This document shows positions 1 through 64,000 of a stretch of 64,000 nucleotides of DNA, piece after piece. A model generated the notes under the pieces. The model saw only the letters and a list, made by a program, of their open reading frames with translations. It had not been told where the DNA came from and did not search any database. The DNA lies in the NCBI GenBank assembly GCA_002720855.1, contig PBIN01000014.1, positions 62,001-126,000 on the forward strand, in the 5' to 3' direction. The position numbers and the translations under genes were made by a program. Source of the DNA: Rhodospirillaceae bacterium. Its GTDB lineage: Bacteria; Pseudomonadota; Alphaproteobacteria; MPNO01; UBA2964. Every line of letters begins with the position of its first letter. The first letter of the stretch is position 1.

Positions 1-2
1 AT

Positions 3-302
3 GGACCTAACTGGAATCGATTTGCCATCGGCGGCGCTGAAATGATCCCCGAAGGGCAGAGCGATAATTGGGGAAAACCGGGAAATGTCGACTGGGACAA
101 TATCCCGATATTCGGCGAAGTGGTCGCAGGGCTGAAACCCGCGAGAACAAGTGACGACCAGGTAATCCTTTTTCCGGTTACAGGAGAAGGTGTTCAGTTT
201 GCCGCAGTTGCGTACCGACTTTACGAGCGCGCCAAAGAACGCGGCCTTGGTACCGAGGTCGATACAACGCTATGGCTTCAGGATGCTAAATACATCCCTT
301 AA
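3..302 (+). CDS. Ornithine cyclodeaminase / mu-crystallin family protein, C-terminal fragment
   Basis: The reading frame is open from the window edge (first full codon at 3) to a TAA at 300-302, leaving 99 residues, so the N-terminal part lies outside the window. The segment GEVVAGLKPAR followed by SDDQVILF and the ending YERAKERGLGTEV are typical of the C-terminus of the ornithine cyclodeaminase / mu-crystallin family, which are NAD(P)-dependent lyases or imine reductases. The internal ATG at 42 is not a plausible start, because family-like sequence continues upstream of it. The stop overlaps by 4 bp the 3' end of the convergent hydrolase gene. The substrate cannot be told from the fragment; many family members are not true ornithine cyclodeaminases. 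Confidence 0.75.
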   Translation, partial: GPNWNRFAIGGAEMIPEGQSDNWGKPGNVDWDNIPIFGEVVAGLKPARTSDDQVILFPVTGEGVQFAAVAYRLYERAKERGLGTEVDTTLWLQDAKYIP

Positions 303-1180
303 GACAGGTTACTGACGTAATCCAGAACCAGCCGGTTGAAAGCCTCGGGATGTTCCCGATAGCTAAAGTGACCGGATTCGTTAAAAACATGCATATCTGT
401 ACGCGGTTCTTTGTGGATCATTATATCGAAAAGCGCGAAACCCTGATCGATCGTCGCAGTTGGATCGTTATATCCCCAAATGAGGAGGTTCGGCCTTCCG
501 GTACCGCGTTCCATGAGCCAGTCAAAAGTCTCTGATTTTTGCCGGCCGTGGCTCGGTAAAAATACAGTATTGCAAAGCCCGCCTGCTTCCATTTTTTCGC
601 AGGATTCAATGTATTTCGGCAAAGCGGAAACCCGCATTAGCTCGTCGAGCCAATCGTCAGTGACACATTTGGGATTATAAGAATAGTGTTCCATGACCCA
701 GCGTTGACTTTCGCGTGACAAAAAGGGCTGAGGCGTATCTGCAAACACGATGTGATTTCGACCTTGACCGGGTCCTAAGGTGGCGGTGTCGACCATAATG
801 TTGGATTTAATTCGAGACGGATCCTCCAGTGTCATACGACACGTCAAAAATGCTCCACGCGAATGACCAACGATGTGACAGTCTCCGAGATCCAGTATTT
901 CGAGAAACCGCAAAGCATGTTTAACGACGCGATCCATTGTATAGGCAGAATCAGATTCCGGATTGTCCGTATAGCCCTGGCCGATCTTGTCGACGGCGAT
1001 GACCCGACATTCCTTGGAGAGTCCGTCGAAATTTAAATTCCAGTCGGCTGCACAGTCTGCGCCATGCGGCGAACCAAAATTTCCGCCATGGAAAAGTACG
1101 ACCGTCTCGCCTTCTCCTTTATCGAAGTAGCGTGTGTTGATGCCGTCAACGTCTACAAATTTGGCTTGAGTAAAATCCAT
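299..1180 (-). CDS. Alpha/beta hydrolase (first of a tandem pair)
   Basis: A 293-residue alpha/beta-hydrolase-fold protein without signal peptide, so cytoplasmic. Visible elements are the oxyanion-hole HGG (31-33), the nucleophile elbow GHSRG with Ser107, the acid Asp239 in WGYNDP and the base His271 in ESGHF, all with family spacing. The layout resembles meta-cleavage-product and other C-C or ester hydrolases of aromatic catabolism. It lies 15 bp downstream of a close paralogue on the same strand, with which it shares the sequence around VVLFHGGNFGS, GQGYTDNP and SQRWV, so the pair most likely arose by duplication and forms an operon. Substrate unknown. Confidence 0.85.
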   Translation of the reverse strand: MDFTQAKFVDVDGINTRYFDKGEGETVVLFHGGNFGSPHGADCAADWNLNFDGLSKECRVIAVDKIGQGYTDNPESDSAYTMDRVVKHALRFLEILDLGDCHIVGHSRGAFLTCRMTLEDPSRIKSNIMVDTATLGPGQGRNHIVFADTPQPFLSRESQRWVMEHYSYNPKCVTDDWLDELMRVSALPKYIESCEKMEAGGLCNTVFLPSHGRQKSETFDWLMERGTGRPNLLIWGYNDPTATIDQGFALFDIMIHKEPRTDMHVFNESGHFSYREHPEAFNRLVLDYVSNLS

Positions 1181-1195
1181 GTCTTCCTCCCGGCG

Positions 1196-2074
1196 TCAGG
1201 CGCTAGCGATAAAGCTTCGCAATACTTCATCGAAGCGTTTGCGTTGCTCACGGAAACAGAAATGCCCGGCTTGGTTTAGAATTTGCCATCTCGCACAGCG
1301 TTCTTTCTCGGCCAATATTCGATAAAGCTCAAATGCTTGAGCATGAGATACAGTGGGGTCGTCATATCCCCAAACCTGCATCACCGGCCGTTGAATGCCG
1401 CGCGTCTGCAATGTACGGAACATCTCTTCCTTATCGGTTTGCAGGCCCGGTAAGAATTTTGTCCATAAAAATCCGTCTTGAGTCATTTTGTCTACGGCCT
1501 CAGCGTAACTTTGCTGTTGCGCTATGGCGGCAAGGGCCTCGACCCATTCGTCGGTGACACAATCCGCACTATAGGAATAGCGTTCTAATACCCAACGCTG
1601 GCTCTCTGCTGTAAGTGCCGGCGAGGGTTTGTTCGCGAACACTCTCTCGTTTCCGCCGGTACCCGGTGCGCAGGTGTTGCTGCTGACAATGACGCAGGAT
1701 TTCGCTAATTCCGGATAGTCGACTGTTAAACGGCATGTCAAATAGCCACCGCGCGAATGACCGACTAAATGAGCTGAATCGATCCCGAGCGTTTTTAGAG
1801 TCTGGTGGGCATGTTCAACAACCGCCGCCATCGTATAGTCGTCGTCAGATTTTGGATTGTCGGTATATCCCTGGCCGAGTTTATCGATTGCGACGACACG
1901 CCCCCATTTAGCGATGTCGTTGATCGTTTCTCCCCAATCATCTGTGGCATCAGCACTTCCTGTCGAGCCAAAATTTCCGCCATGAAACAGTACAACGGTC
2001 TCTCCGCTGCCGCGGTCGATATAGCGTGTACGCACGCCTCCGACATCTATAAATTTTTCGCCTTCTAGGGCCAT
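1196..2074 (-). CDS. Alpha/beta hydrolase (second of a tandem pair)
   Basis: A 292-residue cytoplasmic alpha/beta hydrolase, paralogous to its downstream neighbour along its whole length. The catalytic residues fall at identical positions: HGG 31-33, Ser107 in GHSRG, Asp239 in WGYDDP and His271 in QAGHF. Keeping two intact triads in tandem suggests different substrates or a heteromeric enzyme rather than decay, but this is inference. The gene is first in the two-gene minus-strand unit; its promoter should lie in 2075-2191, shared with the divergent GIY-YIG gene. A meta-cleavage hydrolase or esterase role is possible; nothing in the sequence fixes it. Confidence 0.85.
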   Translation of the reverse strand: MALEGEKFIDVGGVRTRYIDRGSGETVVLFHGGNFGSTGSADATDDWGETINDIAKWGRVVAIDKLGQGYTDNPKSDDDYTMAAVVEHAHQTLKTLGIDSAHLVGHSRGGYLTCRLTVDYPELAKSCVIVSSNTCAPGTGGNERVFANKPSPALTAESQRWVLERYSYSADCVTDEWVEALAAIAQQQSYAEAVDKMTQDGFLWTKFLPGLQTDKEEMFRTLQTRGIQRPVMQVWGYDDPTVSHAQAFELYRILAEKERCARWQILNQAGHFCFREQRKRFDEVLRSFIASA

Positions 2075-2191
2075 AAGATTCCCCCCTTGTTATTCCTCAT
2101 TATCGCCGATTCTGCCGATCGTGGAATTGAAGCGCATCAATTTTAGTGGAAGTTGAAAAGATTCGCACCTTTCCAGCTATCATTAAGAGAA

Positions 2192-2446
2192 ATGGATAAT
2201 TTTGTTTACATACTCGGCAGCAAAACGTCGCGGGGTTGGCACACTTACGTTGGTTGGACCAATGATCTTGAGAAAAGGCTTGCAGCCCACAACGATGGAA
2301 GTGGTGCTAAATCAACCCGTGGACGCCACTGGAATTTACTCTACGCAGAAAAATATTCCAGCAGGTCGGAAGCGATGAGCCGCGAATGGCATTTGAAGAG
2401 GGATCGGAATTTCCGGAAAAGCGTGCGCCCCGATTTCAGAGTGTAA
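2192..2446 (+). CDS. GIY-YIG nuclease superfamily protein (YhbQ/UPF0213-like)
   Basis: A small 84-residue protein that is essentially a lone GIY-YIG domain. It opens with the FVYILGS strand (YIL in place of GIY), followed by TYVGWTNDLEKRLAAHN (YVG in place of YIG, with the conserved Arg) and a C-terminal EAMSREWHLKR segment typical of the YhbQ/UPF0213 group. I place the start at 2192 rather than the upstream ATG at 2153, because AAGAGA precedes it and the domain begins two residues later. Members are thought to act on DNA, but a physiological role is not established for most. Monocistronic, divergent from the hydrolase pair. Confidence 0.8.
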   Translation: MDNFVYILGSKTSRGWHTYVGWTNDLEKRLAAHNDGSGAKSTRGRHWNLLYAEKYSSRSEAMSREWHLKRDRNFRKSVRPDFRV

Positions 2447-2559
2447 GACAGGTATCGCATTTGCATTTTCTATATTTGGCATCATGCGAAAAAGTTTTCC
2501 AAATCGGCAGAGGACGGTATTCTTGATGCAAATGCCGTTAAACTTTTGGGGATTTAGGT

Positions 2560-3777
2560 TTGAATATTCAATCCGAGATTGAACCGGTTGGCGCTTCCAA
2601 AAGGCTGGAAGAAGAATCGGCCTTAATCGAAAGCGCACGGGCGATGATTCCCGTTTTAAAGGAGCGTGCTCTTCAGGCGGAAAGGGATCGCTGTATCCCG
2701 AAAGAAACCGACGCTGAATTTCGTGAGGCGGGGTTTTATCGCGCGCTACAACCGGCCCGCCACGGTGGGCTACAGCTTGATTACGGCGCGCAGACTATGT
2801 TCGCGCGCGAGGTCGGAAAGGCATGCGCTTCGAGCGCATGGGTGGGCGGTATACTCGCCTGTCATGGCTGGATGGCCGGAATGCTGCCCGACGAAGCGCA
2901 AGCGGATATCTGGGGCGAAAATCCCGACGTAGCGGTGTCGACCTCATTTCTCCCCATCGGCGTTAAAGCGGAACGCAATGGCGATAAGTTACAAATTGCC
3001 GGTCGTTGGCGATTTTCCAGCGGAGTAGATCATTGTCGTTGGGCCATTGTGCTGGTGATCGTGCCACCGGAAAACGGTGAAGGACCTCCCGATCCGGTTT
3101 TTGCTCTGATTGATCTGAATGAGTGTTTAATTGAGGAAACCTGGGACAGCGCCGGTCTGGCCGGAACGGGCAGCAATGACATTGTCGTTGCCGGTGCGGA
3201 AATTCCACCCTATCGGATGATGCGGGTAATGGAGCTGCGCGGTGAAGAAACAGCGGGTTCTGAAGCAAATGATAGCTATCTCTATCGCCTGCCGTTATTT
3301 GCAGTTTTTCCTTTCAATATTATCTGACCGGCGCTGGGTGCCGCGCGCGGCGCGCTCGACGATGTGGTTGACGATCTTACAAGCCGGCAATCTGTGACCG
3401 GCGCTGATTTGTCCAAAACCGCTACCGTTCATACGCGGATCGGCAAGGCGACCGCCCTCGTTGATGCAGCGGATGCCATGATGGAAAAAATCCGCGCTGC
3501 CATAGTTTCCAAAGGCCATGCCGGTGAAGAATTTACGCTCGAAGAGCGGGCGAATTACAGACTTAATCTCGGCCATATCGCGCAATCCTGCTGCGAGGCT
3601 GTTGATGAGCTGCTACCGTTGACCGGGGGACGGGGTTTGGAAACCACCCATCCAATGCAACGCGCCTGGCGTGATGTCCATGCCATCGCTCAACATATCG
3701 GTCTCGTATGGGACGTACAGACCGGGCTTTATGGAAATGTCAGGCTGGGCCACGGAAGTCCCGACCCTAAACTCTAA
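2560..3777 (+). pseudogene. Acyl-CoA-dehydrogenase-fold flavin monooxygenase (HsaA/HpaB-like), interrupted by in-frame TGA
   Basis: Read through one TGA at 3325-3327 (codon 256), this frame gives a protein of about 405 residues, a normal length for the oxygenase component of two-component flavin monooxygenases with acyl-CoA dehydrogenase fold (HsaA, DszC and related). The half before the stop holds the N-terminal helical domain and the beta domain (GRWRFSSGVDHCRWAI, then SAGLAGTGSNDIVV). The half after it holds the helical C-domain (PALGAARGALDDVV to GGRGLETTHPMQRAWRDVHA). Both halves are in one frame with no other lesion. The stop falls in the linker before the C-domain, where Ala, Gly or Thr is usual. 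A nonsense mutation such as GGA to TGA is the simplest reading; recoding is less likely. The start is probably TTG at 2560. Confidence 0.75.
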
Positions 3778-3782
3778 TTCAA

Positions 3783-4598
3783 CTAATTTTTGCTAAGAAA
3801 TTTTAAGATCAATGCGGCGGCATCAGCCACAGCTTCGACCTGCACGCTATGACCGCTTTCAGAAATTATCTCTATTGGGGCGTTGTTTAGTTCATCAGAA
3901 TAAGCAGTCGCATGTTCTCTCGGCACGAGATGGTCGTTTTCTCCCCAGATCACGAGGGCGGGACCTTTGTAGCGTCGTAACCTCGAACGAAGTTTTCGAT
4001 TGTGAAGATAAGGGGGAGAAAAACCAAAACGCGAAGCAAAGCGGAACATACCATATCGTAATAGCTCCCGATCGAGCTCTCCGCGACCATCGGGGAATAA
4101 TTCGTTCCCGATCTCTGAATCTTTTGATGAGAACAAGATGTTTCTTAAGTCATTGTAATACAGCCCATCCTCAGGCTGAGCGACCCAGAAGATATCGGCG
4201 ACAGGATGCCCTTTAACAAACAATCCAGTCGCACCAATGAGGCTGAGCGATCGAATTCTTTCGGGATAGCGGGAGGCGATCTCGGCAGCAACCCAGCCGC
4301 CGAGACATGATCCGACGAGATGAAAAGTATCGAGGTCCAGCGCCTCAAATACATCGAGATAATGGAAAACAAGGTCTTCCATGTTATCGAGATCTTCCCG
4401 TTCATCAGACTTCGAACAGGCAGGATGAGCGGGAGCGATAATCTGAAAGTCTTTTGCGAGTTCCATCTGCAGCGGGGGTACATCACCCGCCAGCCCTGGT
4501 ACATCGGCGAAGCCATGCAGATAGATAACCGGACCGCCATTGCCTTCTTCGATAATCCAAACCTGATTGCCATCGACCTCAATAGCGCGCCCGCTCAT
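3783..4598 (-). CDS. Alpha/beta hydrolase with a cysteine nucleophile elbow
   Basis: A 271-residue alpha/beta hydrolase. The nucleophile elbow reads LVGSCLGGW, which places Cys98 where most relatives have Ser (compare GHSLGG). Asp222 in WGENDHLVP and His250 in ESGHS complete a triad, and HG at 28-29 supplies the oxyanion region. Cysteine nucleophiles are known in dienelactone hydrolases, but the rest of this protein looks like the general hydrolase/lyase family. Its start overlaps by 4 bp the stop of the luciferase-like monooxygenase upstream, so the two are translationally coupled; it may hydrolyse an ester or lactone that the monooxygenase makes. That functional link is inference. Confidence 0.85.
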   Translation of the reverse strand: MSGRAIEVDGNQVWIIEEGNGGPVIYLHGFADVPGLAGDVPPLQMELAKDFQIIAPAHPACSKSDEREDLDNMEDLVFHYLDVFEALDLDTFHLVGSCLGGWVAAEIASRYPERIRSLSLIGATGLFVKGHPVADIFWVAQPEDGLYYNDLRNILFSSKDSEIGNELFPDGRGELDRELLRYGMFRFASRFGFSPPYLHNRKLRSRLRRYKGPALVIWGENDHLVPREHATAYSDELNNAPIEIISESGHSVQVEAVADAAALILKFLSKN

Positions 4599-5833
4599 GC
4601 GCTTTCTCCCAACTGCTCGTCAAGGTTTGGGAAGTCTCGCGCAAAGAGTTCGGCCGATTGTTGGCGTAGTGTCGGCATAACTTCAGTTGCAAAGAGGTGC
4701 ATGCTCTTGCGGGCGAGTTCGGGCTTCATGTTCCCGAAATGGAATTGTATCAAAAAATTACCGACGCCCGCGAGTTCGATTAGCTCCATCAACCGTCGTC
4801 GGACGGTTTCGGGGCTGCCCGCGATAATAGAACCGCCAGCGTCAAGCGTATCCCAGTCTTTTGCATCACCCAAAAGGTCGCGGCCTGGCTCCGAATTATT
4901 CAGATAATTTTCCCAGGACCGTTTGCTTTGTGACGGAATTCCCGGTCCAAATGTTTGCGTCCGGCCTTCGCGCCTCAAATGGCCTTTTAGACAGTTACGC
5001 AGGAAATACCAAACGCCTTCGGAGGCCTCTTCACGAGCCTGCTCATCGGATTCCGCGACATAGACAGACAGCAAGACGCCCATGCGGTACGGGTGATAGG
5101 CGCCACCGTGATCCTCAACAATTTGCGCGAAGCGGCTTACCGCTGCTTTGGTTGCAGAACCATGCACGCGCGAAGAAAGGAAATAGTTGTAGCCGCGCTT
5201 GGCGCATTCCTCCATCGTCTCGATACTCAAAGACCCAGGAATCCAGACTTCGGGATGTGGTTGCTGTCGTGGTTTTGGCCAAATATTGACATAGCGCAGC
5301 GGGTAATGTTCGCCTTCATGCTCAAAGGGCCCGTCATCAGTCCAGGCGCGGGTTATGAGATCGCACCCTTCCCAGAACTGGCTCCGCGCTTTAACCGACG
5401 TAATGTTGTAGTTGAACGCTTCTGATCCGCCGCCGACCACAAACCCTGCGATCAGTCGGCCCTGGGTCATCATATCGATCATCGCGTACTCTTCCGCTAT
5501 ACGGAGTGGGTTTTTGCGAAGTGGCAGCAAACTGCCGAGCACCACTAATTTTGCGCGCTCTGTTCGCTGACTCAGCGCAGCCGCGATCAGGTTTGGCGAT
5601 GCCATTAGCCCGTAGACATTCTGGTGGTGCTCGTTCAGAACCAGCCCATCGAATCCGAGTTCTTCGCCATAGACCAGCTGGTCGATATATTCCTGATACA
5701 AATCAGCTGATTTTTCACTATCCCATAATGAATTGGGAACGGTCACCCATGCCGATTCATATTTGTCGTCGAAATCGTCCGGCAGATAGGGGTAAGCCAT
5801 AAAATGCCAGCAGAAAAATTTTGCCGCGTGCAC
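4595..5833 (-). CDS. LLM-class (luciferase-like) flavin-dependent monooxygenase
   Basis: A 412-residue bacterial-luciferase-like TIM-barrel oxidoreductase. Family features are LGFDGLVLNEHHQ near residues 57-69, the SPNLIAAALSQRT helix, GRLIAGFVVGGGSEAF, and PEVWIPGSLS followed by ETMEECAKRGY. Such enzymes use reduced FMN from a separate reductase to insert oxygen into ketones, sulfonates, amines or terpenoids; the flavin reductase at 12798 could serve it, but they are not adjacent. First gene of a two-gene minus-strand operon with the Cys-type hydrolase. The N-terminal ATG is kept because relatives start with a short strand just before the YLPDD segment. Substrate unknown. Confidence 0.85.
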   Translation of the reverse strand: MHAAKFFCWHFMAYPYLPDDFDDKYESAWVTVPNSLWDSEKSADLYQEYIDQLVYGEELGFDGLVLNEHHQNVYGLMASPNLIAAALSQRTERAKLVVLGSLLPLRKNPLRIAEEYAMIDMMTQGRLIAGFVVGGGSEAFNYNITSVKARSQFWEGCDLITRAWTDDGPFEHEGEHYPLRYVNIWPKPRQQPHPEVWIPGSLSIETMEECAKRGYNYFLSSRVHGSATKAAVSRFAQIVEDHGGAYHPYRMGVLLSVYVAESDEQAREEASEGVWYFLRNCLKGHLRREGRTQTFGPGIPSQSKRSWENYLNNSEPGRDLLGDAKDWDTLDAGGSIIAGSPETVRRRLMELIELAGVGNFLIQFHFGNMKPELARKSMHLFATEVMPTLRQQSAELFARDFPNLDEQLGESA

Positions 5834-5906
5834 ACCGCGCTCCTTTTCAGTCCGCTCATTATCTTGCCGGGAAAATCACAGAAAGATAGGCCGACGGGTT
5901 GTTTTT

Positions 5907-5960
5907 CTGTCGGGGTGACAGTGCAGATTGGCCTGCTAAAATCAAAGCGCCACTTGTGGC
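5907..5960 (+). promoter_or_regulatory. Predicted promoter and two inverted repeats upstream of the peroxiredoxin
   Basis: GTGACA (5915-5920) and TAAAAT (5937-5942), spaced by 16 bp, form a plausible sigma70-type promoter for the peroxiredoxin gene. An inverted repeat CTGTC-N5-GACAG (5907-5921) overlaps the -35 box, and a second, GCCAC-TT-GTGGC (5949-5960), sits at the predicted transcription start. Either could be an operator. A ribosome site GAGAGGG precedes the ATG at 5985. No binding regulator can be named. Confidence 0.4.
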
Positions 5961-5984
5961 AAATACAATATTGAGAGGGCTGAT

Positions 5985-6437
5985 ATGTCAGTAATTGATG
6001 TAGGAAGCGAAGCCCCGGCGTTCGAGCTTACCAATCAGGATGGGACCTCTGTGTCCTTGTCCTCCTATGCAGGCAAATACGTTCTGCTCTGGTGGTATCC
6101 CAAAGCCGATACGCCTGGCTGAACCATCGAAGGCAATGGGTTCCGTGATCGAATCCAAGACTTCGAGGCGAAAAATGCTGTCATTCTGGGCGTCAGCTTT
6201 GACCCTGAGGGTGATAATCGTGCATTCAAGGAGAAGTTCGAATTTCCATATGATCTTCTCACCGATGCCGAAAAATCAATGTCCATTGCCTATGGTGCAG
6301 CGGACGATGATTCCGCCCGGCCTAGCCGGGTATCTGTTCTCGTAGGACCTGATGGCAAGGTTGCCGCGTCTTACGCGACGGTAAAACCGGCGGATCATCC
6401 AGATGAAGTTCTGGCCGATCTAAACCGGCTATCTTAA
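5985..6437 (+). CDS. Peroxiredoxin of the BCP/AhpC-TSA family, predicted selenoprotein (Sec46 encoded by UGA)
   Basis: From ATG 5985 to TAA 6435-6437 the frame encodes 150 residues if the TGA at 6120-6122 (codon 46) is read as an amino acid. Features are GSEAPAFELTNQDG at the N-terminus, WWYPKADTPG before the TGA, TIEGNGFRDR after it, then GVSFDP, YDLLTDAEKSMSIAYG and RVSVLVGPDGKV. In this thioredoxin-fold family the residue after DTPG is the peroxidatic cysteine. Here it is UGA, and no cysteine occurs anywhere in the protein, so without selenocysteine there would be no redox residue. The rest is undamaged. It would be a 1-Sec peroxiredoxin reducing H2O2 or organic peroxides. Ordinary gene callers would miss or truncate it. 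The alternative is a nonsense mutation of TGC or TGT. Confidence 0.8.
6137..6157 (+). promoter_or_regulatory. Putative bacterial SECIS hairpin
   Basis: Inside the peroxiredoxin coding sequence, TGGGTTC (6137-6143) pairs with GAATCCA (6151-6157), giving seven base pairs with one G-U and a 7-base loop CGTGATC. The apical loop starts 21 nt after the UGA and has G at its second position, which fits the published bacterial SECIS consensus (loop 16-37 nt downstream, G within the first two loop bases). SelB would bind it to direct Sec insertion. The pairing was done by eye. Confidence 0.6.
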
Positions 6438-6443
6438 GGGTTT

Positions 6444-6469
6444 GGGGCCGGCTTAAAGATGCCGGCTCC
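6444..6469. terminator. Hairpin between convergent genes, probable bidirectional terminator
   Basis: GGGGCCGGC (6444-6452) pairs with GCCGGCTCC (6461-6469) around an 8-base loop, nine pairs with one G-U. On the plus strand it is followed by AATCTTTT. It lies between the peroxiredoxin stop and the stop of the convergent monooxygenase. Confidence 0.6.
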
Positions 6470-6476
6470 AATCTTT

Positions 6477-7946
6477 TCATAAGAAAATGTAATCTGATTT
6501 GCGGACGCGGCGCGTACGCCAGCGATAGGACAGCATCAATCCCGGCCAATTCGTCGTGATGCGGCCGGTTTCAGTTTGGTAGTAGCTACGACATTTCTCG
6601 TGGACCATAACCGTCTTAGAGAATTCTTCGATAATTTTAGCATTGAACTGTTTTTGAATTTCTTTCTTGACGTGCATCGCACGTGATTTGGACCGATCGA
6701 GCGTCTCCAGGCAATTGGTGATATAGCGTGCTTGATTTTCCAGCATGTAAATGATGCTGCCGGATAGGTTGGTATTGGGGCCGTACATCATGAAAAAATT
6801 TGGGAAATCATTCACCGAAACTCCTAGATAGGCTTCGGCACCCTCATGCCACGCGCCGTTCAGGTCTTGGCCATTCGCCCCTTTGATTTGCATCGGTGTC
6901 AGGAACTTTGTCGGCGTAAAACCTGTCCCGTAGATAATGACATCTGCCGGATGAAATTGTCCGTCCGTGGTTCGAATTCCCTTTTCTGAGATTTTGTCGA
7001 TAGGCGCATCGACAACATGGACATGTGGTTCAAGCAGCGTCGGATACCAATCATCAGAGCGCAGTCCGCGTTTACATCCCGGTGGATAATCTGGCAGAAG
7101 TTTTTCGAGCAGAGTGGGGTCATCGACGAGCTCGCAAATGTATTTCTCAAACGCCTCCGCACTTTTCCTCGTCATTCGCTCTGAGCTGCGGCGGCGGCTG
7201 TTTTTCTCGAAACGCGCAAATAGTTTTAGCCGCTCACGACGGTGGCTAAATTTTTGAAGCAATGACGTGCCGTGGTCTTGTTGAGCATTGGCGCGATCAC
7301 CTTTGGCGAAAATATGTTGGGGCGTTCTTTGAAAGACATGAACTCTTTCAGCTTGTTTGGCGATTTCAGGCACAAATTGGATGGCGCTGGCACCGCTGCC
7401 AATCGATGCGATGATCTTGCCATTAAGATCGATACTGTGATCCCAGCGTGAAGAATGAAATTGCGCGCCCGAGAATGTATCGCGACCGGCAATATCGGGA
7501 ACAAACGGATTATTGAACAGCCCGACCGCAGAAACGAATATGTCTGCTGTGATCTCCTCGTTTTTCTTTGTCTCTAATTTCCAGGTGAAATCATCATCGA
7601 CATAGGTTGCTTTCGCGACCTCGGTATCCAAACGAATATGAGGTGTTAGGCTGTACTTATCGATACAGTGTTTTAAATACTCAAATATCTCATTCTGTGG
7701 CGCGTAGCGTAGCGACCAGGGATAGTCCTGCTCGAATGAGAAAGAGTATAATCGTGAGGGTAAATCGCAGGCGGCTCCGGGGTAGGTATTTTCCCGCCAG
7801 ACACCGCCGATTTCCGGAGCGCGCTCGAGGATTGTAAATTTGTTAAAACCCGCTTTTTTAAGCGATATACCAAGGGCAACGGCCGCAAAACCGCACCCGA
7901 CAATGACGATTTCCCGGTCTTTGGTAATTTTATCTGCCGATTTCAT
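6477..7946 (-). CDS. Flavin-containing monooxygenase, Baeyer-Villiger type
   Basis: A 489-residue FAD/NADPH monooxygenase. The Baeyer-Villiger fingerprint FxGxxxHxxxW(D) is present at 158-169 (FSGAQFHSSRWD). The N-terminal FAD Rossmann motif reads GCGFAA (17-22), with Ala in place of the last Gly, and is followed by ERAPEIGGVWRENTYPGAACD. The NADPH motif is GSGASA near 183-188. Such enzymes convert ketones to esters or lactones, which the nearby alpha/beta hydrolases could open. The gene converges on the peroxiredoxin and diverges from the copper ATPase, so it stands alone. N- or S-oxygenating FMO activity is the alternative. Confidence 0.85.
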   Translation of the reverse strand: MKSADKITKDREIVIVGCGFAAVALGISLKKAGFNKFTILERAPEIGGVWRENTYPGAACDLPSRLYSFSFEQDYPWSLRYAPQNEIFEYLKHCIDKYSLTPHIRLDTEVAKATYVDDDFTWKLETKKNEEITADIFVSAVGLFNNPFVPDIAGRDTFSGAQFHSSRWDHSIDLNGKIIASIGSGASAIQFVPEIAKQAERVHVFQRTPQHIFAKGDRANAQQDHGTSLLQKFSHRRERLKLFARFEKNSRRRSSERMTRKSAEAFEKYICELVDDPTLLEKLLPDYPPGCKRGLRSDDWYPTLLEPHVHVVDAPIDKISEKGIRTTDGQFHPADVIIYGTGFTPTKFLTPMQIKGANGQDLNGAWHEGAEAYLGVSVNDFPNFFMMYGPNTNLSGSIIYMLENQARYITNCLETLDRSKSRAMHVKKEIQKQFNAKIIEEFSKTVMVHEKCRSYYQTETGRITTNWPGLMLSYRWRTRRVRKSDYIFL

Positions 7947-7982
7947 TGAGGTTTAGTCCGGAACAGCCGTTATGATAGCGCT

Positions 7983-10229
7983 ATGACAGTACAAACCGTC
8001 TTTCGAGTCGAGGGGATGAGCTGCGCTGGTTGTGTTGCGCGAGTTGAATCCGTTATCGGTGATGTTCCCGGCGTTGAGGAAGCGACAGTCAATCTCGCTA
8101 CCGGTCGAGCAGCCATAAAATATTTGGAAGACCTTTCAAACGACGCAGATTTTCGAAAGGCGATTACTGCGGCCGGGTATGGCGTCCGCGACCTCGACGA
8201 CAGTTCTGACGATGAGAAAGAAGAAGTCGGAATTTTACGACAAGACGTTTTGATCGCTGTTTTTCTGACTATTCCATTGCTGTTAATCGCCAAATTGCCT
8301 CTCGTTCCATCAGTATCCGACGCGATGTATGGACTCCTTCCTAAGGAAATATGGAAAATATTGGAGTTTGCCCTCGTTACGCCGGTTGTCTTTTTTGCAG
8401 GGTGGCGATTTCTGAGCGCGGGGTGGAGTGAACTTCGGCATCTCAATCCTGGTATGAACAGCCTGGTGATGCTGGGGGCGGGCGCCGCTTACCTCTATTC
8501 ACTACTGGTTCTTGTGGTGCCAGACTTGTTTCCTAAGGGCACAACGCAATCCTACTTCGTGGCCGCGGGTGTCATTGTCACTCTAATTTTGGTTGGACGG
8601 TATCTGGAGGCGCTTGCACGCGGCCGCACCTCGCAAGCGATCCAGTCACTGATGCGGCTTGAACCGGAAATTGCCCGTGTCATACGTGATGGCACCGAGG
8701 TCGAAGTGCCGGTAGCAGAGGTTGTTTCTGGCGATGTTCTGGTTGTCCGTCCTGGAGAGCGGGTTTCGGCAGACGGCTCTATCCTTGAAGGATCAACCCA
8801 GATCGATGAGTCGATGATCACCGGTGAATCGATGCCGGTCGAGAAAATGCCTGGGACCGAAGTCGTTGCGGGTACAATCAATGGTGCTGGTACCATCAGA
8901 TTTAAAGCAACAGGTGTTGGCGCAGACACTATCCTTCGGCGAATCGTTCAAATGGTTGAACAGGCGCAAAACGACAAGCCGGAAATCCAGCGGGTCGCCG
9001 ATAAAATCGCTTCGATATTTGTTCCGCTCGTCATCCTGATCGCGATTATCACATTTGTTGTCTGGATGGTGTTTGGAAACGAACCTGCACTGAGTTTTGC
9101 TTTTGTCACTGCGGTGTCAGTCCTTCTCATCGCATGTCCCTGTGCGATGGGTTTGGCGACACCGACGGCGATCATGGTTGGAACAGGTCATGGCGCTGAC
9201 AACGGGATACTCATCCGAAATGGCGGAGCACTGGAAAAGCTGGCTGCTGTCGACACGGTCTTATTCGATAAGACGGGCACGTTGACGGAAGGCAAGCCGG
9301 TGTTAATCGATATCGTTGATCCGGTTTCCGGAAAGGCAGTCGAAGACCCCGCACCCATTCTTAAGATGGCTGCTGCTGTAGAGGTTGAAAGCGAGCACCC
9401 GATTTCCAAAGCTATCGTTTGTGCGGCCAAAGAACAGAATGTTGATTTTCCGACGGCGTCGTCATTTGTTGCGCGTCCCGGCTATGGTGTTGGGGCGAAG
9501 GTGGGCGGTAAACAGGTGTGGATCGGTTCGCCGCGGTTGATTGCTGAAGAGGGTGCTGACGTTGACGGAAGCAAAGCGGCAATAGACGCAATAGCGTCGG
9601 CGGGAAAAACACCAGTACTCATGGCCATTGATGGCAAGGTTGTCGCAGTTTTTGGAATAGCCGATACCGCAAAGCCGGAAAGCAAGACGACCATAGAGTC
9701 TCTAAAAGGACTTGGTATGACCGTCGGTATGGTGAGCGGTGACAATAGCAGCACGGCGAATGCTATTGGCGCTGATCTCGGTATTGATAGGATTTGCGCC
9801 GAAGCATTGCCAGCTGACAAAGCCGGTGAGATATCCAGACTACAAAATGAAGGCCGCAAGGTCGCTTTTGTTGGAGACGGTATCAATGATGCACCAGCGC
9901 TCGCGACGGCAGATGTCGGTATAGCGATTGGTACGGGCACCGATATCGCGGTTGAAGCCGGTGACATTGTTCTTATGTCTGGCGATGTGCGTGGCGTGGC
10001 AAAAGCCGTCTCCCTGGCACGCGGAACGCTAAGAACGATCCGCTATAATTTTCTGTGGGCATATGGCTACAACGTGGCACTCATACCTGTAGCGGCGGGC
10101 GTCTTTTTTCCACTATTCGGCTGGCTGCTAAACCCCATGCTTGCGGCAGCCGCGATGAGTATCTCCAGCGTTTTTGTCGTTACGAATTCCCTGCGTCTCC
10201 GAAAACTCGCTCTTCCATTTTCTGACTAA
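7983..10229 (+). CDS. copA: Copper-translocating P1B-type ATPase
   Basis: A 748-residue inner-membrane heavy-metal ATPase. One N-terminal HMA domain carries the metal site GMSCAGC (Cys14, Cys17). TGES of the actuator domain is at 280-283, the transmembrane metal motif CPC at 385-387, the phosphorylation site DKTGT at Asp429, the HP of the nucleotide domain at 472-473, and GDGIND at 631-636. The CPC motif with a single CxxC HMA domain indicates Cu(I) export to the periplasm. About eight membrane helices are expected. It starts 36 bp from the divergent monooxygenase. No CueR-type regulator or copper chaperone is adjacent. Confidence 0.9.
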   Translation: MTVQTVFRVEGMSCAGCVARVESVIGDVPGVEEATVNLATGRAAIKYLEDLSNDADFRKAITAAGYGVRDLDDSSDDEKEEVGILRQDVLIAVFLTIPLLLIAKLPLVPSVSDAMYGLLPKEIWKILEFALVTPVVFFAGWRFLSAGWSELRHLNPGMNSLVMLGAGAAYLYSLLVLVVPDLFPKGTTQSYFVAAGVIVTLILVGRYLEALARGRTSQAIQSLMRLEPEIARVIRDGTEVEVPVAEVVSGDVLVVRPGERVSADGSILEGSTQIDESMITGESMPVEKMPGTEVVAGTINGAGTIRFKATGVGADTILRRIVQMVEQAQNDKPEIQRVADKIASIFVPLVILIAIITFVVWMVFGNEPALSFAFVTAVSVLLIACPCAMGLATPTAIMVGTGHGADNGILIRNGGALEKLAAVDTVLFDKTGTLTEGKPVLIDIVDPVSGKAVEDPAPILKMAAAVEVESEHPISKAIVCAAKEQNVDFPTASSFVARPGYGVGAKVGGKQVWIGSPRLIAEEGADVDGSKAAIDAIASAGKTPVLMAIDGKVVAVFGIADTAKPESKTTIESLKGLGMTVGMVSGDNSSTANAIGADLGIDRICAEALPADKAGEISRLQNEGRKVAFVGDGINDAPALATADVGIAIGTGTDIAVEAGDIVLMSGDVRGVAKAVSLARGTLRTIRYNFLWAYGYNVALIPVAAGVFFPLFGWLLNPMLAAAAMSISSVFVVTNSLRLRKLALPFSD

Positions 10230-10316
10230 TTTCCACGTCTGTGGGATGTGACACGTCCCGTCCGGCGCATTAAGATCGGGCGCTCCGTTTTACGCGTCAA
10301 TCAACAGGTTCGAAAA

Positions 10317-11930
10317 ATGCCCTATAGGGATGTCCGTGACTATATAGAGGAACTGACCCGCCGAGATTTACTCCATGTGATCGAGGAAAAGGTTAGCAAA
10401 GATACCGAATTGGTACCGCTGGTTCGGTTGCAGTTTCGGGGTTTGCCGGAACCTGAACGCAAAGCTTTCTGGTTCAAGAATGTCACCGATGCGCGTGGCG
10501 TCGATTTTGATGCATCGGTTCTTCTGGGATCATTGGGAAGCTCGCGGGTAATCTATGGAGCAGCGCTCGGCGTCGGGCCGGATGAAATCGGGCAAAAATG
10601 GGCCAGCGTTCCCGGGAATCATCTGCCCCCCAATCCGGTTGGCTCGGATGACGCACCGGTCAAGCAAGTCATCAAAAAAGCACCTGATCTCGGTAAAGGC
10701 GCCGATACATTTCCGCATCTCGTCTCGACTCCGGGTTTTGATCCAGCACCCTTTATTACTGCCGGCGTCTGGGTGACGCGCGATCCCGAAAACGGCGCCT
10801 ATAATATGGGTATCTATCGCGGCATGATAAAGGCGCCGGACCGCATTGGTTGTGCGACGGATGTTTCAACGCAGCACCTCGCGATCCAGTGGGAAAAGGC
10901 GCGACGCATGGGTAAACATCTCGAAGTCGCCCTGTTTATAGGCGGACCGCCCGCGCTCCTGATGGCTGCGGCAGCAAAAGTGCCCTACGGCGTTGATGAA
11001 TTCGGCGTTGCTGGCGCGCTCAACGGAGCACCAATTGATGTCGTTCAGGCGGAGACGTTTGATTGTGTCGTTCCAGCAAACGCTGAGATCGTCCTAGAGG
11101 GGATTATTCGCACGGACATTCTTGAACCCGAAGCACCCTTTGGCGAGGCAAGTGGCTATCTCGGGCCGCGCAAAATGGAAAAGGTGTTTGAGGTTACTGC
11201 AATTACCCACCGCGAACAGCCGATCTATCAGGGCATCGTCAGCGAGTTTCCGCCAAGCGAGAGCACCGTCATGCGTAAGGCGGCGTTCGATGGGATTTAT
11301 ACCAATCATCTGAAGACAGCCTGCAACATTCCGTCGGTGACCAAAGTGGCCTGCCATGAAATGGCGAGCTGCAACATGCTGTTTGTCATTCAGCTGGATC
11401 GCCCCGAACTTGGGCAGCCGTGGCAGGCGTTACGTGCAGCAGCCGCATTCGATGCGTCACTCGGTAAAATGTTTATTGCTGTGGACTCAGATGTTGATCC
11501 GGATTCGATGGATGCAGTGCTTTGGGCGTTGTCATACAGCATGCAGCCACACCGCGATGTTGAAATTGTTCGGGGTAAGGTGCCGCGTCTCGATCCATCG
11601 GTTTCGCCATCCGATGATCCACGGCAGTTTGCCTATCCAGATGGTCAGGGCACATCAACCATGCTCATAAATGCCGTTCGCGAACACCCATATTTGCCGG
11701 TGTCACTGCCGCGCGAAGATTTTATGGACGCGGCAAAGGAGCGTTGGGCATCACTCGGCTTGCCTGAGCTGGACCTGCAACAGCCCTGGTTCGGCTACCC
11801 GTTGACTCAGTGGACCGAAGAAAATCAGGAAGAGGCGGAGTTTGCTGTCACTGGTGAGTATTTCAAAACGGGAGAAAAACTCGTTGGCCGACGGACCACG
11901 CCGGATGGGAAGCCAATCGACGACAAGTAA
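10317..11930 (+). CDS. UbiD family decarboxylase (first copy)
   Basis: A 537-residue member of the UbiD family, prenylated-FMN-dependent (de)carboxylases of aromatic and unsaturated acids. The characteristic stretch EAPFGEASGYLG with its acidic catalytic residues, GIYRGMIK, and the segment PFITAGVWVTRD are present. A GTG at 10248 would add 23 residues; I prefer ATG 10317, because the MPYRDVRDYIEEL start matches the family and the extra residues do not. It follows copA and precedes an enoyl-CoA hydratase by 18 bp, so UbiD and hydratase are probably co-transcribed. prFMN requires a UbiX-type prenyltransferase, which is not in this window. The substrate is an unsaturated or aromatic acid, not identifiable further. 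Confidence 0.85.
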   Translation: MPYRDVRDYIEELTRRDLLHVIEEKVSKDTELVPLVRLQFRGLPEPERKAFWFKNVTDARGVDFDASVLLGSLGSSRVIYGAALGVGPDEIGQKWASVPGNHLPPNPVGSDDAPVKQVIKKAPDLGKGADTFPHLVSTPGFDPAPFITAGVWVTRDPENGAYNMGIYRGMIKAPDRIGCATDVSTQHLAIQWEKARRMGKHLEVALFIGGPPALLMAAAAKVPYGVDEFGVAGALNGAPIDVVQAETFDCVVPANAEIVLEGIIRTDILEPEAPFGEASGYLGPRKMEKVFEVTAITHREQPIYQGIVSEFPPSESTVMRKAAFDGIYTNHLKTACNIPSVTKVACHEMASCNMLFVIQLDRPELGQPWQALRAAAAFDASLGKMFIAVDSDVDPDSMDAVLWALSYSMQPHRDVEIVRGKVPRLDPSVSPSDDPRQFAYPDGQGTSTMLINAVREHPYLPVSLPREDFMDAAKERWASLGLPELDLQQPWFGYPLTQWTEENQEEAEFAVTGEYFKTGEKLVGRRTTPDGKPIDDK

Positions 11931-11948
11931 ACGTCAAGGGAGGCAGCG

Positions 11949-12785
11949 ATGGCGGGGAACTGGACGGTATTGCAGGAATGGCCGGAGCTTTTTCTGGAGC
12001 GGCTGGAAGGTGAAGGCGTCGCGCGTATAACGCTCAACCGCCCGGAAAAACGGAATGCCCTAAATGAGTCGCTGGTGGCGGCGTTTTTTGAAGCGCTCGA
12101 GTTGATCCGCGCTGATCGCGATATCAAAGCGGTTATAACTCGGGGCGCCGGCAAGGTTTATAGCGCCGGACTCGATCTCCATTTTTTACGCTCGGTCAGT
12201 AATGCAGGACTTCTTGATTGGGACCGTCCCACACCGACAATACAACTCGCCGAAGCGCTGCGCGATTTCCCCCGAATTATGATTGCCCAGGTTCACGGTT
12301 ACTGCCTTGGCGGCGCTTTAGGCATCATGAATTGTCATGATTTGGTATTCGCTGCCGACGATGCGCAGTTTGGGATGCCGGAAATTTTACGCGGCAGTTT
12401 TGGTCAACTCGTCACCAGCACCTTAATGCACGGCTCTATCCCTATGAAAAAAGTTACCTTGATGCAGCTTGTCGGAAAAAACATTTCGGGAGAAGAGGCG
12501 GATCGGTGGGGCGTTATTTCCCAATCAATGCCCTTGGCGGACCTTGAAGATACAGTGACTGAAATTGCGCGGGATATTGGCTCTCGTCATCTGGCCCCAT
12601 TGGAGCATTCGAAAATCACTGTGCAGATGGGCCGAGACCTCTCAATGTCGCAGGCCGTTCAGCTGGACCAGCTTGTTGGTCAAAGATTGCGCCGGGCCAT
12701 GGATCCGCTCAGCGATGTTGAATCTTATCTTGAGTCACAAAAGGGCGGTCCCAATCTCAAATACAAGCGTCCGGACGTTGAATAA
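11949..12785 (+). CDS. Enoyl-CoA hydratase/isomerase family protein
   Basis: A 278-residue crotonase-fold protein. The start is well supported by GGGAGG just upstream of the ATG. Oxyanion-hole segments are visible as KVYSAGLDLHFL (about residues 66-77) and VHGYCLGGALGIMNCHD (about 115-131), followed by the family's FGMPE. The Glu of FGMPE suggests hydratase or isomerase chemistry on an acyl-CoA, although crotonases also include decarboxylases and ring hydrolases. It lies 18 bp behind a UbiD decarboxylase, so the pair may process a decarboxylated unsaturated intermediate in sequence; this is inference. It converges on the flavin reductase gene. Confidence 0.85.
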   Translation: MAGNWTVLQEWPELFLERLEGEGVARITLNRPEKRNALNESLVAAFFEALELIRADRDIKAVITRGAGKVYSAGLDLHFLRSVSNAGLLDWDRPTPTIQLAEALRDFPRIMIAQVHGYCLGGALGIMNCHDLVFAADDAQFGMPEILRGSFGQLVTSTLMHGSIPMKKVTLMQLVGKNISGEEADRWGVISQSMPLADLEDTVTEIARDIGSRHLAPLEHSKITVQMGRDLSMSQAVQLDQLVGQRLRRAMDPLSDVESYLESQKGGPNLKYKRPDVE

Positions 12786-12797
12786 TCGAGCAGCTTA

Positions 12798-13475
12798 TTA
12801 GTCTTTGCCGCCTGCTTCGCCGACAAGACCAATCCGCCGCCGTTTTGCCATCTCACCTTTATCCAGCGGTTTCATCGTGAAGACCGATTCTACCGATGTG
12901 TAATCGTAATATCCCATCCGGGCGAGAGGCCTGATTTTGACAATGTCCACCTTACCGTCATCCATCAGAAATTCGTCTTCAATGTGGATGCCGACGACTT
13001 TTCCGATAACCAGGCTGCTATTGTGGCCGGGGTCGTCTGCAGGCAATGTCATGGTGGTGAACCAGGTGCATTCCATATGGACGGGCGATTCCGCGACCCG
13101 CGGCGGTTTGACCAACTCGGCGGGTGCTGCCGTCAGACCCGCCATTTCAAGCTCATCAACTTCGGGTCCGACAAAGGTCGACGATATATTGACCTCTTCT
13201 CTGAGATCGTAGGTTGCCATGTTGAACACGAATTCACCGGTTTGTTCGATATTCCATACTGTGTCTTTCAGCCGGTTCTTGTCAGGATGGGCCCCCGCGG
13301 AAATCATCACGTGAGGGGGATCGAAATTAAGCATTGTCCATTGGCTAAAGGGTGCGAGATTTACGACGCCCTCAGGGCTCAAGGTAGAAAGCCAGCCGAT
13401 CGGTCTTGGAACCACGAGTGATTTGAACGGATTATATTCAAGACCGTGATCGTTCTTGGCTGTTTCGTAGAACAT
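12798..13475 (-). CDS. Flavin reductase family protein (FMN-binding split barrel)
   Basis: A 225-residue protein of the DIM6/NTAB flavin-reductase-like family. Key segments are VVPRPIGWLSTLSPEGVVNLAPFS near 22-45, PHVMISAG, and the TGEFVFNMATYDLREEVN stretch. Such proteins bind FMN and either reduce flavin for partner monooxygenases or oxidise small substrates. The window contains flavin-dependent monooxygenases that need reduced flavin (luciferase-like at 4595 and the HsaA-like gene at 2560), which makes a reductase role attractive, but the genes are 7 kb or more apart. Divergent from the MFS gene at 13564, with an 88-bp shared upstream region. Confidence 0.8.
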   Translation of the reverse strand: MFYETAKNDHGLEYNPFKSLVVPRPIGWLSTLSPEGVVNLAPFSQWTMLNFDPPHVMISAGAHPDKNRLKDTVWNIEQTGEFVFNMATYDLREEVNISSTFVGPEVDELEMAGLTAAPAELVKPPRVAESPVHMECTWFTTMTLPADDPGHNSSLVIGKVVGIHIEDEFLMDDGKVDIVKIRPLARMGYYDYTSVESVFTMKPLDKGEMAKRRRIGLVGEAGGKD

Positions 13476-13563
13476 AGCGATCTCCTGTTGAATGCGTACT
13501 CTTTCCCAACTTGTCCGACACGGGCATCATGTATGCGTTAGAGGATGCAGGATTTCATTCTTG

Positions 13564-15000
13564 ATGAGTGATCAAAGCACGAAAACAGCTGAAGCCGAAA
13601 TCCCGGCACCGGCGTGGGGTGATTTATTCCGTGATGGGCGGGGCATTTACACCACTCTGGTTATCCTGGGTGTGTGCCTGCACGCCCTGCAAATTCTCGT
13701 CATTGCCATCGTAATGCCGACCGTCGTCGCTGATATCGGCGGGGCGGATTACTACACCTGGCCCGCGATGCTTTACACAATTGGGTCAATCATCGGCGCA
13801 GCCTGTGTCGGCCCGCTCTGGGCATGGCTCGATGTGCGGCGTGGCTATGGTGTCAGCGCATTGGCATTTTTGGTCGGCACGATCGGATGTGCGCTTTCGC
13901 CAGACATGCTGATCCTCAACATATCGCGGGGCATTCAAGGTGTCGCTAGTGGACTCGTCGTTGGCGGCGGCATGGCTTTGGTTAGTGGACTATTCGCTGA
14001 AAATATCCGGAAGAAGGTTCTCGCCGCCTATCAGGGAACCTGGATGATCGCCCAACTTTCCGGACCTTTTATTGGCGGGCTATTTGCACAGATCGGTTGG
14101 TGGAGAGGCTCGTTCTGGAGCATGGTGCCGATAATTCTGGTGTTTGCGGCGATTGCACTTCGTTACCTGCCTGAAGTGCTGCCCAACGAAGATGAAAAAT
14201 ACAAAAAGGCCCACATCCCGCTGCTACGCCTTCTCACATTAAGTGCGGGAGTATTTTGCGTGGCCTTGGCTGGTCAAAACAATGAGGTCCGATTTATTGC
14301 GCCTATGATCGGCGGCGCGGCATTTTTAATTTGGTTGGCATTCATGCTCGATCGGCGGTCAGAAAACAAATTGTATCCGACCGGAGCGATGTCCATTTTT
14401 TCGCCGGTCGGTCTTGCGCTCTGGATAATGCTTTTGATCGGTATGGTTCACACCACAGTGCCGTTATTGATTCCGCTACTTCTACAAGTTGTGCATGGCG
14501 TTGATCCCATCTATGTGGGTCTCGTGAGTCTGGTTATATCCGGCGGTTGGACCGTTGGTACATTTGCGGTTTCAGGATGGTCGGGTAAGAAAGAAATTTT
14601 TGCGCTCTGGATAGGACCGCTTCTCATAATGGCGGGCTTGGCAGGCATTACGGTAACGGCAACGCAACCGCTATTGGCTGTACTGGTATTCGCCTCTTTT
14701 GTATTGGGGTTTGGCGTGGGAGTTCAGAACGTCCATATTATCGCCCGCACGATGTCGGCAGCGGCGAAAGGAGAGGAGCGGGTCACGTCATCAGCTATGC
14801 CGTCCGTCCGTTCTCTTGGAACGGCGTTTGGTGCGGCGACGGCGGGGCTCGTGACAAACCTTGCGGGGCTGGGGAGCGCTACAACGGCTGAGGAGGTTGG
14901 CCCCGCTATTACAGCATCTTTCAGTTTTGGCTTTTTGCCGCTTTCGATTGCCGTTTTGATGATGTTTTGGTTGCTTAGATTGACCCGCAAAACGCAATAA
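13564..15000 (+). CDS. MFS transporter
   Basis: A 478-residue multi-pass inner-membrane carrier of the major facilitator superfamily. It has about 12-14 hydrophobic helices and an acidic, soluble N-terminus of about 30 residues. The motif after helix 2 is degraded (WAWLDVRRGYG), and a long charged loop near 195-205 (EVLPNEDEKYKKAH) separates the two halves. I start at ATG 13564, not at the upstream ATG 13492, since the preceding 24 residues are cysteine- and histidine-rich and not membrane-like. The family includes drug exporters and substrate importers; direction and substrate are unknown. Divergent from the flavin reductase. Confidence 0.8.
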   Translation: MSDQSTKTAEAEIPAPAWGDLFRDGRGIYTTLVILGVCLHALQILVIAIVMPTVVADIGGADYYTWPAMLYTIGSIIGAACVGPLWAWLDVRRGYGVSALAFLVGTIGCALSPDMLILNISRGIQGVASGLVVGGGMALVSGLFAENIRKKVLAAYQGTWMIAQLSGPFIGGLFAQIGWWRGSFWSMVPIILVFAAIALRYLPEVLPNEDEKYKKAHIPLLRLLTLSAGVFCVALAGQNNEVRFIAPMIGGAAFLIWLAFMLDRRSENKLYPTGAMSIFSPVGLALWIMLLIGMVHTTVPLLIPLLLQVVHGVDPIYVGLVSLVISGGWTVGTFAVSGWSGKKEIFALWIGPLLIMAGLAGITVTATQPLLAVLVFASFVLGFGVGVQNVHIIARTMSAAAKGEERVTSSAMPSVRSLGTAFGAATAGLVTNLAGLGSATTAEEVGPAITASFSFGFLPLSIAVLMMFWLLRLTRKTQ

Positions 15001-15169
15001 GACTTTTTCAATCAAGCTTTGCGCGTGCTACCTGCTATTGCCCCGATAGAACGTAATTTTTTGCTATATTTGTGGTAGGTGTTCGTTCTTCGCGCATGGG
15101 ATACTATGTTTGAGGTAATCCTGCGCACATTGCGTTGTTTCATTGGATCGCTAAATAAGGAGCATAGTT

Positions 15170-16318
15170 TTGGACGGCAGCCCCACCGAGAAAGTGGCAG
15201 CGATTGATTATCAAGGCGCCACGTCACAACGCCGGCGGTTCTGGATGTTCATGCGCAACGGCTTCCTCGGCCTCGTGGCGATCGCTGGTTTGCTGCTGCT
15301 CGCTGATTGGGGTTACGACCGCTACGCCAATGTATACATCGATGACGCAAGGATCACCGCAGATGTCATTTCGGTGAGCAGCCGCGTTTCTGGTTGGGTA
15401 ACGAAACTTCATGTCGGCGAAGGTGATAAAATTAGTGCCGGGCAAACTCTGGTTTCCGTTGACGCTCGGGATGCCCAGCTTCAGCTCAGCGAACTCGATT
15501 CCCGCCTGAGCGCGATCGAAGCCGAACGGGCGCGGGCAATCACCGAAAAGAAAATGATTGATCGTCAAACCCGGAGCGCCCAGTCAGTAAGACGGTCACA
15601 GGTACAGGCCGCCAAGGCAGCCCTCGCGGGCCGGAAATCGGATCTCGACCTTGCCCGAACGGATTTTGAGCGCGCGCGAACGTTGCTCAACAGAAAAGTT
15701 GTTTCGCGGCAACGCTGGGAAGAACGCCGCAATGAATTCCGGAAATCGGAACAGGCCTTTGAACAGGCCCAGGCTCAGGTCGCCGCTGCAACTGCGGCAC
15801 TCATTCAGGCCACCGCGGACCGGGAACAACTATTGGTACTTGATCGGCAACTAACGATGCTGTCGCACCGTGAGGCAGAGGTGTCCGCCCAACGTCAACG
15901 GCAGCTCTTGAACTTGAGGGACCGTATCATCACCAGTCCGGTAGACGGTGTGGTCGATAAGACATTTGTGAATCCCAGTGAATTTGTTACTGCCGGGCAA
16001 CGTCTTTTGATGGTTCATGATCCCAAGAAAGTCTGGGTCTCGGCAAATATCAAGGAAACAGACGTCCGTCATATCAAGATCGGTAGCCCGGTGACTGTGG
16101 GAGTAGACGCCTATCCCAACAAAATTTTTGAGGGCAAAATTTCGAAAATCGGCAATGCGGCGACAAGCGAGTTTGCCTTGCTACCGACACCCAATCCCAG
16201 CGGTAACTTCACCAAAATAGTGCAGCGCATTCGTATTCGCGTTGACCTCGATGAAAAAAGTGAGCTGCTCCGTCCTGGTATGATGGTTGAGGTGAACGTT
16301 GGCATCGACGACCGCTGA
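15170..16318 (+). CDS. emrA: HlyD/EmrA-family membrane fusion protein
   Basis: A 382-residue periplasmic adaptor of a tripartite drug-efflux pump. There is one N-terminal membrane helix (about 31-47), a lipoyl-like half (about 60-100, with ISSRVSGWV-type sequence and VGEGDKISAGQ), a coiled coil of charged heptads (about 105-230), then the second lipoyl half (ITSPVDGVVDK) and a beta-barrel domain. The start is TTG 15170, fixed by AAGGAG seven bases upstream. It overlaps the EmrB-type gene by 20 bp. The 169-bp region upstream has no gene and must hold the promoter of a unit that appears to run through the molybdenum hydroxylase genes. Confidence 0.85.
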   Translation: MDGSPTEKVAAIDYQGATSQRRRFWMFMRNGFLGLVAIAGLLLLADWGYDRYANVYIDDARITADVISVSSRVSGWVTKLHVGEGDKISAGQTLVSVDARDAQLQLSELDSRLSAIEAERARAITEKKMIDRQTRSAQSVRRSQVQAAKAALAGRKSDLDLARTDFERARTLLNRKVVSRQRWEERRNEFRKSEQAFEQAQAQVAAATAALIQATADREQLLVLDRQLTMLSHREAEVSAQRQRQLLNLRDRIITSPVDGVVDKTFVNPSEFVTAGQRLLMVHDPKKVWVSANIKETDVRHIKIGSPVTVGVDAYPNKIFEGKISKIGNAATSEFALLPTPNPSGNFTKIVQRIRIRVDLDEKSELLRPGMMVEVNVGIDDR

Positions 16319-17849
16319 CGTTCTTGCGGCCCGCTATGGGTCGAGTTATCGCTGGCTTCTTACACTGACAGCGATGCTTGGCAACATCTCACTGATTTTG
16401 TCCTCAACTATTGTGAATGTCGCTATTCCAAACATTATGGGGGCATTTGGTGTCGGCCAGGACAAGGCCCAGTGGTTGTCCGCGGGTTTCCTCGCGTCCA
16501 TGACGGTTGCCATGCTGCTGAACTCCTGGATGATCGCGGCAATTGGCAAAAGGAATACCTATTACGTCTCCATGGCGGTATTTGTCGTGGGTTCGGTGAT
16601 GGCGATCATTAGTACCAGCTTTGATATGCTGGTATTCGCCCGTCTTCTGCAGGGAGCAGGGGCCGGATTTATCCACCCGCTCGCTCTTCAGGTGATTTAT
16701 CAAATTTTTCCGCCTGATCAACGCGGCCGCGCGATGGGGTTTTTTGGATTTGGGATTGTTCTTGCGCCTGCATTGGGTCCGGCCTTCGGCGGAATTCTCG
16801 TCGATGCATTTGACTGGCGTGCCGTGTTCTGGCTGGTGCTGCCCTTCTGCGGCATCGGCTCGATCATGGCAGCGATCTTTATGCCGCCGCGCGAGACAGA
16901 CGTAACCCCGCCAACGATGGACTGGACGGGACTTGTCCTCGTTTCAATTGTCATGTTTTCGTTGTTGTCGGGTCTCTCTAATGGGTCACGAGAAGGATGG
17001 GGGTCAGACACGATCATTATCTATTTTGCGGTCGCCGCGGTTAGTTTGATCGGCTTTATCGCTTGGGAATCATTTACCGCCGAGCCGATGCTTAACCTTA
17101 AACTGTTTTCCAACCTTAGATTTGCTTCCGGCTGTGTGCTTTCGTTTATTTGGGGTGCTGGTAATTTTGGTCTTTGGTACCTCATTCCTCTGTTTGTCCA
17201 GATCGTGATGGGATTTACCCCGACAAAAGCTGGCTTTTTGCTTATGCCGGCCGGCCTTCTGCTTGCTTTGGTATTCCCACTCACCGGACGGATTAGCGAC
17301 TGGATTAGTCCAAGAATTCCCATCGTCATCGGCCTCACAATGACTTCTTTCTCCTGCTTTCTTATGGCGGGAGCCGATACCAATACCGCCTTCTGGGTTT
17401 TTGTGTGGTGGCTAATAATTGGCCGTGTTGGACTCGGGTGCGTTTTTCCACCCCTTACCACTGGATCCATGCGGGCTTTACCACCTGAGCAGGTAAGTCA
17501 GGGTGCCGGCATGATGAGCTTCTCCCGTCAGCTCGGCGGTGCGTTTGGAGTTAGTCTATTGGCAACGTTTGTCGATTTACGGACGGTTCATTACGCAGAA
17601 TCTTATATCGCGACGCAGACCTCTGGAAATTCTGCCACTATGGAATACTTGCGCACATTGCAGACCTATCTCGGACAGGCCGGAACGCCCGAAGCCTTGC
17701 AAATGCCCGCCGCGCTTCAGCAACTTGGCAATGCAATTTTCAGTCAGGCGACAATGTTGGGTTTCAGGGAAGGGTTTCTGATCTCCGCGCTGGTGTTTTT
17801 TGCAGCGATAATTCCCGGTAGTTTTCTCGTCAAACGTAAAACTGATTGA
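16299..17849 (+). CDS. emrB: EmrB/QacA-family (DHA2) MFS efflux transporter
   Basis: A 516-residue inner-membrane drug:proton antiporter with about 14 helices. Motif-C-like GFGIVLAPALGPAFGG and the DHA2 opening STIVNVAIPNIMGAFGV, with QWLSAGFLASM, are clear. The start is TTG 16299, overlapping emrA by 20 bp; the next ATG (16375) would cut off family-like sequence. With EmrA and an outer-membrane TolC (not in this window) it would expel hydrophobic compounds. The gene stops only 15 bp before the iron-sulfur subunit of the molybdenum hydroxylase, suggesting that the pump protects against, or exports a product of, that enzyme's substrate. This link is inference. Confidence 0.85.
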   Translation: MASTTADVLAARYGSSYRWLLTLTAMLGNISLILSSTIVNVAIPNIMGAFGVGQDKAQWLSAGFLASMTVAMLLNSWMIAAIGKRNTYYVSMAVFVVGSVMAIISTSFDMLVFARLLQGAGAGFIHPLALQVIYQIFPPDQRGRAMGFFGFGIVLAPALGPAFGGILVDAFDWRAVFWLVLPFCGIGSIMAAIFMPPRETDVTPPTMDWTGLVLVSIVMFSLLSGLSNGSREGWGSDTIIIYFAVAAVSLIGFIAWESFTAEPMLNLKLFSNLRFASGCVLSFIWGAGNFGLWYLIPLFVQIVMGFTPTKAGFLLMPAGLLLALVFPLTGRISDWISPRIPIVIGLTMTSFSCFLMAGADTNTAFWVFVWWLIIGRVGLGCVFPPLTTGSMRALPPEQVSQGAGMMSFSRQLGGAFGVSLLATFVDLRTVHYAESYIATQTSGNSATMEYLRTLQTYLGQAGTPEALQMPAALQQLGNAIFSQATMLGFREGFLISALVFFAAIIPGSFLVKRKTD

Positions 17850-17864
17850 GGATTCGGGAAGCCG

Positions 17865-18338
17865 ATGACGTCTTTTTCGTTGAACGTAAATGGTAGAACC
17901 TGTGAGGTCGAATGCGATCCGGCAACGCCTTTGATTTATGTTCTGCGCAATCATCTTGATTTAGTTGGCGCAAAGTTGGGCTGTGGTCTTGAACAGTGCG
18001 GCGCCTGCGCGATCCTGGTTGATGGCGAGCGCGTGCTGTCCTGCGTGCGAGCGGCGTCAGAGTTCGAAGGTGCTGAAATCACAACGGTAGAAGGACTGGT
18101 ACAGGATGGCGAACCAAGTGTCGTCCAGCAGGCATTTATCGAGGAAGGCGCGGCACAATGCGGCTACTGCACTGCCGGACTGGTGATTGCAACCACCGCA
18201 TTGCTGGAAAAAACGCCTAGGCCCGATGACACAGAAATACAGAGCGCTCTGAATGATCATCTATGTCGTTGTGGGTCGCATGCCAGGGTGTTGAGGGCAA
18301 TTGACGTTTTGGTGCAGAGGGGCGCGGGAGATGCCTGA
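17865..18338 (+). CDS. [2Fe-2S] subunit of an IorA-type molybdenum hydroxylase
   Basis: A 157-residue small subunit of the xanthine-oxidase family. The N-terminal plant-ferredoxin-like cluster uses Cys40, Cys45, Cys48 and Cys60 (CGLEQCGAC, then LSC). The second cluster, in the helical domain, uses Cys99, Cys102, Cys134 and Cys136 (CGYC, CRCG). It passes electrons from the molybdenum centre of the large subunit, whose gene overlaps its 3' end by 8 bp. The two-subunit layout without a FAD subunit matches isoquinoline 1-oxidoreductase and related aldehyde or N-heterocycle oxidases. Follows emrB by 15 bp in the same apparent operon. Confidence 0.9.
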   Translation: MTSFSLNVNGRTCEVECDPATPLIYVLRNHLDLVGAKLGCGLEQCGACAILVDGERVLSCVRAASEFEGAEITTVEGLVQDGEPSVVQQAFIEEGAAQCGYCTAGLVIATTALLEKTPRPDDTEIQSALNDHLCRCGSHARVLRAIDVLVQRGAGDA

Positions 18339-20481
18339 AAGCGCAAGTCTCAAAAAAAGCCCTGAACTCGATCAATGGATTTCGATTGGCCCCGATGGGA
18401 AGGTTTTGATCCGGACCGGAAAGGTCGATATCGGTCAGCGGATCTCAACAGCGCTTGCACTGGTTGCTGCCGAAGAGCTGGATATTGATATAGACCGCGT
18501 TGTTATCGCCCGTACGGCGACGGGCATAGATCCCGATGAAGGGATTACGTCAGGCAGCAACTCGATGGAGGAGGCGGGAAACGCGGTTCGGGCGGCTTCG
18601 GCGACCGCACGCCGGCATTTACTGTCGTTGGCCGCTGACGCGCTTGCGGTGGACATTGCCACACTCGAGATTTCTGATGGCCTAATTCACTCCCGCGAAA
18701 CAAACCGGTCAATAACCTATGAAGAACTGATGGCGGATCAGTCCTTCCGCATCGAAGTCGACCCAGATGCCCCGGTAAAGGATCCCAGCTCGTACAGTAT
18801 TATTGGACAAACAATTGTCGCGCGCGGTTTGAAGGAAGTTGTAACCGGCCAACCGCATTTTGTGCAGGATATGAAAATGCCAAGCATGCGACATGCTCGT
18901 GTCGTGCGCCCACCGCATTATCAAGCTCGACTGAACTCATTGGATGACTCAGTAGTTGAACGTATTGGTGAGAACGGAGGAACAATCGTCTGCGATGGTT
19001 CTTTCATCGCGGTAACGCACACTGATGAATATTCGGCGGTTAAGGCGGCGGAACGTCTTTTTGAATCCTCCGATTGGGATACCGGCGACGGACTTGAACC
19101 TCAGGATGTCTTCGAGCGGCTGGTTGCAAATGATCGGGTAAGTCTTCCTGTCGTCGATGGTGTTCCGCAGAAAGGCGAGGTAATGCCGCTGGCGCCACCG
19201 CTGCCTGAGGCCACATCGACGGTGTCGGCGCGCTATGAGAAACCGTATCTCATGCACGGCTCAATTGGCCCGTCAGCCGCTGTAGCTTTGGCGGAAGGCA
19301 AGCAGCTAACGATCTGGACCCATAGTCAGGGGGTGTATGTTCTGCGCGCCAGTCTTGCTGAAGCCCTCGATGTGGAAATGGATGATCTAAAGATTATTCA
19401 TGTTCCCGGGTCGGGGTGTTATGGCCATAACGGTGCTGACGATGCCGCGGTTGATGCGGCGTTGATCGCGCTTGCGACGCCGGGAACCCCTATTCTGCTC
19501 AAATGGACACGCGAAGATGAACATGCCTGGGAACCATATGGTTCGTGCATGTCGATGGATTTAACTGCAAGCCTCGATATCAAGGGCAAAGTGATTTCCT
19601 GGTCGCAAGAAACCTATAGCGACACCTACGGTATGCGACCTCGTCCGGAACCGGGCGGTGCCGGACCAGCGCGATTGCTGCCTATGCAATATCGTGAGGG
19701 CGCGCTAGCGCCTTTGCTACCGCAACCAAATATGTCGCGTCATGCAGGCCTTCATCGAAATTTGGATCCACTCTATAGCTTTGCAAACAAGCGGCTCGTA
19801 AAAAATTTGGTAAGGGGCTTGCCGCTGCGCACATCGGCGCTCAGGACACTTGGTGGCTTTGCAAACGTATTTGCAATTGAATCCTTTATGGATGAATTGG
19901 CGGAGGACGCGGGTATCGATTCCGTACAGTTTCGTCTCGACAATTTGGATGATGAGAGAGCCAAAGATGTTATTGCCGCGGCGGCAGATGCGATCGGGTG
20001 GGGCGACGACGTCTCGGATGGCCGCGGCCGCGGGATTGGTTTTGCGCAATACAAGAACATCCAGGCCTATGCCGCGGTTGTGGTCGAGCTAGAGGTCAAT
20101 GATCTTGCAGAAGTAAAACTTCATCGTGTGGCGCTGGCAGGCGATGCCGGGCAGATTATCGATCACGCGGGCCTAACTGCACAGTACGAAGGCGGTTTTT
20201 TGCAGGCAGCCAGCTGGACATTGTATGAAGCGGTCACTTATGACCGAACCGGCATAACCAGCCGCGATTGGGAGACTTATCCTATTCTGCGCTTTGACAA
20301 TATTCCCGAGATCGAAACGGTCTTAATCGACCGTCCGAAAGAACGATTTTTGGGGGCCGGCGAAGCTGTGTCCGGCCCGACGGCAGGAGCGATTGCTAAT
20401 GCGATTTACAACGCAACTAGTCTTAGATTGCGACGGTTGCCCTTTACACCTGATGCTATTCGCGCCGCAGCCATGGAATAA
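18331..20481 (+). CDS. IorB-type molybdopterin-binding subunit of an aldehyde or N-heterocycle dehydrogenase
   Basis: A 716-residue large subunit resembling isoquinoline 1-oxidoreductase beta. Features are LDQWISIGPDGKVLIRTGKVDIGQ at the N-terminus, GSGCYGHNGADDAAVDAAL in the middle, TLGGFANVFAIESFMDELA, the catalytic-Glu region FLGAGEAVSGPTAGAIANAI, and the IorB-type ending RRLPFTPDAIRAA. It binds Mo-molybdopterin cytosine dinucleotide and hydroxylates a carbon next to nitrogen or an aldehyde. I start at ATG 18331, preceded by GGGAG, which overlaps the small subunit by 8 bp. No twin-arginine signal is visible, although some IorB proteins have one. The usual cytochrome c subunit is not adjacent. 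Confidence 0.85.
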   Translation: MPESASLKKSPELDQWISIGPDGKVLIRTGKVDIGQRISTALALVAAEELDIDIDRVVIARTATGIDPDEGITSGSNSMEEAGNAVRAASATARRHLLSLAADALAVDIATLEISDGLIHSRETNRSITYEELMADQSFRIEVDPDAPVKDPSSYSIIGQTIVARGLKEVVTGQPHFVQDMKMPSMRHARVVRPPHYQARLNSLDDSVVERIGENGGTIVCDGSFIAVTHTDEYSAVKAAERLFESSDWDTGDGLEPQDVFERLVANDRVSLPVVDGVPQKGEVMPLAPPLPEATSTVSARYEKPYLMHGSIGPSAAVALAEGKQLTIWTHSQGVYVLRASLAEALDVEMDDLKIIHVPGSGCYGHNGADDAAVDAALIALATPGTPILLKWTREDEHAWEPYGSCMSMDLTASLDIKGKVISWSQETYSDTYGMRPRPEPGGAGPARLLPMQYREGALAPLLPQPNMSRHAGLHRNLDPLYSFANKRLVKNLVRGLPLRTSALRTLGGFANVFAIESFMDELAEDAGIDSVQFRLDNLDDERAKDVIAAAADAIGWGDDVSDGRGRGIGFAQYKNIQAYAAVVVELEVNDLAEVKLHRVALAGDAGQIIDHAGLTAQYEGGFLQAASWTLYEAVTYDRTGITSRDWETYPILRFDNIPEIETVLIDRPKERFLGAGEAVSGPTAGAIANAIYNATSLRLRRLPFTPDAIRAAAME

Positions 20482-20487
20482 GGCAGT

Positions 20488-22299
20488 CTAACTTCCTTCT
20501 ATCTTTTCACGAAGCATCTCCAGTTCCAGCCACTGTTCCTCTGCGATGGCCAAATTGTCCTGAGCGCTTTTAAGTGTCTGAGCTGCTTCTTCGAAAGTCT
20601 GCGGGTCACTGCTGAAAAGAGAGGGATCAGCCAAAATTGCTTCCTGTTTGTCGATCATCGACTGAAGTTCGTCCATGCGTTTGGGCAAAGTTTCCAACGC
20701 ATGCTTATCTTTGTATGAAAGTTTACCCTTGGATGATGGCGATGGCTCTTTTGTGCTATTTTTCTCTTTTCTCAAAGCTTTCGGTTTCTTAAGGGTGCCG
20801 TTCCCGACAACACCCGTGCCTCGCTGGGCCACAAGATCGCGGTAGCCGCCCGCATATTCAATCCATTCGCCATTGCCCTCAGCACAAATAATCGATGTGA
20901 CAGTCCGGTCCAGGAAGTCACGGTCATGACTAACCAGAATAATGGTGCCCGGATAGTCAGATATCATCTCCTGCAATAAATCGAGTGTTTCCAGATCAAG
21001 ATCATTTGTTGGCTCGTCGAGGATCAATAAGTTTGATGGGCGTGCCAATGCTCGGGCCAGCATCAGCCGGCCCCGTTCTCCTCCGGACAGCACACCGACC
21101 GGTGTTTTGGCCTGCTCCGGACTAAACAAAAAATCTTTCATATAGCCGATGACATGTTTGTTCTGGCCGCCCACGGAGACGATCTCACCGCCGCCAGTGA
21201 GAGCATTTGCCAGCGTGGACTCTGCGTCCAGCATTTCCCGTTTTTGATCCAGTGAGACTATTTCGAGATTGGCACCCAAACGAACATTGCCCTCATCTGG
21301 GGAGAGCACACCGGTAAGTATGTTGAGCAATGTCGTCTTTCCTGCGCCGTTGGGCCCAACAATTCCCACACGGTCACCCCGTTGGATACGGGTAGAGAAA
21401 CCCTTGACGATTGGACCATTGCCAAAACTTTTGCTGATCGATTTTGCCTCCAGAACAAGTTTGCCAGACCGGTTCCCTTCATTTGTGGTGAAGTTCACCT
21501 GGCCGGTTGGTCCGCGCTGTTCTTTCCGTTCTTTTCGAAGTGCCAAAAGCGCTCGCAAGCGCCCCTGATTGCGCTTTCGTCGCGCCGTAACACCTTTGCG
21601 AAGCCATTCAGTTTCAGCGGCAAGTTTCCGGTCCAGCTTATGACGGTCGATTTCTTCTTGTTCCAGGGTTGTGTCACGCCAGTTTTCAAATTTAGAGAAA
21701 TTTTGATTCAATCGACGGGTTGATCCTTGCGATAGCCATACCGTGGTTTCGGACAGTTTTTCGAGAAAGTGCCGGTCATGGCTGATGAGGACGAGCGCTG
21801 AATTCATCGAATGCAACTCTGCTTCAAGCCATTCGATAGAGGGGAGATCGAGATGGTTTGTCGGCTCGTCGAGGAACAGGATGTCTGGTTCGGGTGCTAG
21901 AGCGCGCGCAATCGCACATCGTCTTATCTCCCCACCGGAGAGGGTCGATGGGTCCTCGCGTCCCGTGAGCGAAAGTTGTTCCAATAAATATTGAGCGCGA
22001 TATGGATCGTCTCCCGACGACAGACCGTCTTCAACATAGGATAAAGAGGTTTGAAAACCTGACAAATTCGGTTCCTGGGGCAGATACCGCATGGTTGTTC
22101 CAGGTTGCAGAAATATTTCCCCTTGATCGGGCTCTACGATTTCGGCGGCAATTTTGAGCAGTGTCGATTTGCCAGAACCATTGCGACCGACCAGGCATAC
22201 CCGCTCGCCTGCGGAAACTGTTAATTCAGCGCCTTCGAACAAAGGCGTTCCGCCAAACGTGAGATTGATATCTCGAAGGATTAAAAGAGGGGGTGCCAT
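20488..22299 (-). CDS. uup: ABC-F family ATPase, Uup type
   Basis: A 603-residue soluble protein with two ABC ATPase domains and no membrane segment. The first Walker A is GRNGSGKS (38-45), with LSGGE at 120-124 and FLDEPTNHLD. The second Walker A is GPNGAGKT (315-322), with LSGGERGRLMLARAL and ILDEPTNDLD. A charged linker lies between them, and a C-terminal coiled coil (last 90 or so residues, KRMDELQSMIDKQEAILA-like) marks the Uup subgroup. ABC-F proteins act on the ribosome or, for Uup, are linked to transposon excision and DNA structure. It is a housekeeping-type gene inside the catabolic region, convergent with iorB. Confidence 0.9.
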   Translation of the reverse strand: MAPPLLILRDINLTFGGTPLFEGAELTVSAGERVCLVGRNGSGKSTLLKIAAEIVEPDQGEIFLQPGTTMRYLPQEPNLSGFQTSLSYVEDGLSSGDDPYRAQYLLEQLSLTGREDPSTLSGGEIRRCAIARALAPEPDILFLDEPTNHLDLPSIEWLEAELHSMNSALVLISHDRHFLEKLSETTVWLSQGSTRRLNQNFSKFENWRDTTLEQEEIDRHKLDRKLAAETEWLRKGVTARRKRNQGRLRALLALRKERKEQRGPTGQVNFTTNEGNRSGKLVLEAKSISKSFGNGPIVKGFSTRIQRGDRVGIVGPNGAGKTTLLNILTGVLSPDEGNVRLGANLEIVSLDQKREMLDAESTLANALTGGGEIVSVGGQNKHVIGYMKDFLFSPEQAKTPVGVLSGGERGRLMLARALARPSNLLILDEPTNDLDLETLDLLQEMISDYPGTIILVSHDRDFLDRTVTSIICAEGNGEWIEYAGGYRDLVAQRGTGVVGNGTLKKPKALRKEKNSTKEPSPSSKGKLSYKDKHALETLPKRMDELQSMIDKQEAILADPSLFSSDPQTFEEAAQTLKSAQDNLAIAEEQWLELEMLREKIEGS

Positions 22300-22359
22300 G
22301 ATTCTCGTGTAACGCGACAGATCGATATCGGCAAGTCTTCAAGACGACGGATAAAGTTG

Positions 22360-22365
22360 TATAAT
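22360..22365 (+). promoter_or_regulatory. Predicted -10 box of the TauD-type dioxygenase
   Basis: A perfect TATAAT lies 38 bp before the first start codon of the dioxygenase gene. The matching -35 position is poor, but a short inverted repeat GTCTT-C-AAGAC (about 22335-22345) overlaps it and could bind an activator. Confidence 0.4.
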
Positions 22366-22397
22366 ACAGCCGCTATAGATTTTGCAGTGATGGGACC

Positions 22398-23279
22398 GTG
22401 CTCATGGAAATAGTACCCTTATCAGATGCCGTTGGTGTTGAGATAAAAGGCGTCGACCTTCGAGAACCCCTGGATTCCAATACCCTTGAACAGATTGAAG
22501 ATGCGTTCAATGAACACGCAATTATTCTGTTGCGCGACCAGGATATATCGCTGGGACAACAAAAAGAATTCGCACAGCATTTTGGTGAGTTGGGAAGCCG
22601 GAATCGTCCCGGAAAAAAACCCAATGAGCTGGATGAATATGGCGAGCATGTCATGCTGGTAACGAACGTGCGGGAAAAAGGGAAACCGATAGGATCATTA
22701 CCTGACGGTGAAATGACCTTTCATGCTGATACGGCTTATTTCGAATTCCCGTCCAAAGCGACCATGCTTTATGCCATGGAACTGACGAGTTGGGGTGGTA
22801 ATACACTTTTTTCAAACTGCTATACCGCAGCAGAAGAATTGCCTGAGGATCTTAAGCGTCGTCTGGATGGAAAGAAGGCCATGCAGGTTTACGAATACGG
22901 TACGACGCTCAAAATGAAAGAGAAGTATGATCGGGATAATTTTCCGCATTATGCACACCCCGTATTTCGTAAACATCCCGAGAGCGGACGTTCGGCGCTT
23001 TTTGTGAGCGAGTTGATGACGGAAGAAATTGTCGGCTTGCCCAAAGAAGAAAGCGATGAAATTCTTGAGGCGCTATTTGAACATCAGAAGAAGCCGGAAT
23101 TTGTTTATGAGCATCCCTGGAAGGTTGGGGATCTCGTCTTATGGGATAATCGTTGTACCATTCATGCGCGGACAGATTTTCCGCGCGATGAACGGCGCAT
23201 GTTAAGGCGTCTTACAATCCAGGACACCAAGCCTGTTGTAGAGGGCGCCGTTCCCTATAAACAGGCTGCAGCCGAATAA
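22398..23279 (+). CDS. TauD/TfdA family Fe(II)/2-oxoglutarate dioxygenase
   Basis: A 293-residue cytoplasmic dioxygenase. The facial triad is visible as His109 and Asp111 (TFHADTAYFE) and distal His256 (NRCTIHARTDF), with Arg267 or Arg270 downstream for 2-oxoglutarate. The opening MEIVPLSDAVGVEIKGVDL is typical of the taurine and 2,4-D dioxygenase group. It would hydroxylate its substrate at the cost of O2 and 2-oxoglutarate; whether that is a sulfonate, an aryloxyalkanoate or another acid cannot be told. GTG 22398 or ATG 22404 can both serve as start. A GMC oxidoreductase follows on the same strand after 74 bp, so the alcohol it makes might be oxidised next; this is inference. Confidence 0.85.
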   Translation: MLMEIVPLSDAVGVEIKGVDLREPLDSNTLEQIEDAFNEHAIILLRDQDISLGQQKEFAQHFGELGSRNRPGKKPNELDEYGEHVMLVTNVREKGKPIGSLPDGEMTFHADTAYFEFPSKATMLYAMELTSWGGNTLFSNCYTAAEELPEDLKRRLDGKKAMQVYEYGTTLKMKEKYDRDNFPHYAHPVFRKHPESGRSALFVSELMTEEIVGLPKEESDEILEALFEHQKKPEFVYEHPWKVGDLVLWDNRCTIHARTDFPRDERRMLRRLTIQDTKPVVEGAVPYKQAAAE

Positions 23280-23353
23280 CGCAAGGCGCCCCGTTACACG
23301 TCAAGAATTCGGGTGTATCCTGCCTCGAATAATCAGATCAGGGAGAATTGACG

Positions 23354-25066
23354 GTGTCGGAGTTTGACGGCAAGCAGCTGGATTATGTGATTATCGGTGG
23401 TGGTTCTGCAGGAAGTGTTCTCGCGAGCCGTTTAACAGAGAGATCGACCAACAACGTTCTATTGCTGGAGGCCGGGGAAGATTTCCCGCCGGGCAATGAG
23501 CCTAAAGAGCTCAACAACAATTTTGTCGCAACCTCTAAAGGGGCACCGCGTTACACGTGGCCTGGGCTTAGCGCCCAGTTTCTTCCCCGTCCGGGTAATG
23601 CACCCGATGAGCGCCCACAGCGGCGCTACAATCAGGGGCGGATCATTGGCGGTGGATCGTCGGTCAACGGGATGTGCGCTAACCGCGGTTTGCCAAGTGA
23701 TTTTGACGGCTGGGTAGAGCGCGGTGCCAAGGGATGGGGCTGGGATGATGTTTTGCCCTATTTCAAGAAACTTGAAAAAGATCATGACTTTGAAGGCCCG
23801 CTTCACGGCGATGAAGGCCCAATTGGTCTGCGGCGGCTTTTCGAAGACCAATGGCCTGGTTTTACGGCCGCTTCAATAAAGGCTGCTGAAAAAGATGGCT
23901 GGAAAAATCTTAAAGATCAAAACGCGGTTTTCGAAGACGGATACTTCCCAATTCCGATGAACAATATCGATGGTCAACGCATATCGGCATCATCGGCTTA
24001 TTTGACCAAAGAAGTGAGAGCGCGCGCAAATTTCGACATGCTTGATCGCGCGCATGTCGAAAGATTGTTGTTTGATGGAACGAAAGTCATTGGTGTGCGT
24101 GTTCAACGGCGTGGCGAAACTTTTGATGTCATGGCAAAGGAAGTTGTCGCTTGTACCGGCGCGCTCCATACCCCACCCCTGCTTATGCGCTCGGGTATCG
24201 GACCCGGAGATGAACTCTCAGAATTGGGAATTGAAGTCGTCGCAGACCGAGCAGGTGTTGGCAAACACCTCATGGAACATCCCGGCGTAAATTTTGGCGC
24301 ATATCTAAAAAAAGAGTCGCGTCTTACACCGGGGCTTCCAACGCATATGATCGCTGCTGTCCGATGGTCGTCCGGACTTGAGGGTGTTCCGGCCGGTGAC
24401 ATGTATATCGTCCCGACTAATCGCGCGGCCTGGCACTCGATTGGGGACCGCATGGGTATCATGCAGCTCTGGGTGAACAAGTCTTATTCAACCGGTGAGG
24501 TGACGCTTAAAGCGGGCGACATATTTGGTGAGCCAAATGTGGACTTTAATATGTGTTCTGATCGCCGCGACATGGAGCGCATGATTTCCGGCGTTCGTGT
24601 CATGGCGAAACTGTGCGAAAAACCGGAAATACGAAATGCCGTCCACGAAGTCTTTCCCGTGAGTTACGGCACGCGTGCGCGAAAAGTTGGTGTCTACAGC
24701 ACCTTCAATCGGATTCAGACCTGGATCGGTGGACAACTGATGGACGCTTCATCCTTCGCTCGTAAATGGATCATTGAGAATATGATCGCCGACGGACCTT
24801 CAATTGCAGATCTCATGGCGGATCAATCGACAATCGAGCAATGGATACGCGACACCGTATTAGGTCACTGGCATGCCTCCTGCACGTGCCGTATGGGGTC
24901 AGAGGATGATCCGGGTGCAGTAACCGATCCGTCTGGCCGGGTATATGGCGTGTCTGGACTGCGAATATGCGATGCTTCGCTAATGCCGATGGTACCGTGT
25001 GCCAACACCAATATCTCGACCATTATGATTGGCGAGAAGATATCCGCCGCTGTTTTAGCCGAATGA
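23354..25066 (+). CDS. GMC-family FAD oxidoreductase (choline-dehydrogenase-like)
   Basis: A 570-residue glucose-methanol-choline oxidoreductase. The FAD motif GGGSAGSVLASRL lies near residue 15, the GMC signature 1 region GRIIGGGSSVNGM near 95, and signature 2 GALHTPPLLMRSGIGPGDEL near 265. The C-terminal catalytic part contains GHWHASCTCRMG with the active-site His, and the closing CDASLMPMVPCANTNIST. Such enzymes oxidise alcohols to aldehydes or ketones. The start is GTG 23354, eight bases behind GGGAG; the TTG at 23348 is too close to that site. Convergent with the CoxL-type gene. Alcohol substrate unknown. Confidence 0.85.
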   Translation: MSEFDGKQLDYVIIGGGSAGSVLASRLTERSTNNVLLLEAGEDFPPGNEPKELNNNFVATSKGAPRYTWPGLSAQFLPRPGNAPDERPQRRYNQGRIIGGGSSVNGMCANRGLPSDFDGWVERGAKGWGWDDVLPYFKKLEKDHDFEGPLHGDEGPIGLRRLFEDQWPGFTAASIKAAEKDGWKNLKDQNAVFEDGYFPIPMNNIDGQRISASSAYLTKEVRARANFDMLDRAHVERLLFDGTKVIGVRVQRRGETFDVMAKEVVACTGALHTPPLLMRSGIGPGDELSELGIEVVADRAGVGKHLMEHPGVNFGAYLKKESRLTPGLPTHMIAAVRWSSGLEGVPAGDMYIVPTNRAAWHSIGDRMGIMQLWVNKSYSTGEVTLKAGDIFGEPNVDFNMCSDRRDMERMISGVRVMAKLCEKPEIRNAVHEVFPVSYGTRARKVGVYSTFNRIQTWIGGQLMDASSFARKWIIENMIADGPSIADLMADQSTIEQWIRDTVLGHWHASCTCRMGSEDDPGAVTDPSGRVYGVSGLRICDASLMPMVPCANTNISTIMIGEKISAAVLAE

Positions 25067-25070
25067 TCGC

Positions 25071-27392
25071 CTAGGCGTTTGCTTCCTGTATGGCTCGCCA
25101 TACTTTTTCGGGCGTAGCCGGCATATCCAGATTTTCGATCCCCAGTGGAGCCAAGGCGTCAACCACGGCATTCATGATCGCTGCCAGCGCGCCAACATTT
25201 CCAGCTTCACCCGCACCTTTGGCGCCGATTGGGTTGAGTTTGGTCGGAACCGGGTTGTTGGCGAGATCGAAGCTGCACATATCGTGTGCGCGCGGCATCC
25301 CATAATCGAGGAATGAGCCGGTGAGGAGTTGGCCATCCGCGTCATATTGTATGCCTTCGGTGAATGCCTGCCCCACGCCTTGGCCAATACCACCATGAAT
25401 TTGGCCCTCCAATGTCAGCGCATTGATCACAGTTCCGACATCGTCGGTTACCGAGTATTTCAAAATCTCTGTAATGCCGGTTTCCATTTCGATCTCGATT
25501 TCCACAACATGACACCCGTTGGGGAATGTTGGCGTGCCGGGAGCGAAAGTATCGATATCGAAAAGTCCGCGTTCCATTCCCTCTGGCATGAGGTCACTTC
25601 GATAGGATGCTTTTGCCACTTCCTGGATGCTGACTTGCTTGTCTGTTCCGACAACATGGAAGGCGCCATCCCGGAACTCGATGTCGGCGTCAGCCGCTTC
25701 CAAAATATGGGCGGCGATTTGCCTGCCTTTTTCAATAATTTTGTCTATCGCTCGTACTGCCGCCGAGCTGCCGAGAATGGCGGTTCGGGACGCGTAAGTG
25801 CCGCCGCCATAGGGGAGTGAATCAGTATCGCCATAGGATACGCGGATGTCTTCTTCATCGATGCCAAGCGCATCCGAAACCACGATTTTATACATCGTGT
25901 CGTGGCCCTGGCCGTGATCTACGGACCCTGGGACAACGGTGACCGTGCCAGACTGGTCGAATTGGATACTGACCGTTTCACCATCGAGCTGTGCCGTCTG
26001 TTCAATAAAATTGGCGATGCCGAGACCGCGCAGCCTGCCTTCCTTGCGGGCGGCTTCCCGTCTGGCTTCAAAGCCTTCGTAATCACCCATCTGTAGGGTG
26101 CTTTCCATATTCTCGCCGAATTCACCGCAATCAAGCGTGTAGATCAGACCCGTCTTGAAAGGCATGTCTTCCGGCGGAACGATATTGCGCCGCCGGATTT
26201 CCGCCCGGTCCATATTCATTTCTCGGGCGGCGTTGTCGATCAACCGTTCCATGACATAAGAGGCTTCCGGACGGCCGGAGCCGCGGAAGGGGCCATTGGC
26301 GCTGGTATTGGTGAAAACAGCAGATGATTCCGCATAGATCAGCGGTGTCTTATAAGTCGCCGCCAAACCACCAAGATGACCTGCAGGAGAGATGGTACCG
26401 CCGGGATCCAACCAAGCGCCGATATTGCATATACTGCTGACCTTCATGGCGAGAAATTCGCCGTCTTCATTCAGCGCCAATTGAGCATCGGTGAGCTGAT
26501 CACGATCGTGATAGTCAGTGACGTGCCCTTCGCTGCGCTCGCAAACCCAACGTACCGGCCGGCCTATTTTCTTTGCTGCCCACATGCAGGCGTGATTTTC
26601 CGGCGCGTGCCCGCCTTTCATGCCGAAGCTACCACCGACATCCGGCGTCACCATCTTGACTGCCGTTTCTGGTACTCCGAATACGTCGAGAGCTAACGTC
26701 TTTCGGAGTAGATGCGGTCGCTGAGTACCGCCATAGAGGATATATCGATTGAATCGGTGGTCATACTCACCGATGCAGGAACGCGGTTCCATAGTATTGG
26801 CGGTAATTCGGTTGATCTTGGTTTGAAGCCTCGTGACGTGGTGAGCTGTAGCAAGGACTGCCTCTACAGCCTCTTTGTCACCCGCGGTATAAAAGTAACC
26901 TTCATTGTCGTCGCACCCATTGTGAAGGACGGGTGATCCATCGGCGCGTGCCTGCGTCCCTTCGGTAATAACAGGGAGCGGCTCATACTCGACGACGATA
27001 CTTTCGGCGGCGTCCTTGCCCTGATTGACGGATTCGGCAACGACCATGGCGACGATGTCACCGGTGACCTTTACCTCTCCGTGGCTGATTGCATGCCGTG
27101 TCGGCAAAAAAAGTGGTGATCCATCGCGACGAATACGATTATGGCCTGCGGGATGCTGACCATGTCCATCGGCGACCCAATCGGCGCCCGTGAATATTGC
27201 GATTACCCCCGGCATGGCCCGCGCAGTGTCACAATCAATATCGATGATCCTGGCATGCGCGTAGGGAGAGCGCAGCATATACGCATGGCATTCATTGAGC
27301 AGCTTGATGTCGTCGACATAGCGGCCGCCGCCGCGTAGCAAACGGGGGTCTTCGGTACGTGGTACCGACTGACCCATGGCGAATTGTCCCAC
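25071..27392 (-). CDS. CoxL-type xanthine dehydrogenase family molybdopterin-binding subunit
   Basis: A 773-residue molybdenum-binding large subunit. It opens with SVPRTEDPRLLRGGGRYVDD, typical of the CO-dehydrogenase/xanthine-dehydrogenase large subunits. The Mo-site loop reads GPFRGSGRPEASYVMERLID, lacking the AYRCSFR signature of true form I CO dehydrogenase, and the catalytic Glu lies in GAKGAGEAGNVGAL. It therefore probably oxidises an aldehyde or N-heterocycle. Unusually, no FAD (CoxM) or [2Fe-2S] (CoxS) subunit gene is next to it; an amidase gene lies upstream on the same strand (85-bp gap). The partners must come from elsewhere. Confidence 0.85.
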   Translation of the reverse strand: MGQFAMGQSVPRTEDPRLLRGGGRYVDDIKLLNECHAYMLRSPYAHARIIDIDCDTARAMPGVIAIFTGADWVADGHGQHPAGHNRIRRDGSPLFLPTRHAISHGEVKVTGDIVAMVVAESVNQGKDAAESIVVEYEPLPVITEGTQARADGSPVLHNGCDDNEGYFYTAGDKEAVEAVLATAHHVTRLQTKINRITANTMEPRSCIGEYDHRFNRYILYGGTQRPHLLRKTLALDVFGVPETAVKMVTPDVGGSFGMKGGHAPENHACMWAAKKIGRPVRWVCERSEGHVTDYHDRDQLTDAQLALNEDGEFLAMKVSSICNIGAWLDPGGTISPAGHLGGLAATYKTPLIYAESSAVFTNTSANGPFRGSGRPEASYVMERLIDNAAREMNMDRAEIRRRNIVPPEDMPFKTGLIYTLDCGEFGENMESTLQMGDYEGFEARREAARKEGRLRGLGIANFIEQTAQLDGETVSIQFDQSGTVTVVPGSVDHGQGHDTMYKIVVSDALGIDEEDIRVSYGDTDSLPYGGGTYASRTAILGSSAAVRAIDKIIEKGRQIAAHILEAADADIEFRDGAFHVVGTDKQVSIQEVAKASYRSDLMPEGMERGLFDIDTFAPGTPTFPNGCHVVEIEIEMETGITEILKYSVTDDVGTVINALTLEGQIHGGIGQGVGQAFTEGIQYDADGQLLTGSFLDYGMPRAHDMCSFDLANNPVPTKLNPIGAKGAGEAGNVGALAAIMNAVVDALAPLGIENLDMPATPEKVWRAIQEANA

Positions 27393-27477
27393 GGTGTCTT
27401 CCTCTGAAACGTTATATTCTTATGACGCTATCCTGACGCTCTCGGATGATGCGATCAAGGTTGGGCCGTGGAATAAT

Positions 27478-28878
27478 TCAGGCCAGTTTTGGGCAGCGAT
27501 TTAACAACCCTGCCTGTTTCTCAAATGCATGAGCGACTTTTAGAACGGTGGTCTCGTCCCAGTTTCGACCGACGATTTGGGCACCAATCGGCATGCCGTC
27601 ATCGAAGAAACCGGCGCGTACTGTCTGCACTGGATGCAGCGATAAATTAAAGGGTACAGCGATCATAGGAACATCGAGGAACGGGAACGGCGCTTTATCG
27701 TCGAGCGGCGGTTGCGGCGTGAGCATCGCTGTCGTGATGAGAATATCATATTCCGCGAGGGCTGCTTCTATCTCGCCCAGCAGCTCGGTGCGTCGGCGTT
27801 GTGCCTGAATATAGTCGACCGCTCTCACGAGGCTGCCGAGCATCATGCGGTTACGAGCCAGCGGGCCGAATTCTTCCCACCTGTTCTGTAAATTTTCTTC
27901 GTGTATCGCAAAGGCTTCTGCAGGAAGAATAGTACGACCAACAGCATGCCAGTCACCGAGAGGCGACACATTTACTTCGCCAATTGTCGCTCCCAATTCC
28001 TTTAGGGTTTCCCCAATACCATCGATGGCATCTACGATCTCGTCTGGTGCCTCAAAATCGTCGGTATAAAATTGTCTGATGACGCCGACTTTTAAGCCCC
28101 GAACGCCATCATTCAATGGTCCCACATAGTCCGGCACCGGCGTGTCGACGCTGCCCGGGTCACGCTCGTCATAGCCTGCGAGAACCTGCAACATTAGCGC
28201 GCTGTCTTCGCTGGTCCAGGTCATCGGCCCGACACAATCGAACGAAAAAGAAAGCGGCAGATCACCAAAGGCGCTGACGCGACCATATGTTGCTTTCATA
28301 CCGGCAATGCCGCAAAAGGCCGATGGCGTGCGGATTGAACCGCCTGCATCGCTGCCAAGAGCGCCGAGGCAGAAACCCGCTGCCACCGCGGATCCCGAGC
28401 CGCTACTTGAGCCGCCAGTGGAACGCTCAATGTTCCACGGGTTGCGCGCGGGCGGATAGAGTGCATCGAAGGTTGGCCGGCCGCCGAAGGTAAATTCATA
28501 AGTGTTGAGTTGGCCAATCAGAATGGCACCGGCATCCCGTAATTTTGTAATTACGGCAGCATCCTCATCAGCTTCAAATTCGGCCATGACCCGGGAATTC
28601 GACGTCGTTTTATATCCTTTCATGTAAAAGACGTCTTTGATGCCGATTGGAATGCCATGTAAAGGGCCGCGATAATTTCCAGCCTCAATTTCGGATTCTG
28701 CCTGTTTTGCTGTGGCCCGGGCTTCTTCGATGAAAACCGTGTGAAAAGCGTTGATTGTTGGATCGTACTTTTCGATACGGTCCAGGCAGGTCTCAGTCAG
28801 GCTGACTGGCGAAAGAATGCCCGCTTTAATCTGTCTTGCCGCTTCGGCAATTGTCGGTATGCCGCGATCAGGGGTCAT
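27478..28878 (-). CDS. Amidase signature family amidohydrolase
   Basis: A 466-residue amidase-signature enzyme with the Ser-cisSer-Lys triad: Lys81 in GIPIGIKDVF, the cis-Ser within GGSSSGS (157-159) and nucleophile Ser181 in SDAGGSIRTP. It hydrolyses an amide to acid and ammonia; it could also be an AtzE/GatA-like enzyme that works with a small partner. That idea is supported by the gene just upstream, which overlaps its start by one base and encodes a 72-residue protein. It precedes the CoxL-type gene on the same strand, so the three may act on one nitrogen-containing compound. No gatB or gatC-like gene is present, so it is not part of tRNA amidotransferase. Confidence 0.85.
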   Translation of the reverse strand: MTPDRGIPTIAEAARQIKAGILSPVSLTETCLDRIEKYDPTINAFHTVFIEEARATAKQAESEIEAGNYRGPLHGIPIGIKDVFYMKGYKTTSNSRVMAEFEADEDAAVITKLRDAGAILIGQLNTYEFTFGGRPTFDALYPPARNPWNIERSTGGSSSGSGSAVAAGFCLGALGSDAGGSIRTPSAFCGIAGMKATYGRVSAFGDLPLSFSFDCVGPMTWTSEDSALMLQVLAGYDERDPGSVDTPVPDYVGPLNDGVRGLKVGVIRQFYTDDFEAPDEIVDAIDGIGETLKELGATIGEVNVSPLGDWHAVGRTILPAEAFAIHEENLQNRWEEFGPLARNRMMLGSLVRAVDYIQAQRRRTELLGEIEAALAEYDILITTAMLTPQPPLDDKAPFPFLDVPMIAVPFNLSLHPVQTVRAGFFDDGMPIGAQIVGRNWDETTVLKVAHAFEKQAGLLNRCPKLA

Positions 28879-29096
28879 TAATCTTGTCCTTTGGGCGGTT
28901 TGGGCATGAAAATCGGAAGCATACGGACGTCCCAGCTTCGACCTGGTTTTCGGGTTTTGGCGGCTAGCCCCATCAGGGAAGCGTATGCTTTGCGCAGGTT
29001 TTGTTTTTCCTCTTCGGAGACAGGAACGCCGGATGCCCGGATAAGTCCTTCGAACATGCCGTCATCGTCGGCTACTGGATTTTCGTCTGATGCCAT
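28878..29096 (-). CDS. Small helical protein coupled to the amidase (AtzG/HpxX-like?)
   Basis: A 72-residue acidic-to-basic protein with no signal or membrane segment. It shares one base with the amidase start codon, so translation is coupled. The helical segment around EKQNLRKAYASLMGLAAKT suggests a small four-helix accessory subunit, as known for AtzG or HpxX beside AtzE-like amidases. I see no diagnostic motif, so this comparison rests on size and position. The C-terminus is rich in Pro and Lys (MPKPPKGQD). Confidence 0.6.
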   Translation of the reverse strand: MASDENPVADDDGMFEGLIRASGVPVSEEEKQNLRKAYASLMGLAAKTRKPGRSWDVRMLPIFMPKPPKGQD

Positions 29097-29243
29097 TATG
29101 CGCGCCCCATTGATAATCGTTTCCTCATTTCTACAGCAGCGCTCGCGTTGCGCAAGGGGTTGCTGTTGACCTGTTGATCTAGAACGCGAAGCGTGCTGCG
29201 ATAGCGGTCAAGACGAATTCTGGGTTGGAGGAGACGTAAATTT

Positions 29244-29477
29244 ATGCAGAACCAGAAAGAAGACCACACACAGCGTGTTCGTCTGAACCCAGAGGCTTAC
29301 GGATTTACATCGGATGAAATCCAGGCTTTGACGGACGACGAGTTGAAACGTGGCGTAACGCGCGAGTATATGCGTGCCTATGGTGAGTGGCTTTCGGCCC
29401 GTGCAAAACGAGCACGGCTAAAGTCATTGGCGAAACAAGGTTGGCATCCGCAACGACCCAGCCGGGACGCCGTATAG
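29244..29477 (+). CDS. Small hypothetical protein
   Basis: A 77-residue, charged, soluble protein. ATG 29244 is preceded by a good ribosome site (GGAGGAG about 12 bases upstream). The N-terminal half (LNPEAYGFTSDEIQALTDDEL) looks like a helix-turn with acidic residues; the C-terminal half (SARAKRARLKSLAKQG) is strongly basic. This could bind nucleic acid or a partner, but I recognise no family. Divergent from the amidase pair, with 147 bp between them, and followed by 163 bp without a recognisable element before the MFS gene. Confidence 0.55.
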   Translation: MQNQKEDHTQRVRLNPEAYGFTSDEIQALTDDELKRGVTREYMRAYGEWLSARAKRARLKSLAKQGWHPQRPSRDAV

Positions 29478-29640
29478 CCCGAAATCCGGGCGGCCTTTAG
29501 TAAATCGAATTGCGCTCTTCTTGTTGGCGGTTGCAGAGTCACGAGTCAACATAATGGGGCATGAAAACTACCCATAAAACCCGCACATCTAAGTTTCCAA
29601 AGAACCTCGCTATCCCGCCTAATCTTTGGTAGGGACTAGC

Positions 29641-30867
29641 ATGAAAAGTTCTGCAACCGGTGCTGCCGTTCTCATTATCCTTGGTATTCTGACGGCCTTC
29701 GGACCCATGTCGATGGATATGTATCTACCGGCTATGCCCGACCTTGCCCGGTATTTCGCAACATCGCCCGGAAACGTACAGTACACACTTAGCGCCTTTA
29801 CAATTGCATTTGGGGCTGGGCAACTAATTTATGGTCCTGTTTCGGATCGTCTTGGACGCCGTGGGGTCCTGCTCGCCGGTATAACGCTCTATACGCTCGC
29901 CAGCGTCTTCTGCGTGTATGCCTCTTCTATCAATGAATTGATCGTCGCGCGCTTTTTCCAGGCAATCGGAGGGGCGGCGGGGATTGTTCTGTCGCGTGCC
30001 ATAATACGGGACGTTTACGACAAGCTTGAAGGTGCAAGGGCACTTTCACTAATGCTCATGATCCCATCATTGGCAGCGTTAATCGCACCGTTTATCGGCG
30101 GCTATCTTCTAAAGTTCTTTGCAGATTGGCGGCTGATTTTCTGGACGCTTTTTGCCTTTGGCATGATCGCATTCATACTCGGTGTCTTAAAACTTCCCGA
30201 AACTCATCCGCCGGAAAAACGCCAGAAATCGAGCGCCAGCAAAATTCTACACGACTACATCAAGGTCCTGTGTCATCGACGGGCAGTCGGCTACATGATT
30301 TGCGGTGGGCTGTCCTTTGCGACGATGTTTGCACAGCTTTCCGGAACGCCTTTCATCTATATTGATCTCTTTGGCGTTGCACCGGAGGATTTTGGACTTC
30401 TCTTTGCCTTGAACATTTTTGCTATAATGGCCGGCTCTTATCTCAATAGCCGCCTTGTCATTCGTTTTGGCGTTCGTCGTATGCTGGCAGTTGGGACGAC
30501 GATTGCGCTGATTGGCGGAATTGGAATTGCCGTAAGCGCGACGATTGGAACTTTTGGGCTCTTCGGAATCGTTATCCCTGTCGTGATATTTATGATGCCG
30601 CACAATATGGTGAATGCAAACGCATCGGCCGGCACATTGGAGTACTTTCCCGATCTCGCCGGGACGGCGTCAGCAATGCTCGGTTTCGTACGGTTTGGAA
30701 CCGGTGCTCTGGTGGGAGCTCTTGTCGGATATTTCCACGACGGCACCGCTTTGCCGATGGCCTATATCATTGCGTGCTGCGTAATCGGAAGTGCGGCGGC
30801 ATTCTGGTTTCTAACCGGCGATCCTCCCGAGACAGCCAGCGAGCAACGTGAACCTTCGGTTCCGTAA
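29641..30867 (+). CDS. Bcr/CflA-type multidrug efflux MFS transporter
   Basis: A 408-residue, 12-helix inner-membrane transporter. The start region LTAFGPMSMDMYLPAMPDLARYF followed by LSAFTIAFGAGQLIYGPVSDRLGRR is characteristic of the Bcr/CflA (DHA1) group; GPVSDRLGRR is MFS motif A. These export drugs such as bicyclomycin or chloramphenicol, or metabolites such as amino acids. ATG 29641 is taken as start, since a TTG at 29626 would only add five residues. Single gene, with its 3' end facing the next hydrolase gene. Confidence 0.85.
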   Translation: MKSSATGAAVLIILGILTAFGPMSMDMYLPAMPDLARYFATSPGNVQYTLSAFTIAFGAGQLIYGPVSDRLGRRGVLLAGITLYTLASVFCVYASSINELIVARFFQAIGGAAGIVLSRAIIRDVYDKLEGARALSLMLMIPSLAALIAPFIGGYLLKFFADWRLIFWTLFAFGMIAFILGVLKLPETHPPEKRQKSSASKILHDYIKVLCHRRAVGYMICGGLSFATMFAQLSGTPFIYIDLFGVAPEDFGLLFALNIFAIMAGSYLNSRLVIRFGVRRMLAVGTTIALIGGIGIAVSATIGTFGLFGIVIPVVIFMMPHNMVNANASAGTLEYFPDLAGTASAMLGFVRFGTGALVGALVGYFHDGTALPMAYIIACCVIGSAAAFWFLTGDPPETASEQREPSVP

Positions 30868-30920
30868 ACATACCGGTGACAATGCAAAAGCGATTTGCAG
30901 GCCTGAATGAGAAAAGTGTC

Positions 30921-31766
30921 TCACTCGCCCGCAATCACCTTCCGCATAAACGCATCAAAGACAGTGGCGATCTCTTCTTTGACCGGCTCCCATTCCTCGA
31001 ACGGAACAACATCGATGTCCTGAAATTCGAGCGGTAGTTCATGCAACTCGCTTCCGGGAATCATACGGTGTGCGGCATTTGCCGAGGCGGATGCGTGCGT
31101 ATTGTCATTGCCCGGAATTACAATGGTGTGTGCTTTGATTGTGTTGAGTTCTGCCTCTGTGACACCCAGCACCGGCTGGTCGGCCCCCGCAACAAATAAG
31201 TCACGAAGAGCTTGCAGCGTGGCGATAAATTCATTCACATCCATCGCCATCAGGGTATCGCGATGTTCCGCTCTTGCCGCAATCCGATCGGCATAGGCCT
31301 CGGTTTCGCACACGGCCGCCATGCCGCCCTCTTGGGCCGCAACAATAAACTGATCGTAATAATTCTCCGGCAACCGGCCCGCGGCAACCGCGCCGCCGGT
31401 CACCCTCATCAGCAAGAGACCCCGCGTCGCTTCGGGGTGACGCAATCCAAATAACATGGATGTTCTAGCACCAGATGAGGAACCACCAACAAAGGCCGGT
31501 AGCGCGTCGTTCTGTTTCAGCAACTCATGCAGATCGTCCGACCAAACCGCTTCCTCAGTCTCCTCCGCGCTCAAGCAAATATCCGACGCTCCGACATTTC
31601 GTCTGTCGTGTAGCATGACGCGATAACCTTTGGCGGCGACACGCTCGGCTAAGGTCTCGATTTCCTTATACTCCCGTCGCCCACCTGGAGTCAGTGCAAC
31701 CCAGGGTCCATCGCTTCCGAGAATTTTATAGTTGATTTTAACGCCGCGAACGGTCGCAAAGGACAT
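30921..31766 (-). CDS. Alpha/beta hydrolase
   Basis: A 281-residue soluble alpha/beta hydrolase. The elbow reads GGSSSGA, with Ser97 as probable nucleophile. DRRNVGASD (54-62) is the usual loop after strand 4, and Asp221 lies in VIPGNDNTHAS. The final catalytic His is not in the usual GH context; His242 (ELHELP) is a candidate. So the fold assignment is firm but the triad is less certain than for the other hydrolases here. It is separated from the upstream receptor gene on the same strand by 123 bp containing a terminator, so it probably has its own promoter. Confidence 0.8.
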   Translation of the reverse strand: MSFATVRGVKINYKILGSDGPWVALTPGGRREYKEIETLAERVAAKGYRVMLHDRRNVGASDICLSAEETEEAVWSDDLHELLKQNDALPAFVGGSSSGARTSMLFGLRHPEATRGLLLMRVTGGAVAAGRLPENYYDQFIVAAQEGGMAAVCETEAYADRIAARAEHRDTLMAMDVNEFIATLQALRDLFVAGADQPVLGVTEAELNTIKAHTIVIPGNDNTHASASANAAHRMIPGSELHELPLEFQDIDVVPFEEWEPVKEEIATVFDAFMRKVIAGE

Positions 31767-31837
31767 GCTGTCTCCTTAGTTCAATATCTGTCGTTGTTCT
31801 TGGTTCGACAAATATCGCCCTTACTCACCGTTAGAGA

Positions 31838-31866
31838 ACCCCGCCCAACCTTCTGGCGGGCGGGGT
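31838..31866 (-). terminator. Rho-independent-type hairpin behind the Bug/TctC receptor gene
   Basis: ACCCCGCCC (31838-31846) pairs perfectly with GGGCGGGGT (31858-31866) around an 11-base loop. It begins 24 bases beyond the stop codon of the receptor gene on the minus strand. The T-run after it is weak (TTCTCT). Confidence 0.65.
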
Positions 31867-31889
31867 GCTAACAGAACAATGATGGCAAG

Positions 31890-32921
31890 TTATTTAAAGC
31901 CGAGCGCTTCTTTGGCGCGTTTGACGGTCGCCGCGGAGGCCGATGCCGTTCTTGTGACGCGTTTCGCAATTTCCGCACCCCCCATCGGATGTACTTCAAT
32001 TTTGCGCCGCTTAGCTTCCGCCAGGAAGTCTGGGTCTTTAACCATTTTGTCATAGGCCGCGCGCAGGGCAGCCAATCGAGCTTTTGGCAGGCCGGGCGGA
32101 CCAAATATAGCCCTGCCGGTGATGGTTGGACCCATCATAAATTCCATAAATTCACGATCAGCCTTGGTTTTTGCAAGATCGAGAATGAGCGGGACATGTT
32201 TGGGCAAGTCAGGTGACTTATCGAACCCAAGTTCAACGACCGGAATGATGAATTTACTTTCGATCCACTGCGGCACATTGGATTTCCAGGATATCCATCC
32301 GGACGATAGGGCATTTGCTTCGCCCCGTTCGAGGGCGAGGCGTGTCCCTGCAGAACCTTTATATCCCTTAATGATCTTAAATTTTGTTCCCAAAGCGCTA
32401 TTCAAGAATGCAGGGAACATATAGGTCGGGCTGGCGAGGCCACTCGCCGCTGCGACGATCTCTTTCTTTTTGAGATCTTCTAGCGATTTAATGCCTGTAT
32501 CAGCGCGGACCATCATGACATGTTTTTGGGTCGCGAGACGACCGAGCCAACTCAGCTTTCTGACATCCAGCTTGAATCCTTTGCTACGAATGAGCTGGAA
32601 GATTGGCAACATCGGTGATGCCAGCCCGATAAACGTTCCGTTCTTTGGTGCAACGTTATAGGTGTAATTGGCCATTTTTAGACTGCCACCACCTGGCATA
32701 AACTGCGGCACGAATGCGGGTTTGCCCGGAATGTATTTTCCGAGGTGATTCACAACCAATCGCGAATACCGGTCATAACCTCCACCCGGACTGAATCCGA
32801 CGGCCATAATTCCAACCTGATCTTTGTAGAAATCTGCAACGGGATCCGCGTTGCCCGGTGTCGTGCCGGTAACGGCGACCAACGAAATAGCCGCTACCCC
32901 AAGAGTCAATTTTGAAGCCAT
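31890..32921 (-). CDS. Bug/TctC-family periplasmic substrate-binding protein
   Basis: A 343-residue secreted receptor. A Sec signal peptide is clear (MASKLTLGVAAISLVAVTG, cleavage near GNADP). The mature protein shows the TctC-like GFSPGGGYDRYSRLVV and QFMPGGGSLKMANYTYNV segments and the VAAASGLASPT loop that in this family contacts carboxylate ligands. Such proteins deliver carboxylic acids to TctAB-type secondary transporters. No tctA or tctB gene is in the window, so it is an orphan receptor, which is common for this family. The divergent gene encodes a lactonase-type amidohydrolase, suggesting an aromatic or dicarboxylic acid ligand (inference). Confidence 0.85.
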   Translation of the reverse strand: MASKLTLGVAAISLVAVTGTTPGNADPVADFYKDQVGIMAVGFSPGGGYDRYSRLVVNHLGKYIPGKPAFVPQFMPGGGSLKMANYTYNVAPKNGTFIGLASPMLPIFQLIRSKGFKLDVRKLSWLGRLATQKHVMMVRADTGIKSLEDLKKKEIVAAASGLASPTYMFPAFLNSALGTKFKIIKGYKGSAGTRLALERGEANALSSGWISWKSNVPQWIESKFIIPVVELGFDKSPDLPKHVPLILDLAKTKADREFMEFMMGPTITGRAIFGPPGLPKARLAALRAAYDKMVKDPDFLAEAKRRKIEVHPMGGAEIAKRVTRTASASAATVKRAKEALGFK

Positions 32922-33023
32922 CGTAAAGTCTCCCCAGACATTATGTTAATTCCAGTTTTTATATTGGCAAAACGGTACCATCGAGTTTGACAGGTCGACA
33001 AGCAAATCAATCACAATTTAAAT

Positions 33024-33899
33024 ATGCTTATGACTAAACCCTGCCAACCGCCGGACCCAAACTGGCACACGCCACGGACACCGCCACCGCCCGGAACGAC
33101 CGATTGTCATGTTCATATAATGGGGCCATTCGAAAAATTTGCACTCTCTGATAGGCGCGGTTATACGCCGGAAGAATGCCCTATCGAAAAGTTTGAAAGT
33201 ATGATGAGCGTTCTGGGGATTGACCGCGCCGTCATCGTCCAGGGCAGCGCACATGGCAATGACAATCGCGTAACCGTCGATGCTGTAAGGAAACTTGGTG
33301 CAAATGGTCGGGGAATCGTTTTGGTGCCGCCCGATGTATCAGATTCCGAGCTACAGGCGTTCAGGGATTCGGGGATTTGTGGATTGCGTTTGTCGACAAT
33401 TTCCAAGGCCGGATACGGCACAGAACATCTTACCGAGATGGCGTCCCGCGCCAAAGCGCTGGATTGGATGATGCTGCTTCATTTCGGGAATATTGACGAG
33501 GTCCCGGCCTTGTTGCCACTTCTTAAAAAACTACCTGTTAATTTTGTGATCGACCATCAGGGGCGGCCCCGCGGATCACAGAACATCGAAACGGAAGGGT
33601 TTCAATCACTTTTAAATCTGGCCAGGAATACAGAAAATTGTTGGGTGAAGCTGAGTAGCTGGTATCGACAATCTGTCACAGGAGCTCCTTACGACGATAT
33701 GTATCCGTTTATTGAGGCGTTGATCGAGGCACGCCCAGACCGCTTGATCTGGGGCAGCAATTGGCCTCATCCGAACTATAAAGGCGCTATGCCCAATGAC
33801 GCCGATCTTCTGCAACAGATGCTCGACTGGGCAGATTCTGATGCGGTTGCCAAAAAAATCCTCGTCGACAATCCCGAAAATTTATTTGGGTTTTCCTGA
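33024..33899 (+). CDS. Amidohydrolase family protein, 2-pyrone-4,6-dicarboxylate lactonase-like
   Basis: A 291-residue TIM-barrel metal-dependent hydrolase of the amidohydrolase-2 group. The first metal motif is TTDCHVHIMGP (about 25-35). RAVIVQGSAHGNDN, the VIDHQGRP strand end and the C-terminal LIWGSNWPHPN follow in the order seen in LigI, the lactonase of the protocatechuate 4,5-cleavage pathway. A close relative with another lactone substrate is equally possible. ATG 33024 or ATG 33030 may be the start. Divergent from the orphan carboxylate receptor across 102 bp; convergent with the FAD oxidase behind it. Confidence 0.8.
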   Translation: MLMTKPCQPPDPNWHTPRTPPPPGTTDCHVHIMGPFEKFALSDRRGYTPEECPIEKFESMMSVLGIDRAVIVQGSAHGNDNRVTVDAVRKLGANGRGIVLVPPDVSDSELQAFRDSGICGLRLSTISKAGYGTEHLTEMASRAKALDWMMLLHFGNIDEVPALLPLLKKLPVNFVIDHQGRPRGSQNIETEGFQSLLNLARNTENCWVKLSSWYRQSVTGAPYDDMYPFIEALIEARPDRLIWGSNWPHPNYKGAMPNDADLLQQMLDWADSDAVAKKILVDNPENLFGFS

Positions 33900-33905
33900 C
33901 AGTCC

Positions 33906-35078
33906 CTAGTTCATTCCAGCGAGTGCTTTGACATATTCGCCTATTGCCATCGACGACGTCAGACCAGGTGATTCAATGCCAAATAAATTAATCAGCCCGT
34001 CGACGCCATGGTCTTTTTTGCCATGGATAACGAAATCATTCGCTGTCGCCTGTTCGAGGCTGAGTTTTGGTCTAACGCCAGTATAGCCCGGTTGCAGCTC
34101 ACCATCTTTGAGGTCGGGTAAAAATCTTCTGACGGCTTTATAGAAAAACTCAGCCCTATCCGGATTCAAGGTGTAGTCGACGCTGTCCACGATCTCGACA
34201 TCGGGCCCAAATCGATTTAGTCCTGAGAGGTCAGGGCATACATGTACTGAAACTTTATGGTCTTTGGGAAGCGGATAGACCATTCGATTAAAAGGCCGCC
34301 GTCCATGGATCACGAAATAACAGCCGCGCGTGAGATATTGTTCGGGGATTGTCGAGTCTGGAACGCCGATTATCACTGCGGCGACACGTTGGGCGCTGTG
34401 TCCCGCCGAATTGACACACAGCGCGCACCTGATGGTGGTTTCATGATCACCGCCAACAACAAGTTCGATGCCGTCCTCTATGACACGTCCCGACTTTACT
34501 GGAGCATTTACAGCCAGCACCGCGCCGTGCTGCTCGGCGTCGCCGAGATAGGCTGTCATCAACTCATGCGCCTCGATCAAACCAGAAAGTGGCGAGTAGA
34601 GAGCGCCGGCAAACGCCAAATTTGGTTCTTTCTCACGAATTTCAGCGTGGTCCGCGATATATATTTCCTGCAAGCCGTTTTTGTTGGCTTTCTCCTTTAG
34701 AGCATGCAGCTCTGGGATATCCGCGTCGTCGACTGCCACCACGAATTTCCCCGTCATTTCATGGCTTACACCGTGGTCGGGGCAGTATTGATACAGAAGG
34801 TCCCGTCCGCGCAGTGCAAGCTGGCTCTTGAGACTCCCCGGCGTATAGTTGATCCCCGCGTGGATACAGCCCGAATTACGGGTGGAGGTGTGTGTGCCGT
34901 ACGTGGTTTCAGCCTCAAGAATGATCACCTCACGGCCCGCCATCGCCAATGCCCGTGCGATTGCCAGCCCGACGACACCGGCTCCGATAACTATGCAGTC
35001 GACTTTTTCGGTCAAAGTGGCTTTTCCTCTTGAAGTACCCAGGAGAGTTTCTTCCATGTCCGTTATTTGGACAACCAT
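33906..35078 (-). CDS. FAD-dependent oxidoreductase, L-2-hydroxyglutarate oxidase (LhgO)-like
   Basis: A protein of up to 390 residues in the DAO superfamily. The FAD motif VIGAGVVGLAIARALA is followed by the LhgO-like TSTRNSGCIHAGINY and LCVNSAGHSAQRVA. Near the end, GLINLFGIESPGLTSSMAIGEYV is also typical. It would oxidise L-2-hydroxyglutarate or a similar 2-hydroxy acid, passing electrons to quinone or O2. The start is uncertain: the first ATG (35078) adds about 22 residues before the FAD fold, while an in-frame TTG preceded by AAGAGGAAAA would begin just before it. Divergent from the MFS gene at 35129. Confidence 0.8.
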   Translation of the reverse strand: MVVQITDMEETLLGTSRGKATLTEKVDCIVIGAGVVGLAIARALAMAGREVIILEAETTYGTHTSTRNSGCIHAGINYTPGSLKSQLALRGRDLLYQYCPDHGVSHEMTGKFVVAVDDADIPELHALKEKANKNGLQEIYIADHAEIREKEPNLAFAGALYSPLSGLIEAHELMTAYLGDAEQHGAVLAVNAPVKSGRVIEDGIELVVGGDHETTIRCALCVNSAGHSAQRVAAVIIGVPDSTIPEQYLTRGCYFVIHGRRPFNRMVYPLPKDHKVSVHVCPDLSGLNRFGPDVEIVDSVDYTLNPDRAEFFYKAVRRFLPDLKDGELQPGYTGVRPKLSLEQATANDFVIHGKKDHGVDGLINLFGIESPGLTSSMAIGEYVKALAGMN

Positions 35079-35128
35079 TGCCTTAGGTGAGACACTGAGA
35101 GGAACTCAACGCGAATGTCGGTGCTTCA

Positions 35129-36316
35129 ATGAATAGAGAAAAGAAGAATGTTCTCGTCCTAGCGACCTGTCAGGTTTTGTTTGGGACGGGACGGTCGCTG
35201 ATAATCGCCACGGCGCCGCTAATTGCTTATGGTATTGCCACACATAAGGGCCTGGCGACGTTGCCCACGTCATTGGTTATCGTCGGCACTGCGGTGATGA
35301 CAATTCCAGCATCGCTTTTAATGCGCCGTGTCGGGCGTCGCATAGGTTTTATGGTGGGTTCGCTGATTGGCGTGGTTAGTGGCTTGCTAAGTGCCTATGC
35401 AGTTCTCCAGTCAAATTTTTGGCTTTTCGCTTTTGGCGCCTTTCTGTTCGGCCTGTTCGCTGGATTTGCGCAACTTTACCGGTTTGCGGCTGCCGATGTC
35501 GCCAGTGAAGATTTTAAGAGCAAAGCGATATCTCTGGTTTTGGCTGGTGGCGTTGTATCAGGGTTTTTGGGGCCAGAGTCTGCGAAGATCGGACAGCATC
35601 TTGTCACCGCAACACCGTTTGTCGGTGCCTATCTGATCCTCACCGGTGCGACAGTTCTGGCGATCTTTGTATTGTTGTTCCTCGACATTCCCAACCTGAC
35701 GCCGGAAGAGCGGGCGGGTCCACGTCGTCCTATGTTGCAGATTATGAAGCAGCCAGTTTTTATCGTTGCGGCAACGGCGGCGATGATTTCGCAGGGTGTA
35801 ATGAATTTTCTTATGACAGCCACTCCAATAGCCATGGCGCATGCTCACCATCAGTTTGCGGATACAGCGCTTGTCATCGAATGGCATATTTTTGGGATGT
35901 TTGCGCCCGGCTTCGTTACCGGGCATCTCATCAATCGATTCGGTGAAATAAAAATGATCATTTCGGGCCTGGCGCTGCAGTTTTTCTGTGTCGCTGTAGC
36001 TCTGGCGGGGGTTGAAGTGGCCCATTTTTGGCTTTCAATGCTGCTTCTAGGTGTTGGTTGGAACTTTGCTTTTACGGCCGCTACGTCGCTCATGACCAAC
36101 GCCTATACGATCTCCGAGCGCGCAAAGACCCAGGGCGCTATGAACTTCCTGATTTACGGATTTGTCTCGGTTCTATCGCTGTCTTCAGGCGCTCTCGTAC
36201 ATTTCTTTGGCTGGGATGTCGTCAATCTGGGTGCCGTACCGTTTTTGATCGTCGCAGTCGGGGCGACGCTTTGGTATGCGATAACGCAAAATCGTGGGCC
36301 TGCCATCTCGACGTAA
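35129..36316 (+). CDS. MFS transporter
   Basis: A 395-residue, 12-helix major facilitator. The cytoplasmic loop between helices 2 and 3 carries MRRVGRRIGF, a motif-A-like sequence, and the C-terminal half has a related loop (NRFGEIKMI). The N-terminus is short and basic (MNREKKN). I cannot assign a substrate; it resembles small exporters rather than the aromatic-acid:H+ symporters. It lies 50 bp from the divergent FAD oxidase and 52 bp before the hydrolase at 36369, with which it may be co-transcribed. Confidence 0.75.
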   Translation: MNREKKNVLVLATCQVLFGTGRSLIIATAPLIAYGIATHKGLATLPTSLVIVGTAVMTIPASLLMRRVGRRIGFMVGSLIGVVSGLLSAYAVLQSNFWLFAFGAFLFGLFAGFAQLYRFAAADVASEDFKSKAISLVLAGGVVSGFLGPESAKIGQHLVTATPFVGAYLILTGATVLAIFVLLFLDIPNLTPEERAGPRRPMLQIMKQPVFIVAATAAMISQGVMNFLMTATPIAMAHAHHQFADTALVIEWHIFGMFAPGFVTGHLINRFGEIKMIISGLALQFFCVAVALAGVEVAHFWLSMLLLGVGWNFAFTAATSLMTNAYTISERAKTQGAMNFLIYGFVSVLSLSSGALVHFFGWDVVNLGAVPFLIVAVGATLWYAITQNRGPAIST

Positions 36317-36368
36317 AGCGGCTTCCCCTATAGAAATACAATCGCATTCGTAAAGAACCGGAGGCGTT

Positions 36369-37478
36369 ATGATCGACTTTTTCTTCCCAACTGAGGGCAT
36401 GGGCTCGCAGACCCTCAGAACAGTAGCCGAAGCGGCATATGGCGGCGGTGATGTATTCGAAATTTCCCGTGTTCTGAAAGATATCGAACCGGGCGACAAG
36501 GATGCATTTGAGCAAGCCTGGATCGACAAGGCCGAAGATACAGAAGCCCGTGCCAAAAAAGCTGAGGCTGCTGGTCATACGCGCACAGCGATGAAGTATT
36601 ATTACGCAGCCAATCAATATTGGCGCATGTCGGATGTGCTCCTGACAATTGAGCGAAACGATGACAAACGCCAGAGGTTTATAAAATCACAAGAATGTTT
36701 TCAGGCGGGGGCCAAGTACAACGATCCCAAGATCGAAGTGATCGAGGTTCCCTGCGGTGATGAGGTCTATGAGGGCTATTTCTGTCACCCGCGCAATCCG
36801 AAGACCGAAAAGTGGCCCGCTGTTTTATTCCTGGGCGGGGCAGATGCTTTTGCCGAAGAAATCTACTTTGGCGGCAGTGAGCTTTGCGAACGAGGCTACG
36901 CAATGCTGCTGGTCGACACCCCCGGACGCGGCTCATCAATGTACGTCAAGAATATTCCGACGCGAGCGGATTACGAGGTGCCGGGTAAAGCCTGCTTTGA
37001 CTATTTATTCTCACGACCGGAAATCGATCCCGATCGGGTGGCGCTGATGGGTATCTCGATGGCGGGTTATTATGCGCCACGTGTTGCGGCATTTGAGGAT
37101 CGCATTAAAGCGCTCATCGCCTGGTGCGGTTGTTATTCAATTCTCGATGATCTTTATCTGCACTATGAGCATTTGCGTCCGACGTGCCAGCGTCTACTCG
37201 GCGGTGTTTCCGATGAAGTTGCGCAGGAACAGCTCAAGGAATTCACGATGGCCGGTATTGCCCAAAACATCAAAGTGCCGACCATCATGACGCACGGAAT
37301 CAATGACAAGCTAATGGATGTTGAGGGCGCGAAAAAGCTCTTCGACGAAATTGGCGCTGAAGATAAAACACTCCATGTTTTTGACGATCCCAAAGTCGGC
37401 GGGACTGTTCATTGCGCCCATGATTGCTGGGTTCATCAGATGCCGATGCTCATGGATTGGCTTGAGGATCACGTCTAA
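36369..37478 (+). CDS. Alpha/beta hydrolase with N-terminal helical cap (FrsA / dihydroxypseudooxynicotine-hydrolase-like)
   Basis: A 369-residue protein with an N-terminal helical domain of about 115 residues (rich in charged helices, DTEARAKKAEAAGHTRTAMKYYYAA) followed by an alpha/beta hydrolase domain. The nucleophile is Ser230 in MGISMAGYYA, the acid Asp313 in THGINDKLMD, and the base His348 in GGTVHCAHD. This architecture is that of 2,6-dihydroxypseudooxynicotine hydrolase and its relatives, which cleave C-C bonds in N-heterocycle or aromatic breakdown products. ATG 36369 follows GGAGG closely. Its 3' end faces the DUF3095 gene. Confidence 0.8.
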   Translation: MIDFFFPTEGMGSQTLRTVAEAAYGGGDVFEISRVLKDIEPGDKDAFEQAWIDKAEDTEARAKKAEAAGHTRTAMKYYYAANQYWRMSDVLLTIERNDDKRQRFIKSQECFQAGAKYNDPKIEVIEVPCGDEVYEGYFCHPRNPKTEKWPAVLFLGGADAFAEEIYFGGSELCERGYAMLLVDTPGRGSSMYVKNIPTRADYEVPGKACFDYLFSRPEIDPDRVALMGISMAGYYAPRVAAFEDRIKALIAWCGCYSILDDLYLHYEHLRPTCQRLLGGVSDEVAQEQLKEFTMAGIAQNIKVPTIMTHGINDKLMDVEGAKKLFDEIGAEDKTLHVFDDPKVGGTVHCAHDCWVHQMPMLMDWLEDHV

Positions 37479-37488
37479 GCAATCTGGT

Positions 37489-38646
37489 TCAATCTTCAGC
37501 CGCTGCCATTGCCTTTTTGAGTTCGACGGCGGCGAGCGCATATCCACCAGCTCCGCCGTCAACGAAATGCATGTGGTCGTTCGTAAAGGGCGAGGGGACG
37601 ATGCAGGTCATTACCGCGCTATCCTGCGTATTTAGGCCGAAAAAAGCGATGCCCTCTTGCTGCGCTATAGTCAATTTTTTTTCGATTGCGGAAATTGTTT
37701 CGGTTTTGCAATCAACTGTTAATTTCAGGCCGTCATCGAATTTTCGAAAATCGGTATTCTGTGTTGTCTCTAGCCGGTAACGTTTTGGATCGAACCGTTT
37801 GAGGCTACGGCCCAACAGTTCCAACACGCAAGGGATAGCCTGTTCACCGATTATGGCAAGCGCACGCGAGAATTTGGATTTGCTGCCGCGTGATGCACTT
37901 ACTTCAATTCCCAATCCCTGTGGCGGCCATGAATAACTTGGCCCGTCAGGTGCGACCGGGTGCCCGCCCCGTTCGGTTTCCTGATTAAGGATCGCCAGGA
38001 TTTCTTCGACCAGACCGGTAAATGCGGACTCGTTTCCATTGCCCCTGGGTAAAACAAGCAACGATAATATTTGGCCATTCTGTGATTCCATGGGCCGCCA
38101 ACGACAGGACAATCCACTGAGGTCAGGCCGCGTCCCCGCTGGTGCCGGATCAACCGAATAGTCGCCCGATTTCATCGCGGCGTCTGCCCATGCAATGCCG
38201 CCACCCGAGAACATCGCGTAAGCAACGCCTGGAGATACCTGAAATTTTGCAACACTGACTTTTTTGCCAGCGGTGATCACATCACGTACTGGGACGAGCG
38301 CGGCGCGAAGTTGTAAATCGATCTCTTCTTCAGCCCAACGTTGGCAGCCTGCGAGCGCAGCGGAGACTTCAATTCGCCGCCCTTCCGGTACCGCAAAGGC
38401 TGCGCCATCGCCCCCGAAAACAAAGGGAAATGACGCATCGCGATCAAGATTCATAATTGCCGAAATGACACTGGCACCAACGGTGTTTACGGCTTTGTAT
38501 CTGCCCGCCTGTAACGCACCTGTAGAATCCACAACGTCTGCAACGCCAATAAGCCAATCTTCCGGTAGGGATCGATAGCGGTCTTTCTGAACAACGTCCT
38601 GAAAGTCCGAAAAAGCCGGAATATCGTCGTAGAACTGGTCACCCAT
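37489..38646 (-). CDS. DUF3095 family protein, possible nucleotide-cyclase-like fold
   Basis: A 385-residue soluble protein matching DUF3095 by its opening (FYDDIPAFSDFQDV, YRSLPEDW) and layout. VADVVDST (Asp37) and VFGGDGAAF (Asp80) resemble the two metal-binding strands of class III adenylate cyclases and GGDEF proteins. The C-terminal third ends with a GGAGGYALAAVELKKA helix. A signalling or nucleotide-converting role is therefore conceivable, but the residues needed for base recognition are not recognisable, and the function is unknown in the family as far as I know. It sits 33 bp downstream of a UbiD gene on the same strand, an unusual partner. Confidence 0.65.
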   Translation of the reverse strand: MGDQFYDDIPAFSDFQDVVQKDRYRSLPEDWLIGVADVVDSTGALQAGRYKAVNTVGASVISAIMNLDRDASFPFVFGGDGAAFAVPEGRRIEVSAALAGCQRWAEEEIDLQLRAALVPVRDVITAGKKVSVAKFQVSPGVAYAMFSGGGIAWADAAMKSGDYSVDPAPAGTRPDLSGLSCRWRPMESQNGQILSLLVLPRGNGNESAFTGLVEEILAILNQETERGGHPVAPDGPSYSWPPQGLGIEVSASRGSKSKFSRALAIIGEQAIPCVLELLGRSLKRFDPKRYRLETTQNTDFRKFDDGLKLTVDCKTETISAIEKKLTIAQQEGIAFFGLNTQDSAVMTCIVPSPFTNDHMHFVDGGAGGYALAAVELKKAMAAAED

Positions 38647-38679
38647 CTGTTTCGGTGTCGCCTGTGGCTTGTTTATCTC

Positions 38680-40239
38680 TTAGCCTTTTTCACTTAGGGA
38701 ATATTCGCCTTCTTTCAACCGGCGGAGCTTCCCTTCGCGACGTATTTCATCCAGCGCTATAACAACCTCACGACCATCTCCAGTGCCAATCGCGGCCATG
38801 AGTTGTTCATAAGTTTTTGGCCCGTCTTCCAGTGCGGCGCGTATATTGTCGAACTTTTTACCGTCCAGCGTGGGCGGCGAGGGGACGGAAAACTCGATGG
38901 AGTTTCTCCTGTCATTCGCAATCGTCAAATCGAACCCGGCCTTGGAACCAACTTTATCGCCATATAGCGAGGGATCGAGAGGTAGGGTACGCATTCCACT
39001 CTGAACAACTAAATCACGATCTGGCTGAAAACGTGTCGCCAGCGCCCATTCCATCTGATCGTCGTCAAAAATATCGATGTCATCATTGACGACGAACACG
39101 TTTTTTACATTGGCCAGGCAACCAAATGCAGCGGCGATAGCATTTTGAGCTTCACCCGGCACGCGGGGTCGCATCGAAATTCTGAGATTAAACATTCCAG
39201 CACCGGCACCCGTCGCATTAACAGCAACTGGTTCTCGTATTGCGGTTTGCAGGGCCCGCCAGACGACAGCCTCCGATTTGAGGCTATTGAGGACAGCAGT
39301 GTCTGTACGGCCGATATGCGGTCCGCTAATTGTTGCGGTTTGGAACAAGGCATCAGCGCGCATCGTAATCGCTGTGAGATGGAAGACCGGGTTCTTCTTC
39401 ATAATCCCGTAATAGCCGGCAAATTCTCCGAAGGGTCCTTCGTCTTCCACATAGCCGTGTTCATCGAGATAACCTTCGATGACGATCTCTGCATCGGCCG
39501 GCACCAAAATGTCATTGGTAATGCTCTTAACAAGTTTCAATGGCGCACCGCGCAATGATGCGAGCAGTTCTGTTTCATCGACTGGAATACGCATGGTTGC
39601 GGCGACATAGTCGATGGGATGCGCGCCGAGGATAAAACTTACGGGCAGCTGTTCACCCCGCGCGGAGGCTGCTTCATAGATTGCGCGCAGATCGCTGGGT
39701 GCGTTGAGATCGACGCCTGCTTCCTGTCTTCCGCGCAGCATCATGCGGCGGCAACCAAGATTGGTTAGGCCGGTCTCAGGATTGATCGTAAAATCGAGCG
39801 TCGCGGAGAGATAGGGGCCGCCGTCACGACCATGCTGAAACGGTACAGGCAGTTTCGTGAAATCGGCTTCATCGCCAGTCCAGACAATCTCTTGAACAGG
39901 TGCATCACCTTTGGAAACTGTTTCAACGGATTGTTTAACGGCAAGCCGCTTCAGGAGTTCAGACAGGAGCTCAATTTCCGCCACACCAAATGCCAAAGCG
40001 AGGCGCGAACGGCTGGCAGCGACGTTGCCAATAATTTCGGCTCCTTCGGGTCCCGCGTCACGAAAGAGAACAGCTTTTGGATTGCCATCCATGTAACCGG
40101 TGAGGTCGGCAAGTTCCGTTTTCTCGTCAACGATCTCAAGCTCATCGGCGACGATAAGTTCTTCCACAAAATTACGCAGACGGAATTGATCCAAATTTGC
40201 CTTCGATAGTTTAGCTGTGCCTTCGGGCATTAATCCCAT
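38680..40239 (-). CDS. UbiD family decarboxylase (second copy)
   Basis: A 519-residue prFMN-dependent decarboxylase, only distantly similar to the copy at 10317. The catalytic region reads VEDEGPFGEFAGYYG, and ISMRPRVPGEAQNAIAAAFG and the NVFVVNDDIDIFDDDQMEWALATRFQPDRD segment are family-typical. The N-terminal part begins with LRNFVEELIVADELEIVDEKTELADLTGYMDG. A C-terminal extension of about 65 residues looks like a small winged-helix-like domain (GPKTYEQLMAAIGTGDGREVV). Phthaloyl-CoA, vanillate or another aromatic acid decarboxylation is possible. Divergent from the class II aldolase gene; co-oriented with DUF3095. Confidence 0.8.
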   Translation of the reverse strand: MGLMPEGTAKLSKANLDQFRLRNFVEELIVADELEIVDEKTELADLTGYMDGNPKAVLFRDAGPEGAEIIGNVAASRSRLALAFGVAEIELLSELLKRLAVKQSVETVSKGDAPVQEIVWTGDEADFTKLPVPFQHGRDGGPYLSATLDFTINPETGLTNLGCRRMMLRGRQEAGVDLNAPSDLRAIYEAASARGEQLPVSFILGAHPIDYVAATMRIPVDETELLASLRGAPLKLVKSITNDILVPADAEIVIEGYLDEHGYVEDEGPFGEFAGYYGIMKKNPVFHLTAITMRADALFQTATISGPHIGRTDTAVLNSLKSEAVVWRALQTAIREPVAVNATGAGAGMFNLRISMRPRVPGEAQNAIAAAFGCLANVKNVFVVNDDIDIFDDDQMEWALATRFQPDRDLVVQSGMRTLPLDPSLYGDKVGSKAGFDLTIANDRRNSIEFSVPSPPTLDGKKFDNIRAALEDGPKTYEQLMAAIGTGDGREVVIALDEIRREGKLRRLKEGEYSLSEKG

Positions 40240-40429
40240 TTCTTTTTTTCAGTTAACGGAGCCTCAGCTTATCAATTTTGATAAATTTTGGAATTCTTTG
40301 TTCCTTGGTGCGGATTGGGTCACAATCGGCCCTATGCTAAGTTCATCAAATAGAAATCAAATTTCAGGTATCGAAGGCTTCGATATCGGAACATTAGAAG
40401 CGCCACTATGCGGATAAGGAACGTCTCGA

Positions 40430-41149
40430 GTGTCTGAACTGGAAGAATTGTCCCGTGATCTCGTGATTGCTAACCGTATTTTGGCGCATCAGGGGGTGGT
40501 CGACGGTTACGGCCATGTCAGCGTGAGACACCCCGACAACCCGGAGCGCTTTCTATTATCGAGATCGCGCAGTCCTGAACTGGTAGAGCGCGACGATATT
40601 CGGGAATTCGATCTTGCCGGCGATATGATCGATCCAGACGGATCCTCCGGCTATCTGGAACGCTTTATTCACGCTGCGGTATTTGAGTTGCATCCGGAAG
40701 TGCATGGTTGCGTGCACAGCCATGCCGAAGCATTGTTGCCCTTTGGTATAACGCCTGTTCCCCTTAAACCGGTCTTTCACAATGCGTCTCGTATCGGTAA
40801 GGAAGTGCCGGTTTGGGATATACGCGATAGGTTTGGCGACACCGATATGCTCGTAGTTAATATGGACCATGGCCGGGATTTGGCCGAAACACTCGGTGAC
40901 AATCGCTTGGTTCTTATGCGTGGTCATGGCCTGACCGTCGCGACGGAATCGCTTTATACGGCGGTAACAACAGCGATCTACGCCGTGGTCAATGCCCGCG
41001 TACAATCCACCGCCATGCAGATGGGTGAGGTCACTTTCCTTTCAGAAGGCGAGATCGACGCCGCTATTGGCAAAGCCAAATCTGCCACACTGGGTCACAA
41101 GCGGATCTGGGAGTATCTCAGCCGCCGCGCAAATTGCGAGGGTTTGTAA
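40430..41149 (+). CDS. Class II aldolase/adducin family protein, possible aromatic-acid decarboxylase
   Basis: A 239-residue zinc protein of the class II aldolase/adducin fold. Metal ligands are His96 and His98 (CVHSHAE) and His166 (RGHGLTV); Glu77 may be the catalytic acid. DGYGHVSVRHPDNPERFLLSRSRSPELV is the typical N-terminal core. In aromatic degradation the fold provides decarboxylases for dihydroxyphthalate and for ring-cleavage products (HCOMODA type). Its neighbours, a ring hydroxylase behind it and a UbiD protein across the divergent region, favour such a role over sugar-phosphate aldolase. The start is GTG 40430, behind AAGGA. Confidence 0.8.
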   Translation: MSELEELSRDLVIANRILAHQGVVDGYGHVSVRHPDNPERFLLSRSRSPELVERDDIREFDLAGDMIDPDGSSGYLERFIHAAVFELHPEVHGCVHSHAEALLPFGITPVPLKPVFHNASRIGKEVPVWDIRDRFGDTDMLVVNMDHGRDLAETLGDNRLVLMRGHGLTVATESLYTAVTTAIYAVVNARVQSTAMQMGEVTFLSEGEIDAAIGKAKSATLGHKRIWEYLSRRANCEGL

Positions 41150-41150
41150 A

Positions 41151-42350
41151 ATTTCACGGTCACCTCATGTTCTAATTGCCGGGGCCGGTATTGGTGGCCT
41201 AACAGCCGCTTTGGCAATGCTAAAGGCAGGCGTTGACGTCGACGTCTATGAACAAGCGCCTGAGCTTGGGGAGATCGGCGCAGGTTTCCAAATGAGTGCA
41301 AATGGTACCCGCGTTCTATCGTATCTTGGTCTTGGCGACGCTATGAAAAAGATCGCGTGGGAGCCGAATGGCAAAGAAATCCGTATGTGGAATTCCGGTC
41401 AGACATGGAAACTTTTTGATCTAGGGGCGGAATCAGTCGAGAGATATGGGTTTCCCTATTTGATGTTTCATCGTGCAGACCTTCACGGTTTGCTGGTTGA
41501 CGCGGTCAGGGCAGAAAAACCAGATGCCATTCATCTCAACGCCTCATGCACAGGATGCAGTCAGGATGATGAAATGGCCATCCTTCACATTGACGGCCAG
41601 GAGGACGCAACGGGGGATGCTCTGATCGGAGCCGATGGCGCGCACTCAAATATTCGTCAGACATTGTTTGGCGAGGAGCAAAAAGAATTCTCCGGCCTAA
41701 TCGCCTGGCGCGGTGTCATTGATGCGAATGATTTACCTGACGGGTTGATAAGACCTGTGGGAACAAACTGGGTAGGACCGGGAGGACACGTTGTTCACTA
41801 CTTTGTCCGTGACGGCGCACTTCTCAACTTCATCGGTATACAGGAAACCGACACGTGGTTCGCGGAATCATGGACGGCGCGCGGGACGACAGCGGAATGT
41901 CTGGCTGATTTCGAGGGCTGGCATGACACCATTCAAATCATGATCCAGAACATAGGCGTTCCTTACAAATGGGCGCTGATGAAACGTGAACCCATGGAGC
42001 GTTGGACGGAAGGCCGTATCACACTGCTCGGTGACGCCTGCCATGCAATGGTGCCGATGTTGGCGCAGGGAGCGGTAATGGCAATTGAAGACGGCATGGT
42101 TCTGGCTCGTTGTGTGGAGAAATTTGGTGACGATATTGAGGCGGGTCTCAAGAGATATGAGGAATTACGGCTAGAGCGAACGGCGCGAACGATTCGAGGA
42201 TCCAATGACAACGCGGATCGGTTTCACAATTCACAGCTGGGCGACCCGCAAGGTGCGCAAAACTTTGTCGACACTGAGTGGCAGCCTGACAAAGTGCGCG
42301 AACGATATGACTGGTTGTTTACCTATGATGCAACTTCAGTAGAAATCTGA
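41151..42350 (+). CDS. FAD-dependent aromatic hydroxylase (salicylate / 3-hydroxybenzoate hydroxylase-like), apparent ATT start
   Basis: A 399-residue flavoprotein monooxygenase of the PHBH family. GAGIGG (11-16 from the ATT) binds FAD, the DG motif is GADGAHSNIR, and the GD motif is LLGDACHAMVP. It would hydroxylate a phenolic acid with NAD(P)H and O2. No ATG, GTG or TTG lies near the expected N-terminus: the nearest in-frame ones (41067, 41028, 40992) are inside the aldolase gene and encode unrelated residues. ATT 41151 lies one base after the aldolase stop and eight bases after GAGGG, so it is the best start, as a rare initiation codon. Coupled to the aldolase gene. Confidence 0.75.
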   Translation: MSRSPHVLIAGAGIGGLTAALAMLKAGVDVDVYEQAPELGEIGAGFQMSANGTRVLSYLGLGDAMKKIAWEPNGKEIRMWNSGQTWKLFDLGAESVERYGFPYLMFHRADLHGLLVDAVRAEKPDAIHLNASCTGCSQDDEMAILHIDGQEDATGDALIGADGAHSNIRQTLFGEEQKEFSGLIAWRGVIDANDLPDGLIRPVGTNWVGPGGHVVHYFVRDGALLNFIGIQETDTWFAESWTARGTTAECLADFEGWHDTIQIMIQNIGVPYKWALMKREPMERWTEGRITLLGDACHAMVPMLAQGAVMAIEDGMVLARCVEKFGDDIEAGLKRYEELRLERTARTIRGSNDNADRFHNSQLGDPQGAQNFVDTEWQPDKVRERYDWLFTYDATSVEI

Positions 42351-42611
42351 GCCGGGTTGGTTAACCATAAATTTTGGGCTCAAACCTAAATGACGATTTT
42401 GGCAGGCAATCACTCAGCTGTGATCGATTTCTTGCGGTAACTGTAACGCTCTGAAATAGGATAACTCTTTCGGTTAATAGTCAAAATTTGGCCTAATTTT
42501 TCATAAAATTTTAGACGTCTTTTCTTGAAATTAACCAAAACGATGCCCCATCTTCACTAACAACAAGACAAATAATAACCATTCAATACGGTTAACAAAT
42601 GGGTTGGTGTT
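42351..42611. other. AT-rich intergenic region with a CtrA-like half-site
   Basis: 261 bp without a gene, clearly richer in A and T than its surroundings. It holds TTAACCAT (42361-42368), the alphaproteobacterial CtrA half-site, several further GGTTAA/TTAACC words near 42474, 42532 and 42590, and an inverted repeat ATCAC-N6-GTGAT (42409-42424). It separates the catabolic region from the core-like genes and must contain the promoter of the SleB hydrolase gene. Confidence 0.5.
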
Positions 42612-43154
42612 ATGGGACGGATTCTATCCTTCTCTTTTGTCGTATGGGCCATTCTATCGGTATCGATTTCGGCGGGCACAACAAAAGAAGAAATTAGCAG
42701 GAAATCGCCAGAGCTCTATTGCATGGCAATGAATATCTATTTTGAAGCGCGTGGCGAACCTCTGTTGGGAAAGATTGCGGTTGGTCATGTTGTGCTAAAT
42801 CGTGTTGCTGATAAACGATTTCCCGGACATGTATGCAAAGTCATTCGCCAGGGTGGCGAAAAACGTCGTCATCGTTGTCAGTTTTCCTGGTGGTGTGATG
42901 GAAAGAGTGATCGCCCACGAGATGAAACGGCGTGGTATGATGCAGTTTTTGTGGCGCATCTCATTCGGTTAGGAGTCACGATTGACCCGACCAAAGGTGC
43001 ACTCTGGTATCACGCGGTTACAGTACGTCCTAATTGGGCAAGTCAAATGCACCGGGAAGCGAAGATAGGCCGACATATTTTCTATTCGAAGCCGCGGCGA
43101 CATTTTTCGCAGAGATCGCTCGGGTCAAAATCGCGTAGCAAATCTTCTTTATAG
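42612..43154 (+). CDS. SleB-type cell wall hydrolase (Hydrolase_2 family)
   Basis: A 180-residue secreted peptidoglycan hydrolase. A signal peptide covers about the first 21 residues (LSFSFVVWAILSVSISAG). The catalytic domain begins with LYCMAMNIYFEARGEP, where the Glu of EARGE is the presumed general acid, followed by GKIAVGHVVLNRV, the CQFSWWCDG segment and GALWYHA. Such enzymes cleave glycan strands during division or growth. The C-terminus is very basic (KSRSKSSL). CtrA-like half-sites upstream suggest cell-cycle control. Its 3' end overlaps the convergent FemAB-like gene by 6 bp. Confidence 0.85.
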   Translation: MGRILSFSFVVWAILSVSISAGTTKEEISRKSPELYCMAMNIYFEARGEPLLGKIAVGHVVLNRVADKRFPGHVCKVIRQGGEKRRHRCQFSWWCDGKSDRPRDETAWYDAVFVAHLIRLGVTIDPTKGALWYHAVTVRPNWASQMHREAKIGRHIFYSKPRRHFSQRSLGSKSRSKSSL

Positions 43155-44087
43155 ATATGTGCCGGACAGGGTGGTCACCTCGCCTCCCATACCAAGTTTA
43201 AATCGTGCGACACCTGATGCGGAGTCAGTGTTGAGTCCACCCAGATCGAGCCAGCGGACGTTCTGTTTCTTAAGTTCCTCAATACCCTTCCACAGAAGTA
43301 CATTGTGGGCTTTCCGATTGCGGCCCTGGGTCGTCGTCCAACTCGTATAGTAGGTGGCACTCCTGCCATGGCGGATAAGTAAAATACTTGCGATAGGATC
43401 ACGTCTCGCAACGGCTGATATCGAAATTAGATCGCCTCGTTTGCTGTGATGTTTCATTGCATCAATAAACTCGCCGGGCGGCCCGATAAATTTTTTCTTC
43501 TGTCAGAAGACTGAATATCCTTTCAGGTGACTCTCAATTCCTTTTTTGTCGTCTCGAATGTCGAATTGAAGATTTTCTTTTTCCCCGGCCCGGAGCGCGT
43601 TGCGCCAGCTCCCGGATAAATTTTTCCGTAAAGAGTCATCAGACAACGTAAGGTCCAACCAGGAAGTGCTCAGTCCCGTCACCATCTGACGTTTGCCTAT
43701 CGAGCGCATAAGCCTGCCACTTTCAACGTTATTAGGAACTTCTGGTGTCCAAAATAAGAAATCCCGATTTCGCATGGAAAAGGTACTGGAGATAGCCTTC
43801 ATCGCGGCGATCCGTTGATCTTCAGTGTTGGCTTCTCCGATCCACAGCGGCCCGCGAACCAGCCGGATGACCTTCGCAAGGCCCAAGAAAGGTTTCTCAA
43901 TGATTGGAATTAAGCCGATTGGATTTTTTTCCGAATGAATGGCGGCTCTTCGCACAGCCGTTCGGTAATACGAGCGCGCGGCTTCACCAAAAACCCACGA
44001 TTGCTCAAGCGCCGATCGTTCCGAGTTGATGAAGAGCGCATCCCATTCGGGCCTTTCAAAATCGTCCCAGATAATCTTCAACGGCAA
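43149..44087 (-). pseudogene. FemAB/GNAT-like acyltransferase, interrupted by in-frame TGA
   Basis: The minus-strand frame from ATG 44087 to the stop at 43149 would encode about 312 residues of a FemAB-like (peptidoglycan bridge or lipid-modifying) acyltransferase but for a TGA at 43503-43505 (codon 195). Before it are LEQSWVFGEAARSYY, GLIPIIEKPFLGLAKVIRLVRGP and LSGSWRNALRAGEKENL. After it come KKKFIGPPGEF, the AVARRDPIASILLI strand and WLDLGGLNTDSASGVARFKLGMGGEV. Both halves are in the same frame and otherwise intact. The TGA follows GYSVF, where relatives usually have a Met, Arg or Trp, so a nonsense mutation (for example of CGA or TGG) is the likely cause. It was probably cytoplasmic. Confidence 0.7.
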
Positions 44088-44137
44088 TTTCCTATTAACG
44101 ATTTCGTTTCAGTTCATATCTCTATAGTTTAGCGAAG

Positions 44138-44341
44138 ATGACTTTGTTTTTCCCAAAATCGCAGACAGTGGCCGGCGTTTCCATTCCCGGGCGCAGGTAT
44201 ACAGCATGGGCTGCACTTTATTTTGTGCTCTTTTTTTGCATTCCGATAATGGTAGTCGCTCTCGCGTTGGACACATTGTTCTATTTCATTTTTCAGGAAT
44301 TTTTCGATAGCTGCTACGCGGTCATGTGTCTGTCTAAATAA
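44138..44341 (+). CDS. Small single-pass membrane protein
   Basis: A 67-residue protein with one long hydrophobic stretch (about 24-53, YTAWAALYFVLFFCIPIMVV and beyond) and a short polar N-terminus. It overlaps the EamA transporter gene by one base (TAATG), so it is translated in coupling with it. It may be an accessory subunit of the carrier. No recognisable family; three cysteines are present, two of them near the C-terminus. Confidence 0.55.
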   Translation: MTLFFPKSQTVAGVSIPGRRYTAWAALYFVLFFCIPIMVVALALDTLFYFIFQEFFDSCYAVMCLSK

Positions 44342-45237
44342 TGTCCGTCCAAAAATATTTATCGAGGCAATCGCCGACGGTGCGGGGTGGTCTCTGGATG
44401 ATGGCTGCGGCCCTTAGCTTCACCATTATGACGACACTAATTCGTGAGGTAGCCAAGGAGATTCACCCCTTTGAGATAGGGTTTTTTCGTTGCGTCACCA
44501 ATTTTCTGCTTATGTTACCTTTTGTTCTTAGGACCGGCCCATCAATCTGGGATACCGGAAATCACAAAATGTATGTTTTTCGGGCTATCGTCGGAACCTG
44601 CTTTCTACTGACCTACTTTTCGGGTGCGGCGTTGATTCCAATTTCTGATTCGCAGGCCCTATATTTTACCTCGCCGCTTTTCGGCACGCTCCTGGTTATT
44701 ATTTTTCTTGGAGAAAGAATTCGTAGCCGCCGGATACTGGCTTTGATCGCTGGTTTTTGCGGGGCGCTTATCATTCTACGACCGGGCGTTAACGAGGTAA
44801 GTATAGGAGCCATACTGGTTCTTTTGGGTGCACTTGCCAATGCGACCAGCAGTTCGATGCTTAAATATTTCACGCGAACTGACCATCCAGACAAGGTTGT
44901 GTTTTATCACATGCTTTATTCAACCCCGTTGATGCTCATACCCGCATTACTGTTCTGGACAACACCCACGCTAGAACAGCTCGGTTTGATGGCTGGCGTG
45001 GGTCTGTTTGCGACTCTCAACCAAAGATTTTTGACCCGGGCATTTGCCACTGATGATGCCTCGGTAGTCTTTACCTTTGACTTTGCGCGTTTACCATTTG
45101 CGGCCCTGATTGGCTGGCTTGTTTTCTCAGAAATACCTGATATCTGGGTTTGGGTAGGTGGCGCAGTTATATTTTTATCATCTGTCTATATCGTGCGGCG
45201 TGAGGCGGCGCTCAAATCTCAGAAGAACCAAAAATGA
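44341..45237 (+). CDS. EamA (DMT) family transporter
   Basis: A 298-residue inner-membrane carrier with ten predicted helices in two EamA repeats, the first starting at SPTVRGGLWMMAAALSF and the second near NEVSIGAILVLLGALANA. The REVAKEIHPFEIGFFRC and LISDSQALYF-like segments of helices 2 and 4 are typical. Such carriers export amino acids, metabolites or nucleobases. It overlaps the gene upstream by one base and the lipoprotein hydrolase downstream by 4 bp, so the three form a tight operon. Confidence 0.85.
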   Translation: MSVQKYLSRQSPTVRGGLWMMAAALSFTIMTTLIREVAKEIHPFEIGFFRCVTNFLLMLPFVLRTGPSIWDTGNHKMYVFRAIVGTCFLLTYFSGAALIPISDSQALYFTSPLFGTLLVIIFLGERIRSRRILALIAGFCGALIILRPGVNEVSIGAILVLLGALANATSSSMLKYFTRTDHPDKVVFYHMLYSTPLMLIPALLFWTTPTLEQLGLMAGVGLFATLNQRFLTRAFATDDASVVFTFDFARLPFAALIGWLVFSEIPDIWVWVGGAVIFLSSVYIVRREAALKSQKNQK

Positions 45238-46112
45238 AATTACGCTTCCCGTTATCCATACTCATATCTGTTTTTGCGATTGTTCTTTCGGGATGCGCAT
45301 CTCCACCCGGAGATAGCGGCACGATAACGGTAAACGATGGGCGGGATGCACTCGCAGCTCCTATGACCGTTTATTATTATCGTCCGGACACGTTTAAGCC
45401 TGATGGTCCGGTGCTAATTGCGCTTCATGGGCTCAGCCGAAATGCCTATGGATATAGAAACTACTTTGCTAAATCCGCGCACAAATATGGCGTTCTTGTG
45501 TTGGCACCCGAATTTACGCGGAAAAACTTCCGAGGGTCGCGTCGATTTAACCTTGGCAACTTGAAAGACAAATCCGGAGCGACACAGCCAAAGTCTCTTT
45601 GGGCCTTTCCGGTAATTGACCGTGTTTTTGAAAAGTCGCGCGCTATGCTCGGTTTTGAGCGCCAAAAATATGCATTGTTCGGACACTCGGCCGGATCGCA
45701 GTTTGTTCATCGTATGATTTTATTTTCGCCATCCGAGAAGATGTCGGCCGCGGTTGCGGCAAATGCTGGTTGGTACACAGTTCCCGATAAGCGAATAGCA
45801 TTTCCGTATGGGCTAAAAGGAACAGATAGCGCCACCAAAAAACTTCGCGACGCATTTGGACAAAAGTTGACGATCCTTCTTGGTACAGACGACAATGACG
45901 AAAGCCACAAAACACTTCGGAAAACGGAGGGGGCGTTACAACAGGGGTCTCACCGTTTGGCGCGAGGCCGCAATTTTTATCAACGCTCAATGGAAATTGC
46001 TGCCCAGAAGAAATTATCGTTTCGCTGGCAAATTCGGGAGGTTCCGGGCGTTGCGCATAGCGGCCGCGGAATGGCTGAGCCCGCGGCAAATATTCTGTTC
46101 GGAACTCCGTAA
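45234..46112 (+). CDS. Lipoprotein alpha/beta hydrolase (PHB depolymerase/esterase-like)
   Basis: A 292-residue lipoprotein: the signal peptide ends in a lipobox (VLSGC, Cys21), so it is anchored in the cell envelope. The hydrolase domain shows HGLSRNAYGYRNYF (oxyanion region), the nucleophile Ser152 in FGHSAGSQ, the acid probably in LLGTDDNDE, and the base His in VPGVAHSGRGM. The extended VLVLAPEFTRKNFRGSR region resembles PHB-depolymerase and feruloyl-esterase-like proteins. An exported esterase acting on a polymer or a carrier's substrate is plausible. Start overlaps the transporter by 4 bp. Confidence 0.8.
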   Translation: MKLRFPLSILISVFAIVLSGCASPPGDSGTITVNDGRDALAAPMTVYYYRPDTFKPDGPVLIALHGLSRNAYGYRNYFAKSAHKYGVLVLAPEFTRKNFRGSRRFNLGNLKDKSGATQPKSLWAFPVIDRVFEKSRAMLGFERQKYALFGHSAGSQFVHRMILFSPSEKMSAAVAANAGWYTVPDKRIAFPYGLKGTDSATKKLRDAFGQKLTILLGTDDNDESHKTLRKTEGALQQGSHRLARGRNFYQRSMEIAAQKKLSFRWQIREVPGVAHSGRGMAEPAANILFGTP

Positions 46113-46114
46113 GA

Positions 46115-46166
46115 CACTGCTGACCTCCGGTGCTGGTTGTCCGGGCAGGTCTCTAGCGATACAGTG
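46115..46166 (+). other. Structured 5' leader or hairpin before the dehydrogenase gene
   Basis: CACTG (46115-46119) can pair with CAGTG (46162-46166), and within it GACCTCCGG (46122-46130) with CCGG-gc-AGGTC (46141-46151), leaving a 10-base loop. It lies in the gap between the esterase stop and the dehydrogenase start. No T-run follows, so it is not a simple terminator. Confidence 0.4.
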
Positions 46167-46216
46167 CCGCCACTTAAAATTTGTGGCAATCGTCCCAACT
46201 GGAGTTTTCCAAGAAC

Positions 46217-47293
46217 ATGCCCACGCTCGTCCTTCAGAACGATCATATTATACGCGCATTGAGCGTCATTCTTGACCCTGATTGCGACTCCGAAAGAGTC
46301 GCCGGTTTTGCCGATTACTATTCGGTCGACATGCCCGAGTTTCCACAATGGTGTGAAGCAATAAGGGAGAAATATCCCGCGGTAGCGCCGTCCAAAGTCG
46401 TGTTGGCGGATAGTCAGGAGGATTTTCAAGCGGCATTGCCTGAGGCAGATGCTGTGGTCGTTGAAGATTTCTTGGTGGGAGAGAATGAATTGGCAGCCGC
46501 ACCTAATATTAAGTTCGTACAGAACTTTCGAACCGATATGCGCAATATTGATGAAGCAGCATGTGCCGCGCACAATATTCCTGCTTTACCTTTCCACCGT
46601 ACCGTGAACGTTGCTGTCGGTGAACACGCATTTTCACTGATGATGGCGTTGGCAAAGAAAACGGTGGAAACCAATAAACTTCTGACGATCGAGGCGCTTC
46701 AGGCCGAGGGCTGGCCGGCGCGAGAGTATGATCGGCAGCACACTGCGAATTCAAATTGGGCACGGATTTCCGGCGTTAAGAATATGTTTGGATCAACACT
46801 GGGAATTGTGGGGCTTGGGTCCGTCGGGCGCTATGTCGCCAACTGGGCGAACGCATTCGATATGGAGGTCATTTATACCCAGCGCAATCAGCTCAATGCT
46901 GAGCTGGAAAGCCAGTTCAACGCTCGATATGTGTCACTCAACGAACTGTTCCAACAGTCAGATTTTGTCAGCATCCACGTGCCACTCAATGATTCCACCA
47001 AGGGATTGATTGGTGCTGAACAACTTGAACAGGCAAAACCGGGAATTACTATCGTCAATATCGCGCGGGCGGATATTGTTCAGAAAGATCCACTTCTGGC
47101 TGGTCTAGACTCCGGCAGGATCGGTGGCGTCGGTATGGATGTTCATTACAAGGAACCAGGTGATAACGATGATCCGTTTCTTCCCTATAAGAACGTTGTA
47201 ATGAGTCCGCATATCGCGATCGGTTCCCGGGTCAATGGTGCCGTCGATATGGAAGCGATGATTGCCAATATTGCGAACGCGATGAGAGACTGA
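46217..47293 (+). CDS. D-2-hydroxyacid dehydrogenase family protein
   Basis: A 358-residue NAD(P)-dependent dehydrogenase of the D-isomer 2-hydroxyacid group. The Rossmann motif is GLGSVGRYVANWANAF. The catalytic Arg lies in NIARADIVQKD and the catalytic His in VVMSPHIAIGSR, with Glu in the GGVGMDVHYKEPG segment. It would interconvert a 2-keto acid and the D-hydroxy acid, or act on phosphoglycerate-like substrates. I choose ATG 46217 because the MPTLVLQND start is family-like and the 12 residues before it are not. Its stop overlaps the aminopeptidase start by one base. Confidence 0.8.
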   Translation: MPTLVLQNDHIIRALSVILDPDCDSERVAGFADYYSVDMPEFPQWCEAIREKYPAVAPSKVVLADSQEDFQAALPEADAVVVEDFLVGENELAAAPNIKFVQNFRTDMRNIDEAACAAHNIPALPFHRTVNVAVGEHAFSLMMALAKKTVETNKLLTIEALQAEGWPAREYDRQHTANSNWARISGVKNMFGSTLGIVGLGSVGRYVANWANAFDMEVIYTQRNQLNAELESQFNARYVSLNELFQQSDFVSIHVPLNDSTKGLIGAEQLEQAKPGITIVNIARADIVQKDPLLAGLDSGRIGGVGMDVHYKEPGDNDDPFLPYKNVVMSPHIAIGSRVNGAVDMEAMIANIANAMRD

Positions 47294-48690
47294 TGAGCTA
47301 TCGTTTCGTCGCCAAGAGCGACTCTACAACAATCCCCATCATTCCAATCGAAACAGCCGTATTTTCCGCGTGGCTCAAAACTCAGGGTGCCGCTATGCGG
47401 CGTTGGGTCAAGAGTACGGGCTTCAAAGCTTCTGCCGGAACAGTAAGTTTGGTCTCAGGGCAAGACGGTTCGTTACAACAAGTACTGGTTGGCGTGGAAG
47501 ATCATCAGGGGCTCTGGGCTTATGCCAGTTTGCCGTCGAAATTGCCTGAAGGAAAATACGAAATCGATGCGCGAATGGATAAGGCTGGAGCAACCGCAGC
47601 GGCACTTGGATGGGCCCTCGGATGTTATCGGTTTGACCAATATAAAACCAAGCCCACCGAGGCTAAAATTCCAACTCTTGTTTGGCCCAAGAATTGTGAT
47701 CGTGGCGCAGTTAAGCGCACCGCAGACGCAACATCCTTAGTTCGCGATCTCATCAACGTACCGCCCCAAGATATGGGCCCACCAGAACTGGCTTCCGCGG
47801 CACGTAAACTCGCAAAAAAACATAGTGCCCGCACAAACGTAATTGTCGGAAACAATCTCTTGAAGAAGAACTATCCCACAATTCACGCCGTTGGGCGGGC
47901 CGCCGAAAAAGCACCACGGCTGATTGATATGACCTGGGGTCGGCGAGATGCACCAAAAGTAACATTGGTTGGGAAAGGCGTGTGTTTTGATACTGGTGGA
48001 CTCGATCTCAAAAGCGCTGCCGGCATGCTCAGAATGAAAAAGGATATGGGCGGATCGGCGAATGTGCTTGGTCTTGCGCATATGATTATGGACGCAAAAC
48101 TCGATGTCAGACTTCGCGTTTTGATAGGCGCTGTAGAAAATTCTGTTTCCGGCAATGCCTATCGTCCATCAGATGTCATTCGTACGCGAAAGGGAATCAC
48201 CGTCGAAGTCGGTAATACCGATGCCGAGGGGCGGCTGGTGATGTGCGATGCATTGGCCGAAGCGGAACGGGAAAACCCAGCGTTGATCGCTGATTTCTCC
48301 ACATTAACCGGCGCTGCCCGTGTTGCGGTTGGTACCCAAATTGCCGCGATGTTCTGTAACGACGACACTCTTGCAGACGAACTCTATAAAGCCGGTGAAA
48401 TAGGCGAAGACCCTGTATGGCGGTTACCCTTATTCTCACCGTACCGAAAACTGCTCAAGAGCACTGTCGCCGATATCAACAACGTTTCGGAAGGTGGTTT
48501 TGCTGGTGCGATCACTGCCGCATTATACCTGCAGGAATTTGTATCCAAGAAAACGCCTTGGGTGCATTTCGACATAATGGCCTGGAATGCAGTAGCGCGG
48601 CCCGGCCGTCCCGTCGGCGGCGAAGCGATGGGAATGCGGGCGCTCTACGACGTCATAGAGAAACGATTTGCCAAAAAGAAACGGCGTTAG
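47293..48690 (+). CDS. M17 family leucyl aminopeptidase
   Basis: A 465-residue cytosolic metallo-aminopeptidase. The M17 signature NTDAEGRL is present, as are KGVCFDTGGLDLKSAAGMLRMKKDMGGSA, with the two-metal Lys and Asp ligands, and DFSTLTGAARVAVG. The N-terminal domain is about 150 residues, with TSLVRDLINVPPQDMGPPEL at the domain boundary. It releases N-terminal residues from peptides; a Yej-type peptide importer is encoded just downstream on the other strand. Translationally coupled to the dehydrogenase by TGATG. The ending KKKRR is unusually basic. Confidence 0.9.
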   Translation: MSYRFVAKSDSTTIPIIPIETAVFSAWLKTQGAAMRRWVKSTGFKASAGTVSLVSGQDGSLQQVLVGVEDHQGLWAYASLPSKLPEGKYEIDARMDKAGATAAALGWALGCYRFDQYKTKPTEAKIPTLVWPKNCDRGAVKRTADATSLVRDLINVPPQDMGPPELASAARKLAKKHSARTNVIVGNNLLKKNYPTIHAVGRAAEKAPRLIDMTWGRRDAPKVTLVGKGVCFDTGGLDLKSAAGMLRMKKDMGGSANVLGLAHMIMDAKLDVRLRVLIGAVENSVSGNAYRPSDVIRTRKGITVEVGNTDAEGRLVMCDALAEAERENPALIADFSTLTGAARVAVGTQIAAMFCNDDTLADELYKAGEIGEDPVWRLPLFSPYRKLLKSTVADINNVSEGGFAGAITAALYLQEFVSKKTPWVHFDIMAWNAVARPGRPVGGEAMGMRALYDVIEKRFAKKKRR

Positions 48691-48707
48691 CACAACGGAT
48701 GTAGGAA

Positions 48708-49061
48708 TTGGCCAGGACCTTCGAACAACAAAAAGCACTAACATTGTGGTTCGAGGCGCTGGCCCGAAGTGTCCGCGGCGATCAACCCGACCTCTCCGCC
48801 CGTCAACTGGCAATCGTGCTGACGATCTACCTAACAGACGGCCCCCATACTGTACGTGGGCTGACATCAGGATTGAGAATTTCCAAACCGGCGGTAACAC
48901 GTGCTCTCGACCGACTCGCTGATCTTGAATTTATCGAGAGGGTGAGAGACCCAGGAGATCGGCGCAGTGTATTCATTGAGCGAACGGAGCCCGGTGAACA
49001 ATTTGTGGTGCGACTTGCAGACGAAATTGTTGCTGCAAAACGTACCGTGGAGTTAGGTTGA
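48708..49061 (+). CDS. MarR family winged-helix transcriptional regulator
   Basis: A short 117-residue MarR-type regulator. Helix-turn-helix: TVRGLTSGLRISKPAVTRALDRLADL; wing: IERVRDPGDRRSVFIER, with the conserved D-RR pattern. Short flanking helices would give the dimer interface. TTG 48708 is the apparent start, behind TAGGAA. It lies 17 bp behind the aminopeptidase and converges on yejF with a 9-bp overlap, so it could govern either neighbour; the ligand is unknown. It is the only classical DNA-binding regulator recognisable in the window. Confidence 0.8.
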   Translation: MARTFEQQKALTLWFEALARSVRGDQPDLSARQLAIVLTIYLTDGPHTVRGLTSGLRISKPAVTRALDRLADLEFIERVRDPGDRRSVFIERTEPGEQFVVRLADEIVAAKRTVELG

Positions 49062-50699
49062 CACCGAGTCGTTTTCCACAGCTTCGATATCGAAAGCCGC
49101 TTTAATGAGCGCTTTTGTATAGTCTTCCGCAGGATTTTCAAAAATATTGTCCGCCGTTCCCTGTTCGACGACCTTGCCATTCCGCATGACCAGAACTTCA
49201 TCGGCGAGCGCTCGGACGACTTTAAGGTCATGGCTGATAAACAAGTAAGCAAGCCTGTGATTTTGTTGAAGTTCGCGAAGAAGATCGACAATTTGTGCCT
49301 GAACAGACATATCCAATGCGGATGTCGGCTCGTCGAGGACAACCAGCCGTGGTTTCAGAACCATCGCTCGAGCAATTGCAATTCTCTGCCGCTGACCACC
49401 TGAAAATTCGTGTGGATATCTGTCTTGTGTTTCGGGATCTAGACCTACTTCGACCAGTGTTTCTGAAACAAGCTGTCGACGTTCTTCCGCATTCAGCGAT
49501 GGCAGATGGATAAGTATACCTTCTTCGATAATCTGGCCGACAGACATGCGTGGGCTTAGCGAGCCATAGGGGTCCTGAAAAACAATTTGCATGTCACTGC
49601 GCAGAGGGCGCAGGTCTTTCCAACTTTGCCCCTGGATGTTCTGTCCTAAGAATACAATTGTTCCTTCGCTTCGCTCCATGCGGAGGAGTCCCAAAGCGAG
49701 CGTTGTCTTGCCGGATCCGCTTTCACCAACAATGCCAACCGTATGCCCTTCACGGACGTCAACCGATACACCATCAACAGCCTTGATATGGCCGACAACG
49801 CGTCGAAGAACGCCGCGTTTTATCGGAAACCAGACCTTTAGGTCCTGGGCTTCGACTATAGAAGGGGCATCTGCTGCTGCCGCAACCGGTTTTCCCTTGG
49901 GTTCTGCCGCTAGTAAATGTTGGGTGTAGCTGTGTTGTGGGTTGTCAAATATTTTAGCAGTGGGCCCCTGTTCAACAAGTCGGCCATTGGTCATGACGCA
50001 TACGCGTTCAGCAACCTTTCGCACAATACCCAGATCATGGGTAATGAGTAACATCGACATGCCACGCTCTTGCTGCAATTCCTTCAGCAAAGCCAGTATT
50101 TGTGCCTGGATGGTCACATCCAACGCGGTTGTTGGTTCATCGGCGATCAACAAATCGGGGTCATTGGCCAATGCCATGGCAATCATGACCCGCTGGCGTT
50201 GACCACCGGAAAGCTGATGCGGGTAGGCTTGGAGTCTATTTTCGGCGTCTCGCAATCCAACCTGACGCAGTAGCTCAAGGATACGGGTCCGGGCAGCGCT
50301 GTGATCCAGCCGCTTGTGGAGAAATAGGACCTCGCCGATCTGTTTCTCCAGGGTGTGAAGCGGATTCAAAGATGTCATTGGCTCTTGAAAAATCATGCCA
50401 ACGCGATTGCCACGAATTCGTCGTAGTGTTTCCTCACCGGCGCCAAGGAGCTGTTCGCCGTTAAACATGATGCTTCCCGAAGGGTGGTGCGCCATTGGGT
50501 AGGGCAGCAGTTGAATGGCAGATAGCGCGGTGACCGATTTTCCGGAACCGCTTTCACCGACAAGTGCGACGGTCTCACCTTTGTTGATTTCGAAATCAAT
50601 GTTCCGAACGGCTTTGACTTCACGTTCTCCGGTGCCAAACGAAACCGAGAGGTCTTCGACCTTGAGCAGTGCGCGTGGGTTACCTGAACGATCGTTCAT
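49053..50699 (-). CDS. yejF: Peptide ABC transporter ATP-binding protein with two ATPase domains, YejF-like
   Basis: A 548-residue fused ATPase. Domain 1 has Walker [25 protein letters not shown] and [12 protein letters not shown]; domain 2 has Walker [25 protein letters not shown] and [12 protein letters not shown]. The C-terminal oligopeptide/dipeptide regions follow each domain. It powers uptake of oligopeptides (microcin C-type peptides in enterobacteria) through YejB and YejE. Start ATG 50699 overlaps the yejE stop by one base (TGATG); the upstream ATG 50807 lies inside yejE and is not family-like. Last gene of the operon. Confidence 0.9.
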
Positions 50700-51796
50700 C
50701 ACTGCATCGTCTTTCTCGGATCGAATGCATCGCGAATAGCTTCTCCGATGAAAACCAGTAGGCTCAACATTCCTGCCAAAACCAGAAATGCCGTTACGCC
50801 CAGCCACGGTGCTTGCAGATTTGCTTTACCTTGCGCGAGCAGTTCACCAAGCGATGGTGACCCTGGGGGCAGGCCAAAGCCCAAGAAATCCAGTGATGTC
50901 AGGGCTGTGATGGATCCAATCAACACGAAAGGCAGAAAGGTCAGCGCGGCAGTCATTGCATTGGGTAAAACATGTCGGCGAATAATGGTAATATTGCCAA
51001 CTCCAAGGGCACGCGCCGCGCGGACATAATCAAAGTTTCTGGTTCTGAGGAACTCCGCGCGAACGACACCTTCAAGTGCCATCCACTCAAAGAGTAAGAG
51101 CAGGCCAAGCAACATCCAGAAACTTGGTTGGAACACGCTGGCCAGAATGATCAGCAGAAACAAGCGCGGCAGCCCCGACCATATCTCTATAAATCGCTGA
51201 AATAAGAGATCAGTCCATCCTCCGAAATAGCCCTGTATCGCGCCGGCTGCGATGCCGACTATCGACGAAATTACTGTCAGGATCAGACCAAAAAGGACCG
51301 AAATTCGAAAGCCATAGATGACCCGCGCCAATACATCGCGTGCCTGGTCGTCGGTGCCGAGTAAATTTTCCAGCGACGGAGGGGATGGCGCCGGTTGTTT
51401 CAGATCCAGATTAACGGTGCCATAGCTGTATCGAATTGGCGCCCAATAAATTTTACCGCCTTTTCGGGTGATGAGATCCTGTACGTCCTTTTCTCTGTAT
51501 TCAGCTTCGGTCTCAAAGTCGCCGCCGAAAACAGTCTCGGGATAAATCTTCAAAACCGGAAAGTAATACGAACCTTGATAGTCAACGAGGAGAGGTTTGT
51601 CGTTTGCGATGACTTCCGCAAACAGGCTAAGTACGAACAACACCAGGAAAATCCAGAAAGACCAGTATCCCCTGCGATTGGCCTTGAAACTTTGTAATCG
51701 GCGCGCTGTTAGAGGCGTTATGTTTCTACCGAGAAATCGATTCCCAGCATCGGTTTCTGCGCTCTCGGATGCGGTTATTGTCACCGAATCAGACAT
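50699..51796 (-). CDS. yejE: Peptide ABC transporter permease, YejE-like
   Basis: A 365-residue inner-membrane permease of the OppC type. One helix near residues 40-60 is followed by a long periplasmic loop containing YQGSYYFPVLKIYPETVFGGDFETEAEYREKD-type sequence, the mark of YejE, and five more helices. The ABC EAA loop reads EFLRTRNFDYVRAARALGVGNITIIRRHVLPNA. Start ATG 51796 follows GAGG and overlaps yejB by 8 bp; an ATG four codons upstream is weaker. Confidence 0.9.
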   Translation of the reverse strand: MSDSVTITASESAETDAGNRFLGRNITPLTARRLQSFKANRRGYWSFWIFLVLFVLSLFAEVIANDKPLLVDYQGSYYFPVLKIYPETVFGGDFETEAEYREKDVQDLITRKGGKIYWAPIRYSYGTVNLDLKQPAPSPPSLENLLGTDDQARDVLARVIYGFRISVLFGLILTVISSIVGIAAGAIQGYFGGWTDLLFQRFIEIWSGLPRLFLLIILASVFQPSFWMLLGLLLLFEWMALEGVVRAEFLRTRNFDYVRAARALGVGNITIIRRHVLPNAMTAALTFLPFVLIGSITALTSLDFLGFGLPPGSPSLGELLAQGKANLQAPWLGVTAFLVLAGMLSLLVFIGEAIRDAFDPRKTMQ

Positions 51797-52913
51797 CGCG
51801 CGCCTCAAAGTCTATCCGAGGATCAATGAGTGTATAGGTCAGGTCGCCTATCAGTTTCATTATCAGCCCAAGGAGCGTGAAAAAGAACAGCGAAGCAAAC
51901 ATGATTGGGTAATCGCGCTTGATTACCGCTTCGAAACCCAATAGCCCCAACCCGTCTAATGAGAAAATGATTTCGATAAGCAGTGCGCCGGTAAACAGTA
52001 TGCCAACAAACGCGCTCGGAAATCCGGCAATAACAATCAACATCGCATTCCGAAAGACATGACCGTAGAGGACTCGTTGTTCCGTTAATCCCTTTGCCTT
52101 GGCGGTCAGGACGTATTGCTGGTTGATCTGGTCAAGAAACGAGTTCTTTGTGAGAAATGTCAGCGCGGCAAATCCGCCAATGACAAGAGCTGTTATCGGT
52201 AGAACCATATGCCATAGATAATCGAGGATGCGCATCGGCCAGCTAAGCTCGTCCCAGTTTTCAGAGACGAGCCCGCGTAGCGGGAACCAGTCGAAATAGC
52301 TGCCGCCAGCGAAGAGCACAACCAGCATGACCGCAAAGAGGAAGCCCGGTATTGCATTTCCGACAATGATGACACCGCTGGTCCAGATATCGAACGGGGT
52401 TCCGTCATTTACAGCTTTTCGAATACCAAGAGGAATGGAAATCAAATAGACGATAAGGGTCGTCCAAATGCCCAGTGATATCGATACGGGAAGTTTCGAT
52501 AAAACAAGGTCCACCACCGTCTCATCGCGGAAGTAACTCGTTCCGAAATCAAACTGAATATAGTTGCCCATCATCAACAGGAAACGTTCGTGCAACGGCT
52601 TGTCGAATCCAAATTGCTTTTCCAGCTGTTTTATGAATTCTGGATCAAGTCCCTGTGCCCCGCGATACGTGCTGTCTGTCGAACCGGCTGAACCCGCTGA
52701 TGCCTGCTGTGCGGCTGTAGCGGTTGATCCGGCTTCGGTCCCGCCGGTCCCGCCTATGCGGGCTGTGGCTCCGACATCGGTACCGGTGAGCTGGGCGACA
52801 ATTTGTTCAATAGGTCCACCCGGTGCAAACTGAATGACCACAAAGTTAATCACCATTATCCCGATCAGTGTCGGGATGATCAGCAATAATCGTCGGATGA
52901 TATAAGCGAGCAT
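51789..52913 (-). CDS. yejB: Peptide ABC transporter permease, YejB-like
   Basis: A 374-residue OppB-type permease with six helices. The long loop after helix 1 is rich in Gly, Thr, Ser and Ala (GATARIGGTGGTEAGSTATAAQQ region) before DPEFIKQLEKQFGFDKP, a YejB feature. The EAA loop is QQYVLTAKAKGLTEQRVLYGHVFRNAM. The gene follows the receptor gene by 17 bp. Confidence 0.9.
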   Translation of the reverse strand: MLAYIIRRLLLIIPTLIGIMVINFVVIQFAPGGPIEQIVAQLTGTDVGATARIGGTGGTEAGSTATAAQQASAGSAGSTDSTYRGAQGLDPEFIKQLEKQFGFDKPLHERFLLMMGNYIQFDFGTSYFRDETVVDLVLSKLPVSISLGIWTTLIVYLISIPLGIRKAVNDGTPFDIWTSGVIIVGNAIPGFLFAVMLVVLFAGGSYFDWFPLRGLVSENWDELSWPMRILDYLWHMVLPITALVIGGFAALTFLTKNSFLDQINQQYVLTAKAKGLTEQRVLYGHVFRNAMLIVIAGFPSAFVGILFTGALLIEIIFSLDGLGLLGFEAVIKRDYPIMFASLFFFTLLGLIMKLIGDLTYTLIDPRIDFEARDV

Positions 52914-52930
52914 CTATTCTTGATCTGCCG

Positions 52931-54766
52931 TCAGGGCTTTGGCGGTGCTTTTCCAGCCTTTATCATGGCGGCCTTTTGGTCGTTGTACCACCAGGTATCT
53001 AACATCCCGAGATCAAATTTCGGTTTGACTTTTGGGCGGTCGAACTTGTTCCAGTAAGCAATATTGTGAACGCCCTTGTACCATTGCGGGACCATATACC
53101 GGTTCCACATCAGCACACGATCCAGCGCATGAACTGCGGTCACGAGTTCCTTCCGGCTTATCGCGGCGATGACTTTTCCTATTAAATGATCGACTGCAGG
53201 GTTCTTTATTCCAGCCAGATTTCTAGACCCAGGAACATCAGCCATCTTTGAACTGAAATAAGTTTCCTGTTCGATACCGGGTGTGTTCGTTTGGACATAA
53301 CGCTGGACCACAACGTCGAAATCATATTGCTGCATGCGATGTTGGAAATTGGCGACGTCGACAATCCTGATATTGGCTTGGACACCAATTCTTTTCAGAT
53401 TTCGAACATAGGGGTTGATGATGCGCTGGAACGAGCTTTCGAAAAGCAGAAATTCTATGGTCAGCGGTTTGCCGGTTTTATTTACCAGCTTATTGTCGAC
53501 AATGTTCCAGCCTGCTTTGCGCAACAGGCGAGCGGCTTTCCGCAGATTCGATCTGTTTCGGCCCGAACCGTCAGTCTTTGGTGATTGATAGGCTTTTGAA
53601 AAGACTTCCACCGGCACTCTGTCTCGCAGAGGTTCTAGGAGCTTGAGTTCTGCAGCCGTAGGTGCTTTCTCTGCAGCAAGTCCACTATTGGCGAACATGC
53701 TGTTGGTACGATCATAGAGACTGTAAAATAACGTCTTATTGGTCCATTCAAAGTCAAACGCTAGATCCAGAGCAGCTCTGACACGGCGATCCTTGAATTT
53801 GTCACGCCGCATATTGAAAAAGAATGCCTGAACGCCTGAGGGTGTTGCATCGGGCAGCGTTGCTCTGACGACGCGACCATCTTTGACAGGCAATTTGTTG
53901 TCGTATTGGGTTGCCCAACTCCGCGACGTGAACTCTTCCCGGAAGTCATAGGATCCCGAAAAAAAAGCCTGAAAGGCGATGTCCCGATCACGGAAATAGT
54001 CGAACCGAACCCGCTCGAAATTGAAACGCCCACGCATGACCGGCAGCTGGTTCGCCCAATGATTCTTAATTCGGCGGTATGTTATCGACCGGCCGGGCTC
54101 TACTTTTTCAACGCGGTAAGGTCCTGCGCCAGGCGGTGCCGTCATCGTCGTTTTGTCAAAAGGCGTTTTTTCATAATACCGTTTGGAAAGTACCGGGAGA
54201 CCCGCGATCTGTAGCGGCAAATCGCGATTGTTTTTTGTCTTGAATTTAAATTCGACTCGGTGTTTGGCGAGAGCCTTTGCGCTTGCGACCTGAGCAAAAA
54301 TAAATCGGTACTGCGGATGTCCCTTTTTGACCAAAGTCTGAAAGGTGAAAACAACATCTTCAGCGGTGATGGGGGAACCGTCGCTGAAACGGGCATTCGG
54401 TCTCAGGTCAAATGTAATAGCACTCTTATCGGACGGAATTGTCACGCTTTGGGCAACGAGCCCGTATAGCGCATCTGGCTCATCATTTGCACGTTCCATC
54501 AATGTCGCATGAATGAGACCGATGCCCGCCACCGGAACGCCTTTCAGGATATAGGGGTTCAGGCTGTCGAAAGAGTCGATGCCGGCCAAACGGATGGTGC
54601 CGCCTTTTGGTGCACTTGGATTGACGTAGTCAAAGTGCTTGAAATCAGAATTATATTTGAGATCTCCAAAAGCAGAGATACCATGGCGCTTATCCTGGGC
54701 GTGGACCTCCGTCGCTGAAGTGAGCGCCGCTGCAATCGTCAGGGAAGCGAATAGGCGCCGGATCAT
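52931..54766 (-). CDS. Extracellular solute-binding protein family 5, YejA-like (second copy)
   Basis: A 611-residue periplasmic peptide-binding protein. The Sec signal peptide is about 23 residues (FASLTIAAALTSATEVHA). DLKYNSDFKHFDYVNPSAPKGG, SFDSLNPYILKGVP and the C-terminal RVLMWNRYMVPQWYKGVH region identify the YejA type. It shares most of its key sequence with the gene upstream, whose stop its start overlaps by 4 bp (ATGA). Two receptors feeding one permease would widen the peptide range; this is inference. Confidence 0.9.
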   Translation of the reverse strand: MIRRLFASLTIAAALTSATEVHAQDKRHGISAFGDLKYNSDFKHFDYVNPSAPKGGTIRLAGIDSFDSLNPYILKGVPVAGIGLIHATLMERANDEPDALYGLVAQSVTIPSDKSAITFDLRPNARFSDGSPITAEDVVFTFQTLVKKGHPQYRFIFAQVASAKALAKHRVEFKFKTKNNRDLPLQIAGLPVLSKRYYEKTPFDKTTMTAPPGAGPYRVEKVEPGRSITYRRIKNHWANQLPVMRGRFNFERVRFDYFRDRDIAFQAFFSGSYDFREEFTSRSWATQYDNKLPVKDGRVVRATLPDATPSGVQAFFFNMRRDKFKDRRVRAALDLAFDFEWTNKTLFYSLYDRTNSMFANSGLAAEKAPTAAELKLLEPLRDRVPVEVFSKAYQSPKTDGSGRNRSNLRKAARLLRKAGWNIVDNKLVNKTGKPLTIEFLLFESSFQRIINPYVRNLKRIGVQANIRIVDVANFQHRMQQYDFDVVVQRYVQTNTPGIEQETYFSSKMADVPGSRNLAGIKNPAVDHLIGKVIAAISRKELVTAVHALDRVLMWNRYMVPQWYKGVHNIAYWNKFDRPKVKPKFDLGMLDTWWYNDQKAAMIKAGKAPPKP

Positions 54767-56610
54767 TTAGTCCCGGTCTTTTTGCGTTTCGGCTGTATAA
54801 GGGCAGCCTTTTTGGCATCCACCCACCAGGAAAAAAAGCCAATACCAAAATTTGGCCGCGTTTTCGGTTGTCCGAATTTATCCCACCAGGCGATCCGGTC
54901 AGCACGTATATGCCATTGTGGAACGACAAAATGATTCCATTGCAATACACGATCCAAAGCACGTGAGCTCGTAACGAGCGATTTGCGATCTTTAGCGGCA
55001 ACAATTTTTTCGACCAGAAGGTCTATGGCAGGATCCTGGATTCCAATCAGATTGCGGCTTCCCGGCCGCTTCACAGCAGAGCTGTGCCAATAATTTCGTT
55101 GCTCATTTCCCGGTGACAAAGATTGTCCAAAAGTTGAAACGATAACATCGTAATCGAATTCGCGAACCCGATTCTGATATTGCGCTGGGTCGACGGTGCG
55201 AATTCGCCCCTTAATCCCTAGGCGTTTTAGATTGCGAATAAACGGGGCGACAATTCTTTCAAAGGCGGGGCTGACCAGAAGGAATTCGATTTCCATTGGT
55301 TTGCCGGTTGCCGGGCTGATCAGTTGGTTGTTGACCACTTTCCAGCCCGCCGCTTTTAGAAGCCGCACTGCTTTTCGAAGGTTGCGCCGGTTGTTGCCAG
55401 ATCCATCAGTCTTGGCGGGCTTATAAATTTTTGTAAACACCTCATCCGGGATCTTGCCACGCAAGGGCTCCAGAATTTTTAACTCTTCTGGTGTCGGCGG
55501 CTTTGCTGCCGCCAGGTCGGAGTTTTCAAAATAACTCGCTGTGCGGGAATATTGGCCATAAAAGAGTTGTTTGTTTGACCACTCGAAATCAAAGGCAAAT
55601 GCGAGCGCTTGACGAACGCGCTTGTCCTTAAATTGGTCACGTCTGGTATTGAATACGAACGCTTGCATGCCGACTGGACGGGAATGATTTAAGAGGGCCG
55701 TTTTCACCTCACCACGTTTTTGTGCAGGGAATTTATATCCTGTTGCCCAATCCTTGGACGATGCTTCGAACCGGAAATCGTAGAGCCCCGCTTTAAAGGC
55801 TTCGAGTGCGACAGCCTGATCTCGGTAGTAGTCATAACGGATAGTGTCGAAATTATATTGGCCGACACGCAAAGGGACATTTTTGCCCCAATAGTTTTTT
55901 ACGCGTTCATAAACAATAAACCTGCCAGGTTCGAAAGACTTCACCTTATAGGGACCGCTGCCCAAGGGGGGCTTTAAAGTCGTTTTCGAAAAATCGTTCT
56001 TTGACCACCAGGCTTTGGAGAGGACCGGCAATTGCCCCACGATCTGCGGTAATTCACGGTTGGGAGGGCCGGTGAAGCTGAATTTGACACGATGCGGGTT
56101 CAGTTTTTCGGCTTTGGTGACATTGGCGTAGTAGTAGCGAAAAAACGGCTGTCCCTTTGTTTTTAAATTCTTAAAGCTGAAAACAACATCGTCAGCAGTG
56201 ATCGGCGATCCATCATGGAACTTTGCTTCTTTTCGCAAATTATAGATGACATAAGAGAGATCGTTGGGTACTTCCACGGATTCCGCTATGAGCCCATACT
56301 CACTCAGGCTGTCATCGTCAGGCGAACTCATCAGCGACTCGAACATTAGATTTGTTCCAGTCGCGGGGTCTCCTTTGATGATGTAGGGATTAAAGCTGTC
56401 AAAGCCGCCTATTGAATATAGCCTGACTTCACCGCCCTTCGGTGCGTTGGGATTTACGTAATTTAAGTGTTTGAAATCCGAACCATATTTAGGTTTATCG
56501 CCCAGTGTCATGGCGTGCCGCGGTGTAAGGTCTTCAGCACCGACGGGTGTCGCCGATACCTCCGGCAACAGGAATGAGGCTGTGATAATTGCGAAGATCG
56601 TTCGGGTCAT
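54763..56610 (-). CDS. Extracellular solute-binding protein family 5, YejA-like (first copy)
   Basis: A 615-residue periplasmic receptor, signal peptide about 25 residues. LGDKPKYGSDFKHLNYVNPNAPKGG, FDSFNPYIIKGDP and RVLQWNHFVVPQWHIRAD mirror the neighbouring paralogue. The start ATG 56610, behind GCGAGGA, is preferred; the ATG at 56628 would overlap the hisN stop by 8 bp. The C-terminus is strongly basic (QPKRKKTGTK). First of the five yej genes, 10 bp behind the phosphatase gene. Confidence 0.9.
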   Translation of the reverse strand: MTRTIFAIITASFLLPEVSATPVGAEDLTPRHAMTLGDKPKYGSDFKHLNYVNPNAPKGGEVRLYSIGGFDSFNPYIIKGDPATGTNLMFESLMSSPDDDSLSEYGLIAESVEVPNDLSYVIYNLRKEAKFHDGSPITADDVVFSFKNLKTKGQPFFRYYYANVTKAEKLNPHRVKFSFTGPPNRELPQIVGQLPVLSKAWWSKNDFSKTTLKPPLGSGPYKVKSFEPGRFIVYERVKNYWGKNVPLRVGQYNFDTIRYDYYRDQAVALEAFKAGLYDFRFEASSKDWATGYKFPAQKRGEVKTALLNHSRPVGMQAFVFNTRRDQFKDKRVRQALAFAFDFEWSNKQLFYGQYSRTASYFENSDLAAAKPPTPEELKILEPLRGKIPDEVFTKIYKPAKTDGSGNNRRNLRKAVRLLKAAGWKVVNNQLISPATGKPMEIEFLLVSPAFERIVAPFIRNLKRLGIKGRIRTVDPAQYQNRVREFDYDVIVSTFGQSLSPGNEQRNYWHSSAVKRPGSRNLIGIQDPAIDLLVEKIVAAKDRKSLVTSSRALDRVLQWNHFVVPQWHIRADRIAWWDKFGQPKTRPNFGIGFFSWWVDAKKAALIQPKRKKTGTK

Positions 56611-56620
56611 TTTTCCTCGC

Positions 56621-57400
56621 CTATTCACTTAGGATGCTGGTTACTTGGGGCAGAATTGTGGCATCACCTACCGCAACAATGCGACCATCGGATTTCAAAT
56701 TGAGCTCCTTGCCTTGCCAATCAGTTGCCGCTCCTCCTGCACCCGTTATCACTGGAATAAGGGCGCAGAAATCATAAGGTTTAAGATCTGCTTCAACGAT
56801 CAAATCTAAGTGTCCGTTCGCGAGCAAGCCGTAGGCGTAACAATCTCCACCATACAGGGTCATGGATGTTTGCTGAGACAAAGCACTAAATCGCAAATTG
56901 TCAGATTCCTCAAACATATCCGGCGATGTGGCGTTTAATGTCGCAAATTCAATATCCGTGCAGGCACGGGTACTCACTTCGGCGCCATTAAATGTTGTCG
57001 GTTTTCCTTTGGCGCCAAGCCAGCGCTCGCCATTAACTGGTTGATCTATAACACCTATAATCGGTACCCCATCCTGTAGAAGAGCGATAAGAGTTCCAAA
57101 TTCAGGTTTGCCAGACAAATACGCCTTGGTGCCATCTATAGGATCGAGAACCCAGACAAATTCCGCATCAATTTTATCGATACCAAATTCTTCACCATAA
57201 ATTCCATGATCGGGATAATGATCAGAAATAAGCTGGCGCATGACCTTTTCGGCATCGCGGTCAGCGATACTGACGGGCGTCGCATCCGGTTTGGTATCGA
57301 CGGAAACAGGCGTTCGAAAATGTTTCCGGATGATAGGCCCGGCTTCAGTTGCGAGCTCAACAGCGAAATCTAAAAATTCCTGAGGGCAGGGAATAGCCAT
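56621..57400 (-). CDS. hisN: Inositol monophosphatase family protein, histidinol-phosphatase (HisN)-like
   Basis: A 259-residue Mg-dependent phosphatase. Metal ligands are in GEEFG (Glu70, Glu71) and in DPIDGT (Asp86, Asp89, Gly90, Thr91); the C-terminal PYDFCALIPVITGAGG supplies the last Asp. KPEFGTLIAL and GVIDQPVNGERWLG are typical of the HisN branch rather than SuhB, so histidinol-phosphate dephosphorylation is likely. I start at 57400 because the family's N-terminal helix begins there; the ATG at 57472 would add 24 unrelated residues. Neither start has a clear ribosome site. Confidence 0.75.
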   Translation of the reverse strand: MAIPCPQEFLDFAVELATEAGPIIRKHFRTPVSVDTKPDATPVSIADRDAEKVMRQLISDHYPDHGIYGEEFGIDKIDAEFVWVLDPIDGTKAYLSGKPEFGTLIALLQDGVPIIGVIDQPVNGERWLGAKGKPTTFNGAEVSTRACTDIEFATLNATSPDMFEESDNLRFSALSQQTSMTLYGGDCYAYGLLANGHLDLIVEADLKPYDFCALIPVITGAGGAATDWQGKELNLKSDGRIVAVGDATILPQVTSILSE

Positions 57401-57505
57401 AGCAAAGGTCTGTCGAAAACGGGCTGTGATGAGTAGCGGACCATACCAATCATGACAGTAACTGTCAGCCATGAGGTTAGGGTGGTTTATACCGAATTTA
57501 TTGTT

Positions 57506-57985
57506 TTAGTGAACGGTTTTGTAACTGAAGGCTCCGATAAGGTGAGTAACATTACCGCCATTCACGGTGACGGGTAAAAACACGCTGCGATACAGAATTT
57601 CATTACCTGAAGCGTTCGTGAATCCACCTACGTCAGCGATCGGCTTCTTCATTTCGGCGGCGACTCGCCAGAAAACGAGACCACGTTCCAGCATCGAAGG
57701 CATAATCTGTTTTACTGGCAAACCTGTCGGGTCACGGGCCAGTGCATCACGAAATTCCCTGCCGCAATGGATTACCCGATCTTCTTTTTCCTCTTTGCCC
57801 ATAGCGATGACAATAACGCTGTCGCTATAAGATTCCTCAAAAGAATCGAGGCAAAGGTCGCGGTCCGGCAGTGGTGTCTTACTACGCAAATTTTCCCAAT
57901 TTCGCAGCGCGCGACCGACCAAACGTCTCTCTGAGGCGTCGGTTATTGAAGCAAAGTTCCTAGACCGCCGGGCGGTATCAAGCAT
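57506..57985 (-). CDS. PAS domain protein (PAS_5 family)
   Basis: A 159-residue soluble protein of the alphaproteobacterial PAS_5 group. It shows LGRALRNWENLR-type sequence near 24-35, the DLCLDSFEESYSDSVIVIAM stretch, the CGREFRDALARDPTG loop and the RGLVFWRVAAEMKKP helix. Its ligand and partner are unknown; relatives are single-domain proteins thought to sense small molecules. The upstream region carries DnaA-box-like and CtrA-like sites, suggesting cell-cycle control. Confidence 0.75.
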   Translation of the reverse strand: MLDTARRSRNFASITDASERRLVGRALRNWENLRSKTPLPDRDLCLDSFEESYSDSVIVIAMGKEEKEDRVIHCGREFRDALARDPTGLPVKQIMPSMLERGLVFWRVAAEMKKPIADVGGFTNASGNEILYRSVFLPVTVNGGNVTHLIGAFSYKTVH

Positions 57986-57991
57986 GAAAAG

Positions 57992-58036
57992 TTATCCCCA
58001 GTTCGTCTGTGGAAAACCTATAGAAGTAATGGTTAA
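57992..58036. promoter_or_regulatory. Two DnaA-box-like sites and a CtrA-like half-site upstream of the PAS gene
   Basis: TTATCCCCA (57992-58000) differs by one base from the DnaA consensus. TGTGGAAAA (58008-58016) is the reverse complement of TTTTCCACA, a full match. ATGGTTAA (58029-58036) is TTAACCAT on the minus strand, in the direction of the PAS gene, 44 bp before its start. Confidence 0.4.
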
Positions 58037-58073
58037 CAGAAGCTTACCGGACATTCCGGTATAAATTTATTAA

Positions 58074-58595
58074 CTAAGGCAGGGGCTTTGGTGAATCACT
58101 TAACGAACGTAAATAAGCGATTAGATTCGCTCGATCTTTTGCTTTTTTAACTCCTGAATAGGACATTTTTGTCCCCTTAACGTATTTTCTGGGTTTATGC
58201 AGAAAACCATTGAGTTCCTCATAGCCCCACTTGGCCGTCATCTTCTTCATACCAGATGAATACTTATATCCGCTTCCCCCACCCATAGCGCGGTCAACTA
58301 TTTCCCAGAGTGCAGGGCCGATCTTGTGTGCGCCGCCTTTATTTACGGTGTGACAATTCGAACAGTTTTTGAAGAATTTTTTGCCTTTTTCTACGTTGGC
58401 GCTCGCAAGGAGCGGTCCAATCGGATCAAGTTTCTTTTCTTCTTTCTTAATAACAGCTGGAGCCGCTGTAACAACTGTCGTCCCTTTGTGCTCTTTGGGT
58501 TTGACCAAAGCGTCGCCAATTATGCCAATAACCATAGCGACGAGGGCTACAGTTAATACAGCGCCGGCAATCTTATTAAGTTCGAATGAGGACAT
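58074..58595 (-). CDS. cycM: Membrane-anchored c-type cytochrome, CycM-like
   Basis: A 173-residue cytochrome c held by an N-terminal uncleaved helix (about 9-30). A Lys/Ala/Pro-rich linker (about 31-57) leads to the periplasmic haem domain with haem site CSNCH (Cys78, Cys81, His82) and axial Met144 in GTKMSYSG. KIGPALWEIVDRAMG is typical of the mitochondrial-like class I cytochromes. It carries electrons from the bc1 complex to a terminal oxidase. Divergent from kdsB; TTAACCAT (58626-58633) lies in its promoter region. Confidence 0.9.
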   Translation of the reverse strand: MSSFELNKIAGAVLTVALVAMVIGIIGDALVKPKEHKGTTVVTAAPAVIKKEEKKLDPIGPLLASANVEKGKKFFKNCSNCHTVNKGGAHKIGPALWEIVDRAMGGGSGYKYSSGMKKMTAKWGYEELNGFLHKPRKYVKGTKMSYSGVKKAKDRANLIAYLRSLSDSPKPLP

Positions 58596-58694
58596 TTAGA
58601 AACCTCAGCGGGTCATCGACCGATTTTAACCATAAATAGGCCGTAAAATGGTAAATAGTACAATAAAATATGCCTAATTTTCCGTTTATATTGC

Positions 58695-58748
58695 ACCTCT
58701 TGGCGACGTGGCATGTTGCCGCACACGTCCCGGGCACGGTAAAGAGGT
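58695..58748 (+). ncRNA. Structured intergenic element (nested hairpin with T-run)
   Basis: In the 193-bp gap between cycM and kdsB, ACCTCTT (58695-58701) pairs with AAGAGGT (58742-58748), and inside it GACGTG (58705-58710) pairs with CACGTC (58724-58729). A smaller GGCA/TGCC stem lies in the loop. TTTTT follows directly on the plus strand, so this may be a terminator, an attenuator of kdsB or a small RNA. A match to a known RNA family was not recognised. Confidence 0.4.
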
Positions 58749-58788
58749 TTTTATCGAATATTCCGAAACATCGCCGAAAGATTAATTT

Positions 58789-59520
58789 TTGAAACCGATC
58801 GTTATCATACCCGCCCGTCTCGCCTCGACGCGGCTCCCAGGCAAACCTCTCGCTGATATCGCAGGCAAACCAATGATTGTTCACGTTATGGACCGCGCAA
58901 AGGAAGCAGATGTGGGTCAGGTTATTGTGGCCTGTGGAGAAAAAGACATCGCGGATGCCGTTACAGGTGCTGGAGGCGATGCGGTCTTGACGGATCCTGA
59001 TTTACCCAGCGGGTCGGATCGGGTCTTTCAGGCGCTGCAGCAGTTTGATCCGAATTGCGATTTCGATGTGGTGGTCAATCTGCAAGGGGATCTTCCGGCA
59101 ATAGATCCGCAGATGATTCGCGCCGTGCTTGACCCTCTTGGAGAGTCTGACGTCGACATAGCGACGCTTGCTACATTAATCGATGATGACGCAGAGCGCG
59201 ATGATCCCAATGTCGTTAAGGCAGTCGTTGGCTTTTCCGAAGGGTCGTCAACCGGACGGGCGCTTTATTTTAGTAGATCGCCAGTGCCGCATGGGGATGG
59301 TTCGCATTATCATCATATTGGTATCTACGCATTTAGGCGCTCAGCACTTCAAAAATTCGTTTCATTGCCAGAGAGCAATTTGGAAAAACGTGAGAAACTT
59401 GAACAACTTCGGGCTCTCGAAGCAGGTATGCGGATTGACGTCTCTCTCGTTGACACAGTACCGGACGGTGTCGATACTCCGGCCGATTTAGAACGCGCCC
59501 GAGAGATATTGGAAAATTAG
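58789..59520 (+). CDS. kdsB: 3-deoxy-manno-octulosonate cytidylyltransferase
   Basis: A 243-residue enzyme that activates Kdo with CTP (CMP-Kdo) for lipid A-core synthesis. The nucleotide-binding N-terminus IPARLASTRLPGKPLADIAGKPM, DLPSGSDRV and VVNLQGDLPAIDP, and RALYFSRSPVPHG are diagnostic. The final GVDTPADLERA is also typical. TTG 58789 is the start; no better codon is nearby. Followed by pheA after 22 bp. Confidence 0.95.
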   Translation: MKPIVIIPARLASTRLPGKPLADIAGKPMIVHVMDRAKEADVGQVIVACGEKDIADAVTGAGGDAVLTDPDLPSGSDRVFQALQQFDPNCDFDVVVNLQGDLPAIDPQMIRAVLDPLGESDVDIATLATLIDDDAERDDPNVVKAVVGFSEGSSTGRALYFSRSPVPHGDGSHYHHIGIYAFRRSALQKFVSLPESNLEKREKLEQLRALEAGMRIDVSLVDTVPDGVDTPADLERAREILEN

Positions 59521-59542
59521 GCGCAGTCAGGCAAGTCGACAA

Positions 59543-60403
59543 ATGGCAATTTCTACGAAACCAGCGAACACCGTGGCGTTTCAGGGGCTACCGGGCGCCT
59601 ATTCGCACCTCGCGTGCCAGCAGGTCTTTCCGAAAATGAACGCGAAGCCGGCACAGACCTTTGAAGACATGTTTGCAGCGGTCCAAAAGGGACGTGCGAA
59701 ATACGCGATGACTCCTATCGAAAACTCTGTGGCCGGAAGAGTAGCGGATATTCATCGCTTAATGCCCGATTCAGGGCTGTTCATCATTGGTGAACATTTC
59801 ATGCGGGTAAATCACCATCTACTCGCTCCCAAAGGCGCATCGCTAAAGTCGATTCGCATTGTTCGCAGCCATGTTCATGCGTTGGCGCAATGCCGGTCAA
59901 TGATTCAGAAGCTAAAGCTGGATGCGATCGTTCATGCAGATACTGCTGGAGCCGCCAAGGAGTTGTCGGAGCGGGGAGACAAAACCGAAGCCGCTATCGC
60001 CTCAAAATTAGCGGGTGAAACCTATGGTCTAAAATCGCTGCGTGCGAACATAGAAGATGCTGATCACAATACGACTCGTTTCGTTATTTTGGCGCGCCGT
60101 GCGCAAAATCAACGGCGTGGTTCGGCGAACCTTGTTACCAGTTTTGTATTTCGAGTACGTAATGTGCCGGCGGCGCTGTTCAAATCACTCGGTGGATTCG
60201 CGACAAACGGCGTGAATATAACAAAGCTGGAAAGCTATATGGTGAATGGAAGCTTCAATGCCACGCAGTTCTATGCCGATGTTGACGGGCATCCCGACGA
60301 TCCAGGTCTTAAGTTGGCGTTGGAAGAGCTTAAATTCTTCTCCCACGAGGTGAGAATTCTTGGGACCTACCCGGCAGACTCGTACCGTAAAAGAAATAAG
60401 TAA
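59543..60403 (+). CDS. pheA: Prephenate dehydratase
   Basis: A 286-residue monofunctional prephenate dehydratase, the phenylalanine branch enzyme turning prephenate into phenylpyruvate. The catalytic PDT domain holds VAFQGLPGAYSHLA and the Thr-containing TPIENSVAGRV; NTTRFVILAR closes it. An ACT domain follows (about 195-278, TSFVFRVRNVPAALFKSLGGFA and ITKLESYMV) for feedback by phenylalanine; the usual ESRP is ESYM here. No chorismate mutase is fused. Confidence 0.95.
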   Translation: MAISTKPANTVAFQGLPGAYSHLACQQVFPKMNAKPAQTFEDMFAAVQKGRAKYAMTPIENSVAGRVADIHRLMPDSGLFIIGEHFMRVNHHLLAPKGASLKSIRIVRSHVHALAQCRSMIQKLKLDAIVHADTAGAAKELSERGDKTEAAIASKLAGETYGLKSLRANIEDADHNTTRFVILARRAQNQRRGSANLVTSFVFRVRNVPAALFKSLGGFATNGVNITKLESYMVNGSFNATQFYADVDGHPDDPGLKLALEELKFFSHEVRILGTYPADSYRKRNK

Positions 60404-60419
60404 TCGCTCACCAAGATGT

Positions 60420-61343
60420 TTAAGGGTCCGACCCGAGCGTCCATTCGGCGATTAGCCGTCGTGCGATTGAAATCGAATGCGGTTTCTCGGCGTATGCCTT
60501 GGCTTCGTCCATTAATTCATCTCGACTGAACCAGCGGGCATCCGCCAATTCGTCATCCGATATTGTAATTTTTTCGCTTTCAGCCTCTGCGACGAAGCCA
60601 AGCATTAAATTTGAAGGGAACGGCCAGGGTTGCGAGGAATGGTAACGGATATTTGTGATGGGAATGCCCACCTCTTCCATGACCTCTCTTGCGACAGCAC
60701 TCTCCAACGTTTCACCGGGCTCGACAAATCCGGCAAGGATAGAATACCGATCTTCCGGCCAGTCTTTTTTGCGGCCGAGGACAACTTTATCTCCTGAGCT
60801 GACAAGCATGATCACCGCCATGTCAGTACGGGGAAAATGTTGCGCATTGCAATCGGGATTACTGCATTTTCGCATATGACCGCCGTCCTGCGGCAACGAT
60901 GCGCTGCCGCAACGACCGCAAAACTGATGCGTTTTGTGCCATTGAGCAATGGCGCGGGAATAAGCCAATAGACCGCCATCTTCTCGCGGTAAATCCAGGC
61001 TGATATCGCGGATATCTGTAAATTCGCCGGTTCCCCGAATGCCAGCCATTTCTTGTGGTTCATCAATGTGCGATAGATCGACGGAGAAATGTGGAACTTC
61101 ATCCCGGTAGCCGAGAAATATCAGATGCGCATTCTCATCTAGTACGCTCTCAAGTTGGGTTAGCGCCAGTCGCACGGCCCGCGGTGTTTCCGGAATATTG
61201 TTGATCAGATTTCGGGTTCGCCATACCGGCACGACGACAGCATCTTCGCGCGTCGAAAGCTCGTCCAGCCAAGCCGAATCGGTACGGCGTTCTGCCATGC
61301 GATCGAGGCCTGTTTCACCAAAAAAATTCGGAGATTTCATCAT
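60420..61343 (-). CDS. nudC: NAD(+) diphosphatase (NudC-like)
   Basis: A 307-residue Nudix enzyme hydrolysing NADH or decapping NAD-RNA. A zinc site uses Cys142, Cys145, Cys160 and Cys165 (FCGRCG, RKCSNPDC). The Nudix box is GFVEPGETLESAVAREVMEEVG (205-226), and the NudC-specific SQPWPFP is at 237-243. ATG 61343 (or 61340) follows GAGG; the upstream frame runs across the SRP RNA and is not coding. Converges on pheA and diverges from the SRP RNA. Confidence 0.9.
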   Translation of the reverse strand: MMKSPNFFGETGLDRMAERRTDSAWLDELSTREDAVVVPVWRTRNLINNIPETPRAVRLALTQLESVLDENAHLIFLGYRDEVPHFSVDLSHIDEPQEMAGIRGTGEFTDIRDISLDLPREDGGLLAYSRAIAQWHKTHQFCGRCGSASLPQDGGHMRKCSNPDCNAQHFPRTDMAVIMLVSSGDKVVLGRKKDWPEDRYSILAGFVEPGETLESAVAREVMEEVGIPITNIRYHSSQPWPFPSNLMLGFVAEAESEKITISDDELADARWFSRDELMDEAKAYAEKPHSISIARRLIAEWTLGSDP

Positions 61344-61400
61344 TCTAGCCTCGCACAGCGAAACTATCGACGCAATATTGGCTCTGGGGCGTTTAGCGTC

Positions 61401-61430
61401 TTGGGACCACACCATGAATCCTGATATAAT
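61401..61430 (+). promoter_or_regulatory. Promoter of the SRP RNA
   Basis: TTGGGA (61401-61406) and a perfect TATAAT (61425-61430), spaced by 18 bp, place the start at about 61437, where the RNA's closing stem begins. Confidence 0.75.
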
Positions 61431-61436
61431 ATTTCC

Positions 61437-61532
61437 GGGAGGTTGGCGGCGGACGAGATCCTCGCCAACCCGGTCAGGTCCGGAAGGAAGCAGCCGTAAC
61501 GAGTTTTTCTCGGGTCGTTTGTCCAGCCTCCC
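61437..61532 (+). ncRNA. ffs: Signal recognition particle RNA (4.5S type)
   Basis: A short bacterial SRP RNA of about 96 nt. GGGAGG (61437-61442) pairs with CCTCCC (61527-61532). The domain IV core with GGTCAGG (61472-61478) and GGAAGGAAGCAGCC (61482-61495) is the Ffh-binding site with its GGAA tetraloop. The RNA forms the SRP with Ffh and targets nascent membrane proteins. It sits between nudC and dnaX, a common alphaproteobacterial position. Confidence 0.95.
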
Positions 61533-61555
61533 ACCTATGCATTCCCAACGGCGGA

Positions 61556-63430
61556 ATGAAACAACAGGCTGATAGGACAGGAACGAATAACGTGGCAATC
61601 GACGATACATCGCAAAACAAGCCGTATCGCGTTCTCGCCCGGAAATACCGGCCCCGTACCTTTGCAGAATTGATCGGTCAGGACGCCATGGTGCGAACAC
61701 TGACCAATGCTATTCATGCTGATCGCCTGCCGCACGCATTTATTCTAACCGGCGTCAGGGGCGTCGGAAAAACAAGTACCGCACGCATTATCGCGCGAGC
61801 TCTCAATTGTGTAGGCGAAGATGGTAACGGCGATCCGACGCCGGAATCCTGTGGTGTATGCGCGCATTGCACGGCGATCACAGAGGATCGTCATGTTGAT
61901 GTCATCGAAATGGATGCGGCAAGCCGCACGGGCGTCAACGATATCCGCGAGTTGATAGATGGTGTGCGCTACCGCCCCGTAGATGCGCGCTTTAAGATCT
62001 ACATCATTGATGAGGTTCATATGTTGTCTTCGAGCGCGTTCAATGCGCTCCTTAAGACGCTGGAAGAACCGCCGGAGCACGTAAAGTTCATTTTCGCAAC
62101 AACGGAGACACGCAAAGTTCCCGTGACGGTCTTATCGCGCTGCCAAAGGTTTGATCTCAGGCGCGTTGATGCGGAAAAACTGATTGCCCATTTCAATACA
62201 GTCGCGGAACAGGAGGCAGCAAAAGTTTCTGAAGGGGCGATGGCCTTGATTGCCCGAGCTGCAGATGGCTCGGTACGGGATGGATTGTCGTTACTTGATC
62301 AGGCGATCGCGCATGCGGGAATTGCGGCAGGAGGCGAAGTTTCTGAGGAAGCTGTCCGGGAAATGCTCGGATTGGCGGATGGTGGGCTGATTTATGACTT
62401 GTTTGAAGCCGCGATGGGCGGTTCCGTCGAAGACGCGCTCAATTTATTCAATCAACTTTATGATGCGGGCGCTGACCCCGCGATTGTCTTAGAGGATTTG
62501 CTTCAGCTCACCCACTGGCTAACACGTATTAAGCTCTCACCTGCTGCAGCCGAAGGCCAGGGCATATCTCAGATGGACCGCGAAAGGGGAATTTCGCTCT
62601 CTGAGTCTTTGTCTATCCCAAGTCTGGGACGCACATGGCAACTACTGCTCAAAGGCCTGAAAGAGGTTCAAAGCCTTCCCTCTTCGGCGCAGGCGGCGGA
62701 AATGGTGCTGATCCGTCTGGCCTATATGTCAGATTTACCCAACCCGGCGGACTTGGTCCGAACCCTTAAAAATAATTCCGTACCGGCGGAGCCATCGAAG
62801 CCAGCCGCTGCCCAAACTGTTACTGAATCAGAGCCGACATCAGGCCTGTTTCAGGAAGCGCCACCTTCTCCAGATAACGGTGGCGCGAGAATGGTTGGCG
62901 GAATGGGGCCAAATGATCCGGTAACGCAACCGAGTACACAACCAGAACTCACGCCAACGCCGCAGTCTCTTGCAGATCAAGACCCTTCCGTCCATGCGGC
63001 AAACTTGATCCAGAATTTTGAGCAGATTGTAGGATTGTTTGAAGAACATCGCGAAGCAATCCTGCATGCCACGTTGGTTACCCACGTTCATCTCGTACGG
63101 TTTGAAGTGGGTCACATTGCGATACGTCTGGAACCCGAAGCTCCCTCTGATCTGGCAACACGCGTCAGCAGACTGCTTAGCGAGTGGACGCAGGAGCAGT
63201 GGCTGGTCAGCATTTCTGATGAGGTTGGCGATCCTACAATTGCCGAACAGCGTGACGCCGCTGAAGCCGCTCGCGTCGGCCGGGCGACCAGTCACCCTCT
63301 CGTTCAAGCTGCAATAAAAACGTTTCCGGGTGCCACTGTTGAAACTGTTACTGAACGAACGCCGGACGAGTTTACGGAAGCTGTTGACGAAGACCGTGCA
63401 GATGGCGAAATCGAAGAGGCTGAAACATGA
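61556..63430 (+). CDS. dnaX: DNA polymerase III subunit gamma/tau
   Basis: A 624-residue clamp-loader ATPase. The AAA+ domain has Walker A GVRGVGKT (66-73), zinc cysteines Cys85, Cys99, Cys102 and Cys105, Walker B IYIIDEVHML and sensor LSRCQRF. Domain III follows to about residue 370, then a low-complexity linker rich in Pro, Ser and Thr (about 395-480), then a C-terminal tau domain. The start ATG 61556 or the GTG 61592 behind AGGA are both possible. No clear slippery frameshift site was seen. Overlaps ybaB by 4 bp. Confidence 0.95.
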   Translation: MKQQADRTGTNNVAIDDTSQNKPYRVLARKYRPRTFAELIGQDAMVRTLTNAIHADRLPHAFILTGVRGVGKTSTARIIARALNCVGEDGNGDPTPESCGVCAHCTAITEDRHVDVIEMDAASRTGVNDIRELIDGVRYRPVDARFKIYIIDEVHMLSSSAFNALLKTLEEPPEHVKFIFATTETRKVPVTVLSRCQRFDLRRVDAEKLIAHFNTVAEQEAAKVSEGAMALIARAADGSVRDGLSLLDQAIAHAGIAAGGEVSEEAVREMLGLADGGLIYDLFEAAMGGSVEDALNLFNQLYDAGADPAIVLEDLLQLTHWLTRIKLSPAAAEGQGISQMDRERGISLSESLSIPSLGRTWQLLLKGLKEVQSLPSSAQAAEMVLIRLAYMSDLPNPADLVRTLKNNSVPAEPSKPAAAQTVTESEPTSGLFQEAPPSPDNGGARMVGGMGPNDPVTQPSTQPELTPTPQSLADQDPSVHAANLIQNFEQIVGLFEEHREAILHATLVTHVHLVRFEVGHIAIRLEPEAPSDLATRVSRLLSEWTQEQWLVSISDEVGDPTIAEQRDAAEAARVGRATSHPLVQAAIKTFPGATVETVTERTPDEFTEAVDEDRADGEIEEAET

Positions 63431-63750
63431 AAAATCTAGGCCAGATGATGAAGCAGGCCCAAGAAATGCAAACCAAAATGCAGGAGATGCAGGAAAAGCT
63501 TGTCGAGCTGGAAATCTCTGGAGCATCAGGCGGGGGGATGGTCACTGTTACCCTTAACGGGAAGGGCGAAATGCAACGTCTGCATATCGATCCCTCGTTG
63601 TTTAATTCCAATGATGCTGAGGTGGTGGAGGATTTAATTATTGCTGCTTTCTCAGACGCGAAAGCCAAGCTTGAAGTCCGTGTCTCGGAGGAAATGTCCA
63701 AAATCACCGGCGGTCTCAATTTGCCGCCCGGCCTCAACCTGCCAATTTAA
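63427..63750 (+). CDS. ybaB: Nucleoid-associated protein, YbaB/EbfC family
   Basis: A 107-residue DNA-binding dimer. It opens with NLGQMMKQAQEMQTKMQEMQ (coiled-coil helix), followed by the beta core GASGGGMVTVTLNGKGEM and the C-terminal helix with TGGLNLPPGLNLPI. It sits between dnaX and recR, its classical position, and is translationally coupled to dnaX by an ATGA overlap. Confidence 0.95.
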   Translation: MKNLGQMMKQAQEMQTKMQEMQEKLVELEISGASGGGMVTVTLNGKGEMQRLHIDPSLFNSNDAEVVEDLIIAAFSDAKAKLEVRVSEEMSKITGGLNLPPGLNLPI

Positions 63751-63787
63751 ATTCCATGATTTGTGTTGACCGTCGGGGTGCTTATTG

Positions 63788-64000
63788 ATGGCAGCTGGCG
63801 CTATAGATCGGCTTATACAGTTGTTTGCGCGGTTGCCGGGCCTCGGTCCACGGTCCGCGCGTCGGGCAGTTTTGTACCTGATAAAACGCCGCGAAAGCCT
63901 CATGCTGCCATTGGCGCAAGCCCTCAGCGATGCTGCAGCCGCGATGAAAAATTGCGATACGTGCGGCAATGTCGACGTCTCCAACCCTTGTTCGGTTTGC
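63788..64000 (+). CDS. recR: Recombination protein RecR, N-terminal part (cut by window end)
   Basis: The first 71 residues of Rec[28 protein letters not shown] is the helix-hairpin-helix, followed by the zinc finger [16 protein letters not shown] at the window edge. RecR with RecF and RecO loads RecA at gaps. The toprim domain lies beyond the window. ATG 63788 is 37 bp behind ybaB. Confidence 0.95.

Follow-up and report, generated by a model that had tools for sequence, protein, structure and literature searches.

The five-gene block described here is not one module: two gene sets have been joined in it, and parts of them deleted. It lies in the window, the whole stretch of 64,000 nucleotides that was analysed, from an uncultured alphaproteobacterium whose genome is labelled Rhodospirillaceae bacterium. 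We favour, with some reserve, a composite site of peripheral catabolism, acting on carboxylic acids of aromatic or heteroaromatic type, in which two units are interleaved; that the substrate is a (hetero)aromatic acid is what we infer from the enzymes. The locus also serves as a warning that gene proximity in a single genome can be the splice of two gene sets.

Gene content and layout

All five open reading frames are present and Pfam searches gave matching names (Table 1), in agreement with the gene names of an earlier note on this DNA, whose view that the genes are catabolic is likewise supported. The hydrolase (+) and DUF3095 (-) genes are convergent with 10 bp between them, UbiD lies upstream of DUF3095 across a 33-bp gap, and the 190-bp region between UbiD (-) and the aldolase gene (+) confirms the divergent layout that had been described. 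A further UbiD at 10248-11930 makes that of the block the second in the window, as had also been claimed. No regulator occurs among the 15 neighbouring genes scanned (29626 to 48690), and a promoter and terminator scan returned sites no commoner than in shuffles.

Table 1 Features of the locus, with positions in the window
Feature	Position	Strand	Details
Amidohydrolase-2 enzyme, core-run neighbour	33024..33899	+	E 2.8e-49; upstream of MFS gene in G006, G008
MFS transporter, core-run member	35129..36316	+	MFS_1 E 1.6e-33
FrsA-like alpha/beta hydrolase with N-terminal region	36369..37478	+	369 aa; Pfam FrsA-like/S15/S33, E 1.1e-9 to 1.9e-10
DUF3095 protein	37489..38646	-	385 aa; PF11294 E 8.6e-128
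UbiD-family (prFMN-type) decarboxylase, predicted	38680..40239	-	519 aa; UbiD E 1.1e-56, plus UbiD N and C domains
UbiD C-terminal winged-helix-like extension	38683..38850	-	~residues 464-519; AlphaFold2 model
Divergent intergenic region	40240..40429		190 bp; probable deletion scar relative to VOC-bearing sister genomes
VOC1 3'-end match	40365..40400	+	36 bp; 80.6% identity; contains palindrome TATCGAAGGCTTCGATA
Class II aldolase-fold protein, probable decarboxylase	40430..41149	+	GTG start, 239 aa; Aldolase_II E 1.5e-21
FAD-dependent ring hydroxylase, salicylate-hydroxylase-like	41151..42350	+	FAD_binding_3 E 3.5e-22; start uncertain
Alpha/beta-hydrolase-like, 2-hydroxyacid dehydrogenase and M17 peptidase genes	45234..48690	+	Pfam (first weakly, E 0.014); 3' of aldolase in G006, G008

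Two gene sets in related genomes

In two genomes of the same genus (G006 and G008), genes for the amidohydrolase, the MFS transporter, the FrsA-like hydrolase, the class II aldolase/decarboxylase and further enzymes form a run on one strand (the core run), from which UbiD, DUF3095 and the FAD hydroxylase (the trio) are absent. The hydrolase gene directly adjoins the aldolase gene in G008, with one VOC gene between them in G006, and the MFS gene adjoins the hydrolase gene at loci L023-L026, L066, L067, L098 and L099. The members of the trio are co-present in an identical six of the nine genus genomes; in all six, the UbiD-DUF3095 pair is inverted within the run and the hydroxylase lies 3' of the aldolase. 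This distribution, a core run without the trio and a trio common to the same six genomes, supports the composite site but not the proposal of the earlier note, in which the five genes belong to a single module. The neighbourhood survey of the UbiD subfamily suggested there points the same way. Outside the genus, a Mo-hydroxylase lies within 5 kb at 11 of the 17 loci examined, a relative of the window hydroxylase lies within the fetched stretch at four, and DUF3095 accompanies none of the 17 (neighbours were found by tblastn, longest-ORF calls being unreliable in GC-rich loci).

We consider it unlikely that the five enzymes act in sequence on one phthalate- or pyridine-type acid. Protein identity across the block is ~79-96% in those sister genomes where it is present, and the candidate substrates of the earlier note, phthalate-like or pyridine-type acids, fit the nearest characterised relatives, which include 2jbw, 2z7b and 6-hydroxynicotinate 3-monooxygenase, all from pyridine pathways, and the PhtC model. 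Against such a sequence, hydrolase and aldolase occur without the trio in G006 and G008, the UbiD subfamily elsewhere often stands beside Mo-hydroxylases, and the 27 genomes of the order include 23 with the hydrolase, 16 of these 23 lacking a hydroxylase of >60% identity.

In the composite site as we picture it, the hydrolase would join the amidohydrolase, MFS transporter and aldolase of the first unit to import and process one group of compounds; C-C cleavage would probably fall to the hydrolase, and removal of a carboxyl group probably to the aldolase-fold protein. The second unit would comprise UbiD, which may decarboxylate an aromatic acid by means of prenylated FMN, and the FAD hydroxylase, which may hydroxylate the ring; in sister genomes they would be joined by TctC and by two VOC-fold proteins, the latter of which may open the ring. 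Conservation of the UbiD motif, the hydrolase triad and the aldolase histidines (see below) supports this reading. It is weakened by the shortness of the VOC remnant and by the surroundings of the 519-aa UbiD, which no Mo-hydroxylase adjoins in the window (the nearest found is at 25071-27392). Genome-wide, UbiD and Mo-hydroxylase genes are not significantly closer than expected by chance, with six cases seen within 5 kb against 3.2 expected (185 of 2000 random placements reach as many). The direction of change could also be the reverse of a gain elsewhere, G006 and G008 having lost the cassette; a core-gene tree built to separate gain from loss did not settle the branching order.

A probable deletion scar in the divergent region

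The distance from UbiD or TctC to the aldolase gene is ~1.8 kb in L023, L024, L026, L066 and L067, compared with 190 bp in the window, where TctC and both VOC genes are absent from the site. Two VOC-fold genes lie 5' of the aldolase gene in four of the five sister genomes carrying the trio, and the contig of the fifth ends inside one. The 36-bp match in the window is to the end of the VOC1 gene of L066, L067 and L026 (E 1.5e-4 in a five-sequence search). The region is probably a deletion scar relative to these genomes, and interleaving of the units followed by loss of TctC and the VOC genes would have produced the divergent layout. VOC1, VOC2 and the hydroxylase are adjacent in G010, from another genus, which together with the VOC1 remnant supports the composite site. 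VOC1 has no match among PDB sequences at E 0.01, and the pathway in the window may be incomplete without the VOC genes.

A perfect palindrome, TATCGAAGGCTTCGATA (40369-40385), was considered as an operator. This was rejected because the palindrome shares positions with the VOC1 remnant and searches of the sister loci did not find it. Loose matches to it number 14 in the window against a shuffle mean of 3.5.

UbiD, its C-terminal tail and the DUF3095 neighbour

The 519-aa protein is a predicted prFMN-type decarboxylase of the UbiD family, scoring 191.8 bits against PF01977 (cut-off 23.3) and 286.4 bits against TIGR00148 (cut-off 244.85). In an alignment of 36 paralogues the catalytic motif is kept (R165 in NLGCRRM; EGPFGE, 267-272). 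Its closest solved relative, 6h6x/6h6v, which we take to be the furandicarboxylate decarboxylase HmfF, has the same UbiD N, middle and C domains and N-x-G-x-x-R and EGPFGE motifs. It differs at H296 and R304, presumably the substrate residues of HmfF, where the window protein has T and S (alignment read by eye), and the window protein further differs in its winged-helix-like tail.

The AlphaFold2 model of that tail (mean pLDDT 74) shows three helices followed by two strands, as in a winged helix. The best Foldseek match has an E of 3.2e-3 and the best VIA match a Z of 7.1; the PDB matches listed are mostly of HxlR, ArsR, MarR and Z-alpha type, and methyltransferases match too. With Z ~7 the fold match is modest, and a common arrangement may account for it. 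Pfam gave nothing above cut-off for the tail, and no study of a winged-helix UbiD was found by title in the open-access PMC literature. If the tail were a working DNA-binding domain, this UbiD would be a trigger enzyme, sensing its aromatic substrate or the state of its cofactor and thereby controlling the divergent promoter; DUF3095 would supply a second, cyclase-like output. We regard this as a long shot; it would fit the lack of any regulator in the genes scanned. If true, it would be set within an order for which UbiD may have become a main tool set against resistant organic matter in the sea.

For the proposed cyclase-like fold of DUF3095 the evidence is confined to a motif. The two-Asp pattern D37-x3-S41-T42 ... 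F77-x-G79-D80-G81 is present in 41 of 41 DUF3095 rows (32 distinct sequences, all with the motif) but, among 36 cyclase rows (three of them repeats), only two have it. Profile comparison with cyclases was not significant by hhalign (probability 2.3%, E 0.02; nine controls 0.1-0.7%) and HMM scores were near noise. The structure model, built from five close sequences, has a pLDDT of 38, too poor for a fold search. Comparison with PDB sequences gave chance-level matches only, no relatives were found in viral contigs, and the protein is unmentioned in the open-access PMC literature searched. Most likely, DUF3095 is a passenger transcribed together with UbiD, cyclase-like in nature and regulatory in role.

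The alternative that DUF3095 is a UbiD accessory protein, acting in cofactor delivery or maturation and not in signalling, appears improbable. A passage of PMC10865409 leads one to expect diverse helper proteins for UbiD, and UbiD is followed by DUF3095 in six genus genomes and, independently, in the unrelated G361, where DUF3095 begins 16 bp past the UbiD stop. The UbiD of G361 is 73.5% identical to the best-scoring UbiD paralogue of the window genome, which is probably the housekeeping one. Yet among 24 DUF3095 loci UbiD was found only at L187 and, 15 kb off, at L188 (neighbours from a rough script, which called the DUF3095 gene in 22 loci and not in L059 or L197), DUF3095 was seen at none of the 17 UbiD-subfamily loci outside the genus, and G048 carries DUF3095 with no UbiD match. 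Both this neighbour and the winged-helix tail offer concrete starting points for asking how UbiD is regulated or its cofactor handled, a question still debated in the literature.

We count 36 UbiD proteins in the window genome and found one protein of UbiX size. Of the 27 genomes of the order, 25 have 22-37 UbiD each; in 34 genomes from elsewhere in the class the count is 0-5. No report of such an expansion was found by title or abstract start in the open-access PMC literature. Marine SAR202 genomes are likewise each rich in old paralogues of a single enzyme family, proposed to act on resistant organic matter (PMC6946804); these belong to other families and another phylum, and that text does not mention UbiD. 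With 22-37 UbiD in most sampled genomes and apparently one prenyltransferase, the order is a source of candidate (hetero)aromatic decarboxylases, and the expansion offers a testable idea for marine microbial attack on resistant aromatic carbon.

Hydrolase, aldolase-fold protein and ring hydroxylase

The FrsA-like protein is a candidate C-C hydrolase. Its PDB relatives 8qd7 (Ayg1-type; E 1.6e-19) and 2jbw (2,6-dihydroxypseudooxynicotine hydrolase; E 4.3e-18) share its N-terminal region and hydrolase domain at low similarity (69-73 bits), and a putative triad S230, D313 and H348 aligns in register with 2jbw.

The best PDB match of the aldolase-fold protein is 2z7b (Mlr6791; E 3.5e-45, 157 bits, 231 residues aligned), which we take to be a pyridine-dicarboxylate decarboxylase. 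The HxH and later His of Mlr6791 are shared, the ligand-type His 96, 98 and 166 being kept. The window protein reaches no NCBIfam cut-off, and scores 70.4 bits against the model for the 3,4-dihydroxyphthalate decarboxylase PhtC (NF053537, cut-off 200).

The hydroxylase has tropone 2-monooxygenase 8rqh as its best PDB relative (E 3.2e-70); this enzyme, vanillate 1-hydroxylase 8x38 and 6-hydroxynicotinate 3-monooxygenase align over most of it at 189-240 bits. It is set apart from the 3-hydroxybenzoate 6-monooxygenase equivalogs by a score of 288.9 bits against NF006021 (cut-off 459). A pyridine route like that of vitamin B6 degradation, leading from aldolase-fold decarboxylase through FAD oxygenase to hydrolase, would suit the match to Mlr6791, but we think it quite unlikely, the hydroxylase being distant from 2-methyl-3-hydroxypyridine-5-carboxylate oxygenase (~82 bits, where tropone 2-monooxygenase scores 240).

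The start at 40992 of the hydroxylase ORF (40992-42350) is mechanical only, and similarity to known proteins begins at ~41160. At the position of the ATG of G001 (L026/L067) the window has ATT (41151), as do L023 and L066. In L024 the codon at this position is directly followed by an in-frame TGA, so that the case for an ATT start does not extend to all four rows. The true start is thus uncertain, ATT at 41151 and an in-frame codon upstream being the candidates. The hydroxylase gene may be eroding in relatives, because that of L023 is split in two pieces and the start of that of L024 is unclear.

Composite structure of the locus

The earlier note had treated five genes (an FrsA-like hydrolase, DUF3095, UbiD, a class II aldolase/decarboxylase and an FAD ring hydroxylase) as one catabolic module. 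Their open reading frames are present as placed there, Pfam confirms the family of each, and another UbiD gene in the window bears out the designation of a second UbiD. A catabolic character is a sensible reading; unity as a module is not borne out, and the locus is composite and partly eroded. The hydrolase and DUF3095 genes are convergent. Among the nine genomes of the genus searched, DUF3095 and the UbiD and hydroxylase orthologues occur in the same six (the window genome G000, G001–G004 and G007; the G004 hydroxylase lies on another contig and is truncated by its edge), and none of the three was detected in G005, G006 or G008. G006 and G008 hold the locus without these three genes, with an amidohydrolase, an MFS transporter, the hydrolase, the aldolase, an alpha/beta-hydrolase-like gene, a 2-hydroxyacid dehydrogenase and an M17 peptidase on one strand; hydrolase and aldolase are about 40 bp apart in G008 and separated by a VOC-fold gene, VOC1, in G006, which is 69% complete, yet contiguous at this locus. 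The hydrolase had no match in G005 (71% complete), which is counted neither for nor against. Of the 27 genomes of the order, 23 have the hydrolase, with a best match of at least 56% identity in every case, and hydroxylase matches above 60% identity come from the six genus genomes plus G009 and G010. The difference reflects either an insertion of the UbiD cassette or, in G006 and G008, its loss. The G007 hydrolase gene lies in two frames (pieces 1–142 and 183–369), a frameshift or sequencing error.

Coordinates of features in the window and compared loci
Sequence	Position	Feature
Window	10248	Another UbiD gene
Window	18301-20481	Mo-hydroxylase-like protein, 726 aa
Window	36369-42350	Five-gene locus
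Window	41151	Codon directly 3' of aldolase stop
Window	42612; 44341	Genes with relatives beside the G010 fragment
G007 C2	166941-167916	Hydrolase gene in two frames
L064 (G004)	8774-9921	Second DUF3095 copy
L187 (G361)	6220-9061	UbiD-DUF3095 pair
L019 + L065 (G010)	5361-5525	DUF3095 fragment

Four sister genomes, represented by five loci (L023, L024, L066 and L026/L067), have some 1.8 kb separating the aldolase gene from UbiD or TctC; this stretch codes for the VOC-fold proteins VOC1 and VOC2. The VOC1 gene is split in L023, and L025 (G004) has part of it at a contig edge. TctC precedes UbiD in L023, L024, L025 and L026/L067, and not in L066 or the window. At the corresponding site the window has only 190 bp, and 36 bp of these match the 3' end of VOC1; this is probably a scar from deletion of the VOC genes. 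Neither VOC gene had a match in the window and other G000 stretches searched (570 kb with overlaps, at most one-sixth of the genome), where the relatives' TctC found only 24–38% matches. VOC1, VOC2 and the hydroxylase occur together in G010, of another genus. Family matches of the VOC proteins are unspecific; the proteins may act in ring opening. On both strands of the window, TATCGAANNNTTCGATA has 14 loose matches vs 3.5 expected from shuffles.

A hydroxylase start at 40992 is ruled out, similarity to known proteins beginning near 41160. In the alignment, the codon directly after that of the aldolase stop reads ATG in G001 (L026 and L067, one contig). The window, L023 and L066 have ATT there, which is possibly a non-canonical coupled start. 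L024 has ATT at the aligned position, then an in-frame TGA.

UbiD expansion and a subfamily with a predicted winged helix

More notable than the five-gene locus are an order-level UbiD expansion and a UbiD subfamily with a predicted winged helix. The window genome (3.58 Mb, 15 contigs) has 36 UbiD matches, all above cut-off; judging by their pairwise identity (median 27%, maximum 72%), they are mostly old paralogues. By eye, 32 of the 36 keep the (E/D)(G/A)xxx(E/D) motif; L055–L058, without an EGPFGE-type motif, may be unusual decarboxylases or non-catalytic subunits. In 61 genomes counted, 25 of 27 order members hold 22–37 UbiDs (exceptions: G005 with nine and G026 with one, both small and incomplete) and the 34 others 0–5. 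In a wider sample of 385 genomes, full scoring covers up to seven per genome and larger figures are first-look candidates; the five members of the order have 30–39 of these and the other genomes listed no more than 16, while 195 genomes gave no UbiD match. Mo-hydroxylase large subunits account for 36 matches in G000 and, as two of these fall in one protein, for 35 proteins. The genome also has two Flavoprotein-family matches, by size presumably UbiX (212 aa) and CoaBC (411 aa); some relatives, e.g., G003 and G008, carry a pair of the smaller type.

The closest solved sequences to the window UbiD are 6h6x/6h6v. Its C-terminal tail is a subfamily trait, as the alignment extends to query residue 515 or further in 36 of 39 order-wide matches; similar tails occur by eye in the paralogues L050, L053 and L054. 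The tail is predicted to form a winged helix (pLDDT 74), and most of the PDB matches listed are proteins of HxlR (YodB), ArsR (BigR), MarR or Z-alpha type; the rest include methyltransferases and SelB. In methyltransferases such a domain serves dimerisation, so the model does not imply DNA binding.

Of the 11 genera in the order, 10 gave a subfamily match at E ≤ 1e-80. We compared 17 loci outside the genus: 12 within the order (the best-scoring 12 of 31 matches; the two weakest, at 39%, were left out as paralogues), three from Ramlibacter, a betaproteobacterial MAG and Variovorax, and two plasmid loci (Neorhizobium and Paraburkholderia, two of five records at 56–57%). In 11 of the 17, including all five non-order loci, UbiD has a Mo-hydroxylase large-subunit gene no more than 5 kb away; among the order loci this gene is directly downstream in five and, in a G010 locus, 2.5 kb upstream. 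None was found within 5 kb in L122, L123 (which ends soon after UbiD), L124, L128, L130 or L133. The non-order loci also all carry an enoyl-CoA hydratase, and three carry UbiX. A relative of the window hydroxylase (54–58% identity) lies 3–9 kb from UbiD in four of the 17, the Paraburkholderia match covering 182 of 396 residues; DUF3095 was found in none. The Mo-hydroxylase-like protein of the window, whose MoCoBD domains are matched only partly, is possibly divergent or degraded.

The named relatives by UbiD identity (87–89%) are uncultured Alphaproteobacteria MAGs, including the UBA2964 isolate FRAM18_bin082; judging by this name, the window genome appears to lie near GTDB order UBA2966. The order is described as marine (PMC8879329). 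For the Arctic Ocean, it is one of the lineages singled out for genes of aromatic degradation (PMC9789639), in a text where UbiD does not occur.

Distribution of DUF3095

DUF3095 is matched in 25 of the 385 class genomes sampled, in two of them as fragments or split. Among plasmid records, 249 contain a match, most of them from Rhizobium and Sinorhizobium. Its gene neighbours differ widely. Residues D37, S41, F77, G79, D80 and G81 are kept in all 41 aligned rows (32 distinct) and T42 in 39. By eye this resembles the D-x3-S-T and F-x-GDG motifs of a cyclase whose gene lies nearby in Rhizobium and Phyllobacterium; the pattern matched just two of 36 cyclase rows, and profile comparison of DUF3095 with cyclases gave no significant score. 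A protein that we take, from its motif, to be LOV-like adjoins DUF3095 in L060 (G003) and L064 (G004). Both genomes have a second, distant DUF3095 away from the five-gene locus; that of G004 is the L064 copy, which is broken into two overlapping ORFs. G361, of an unrelated family, has an independent pair with DUF3095 16 bp after UbiD, this UbiD sharing 73.5% identity with the window genome's best-scoring UbiD. G010 has a DUF3095 fragment of 57 residues next to relatives of two window genes, a possible remnant in the same neighbourhood.
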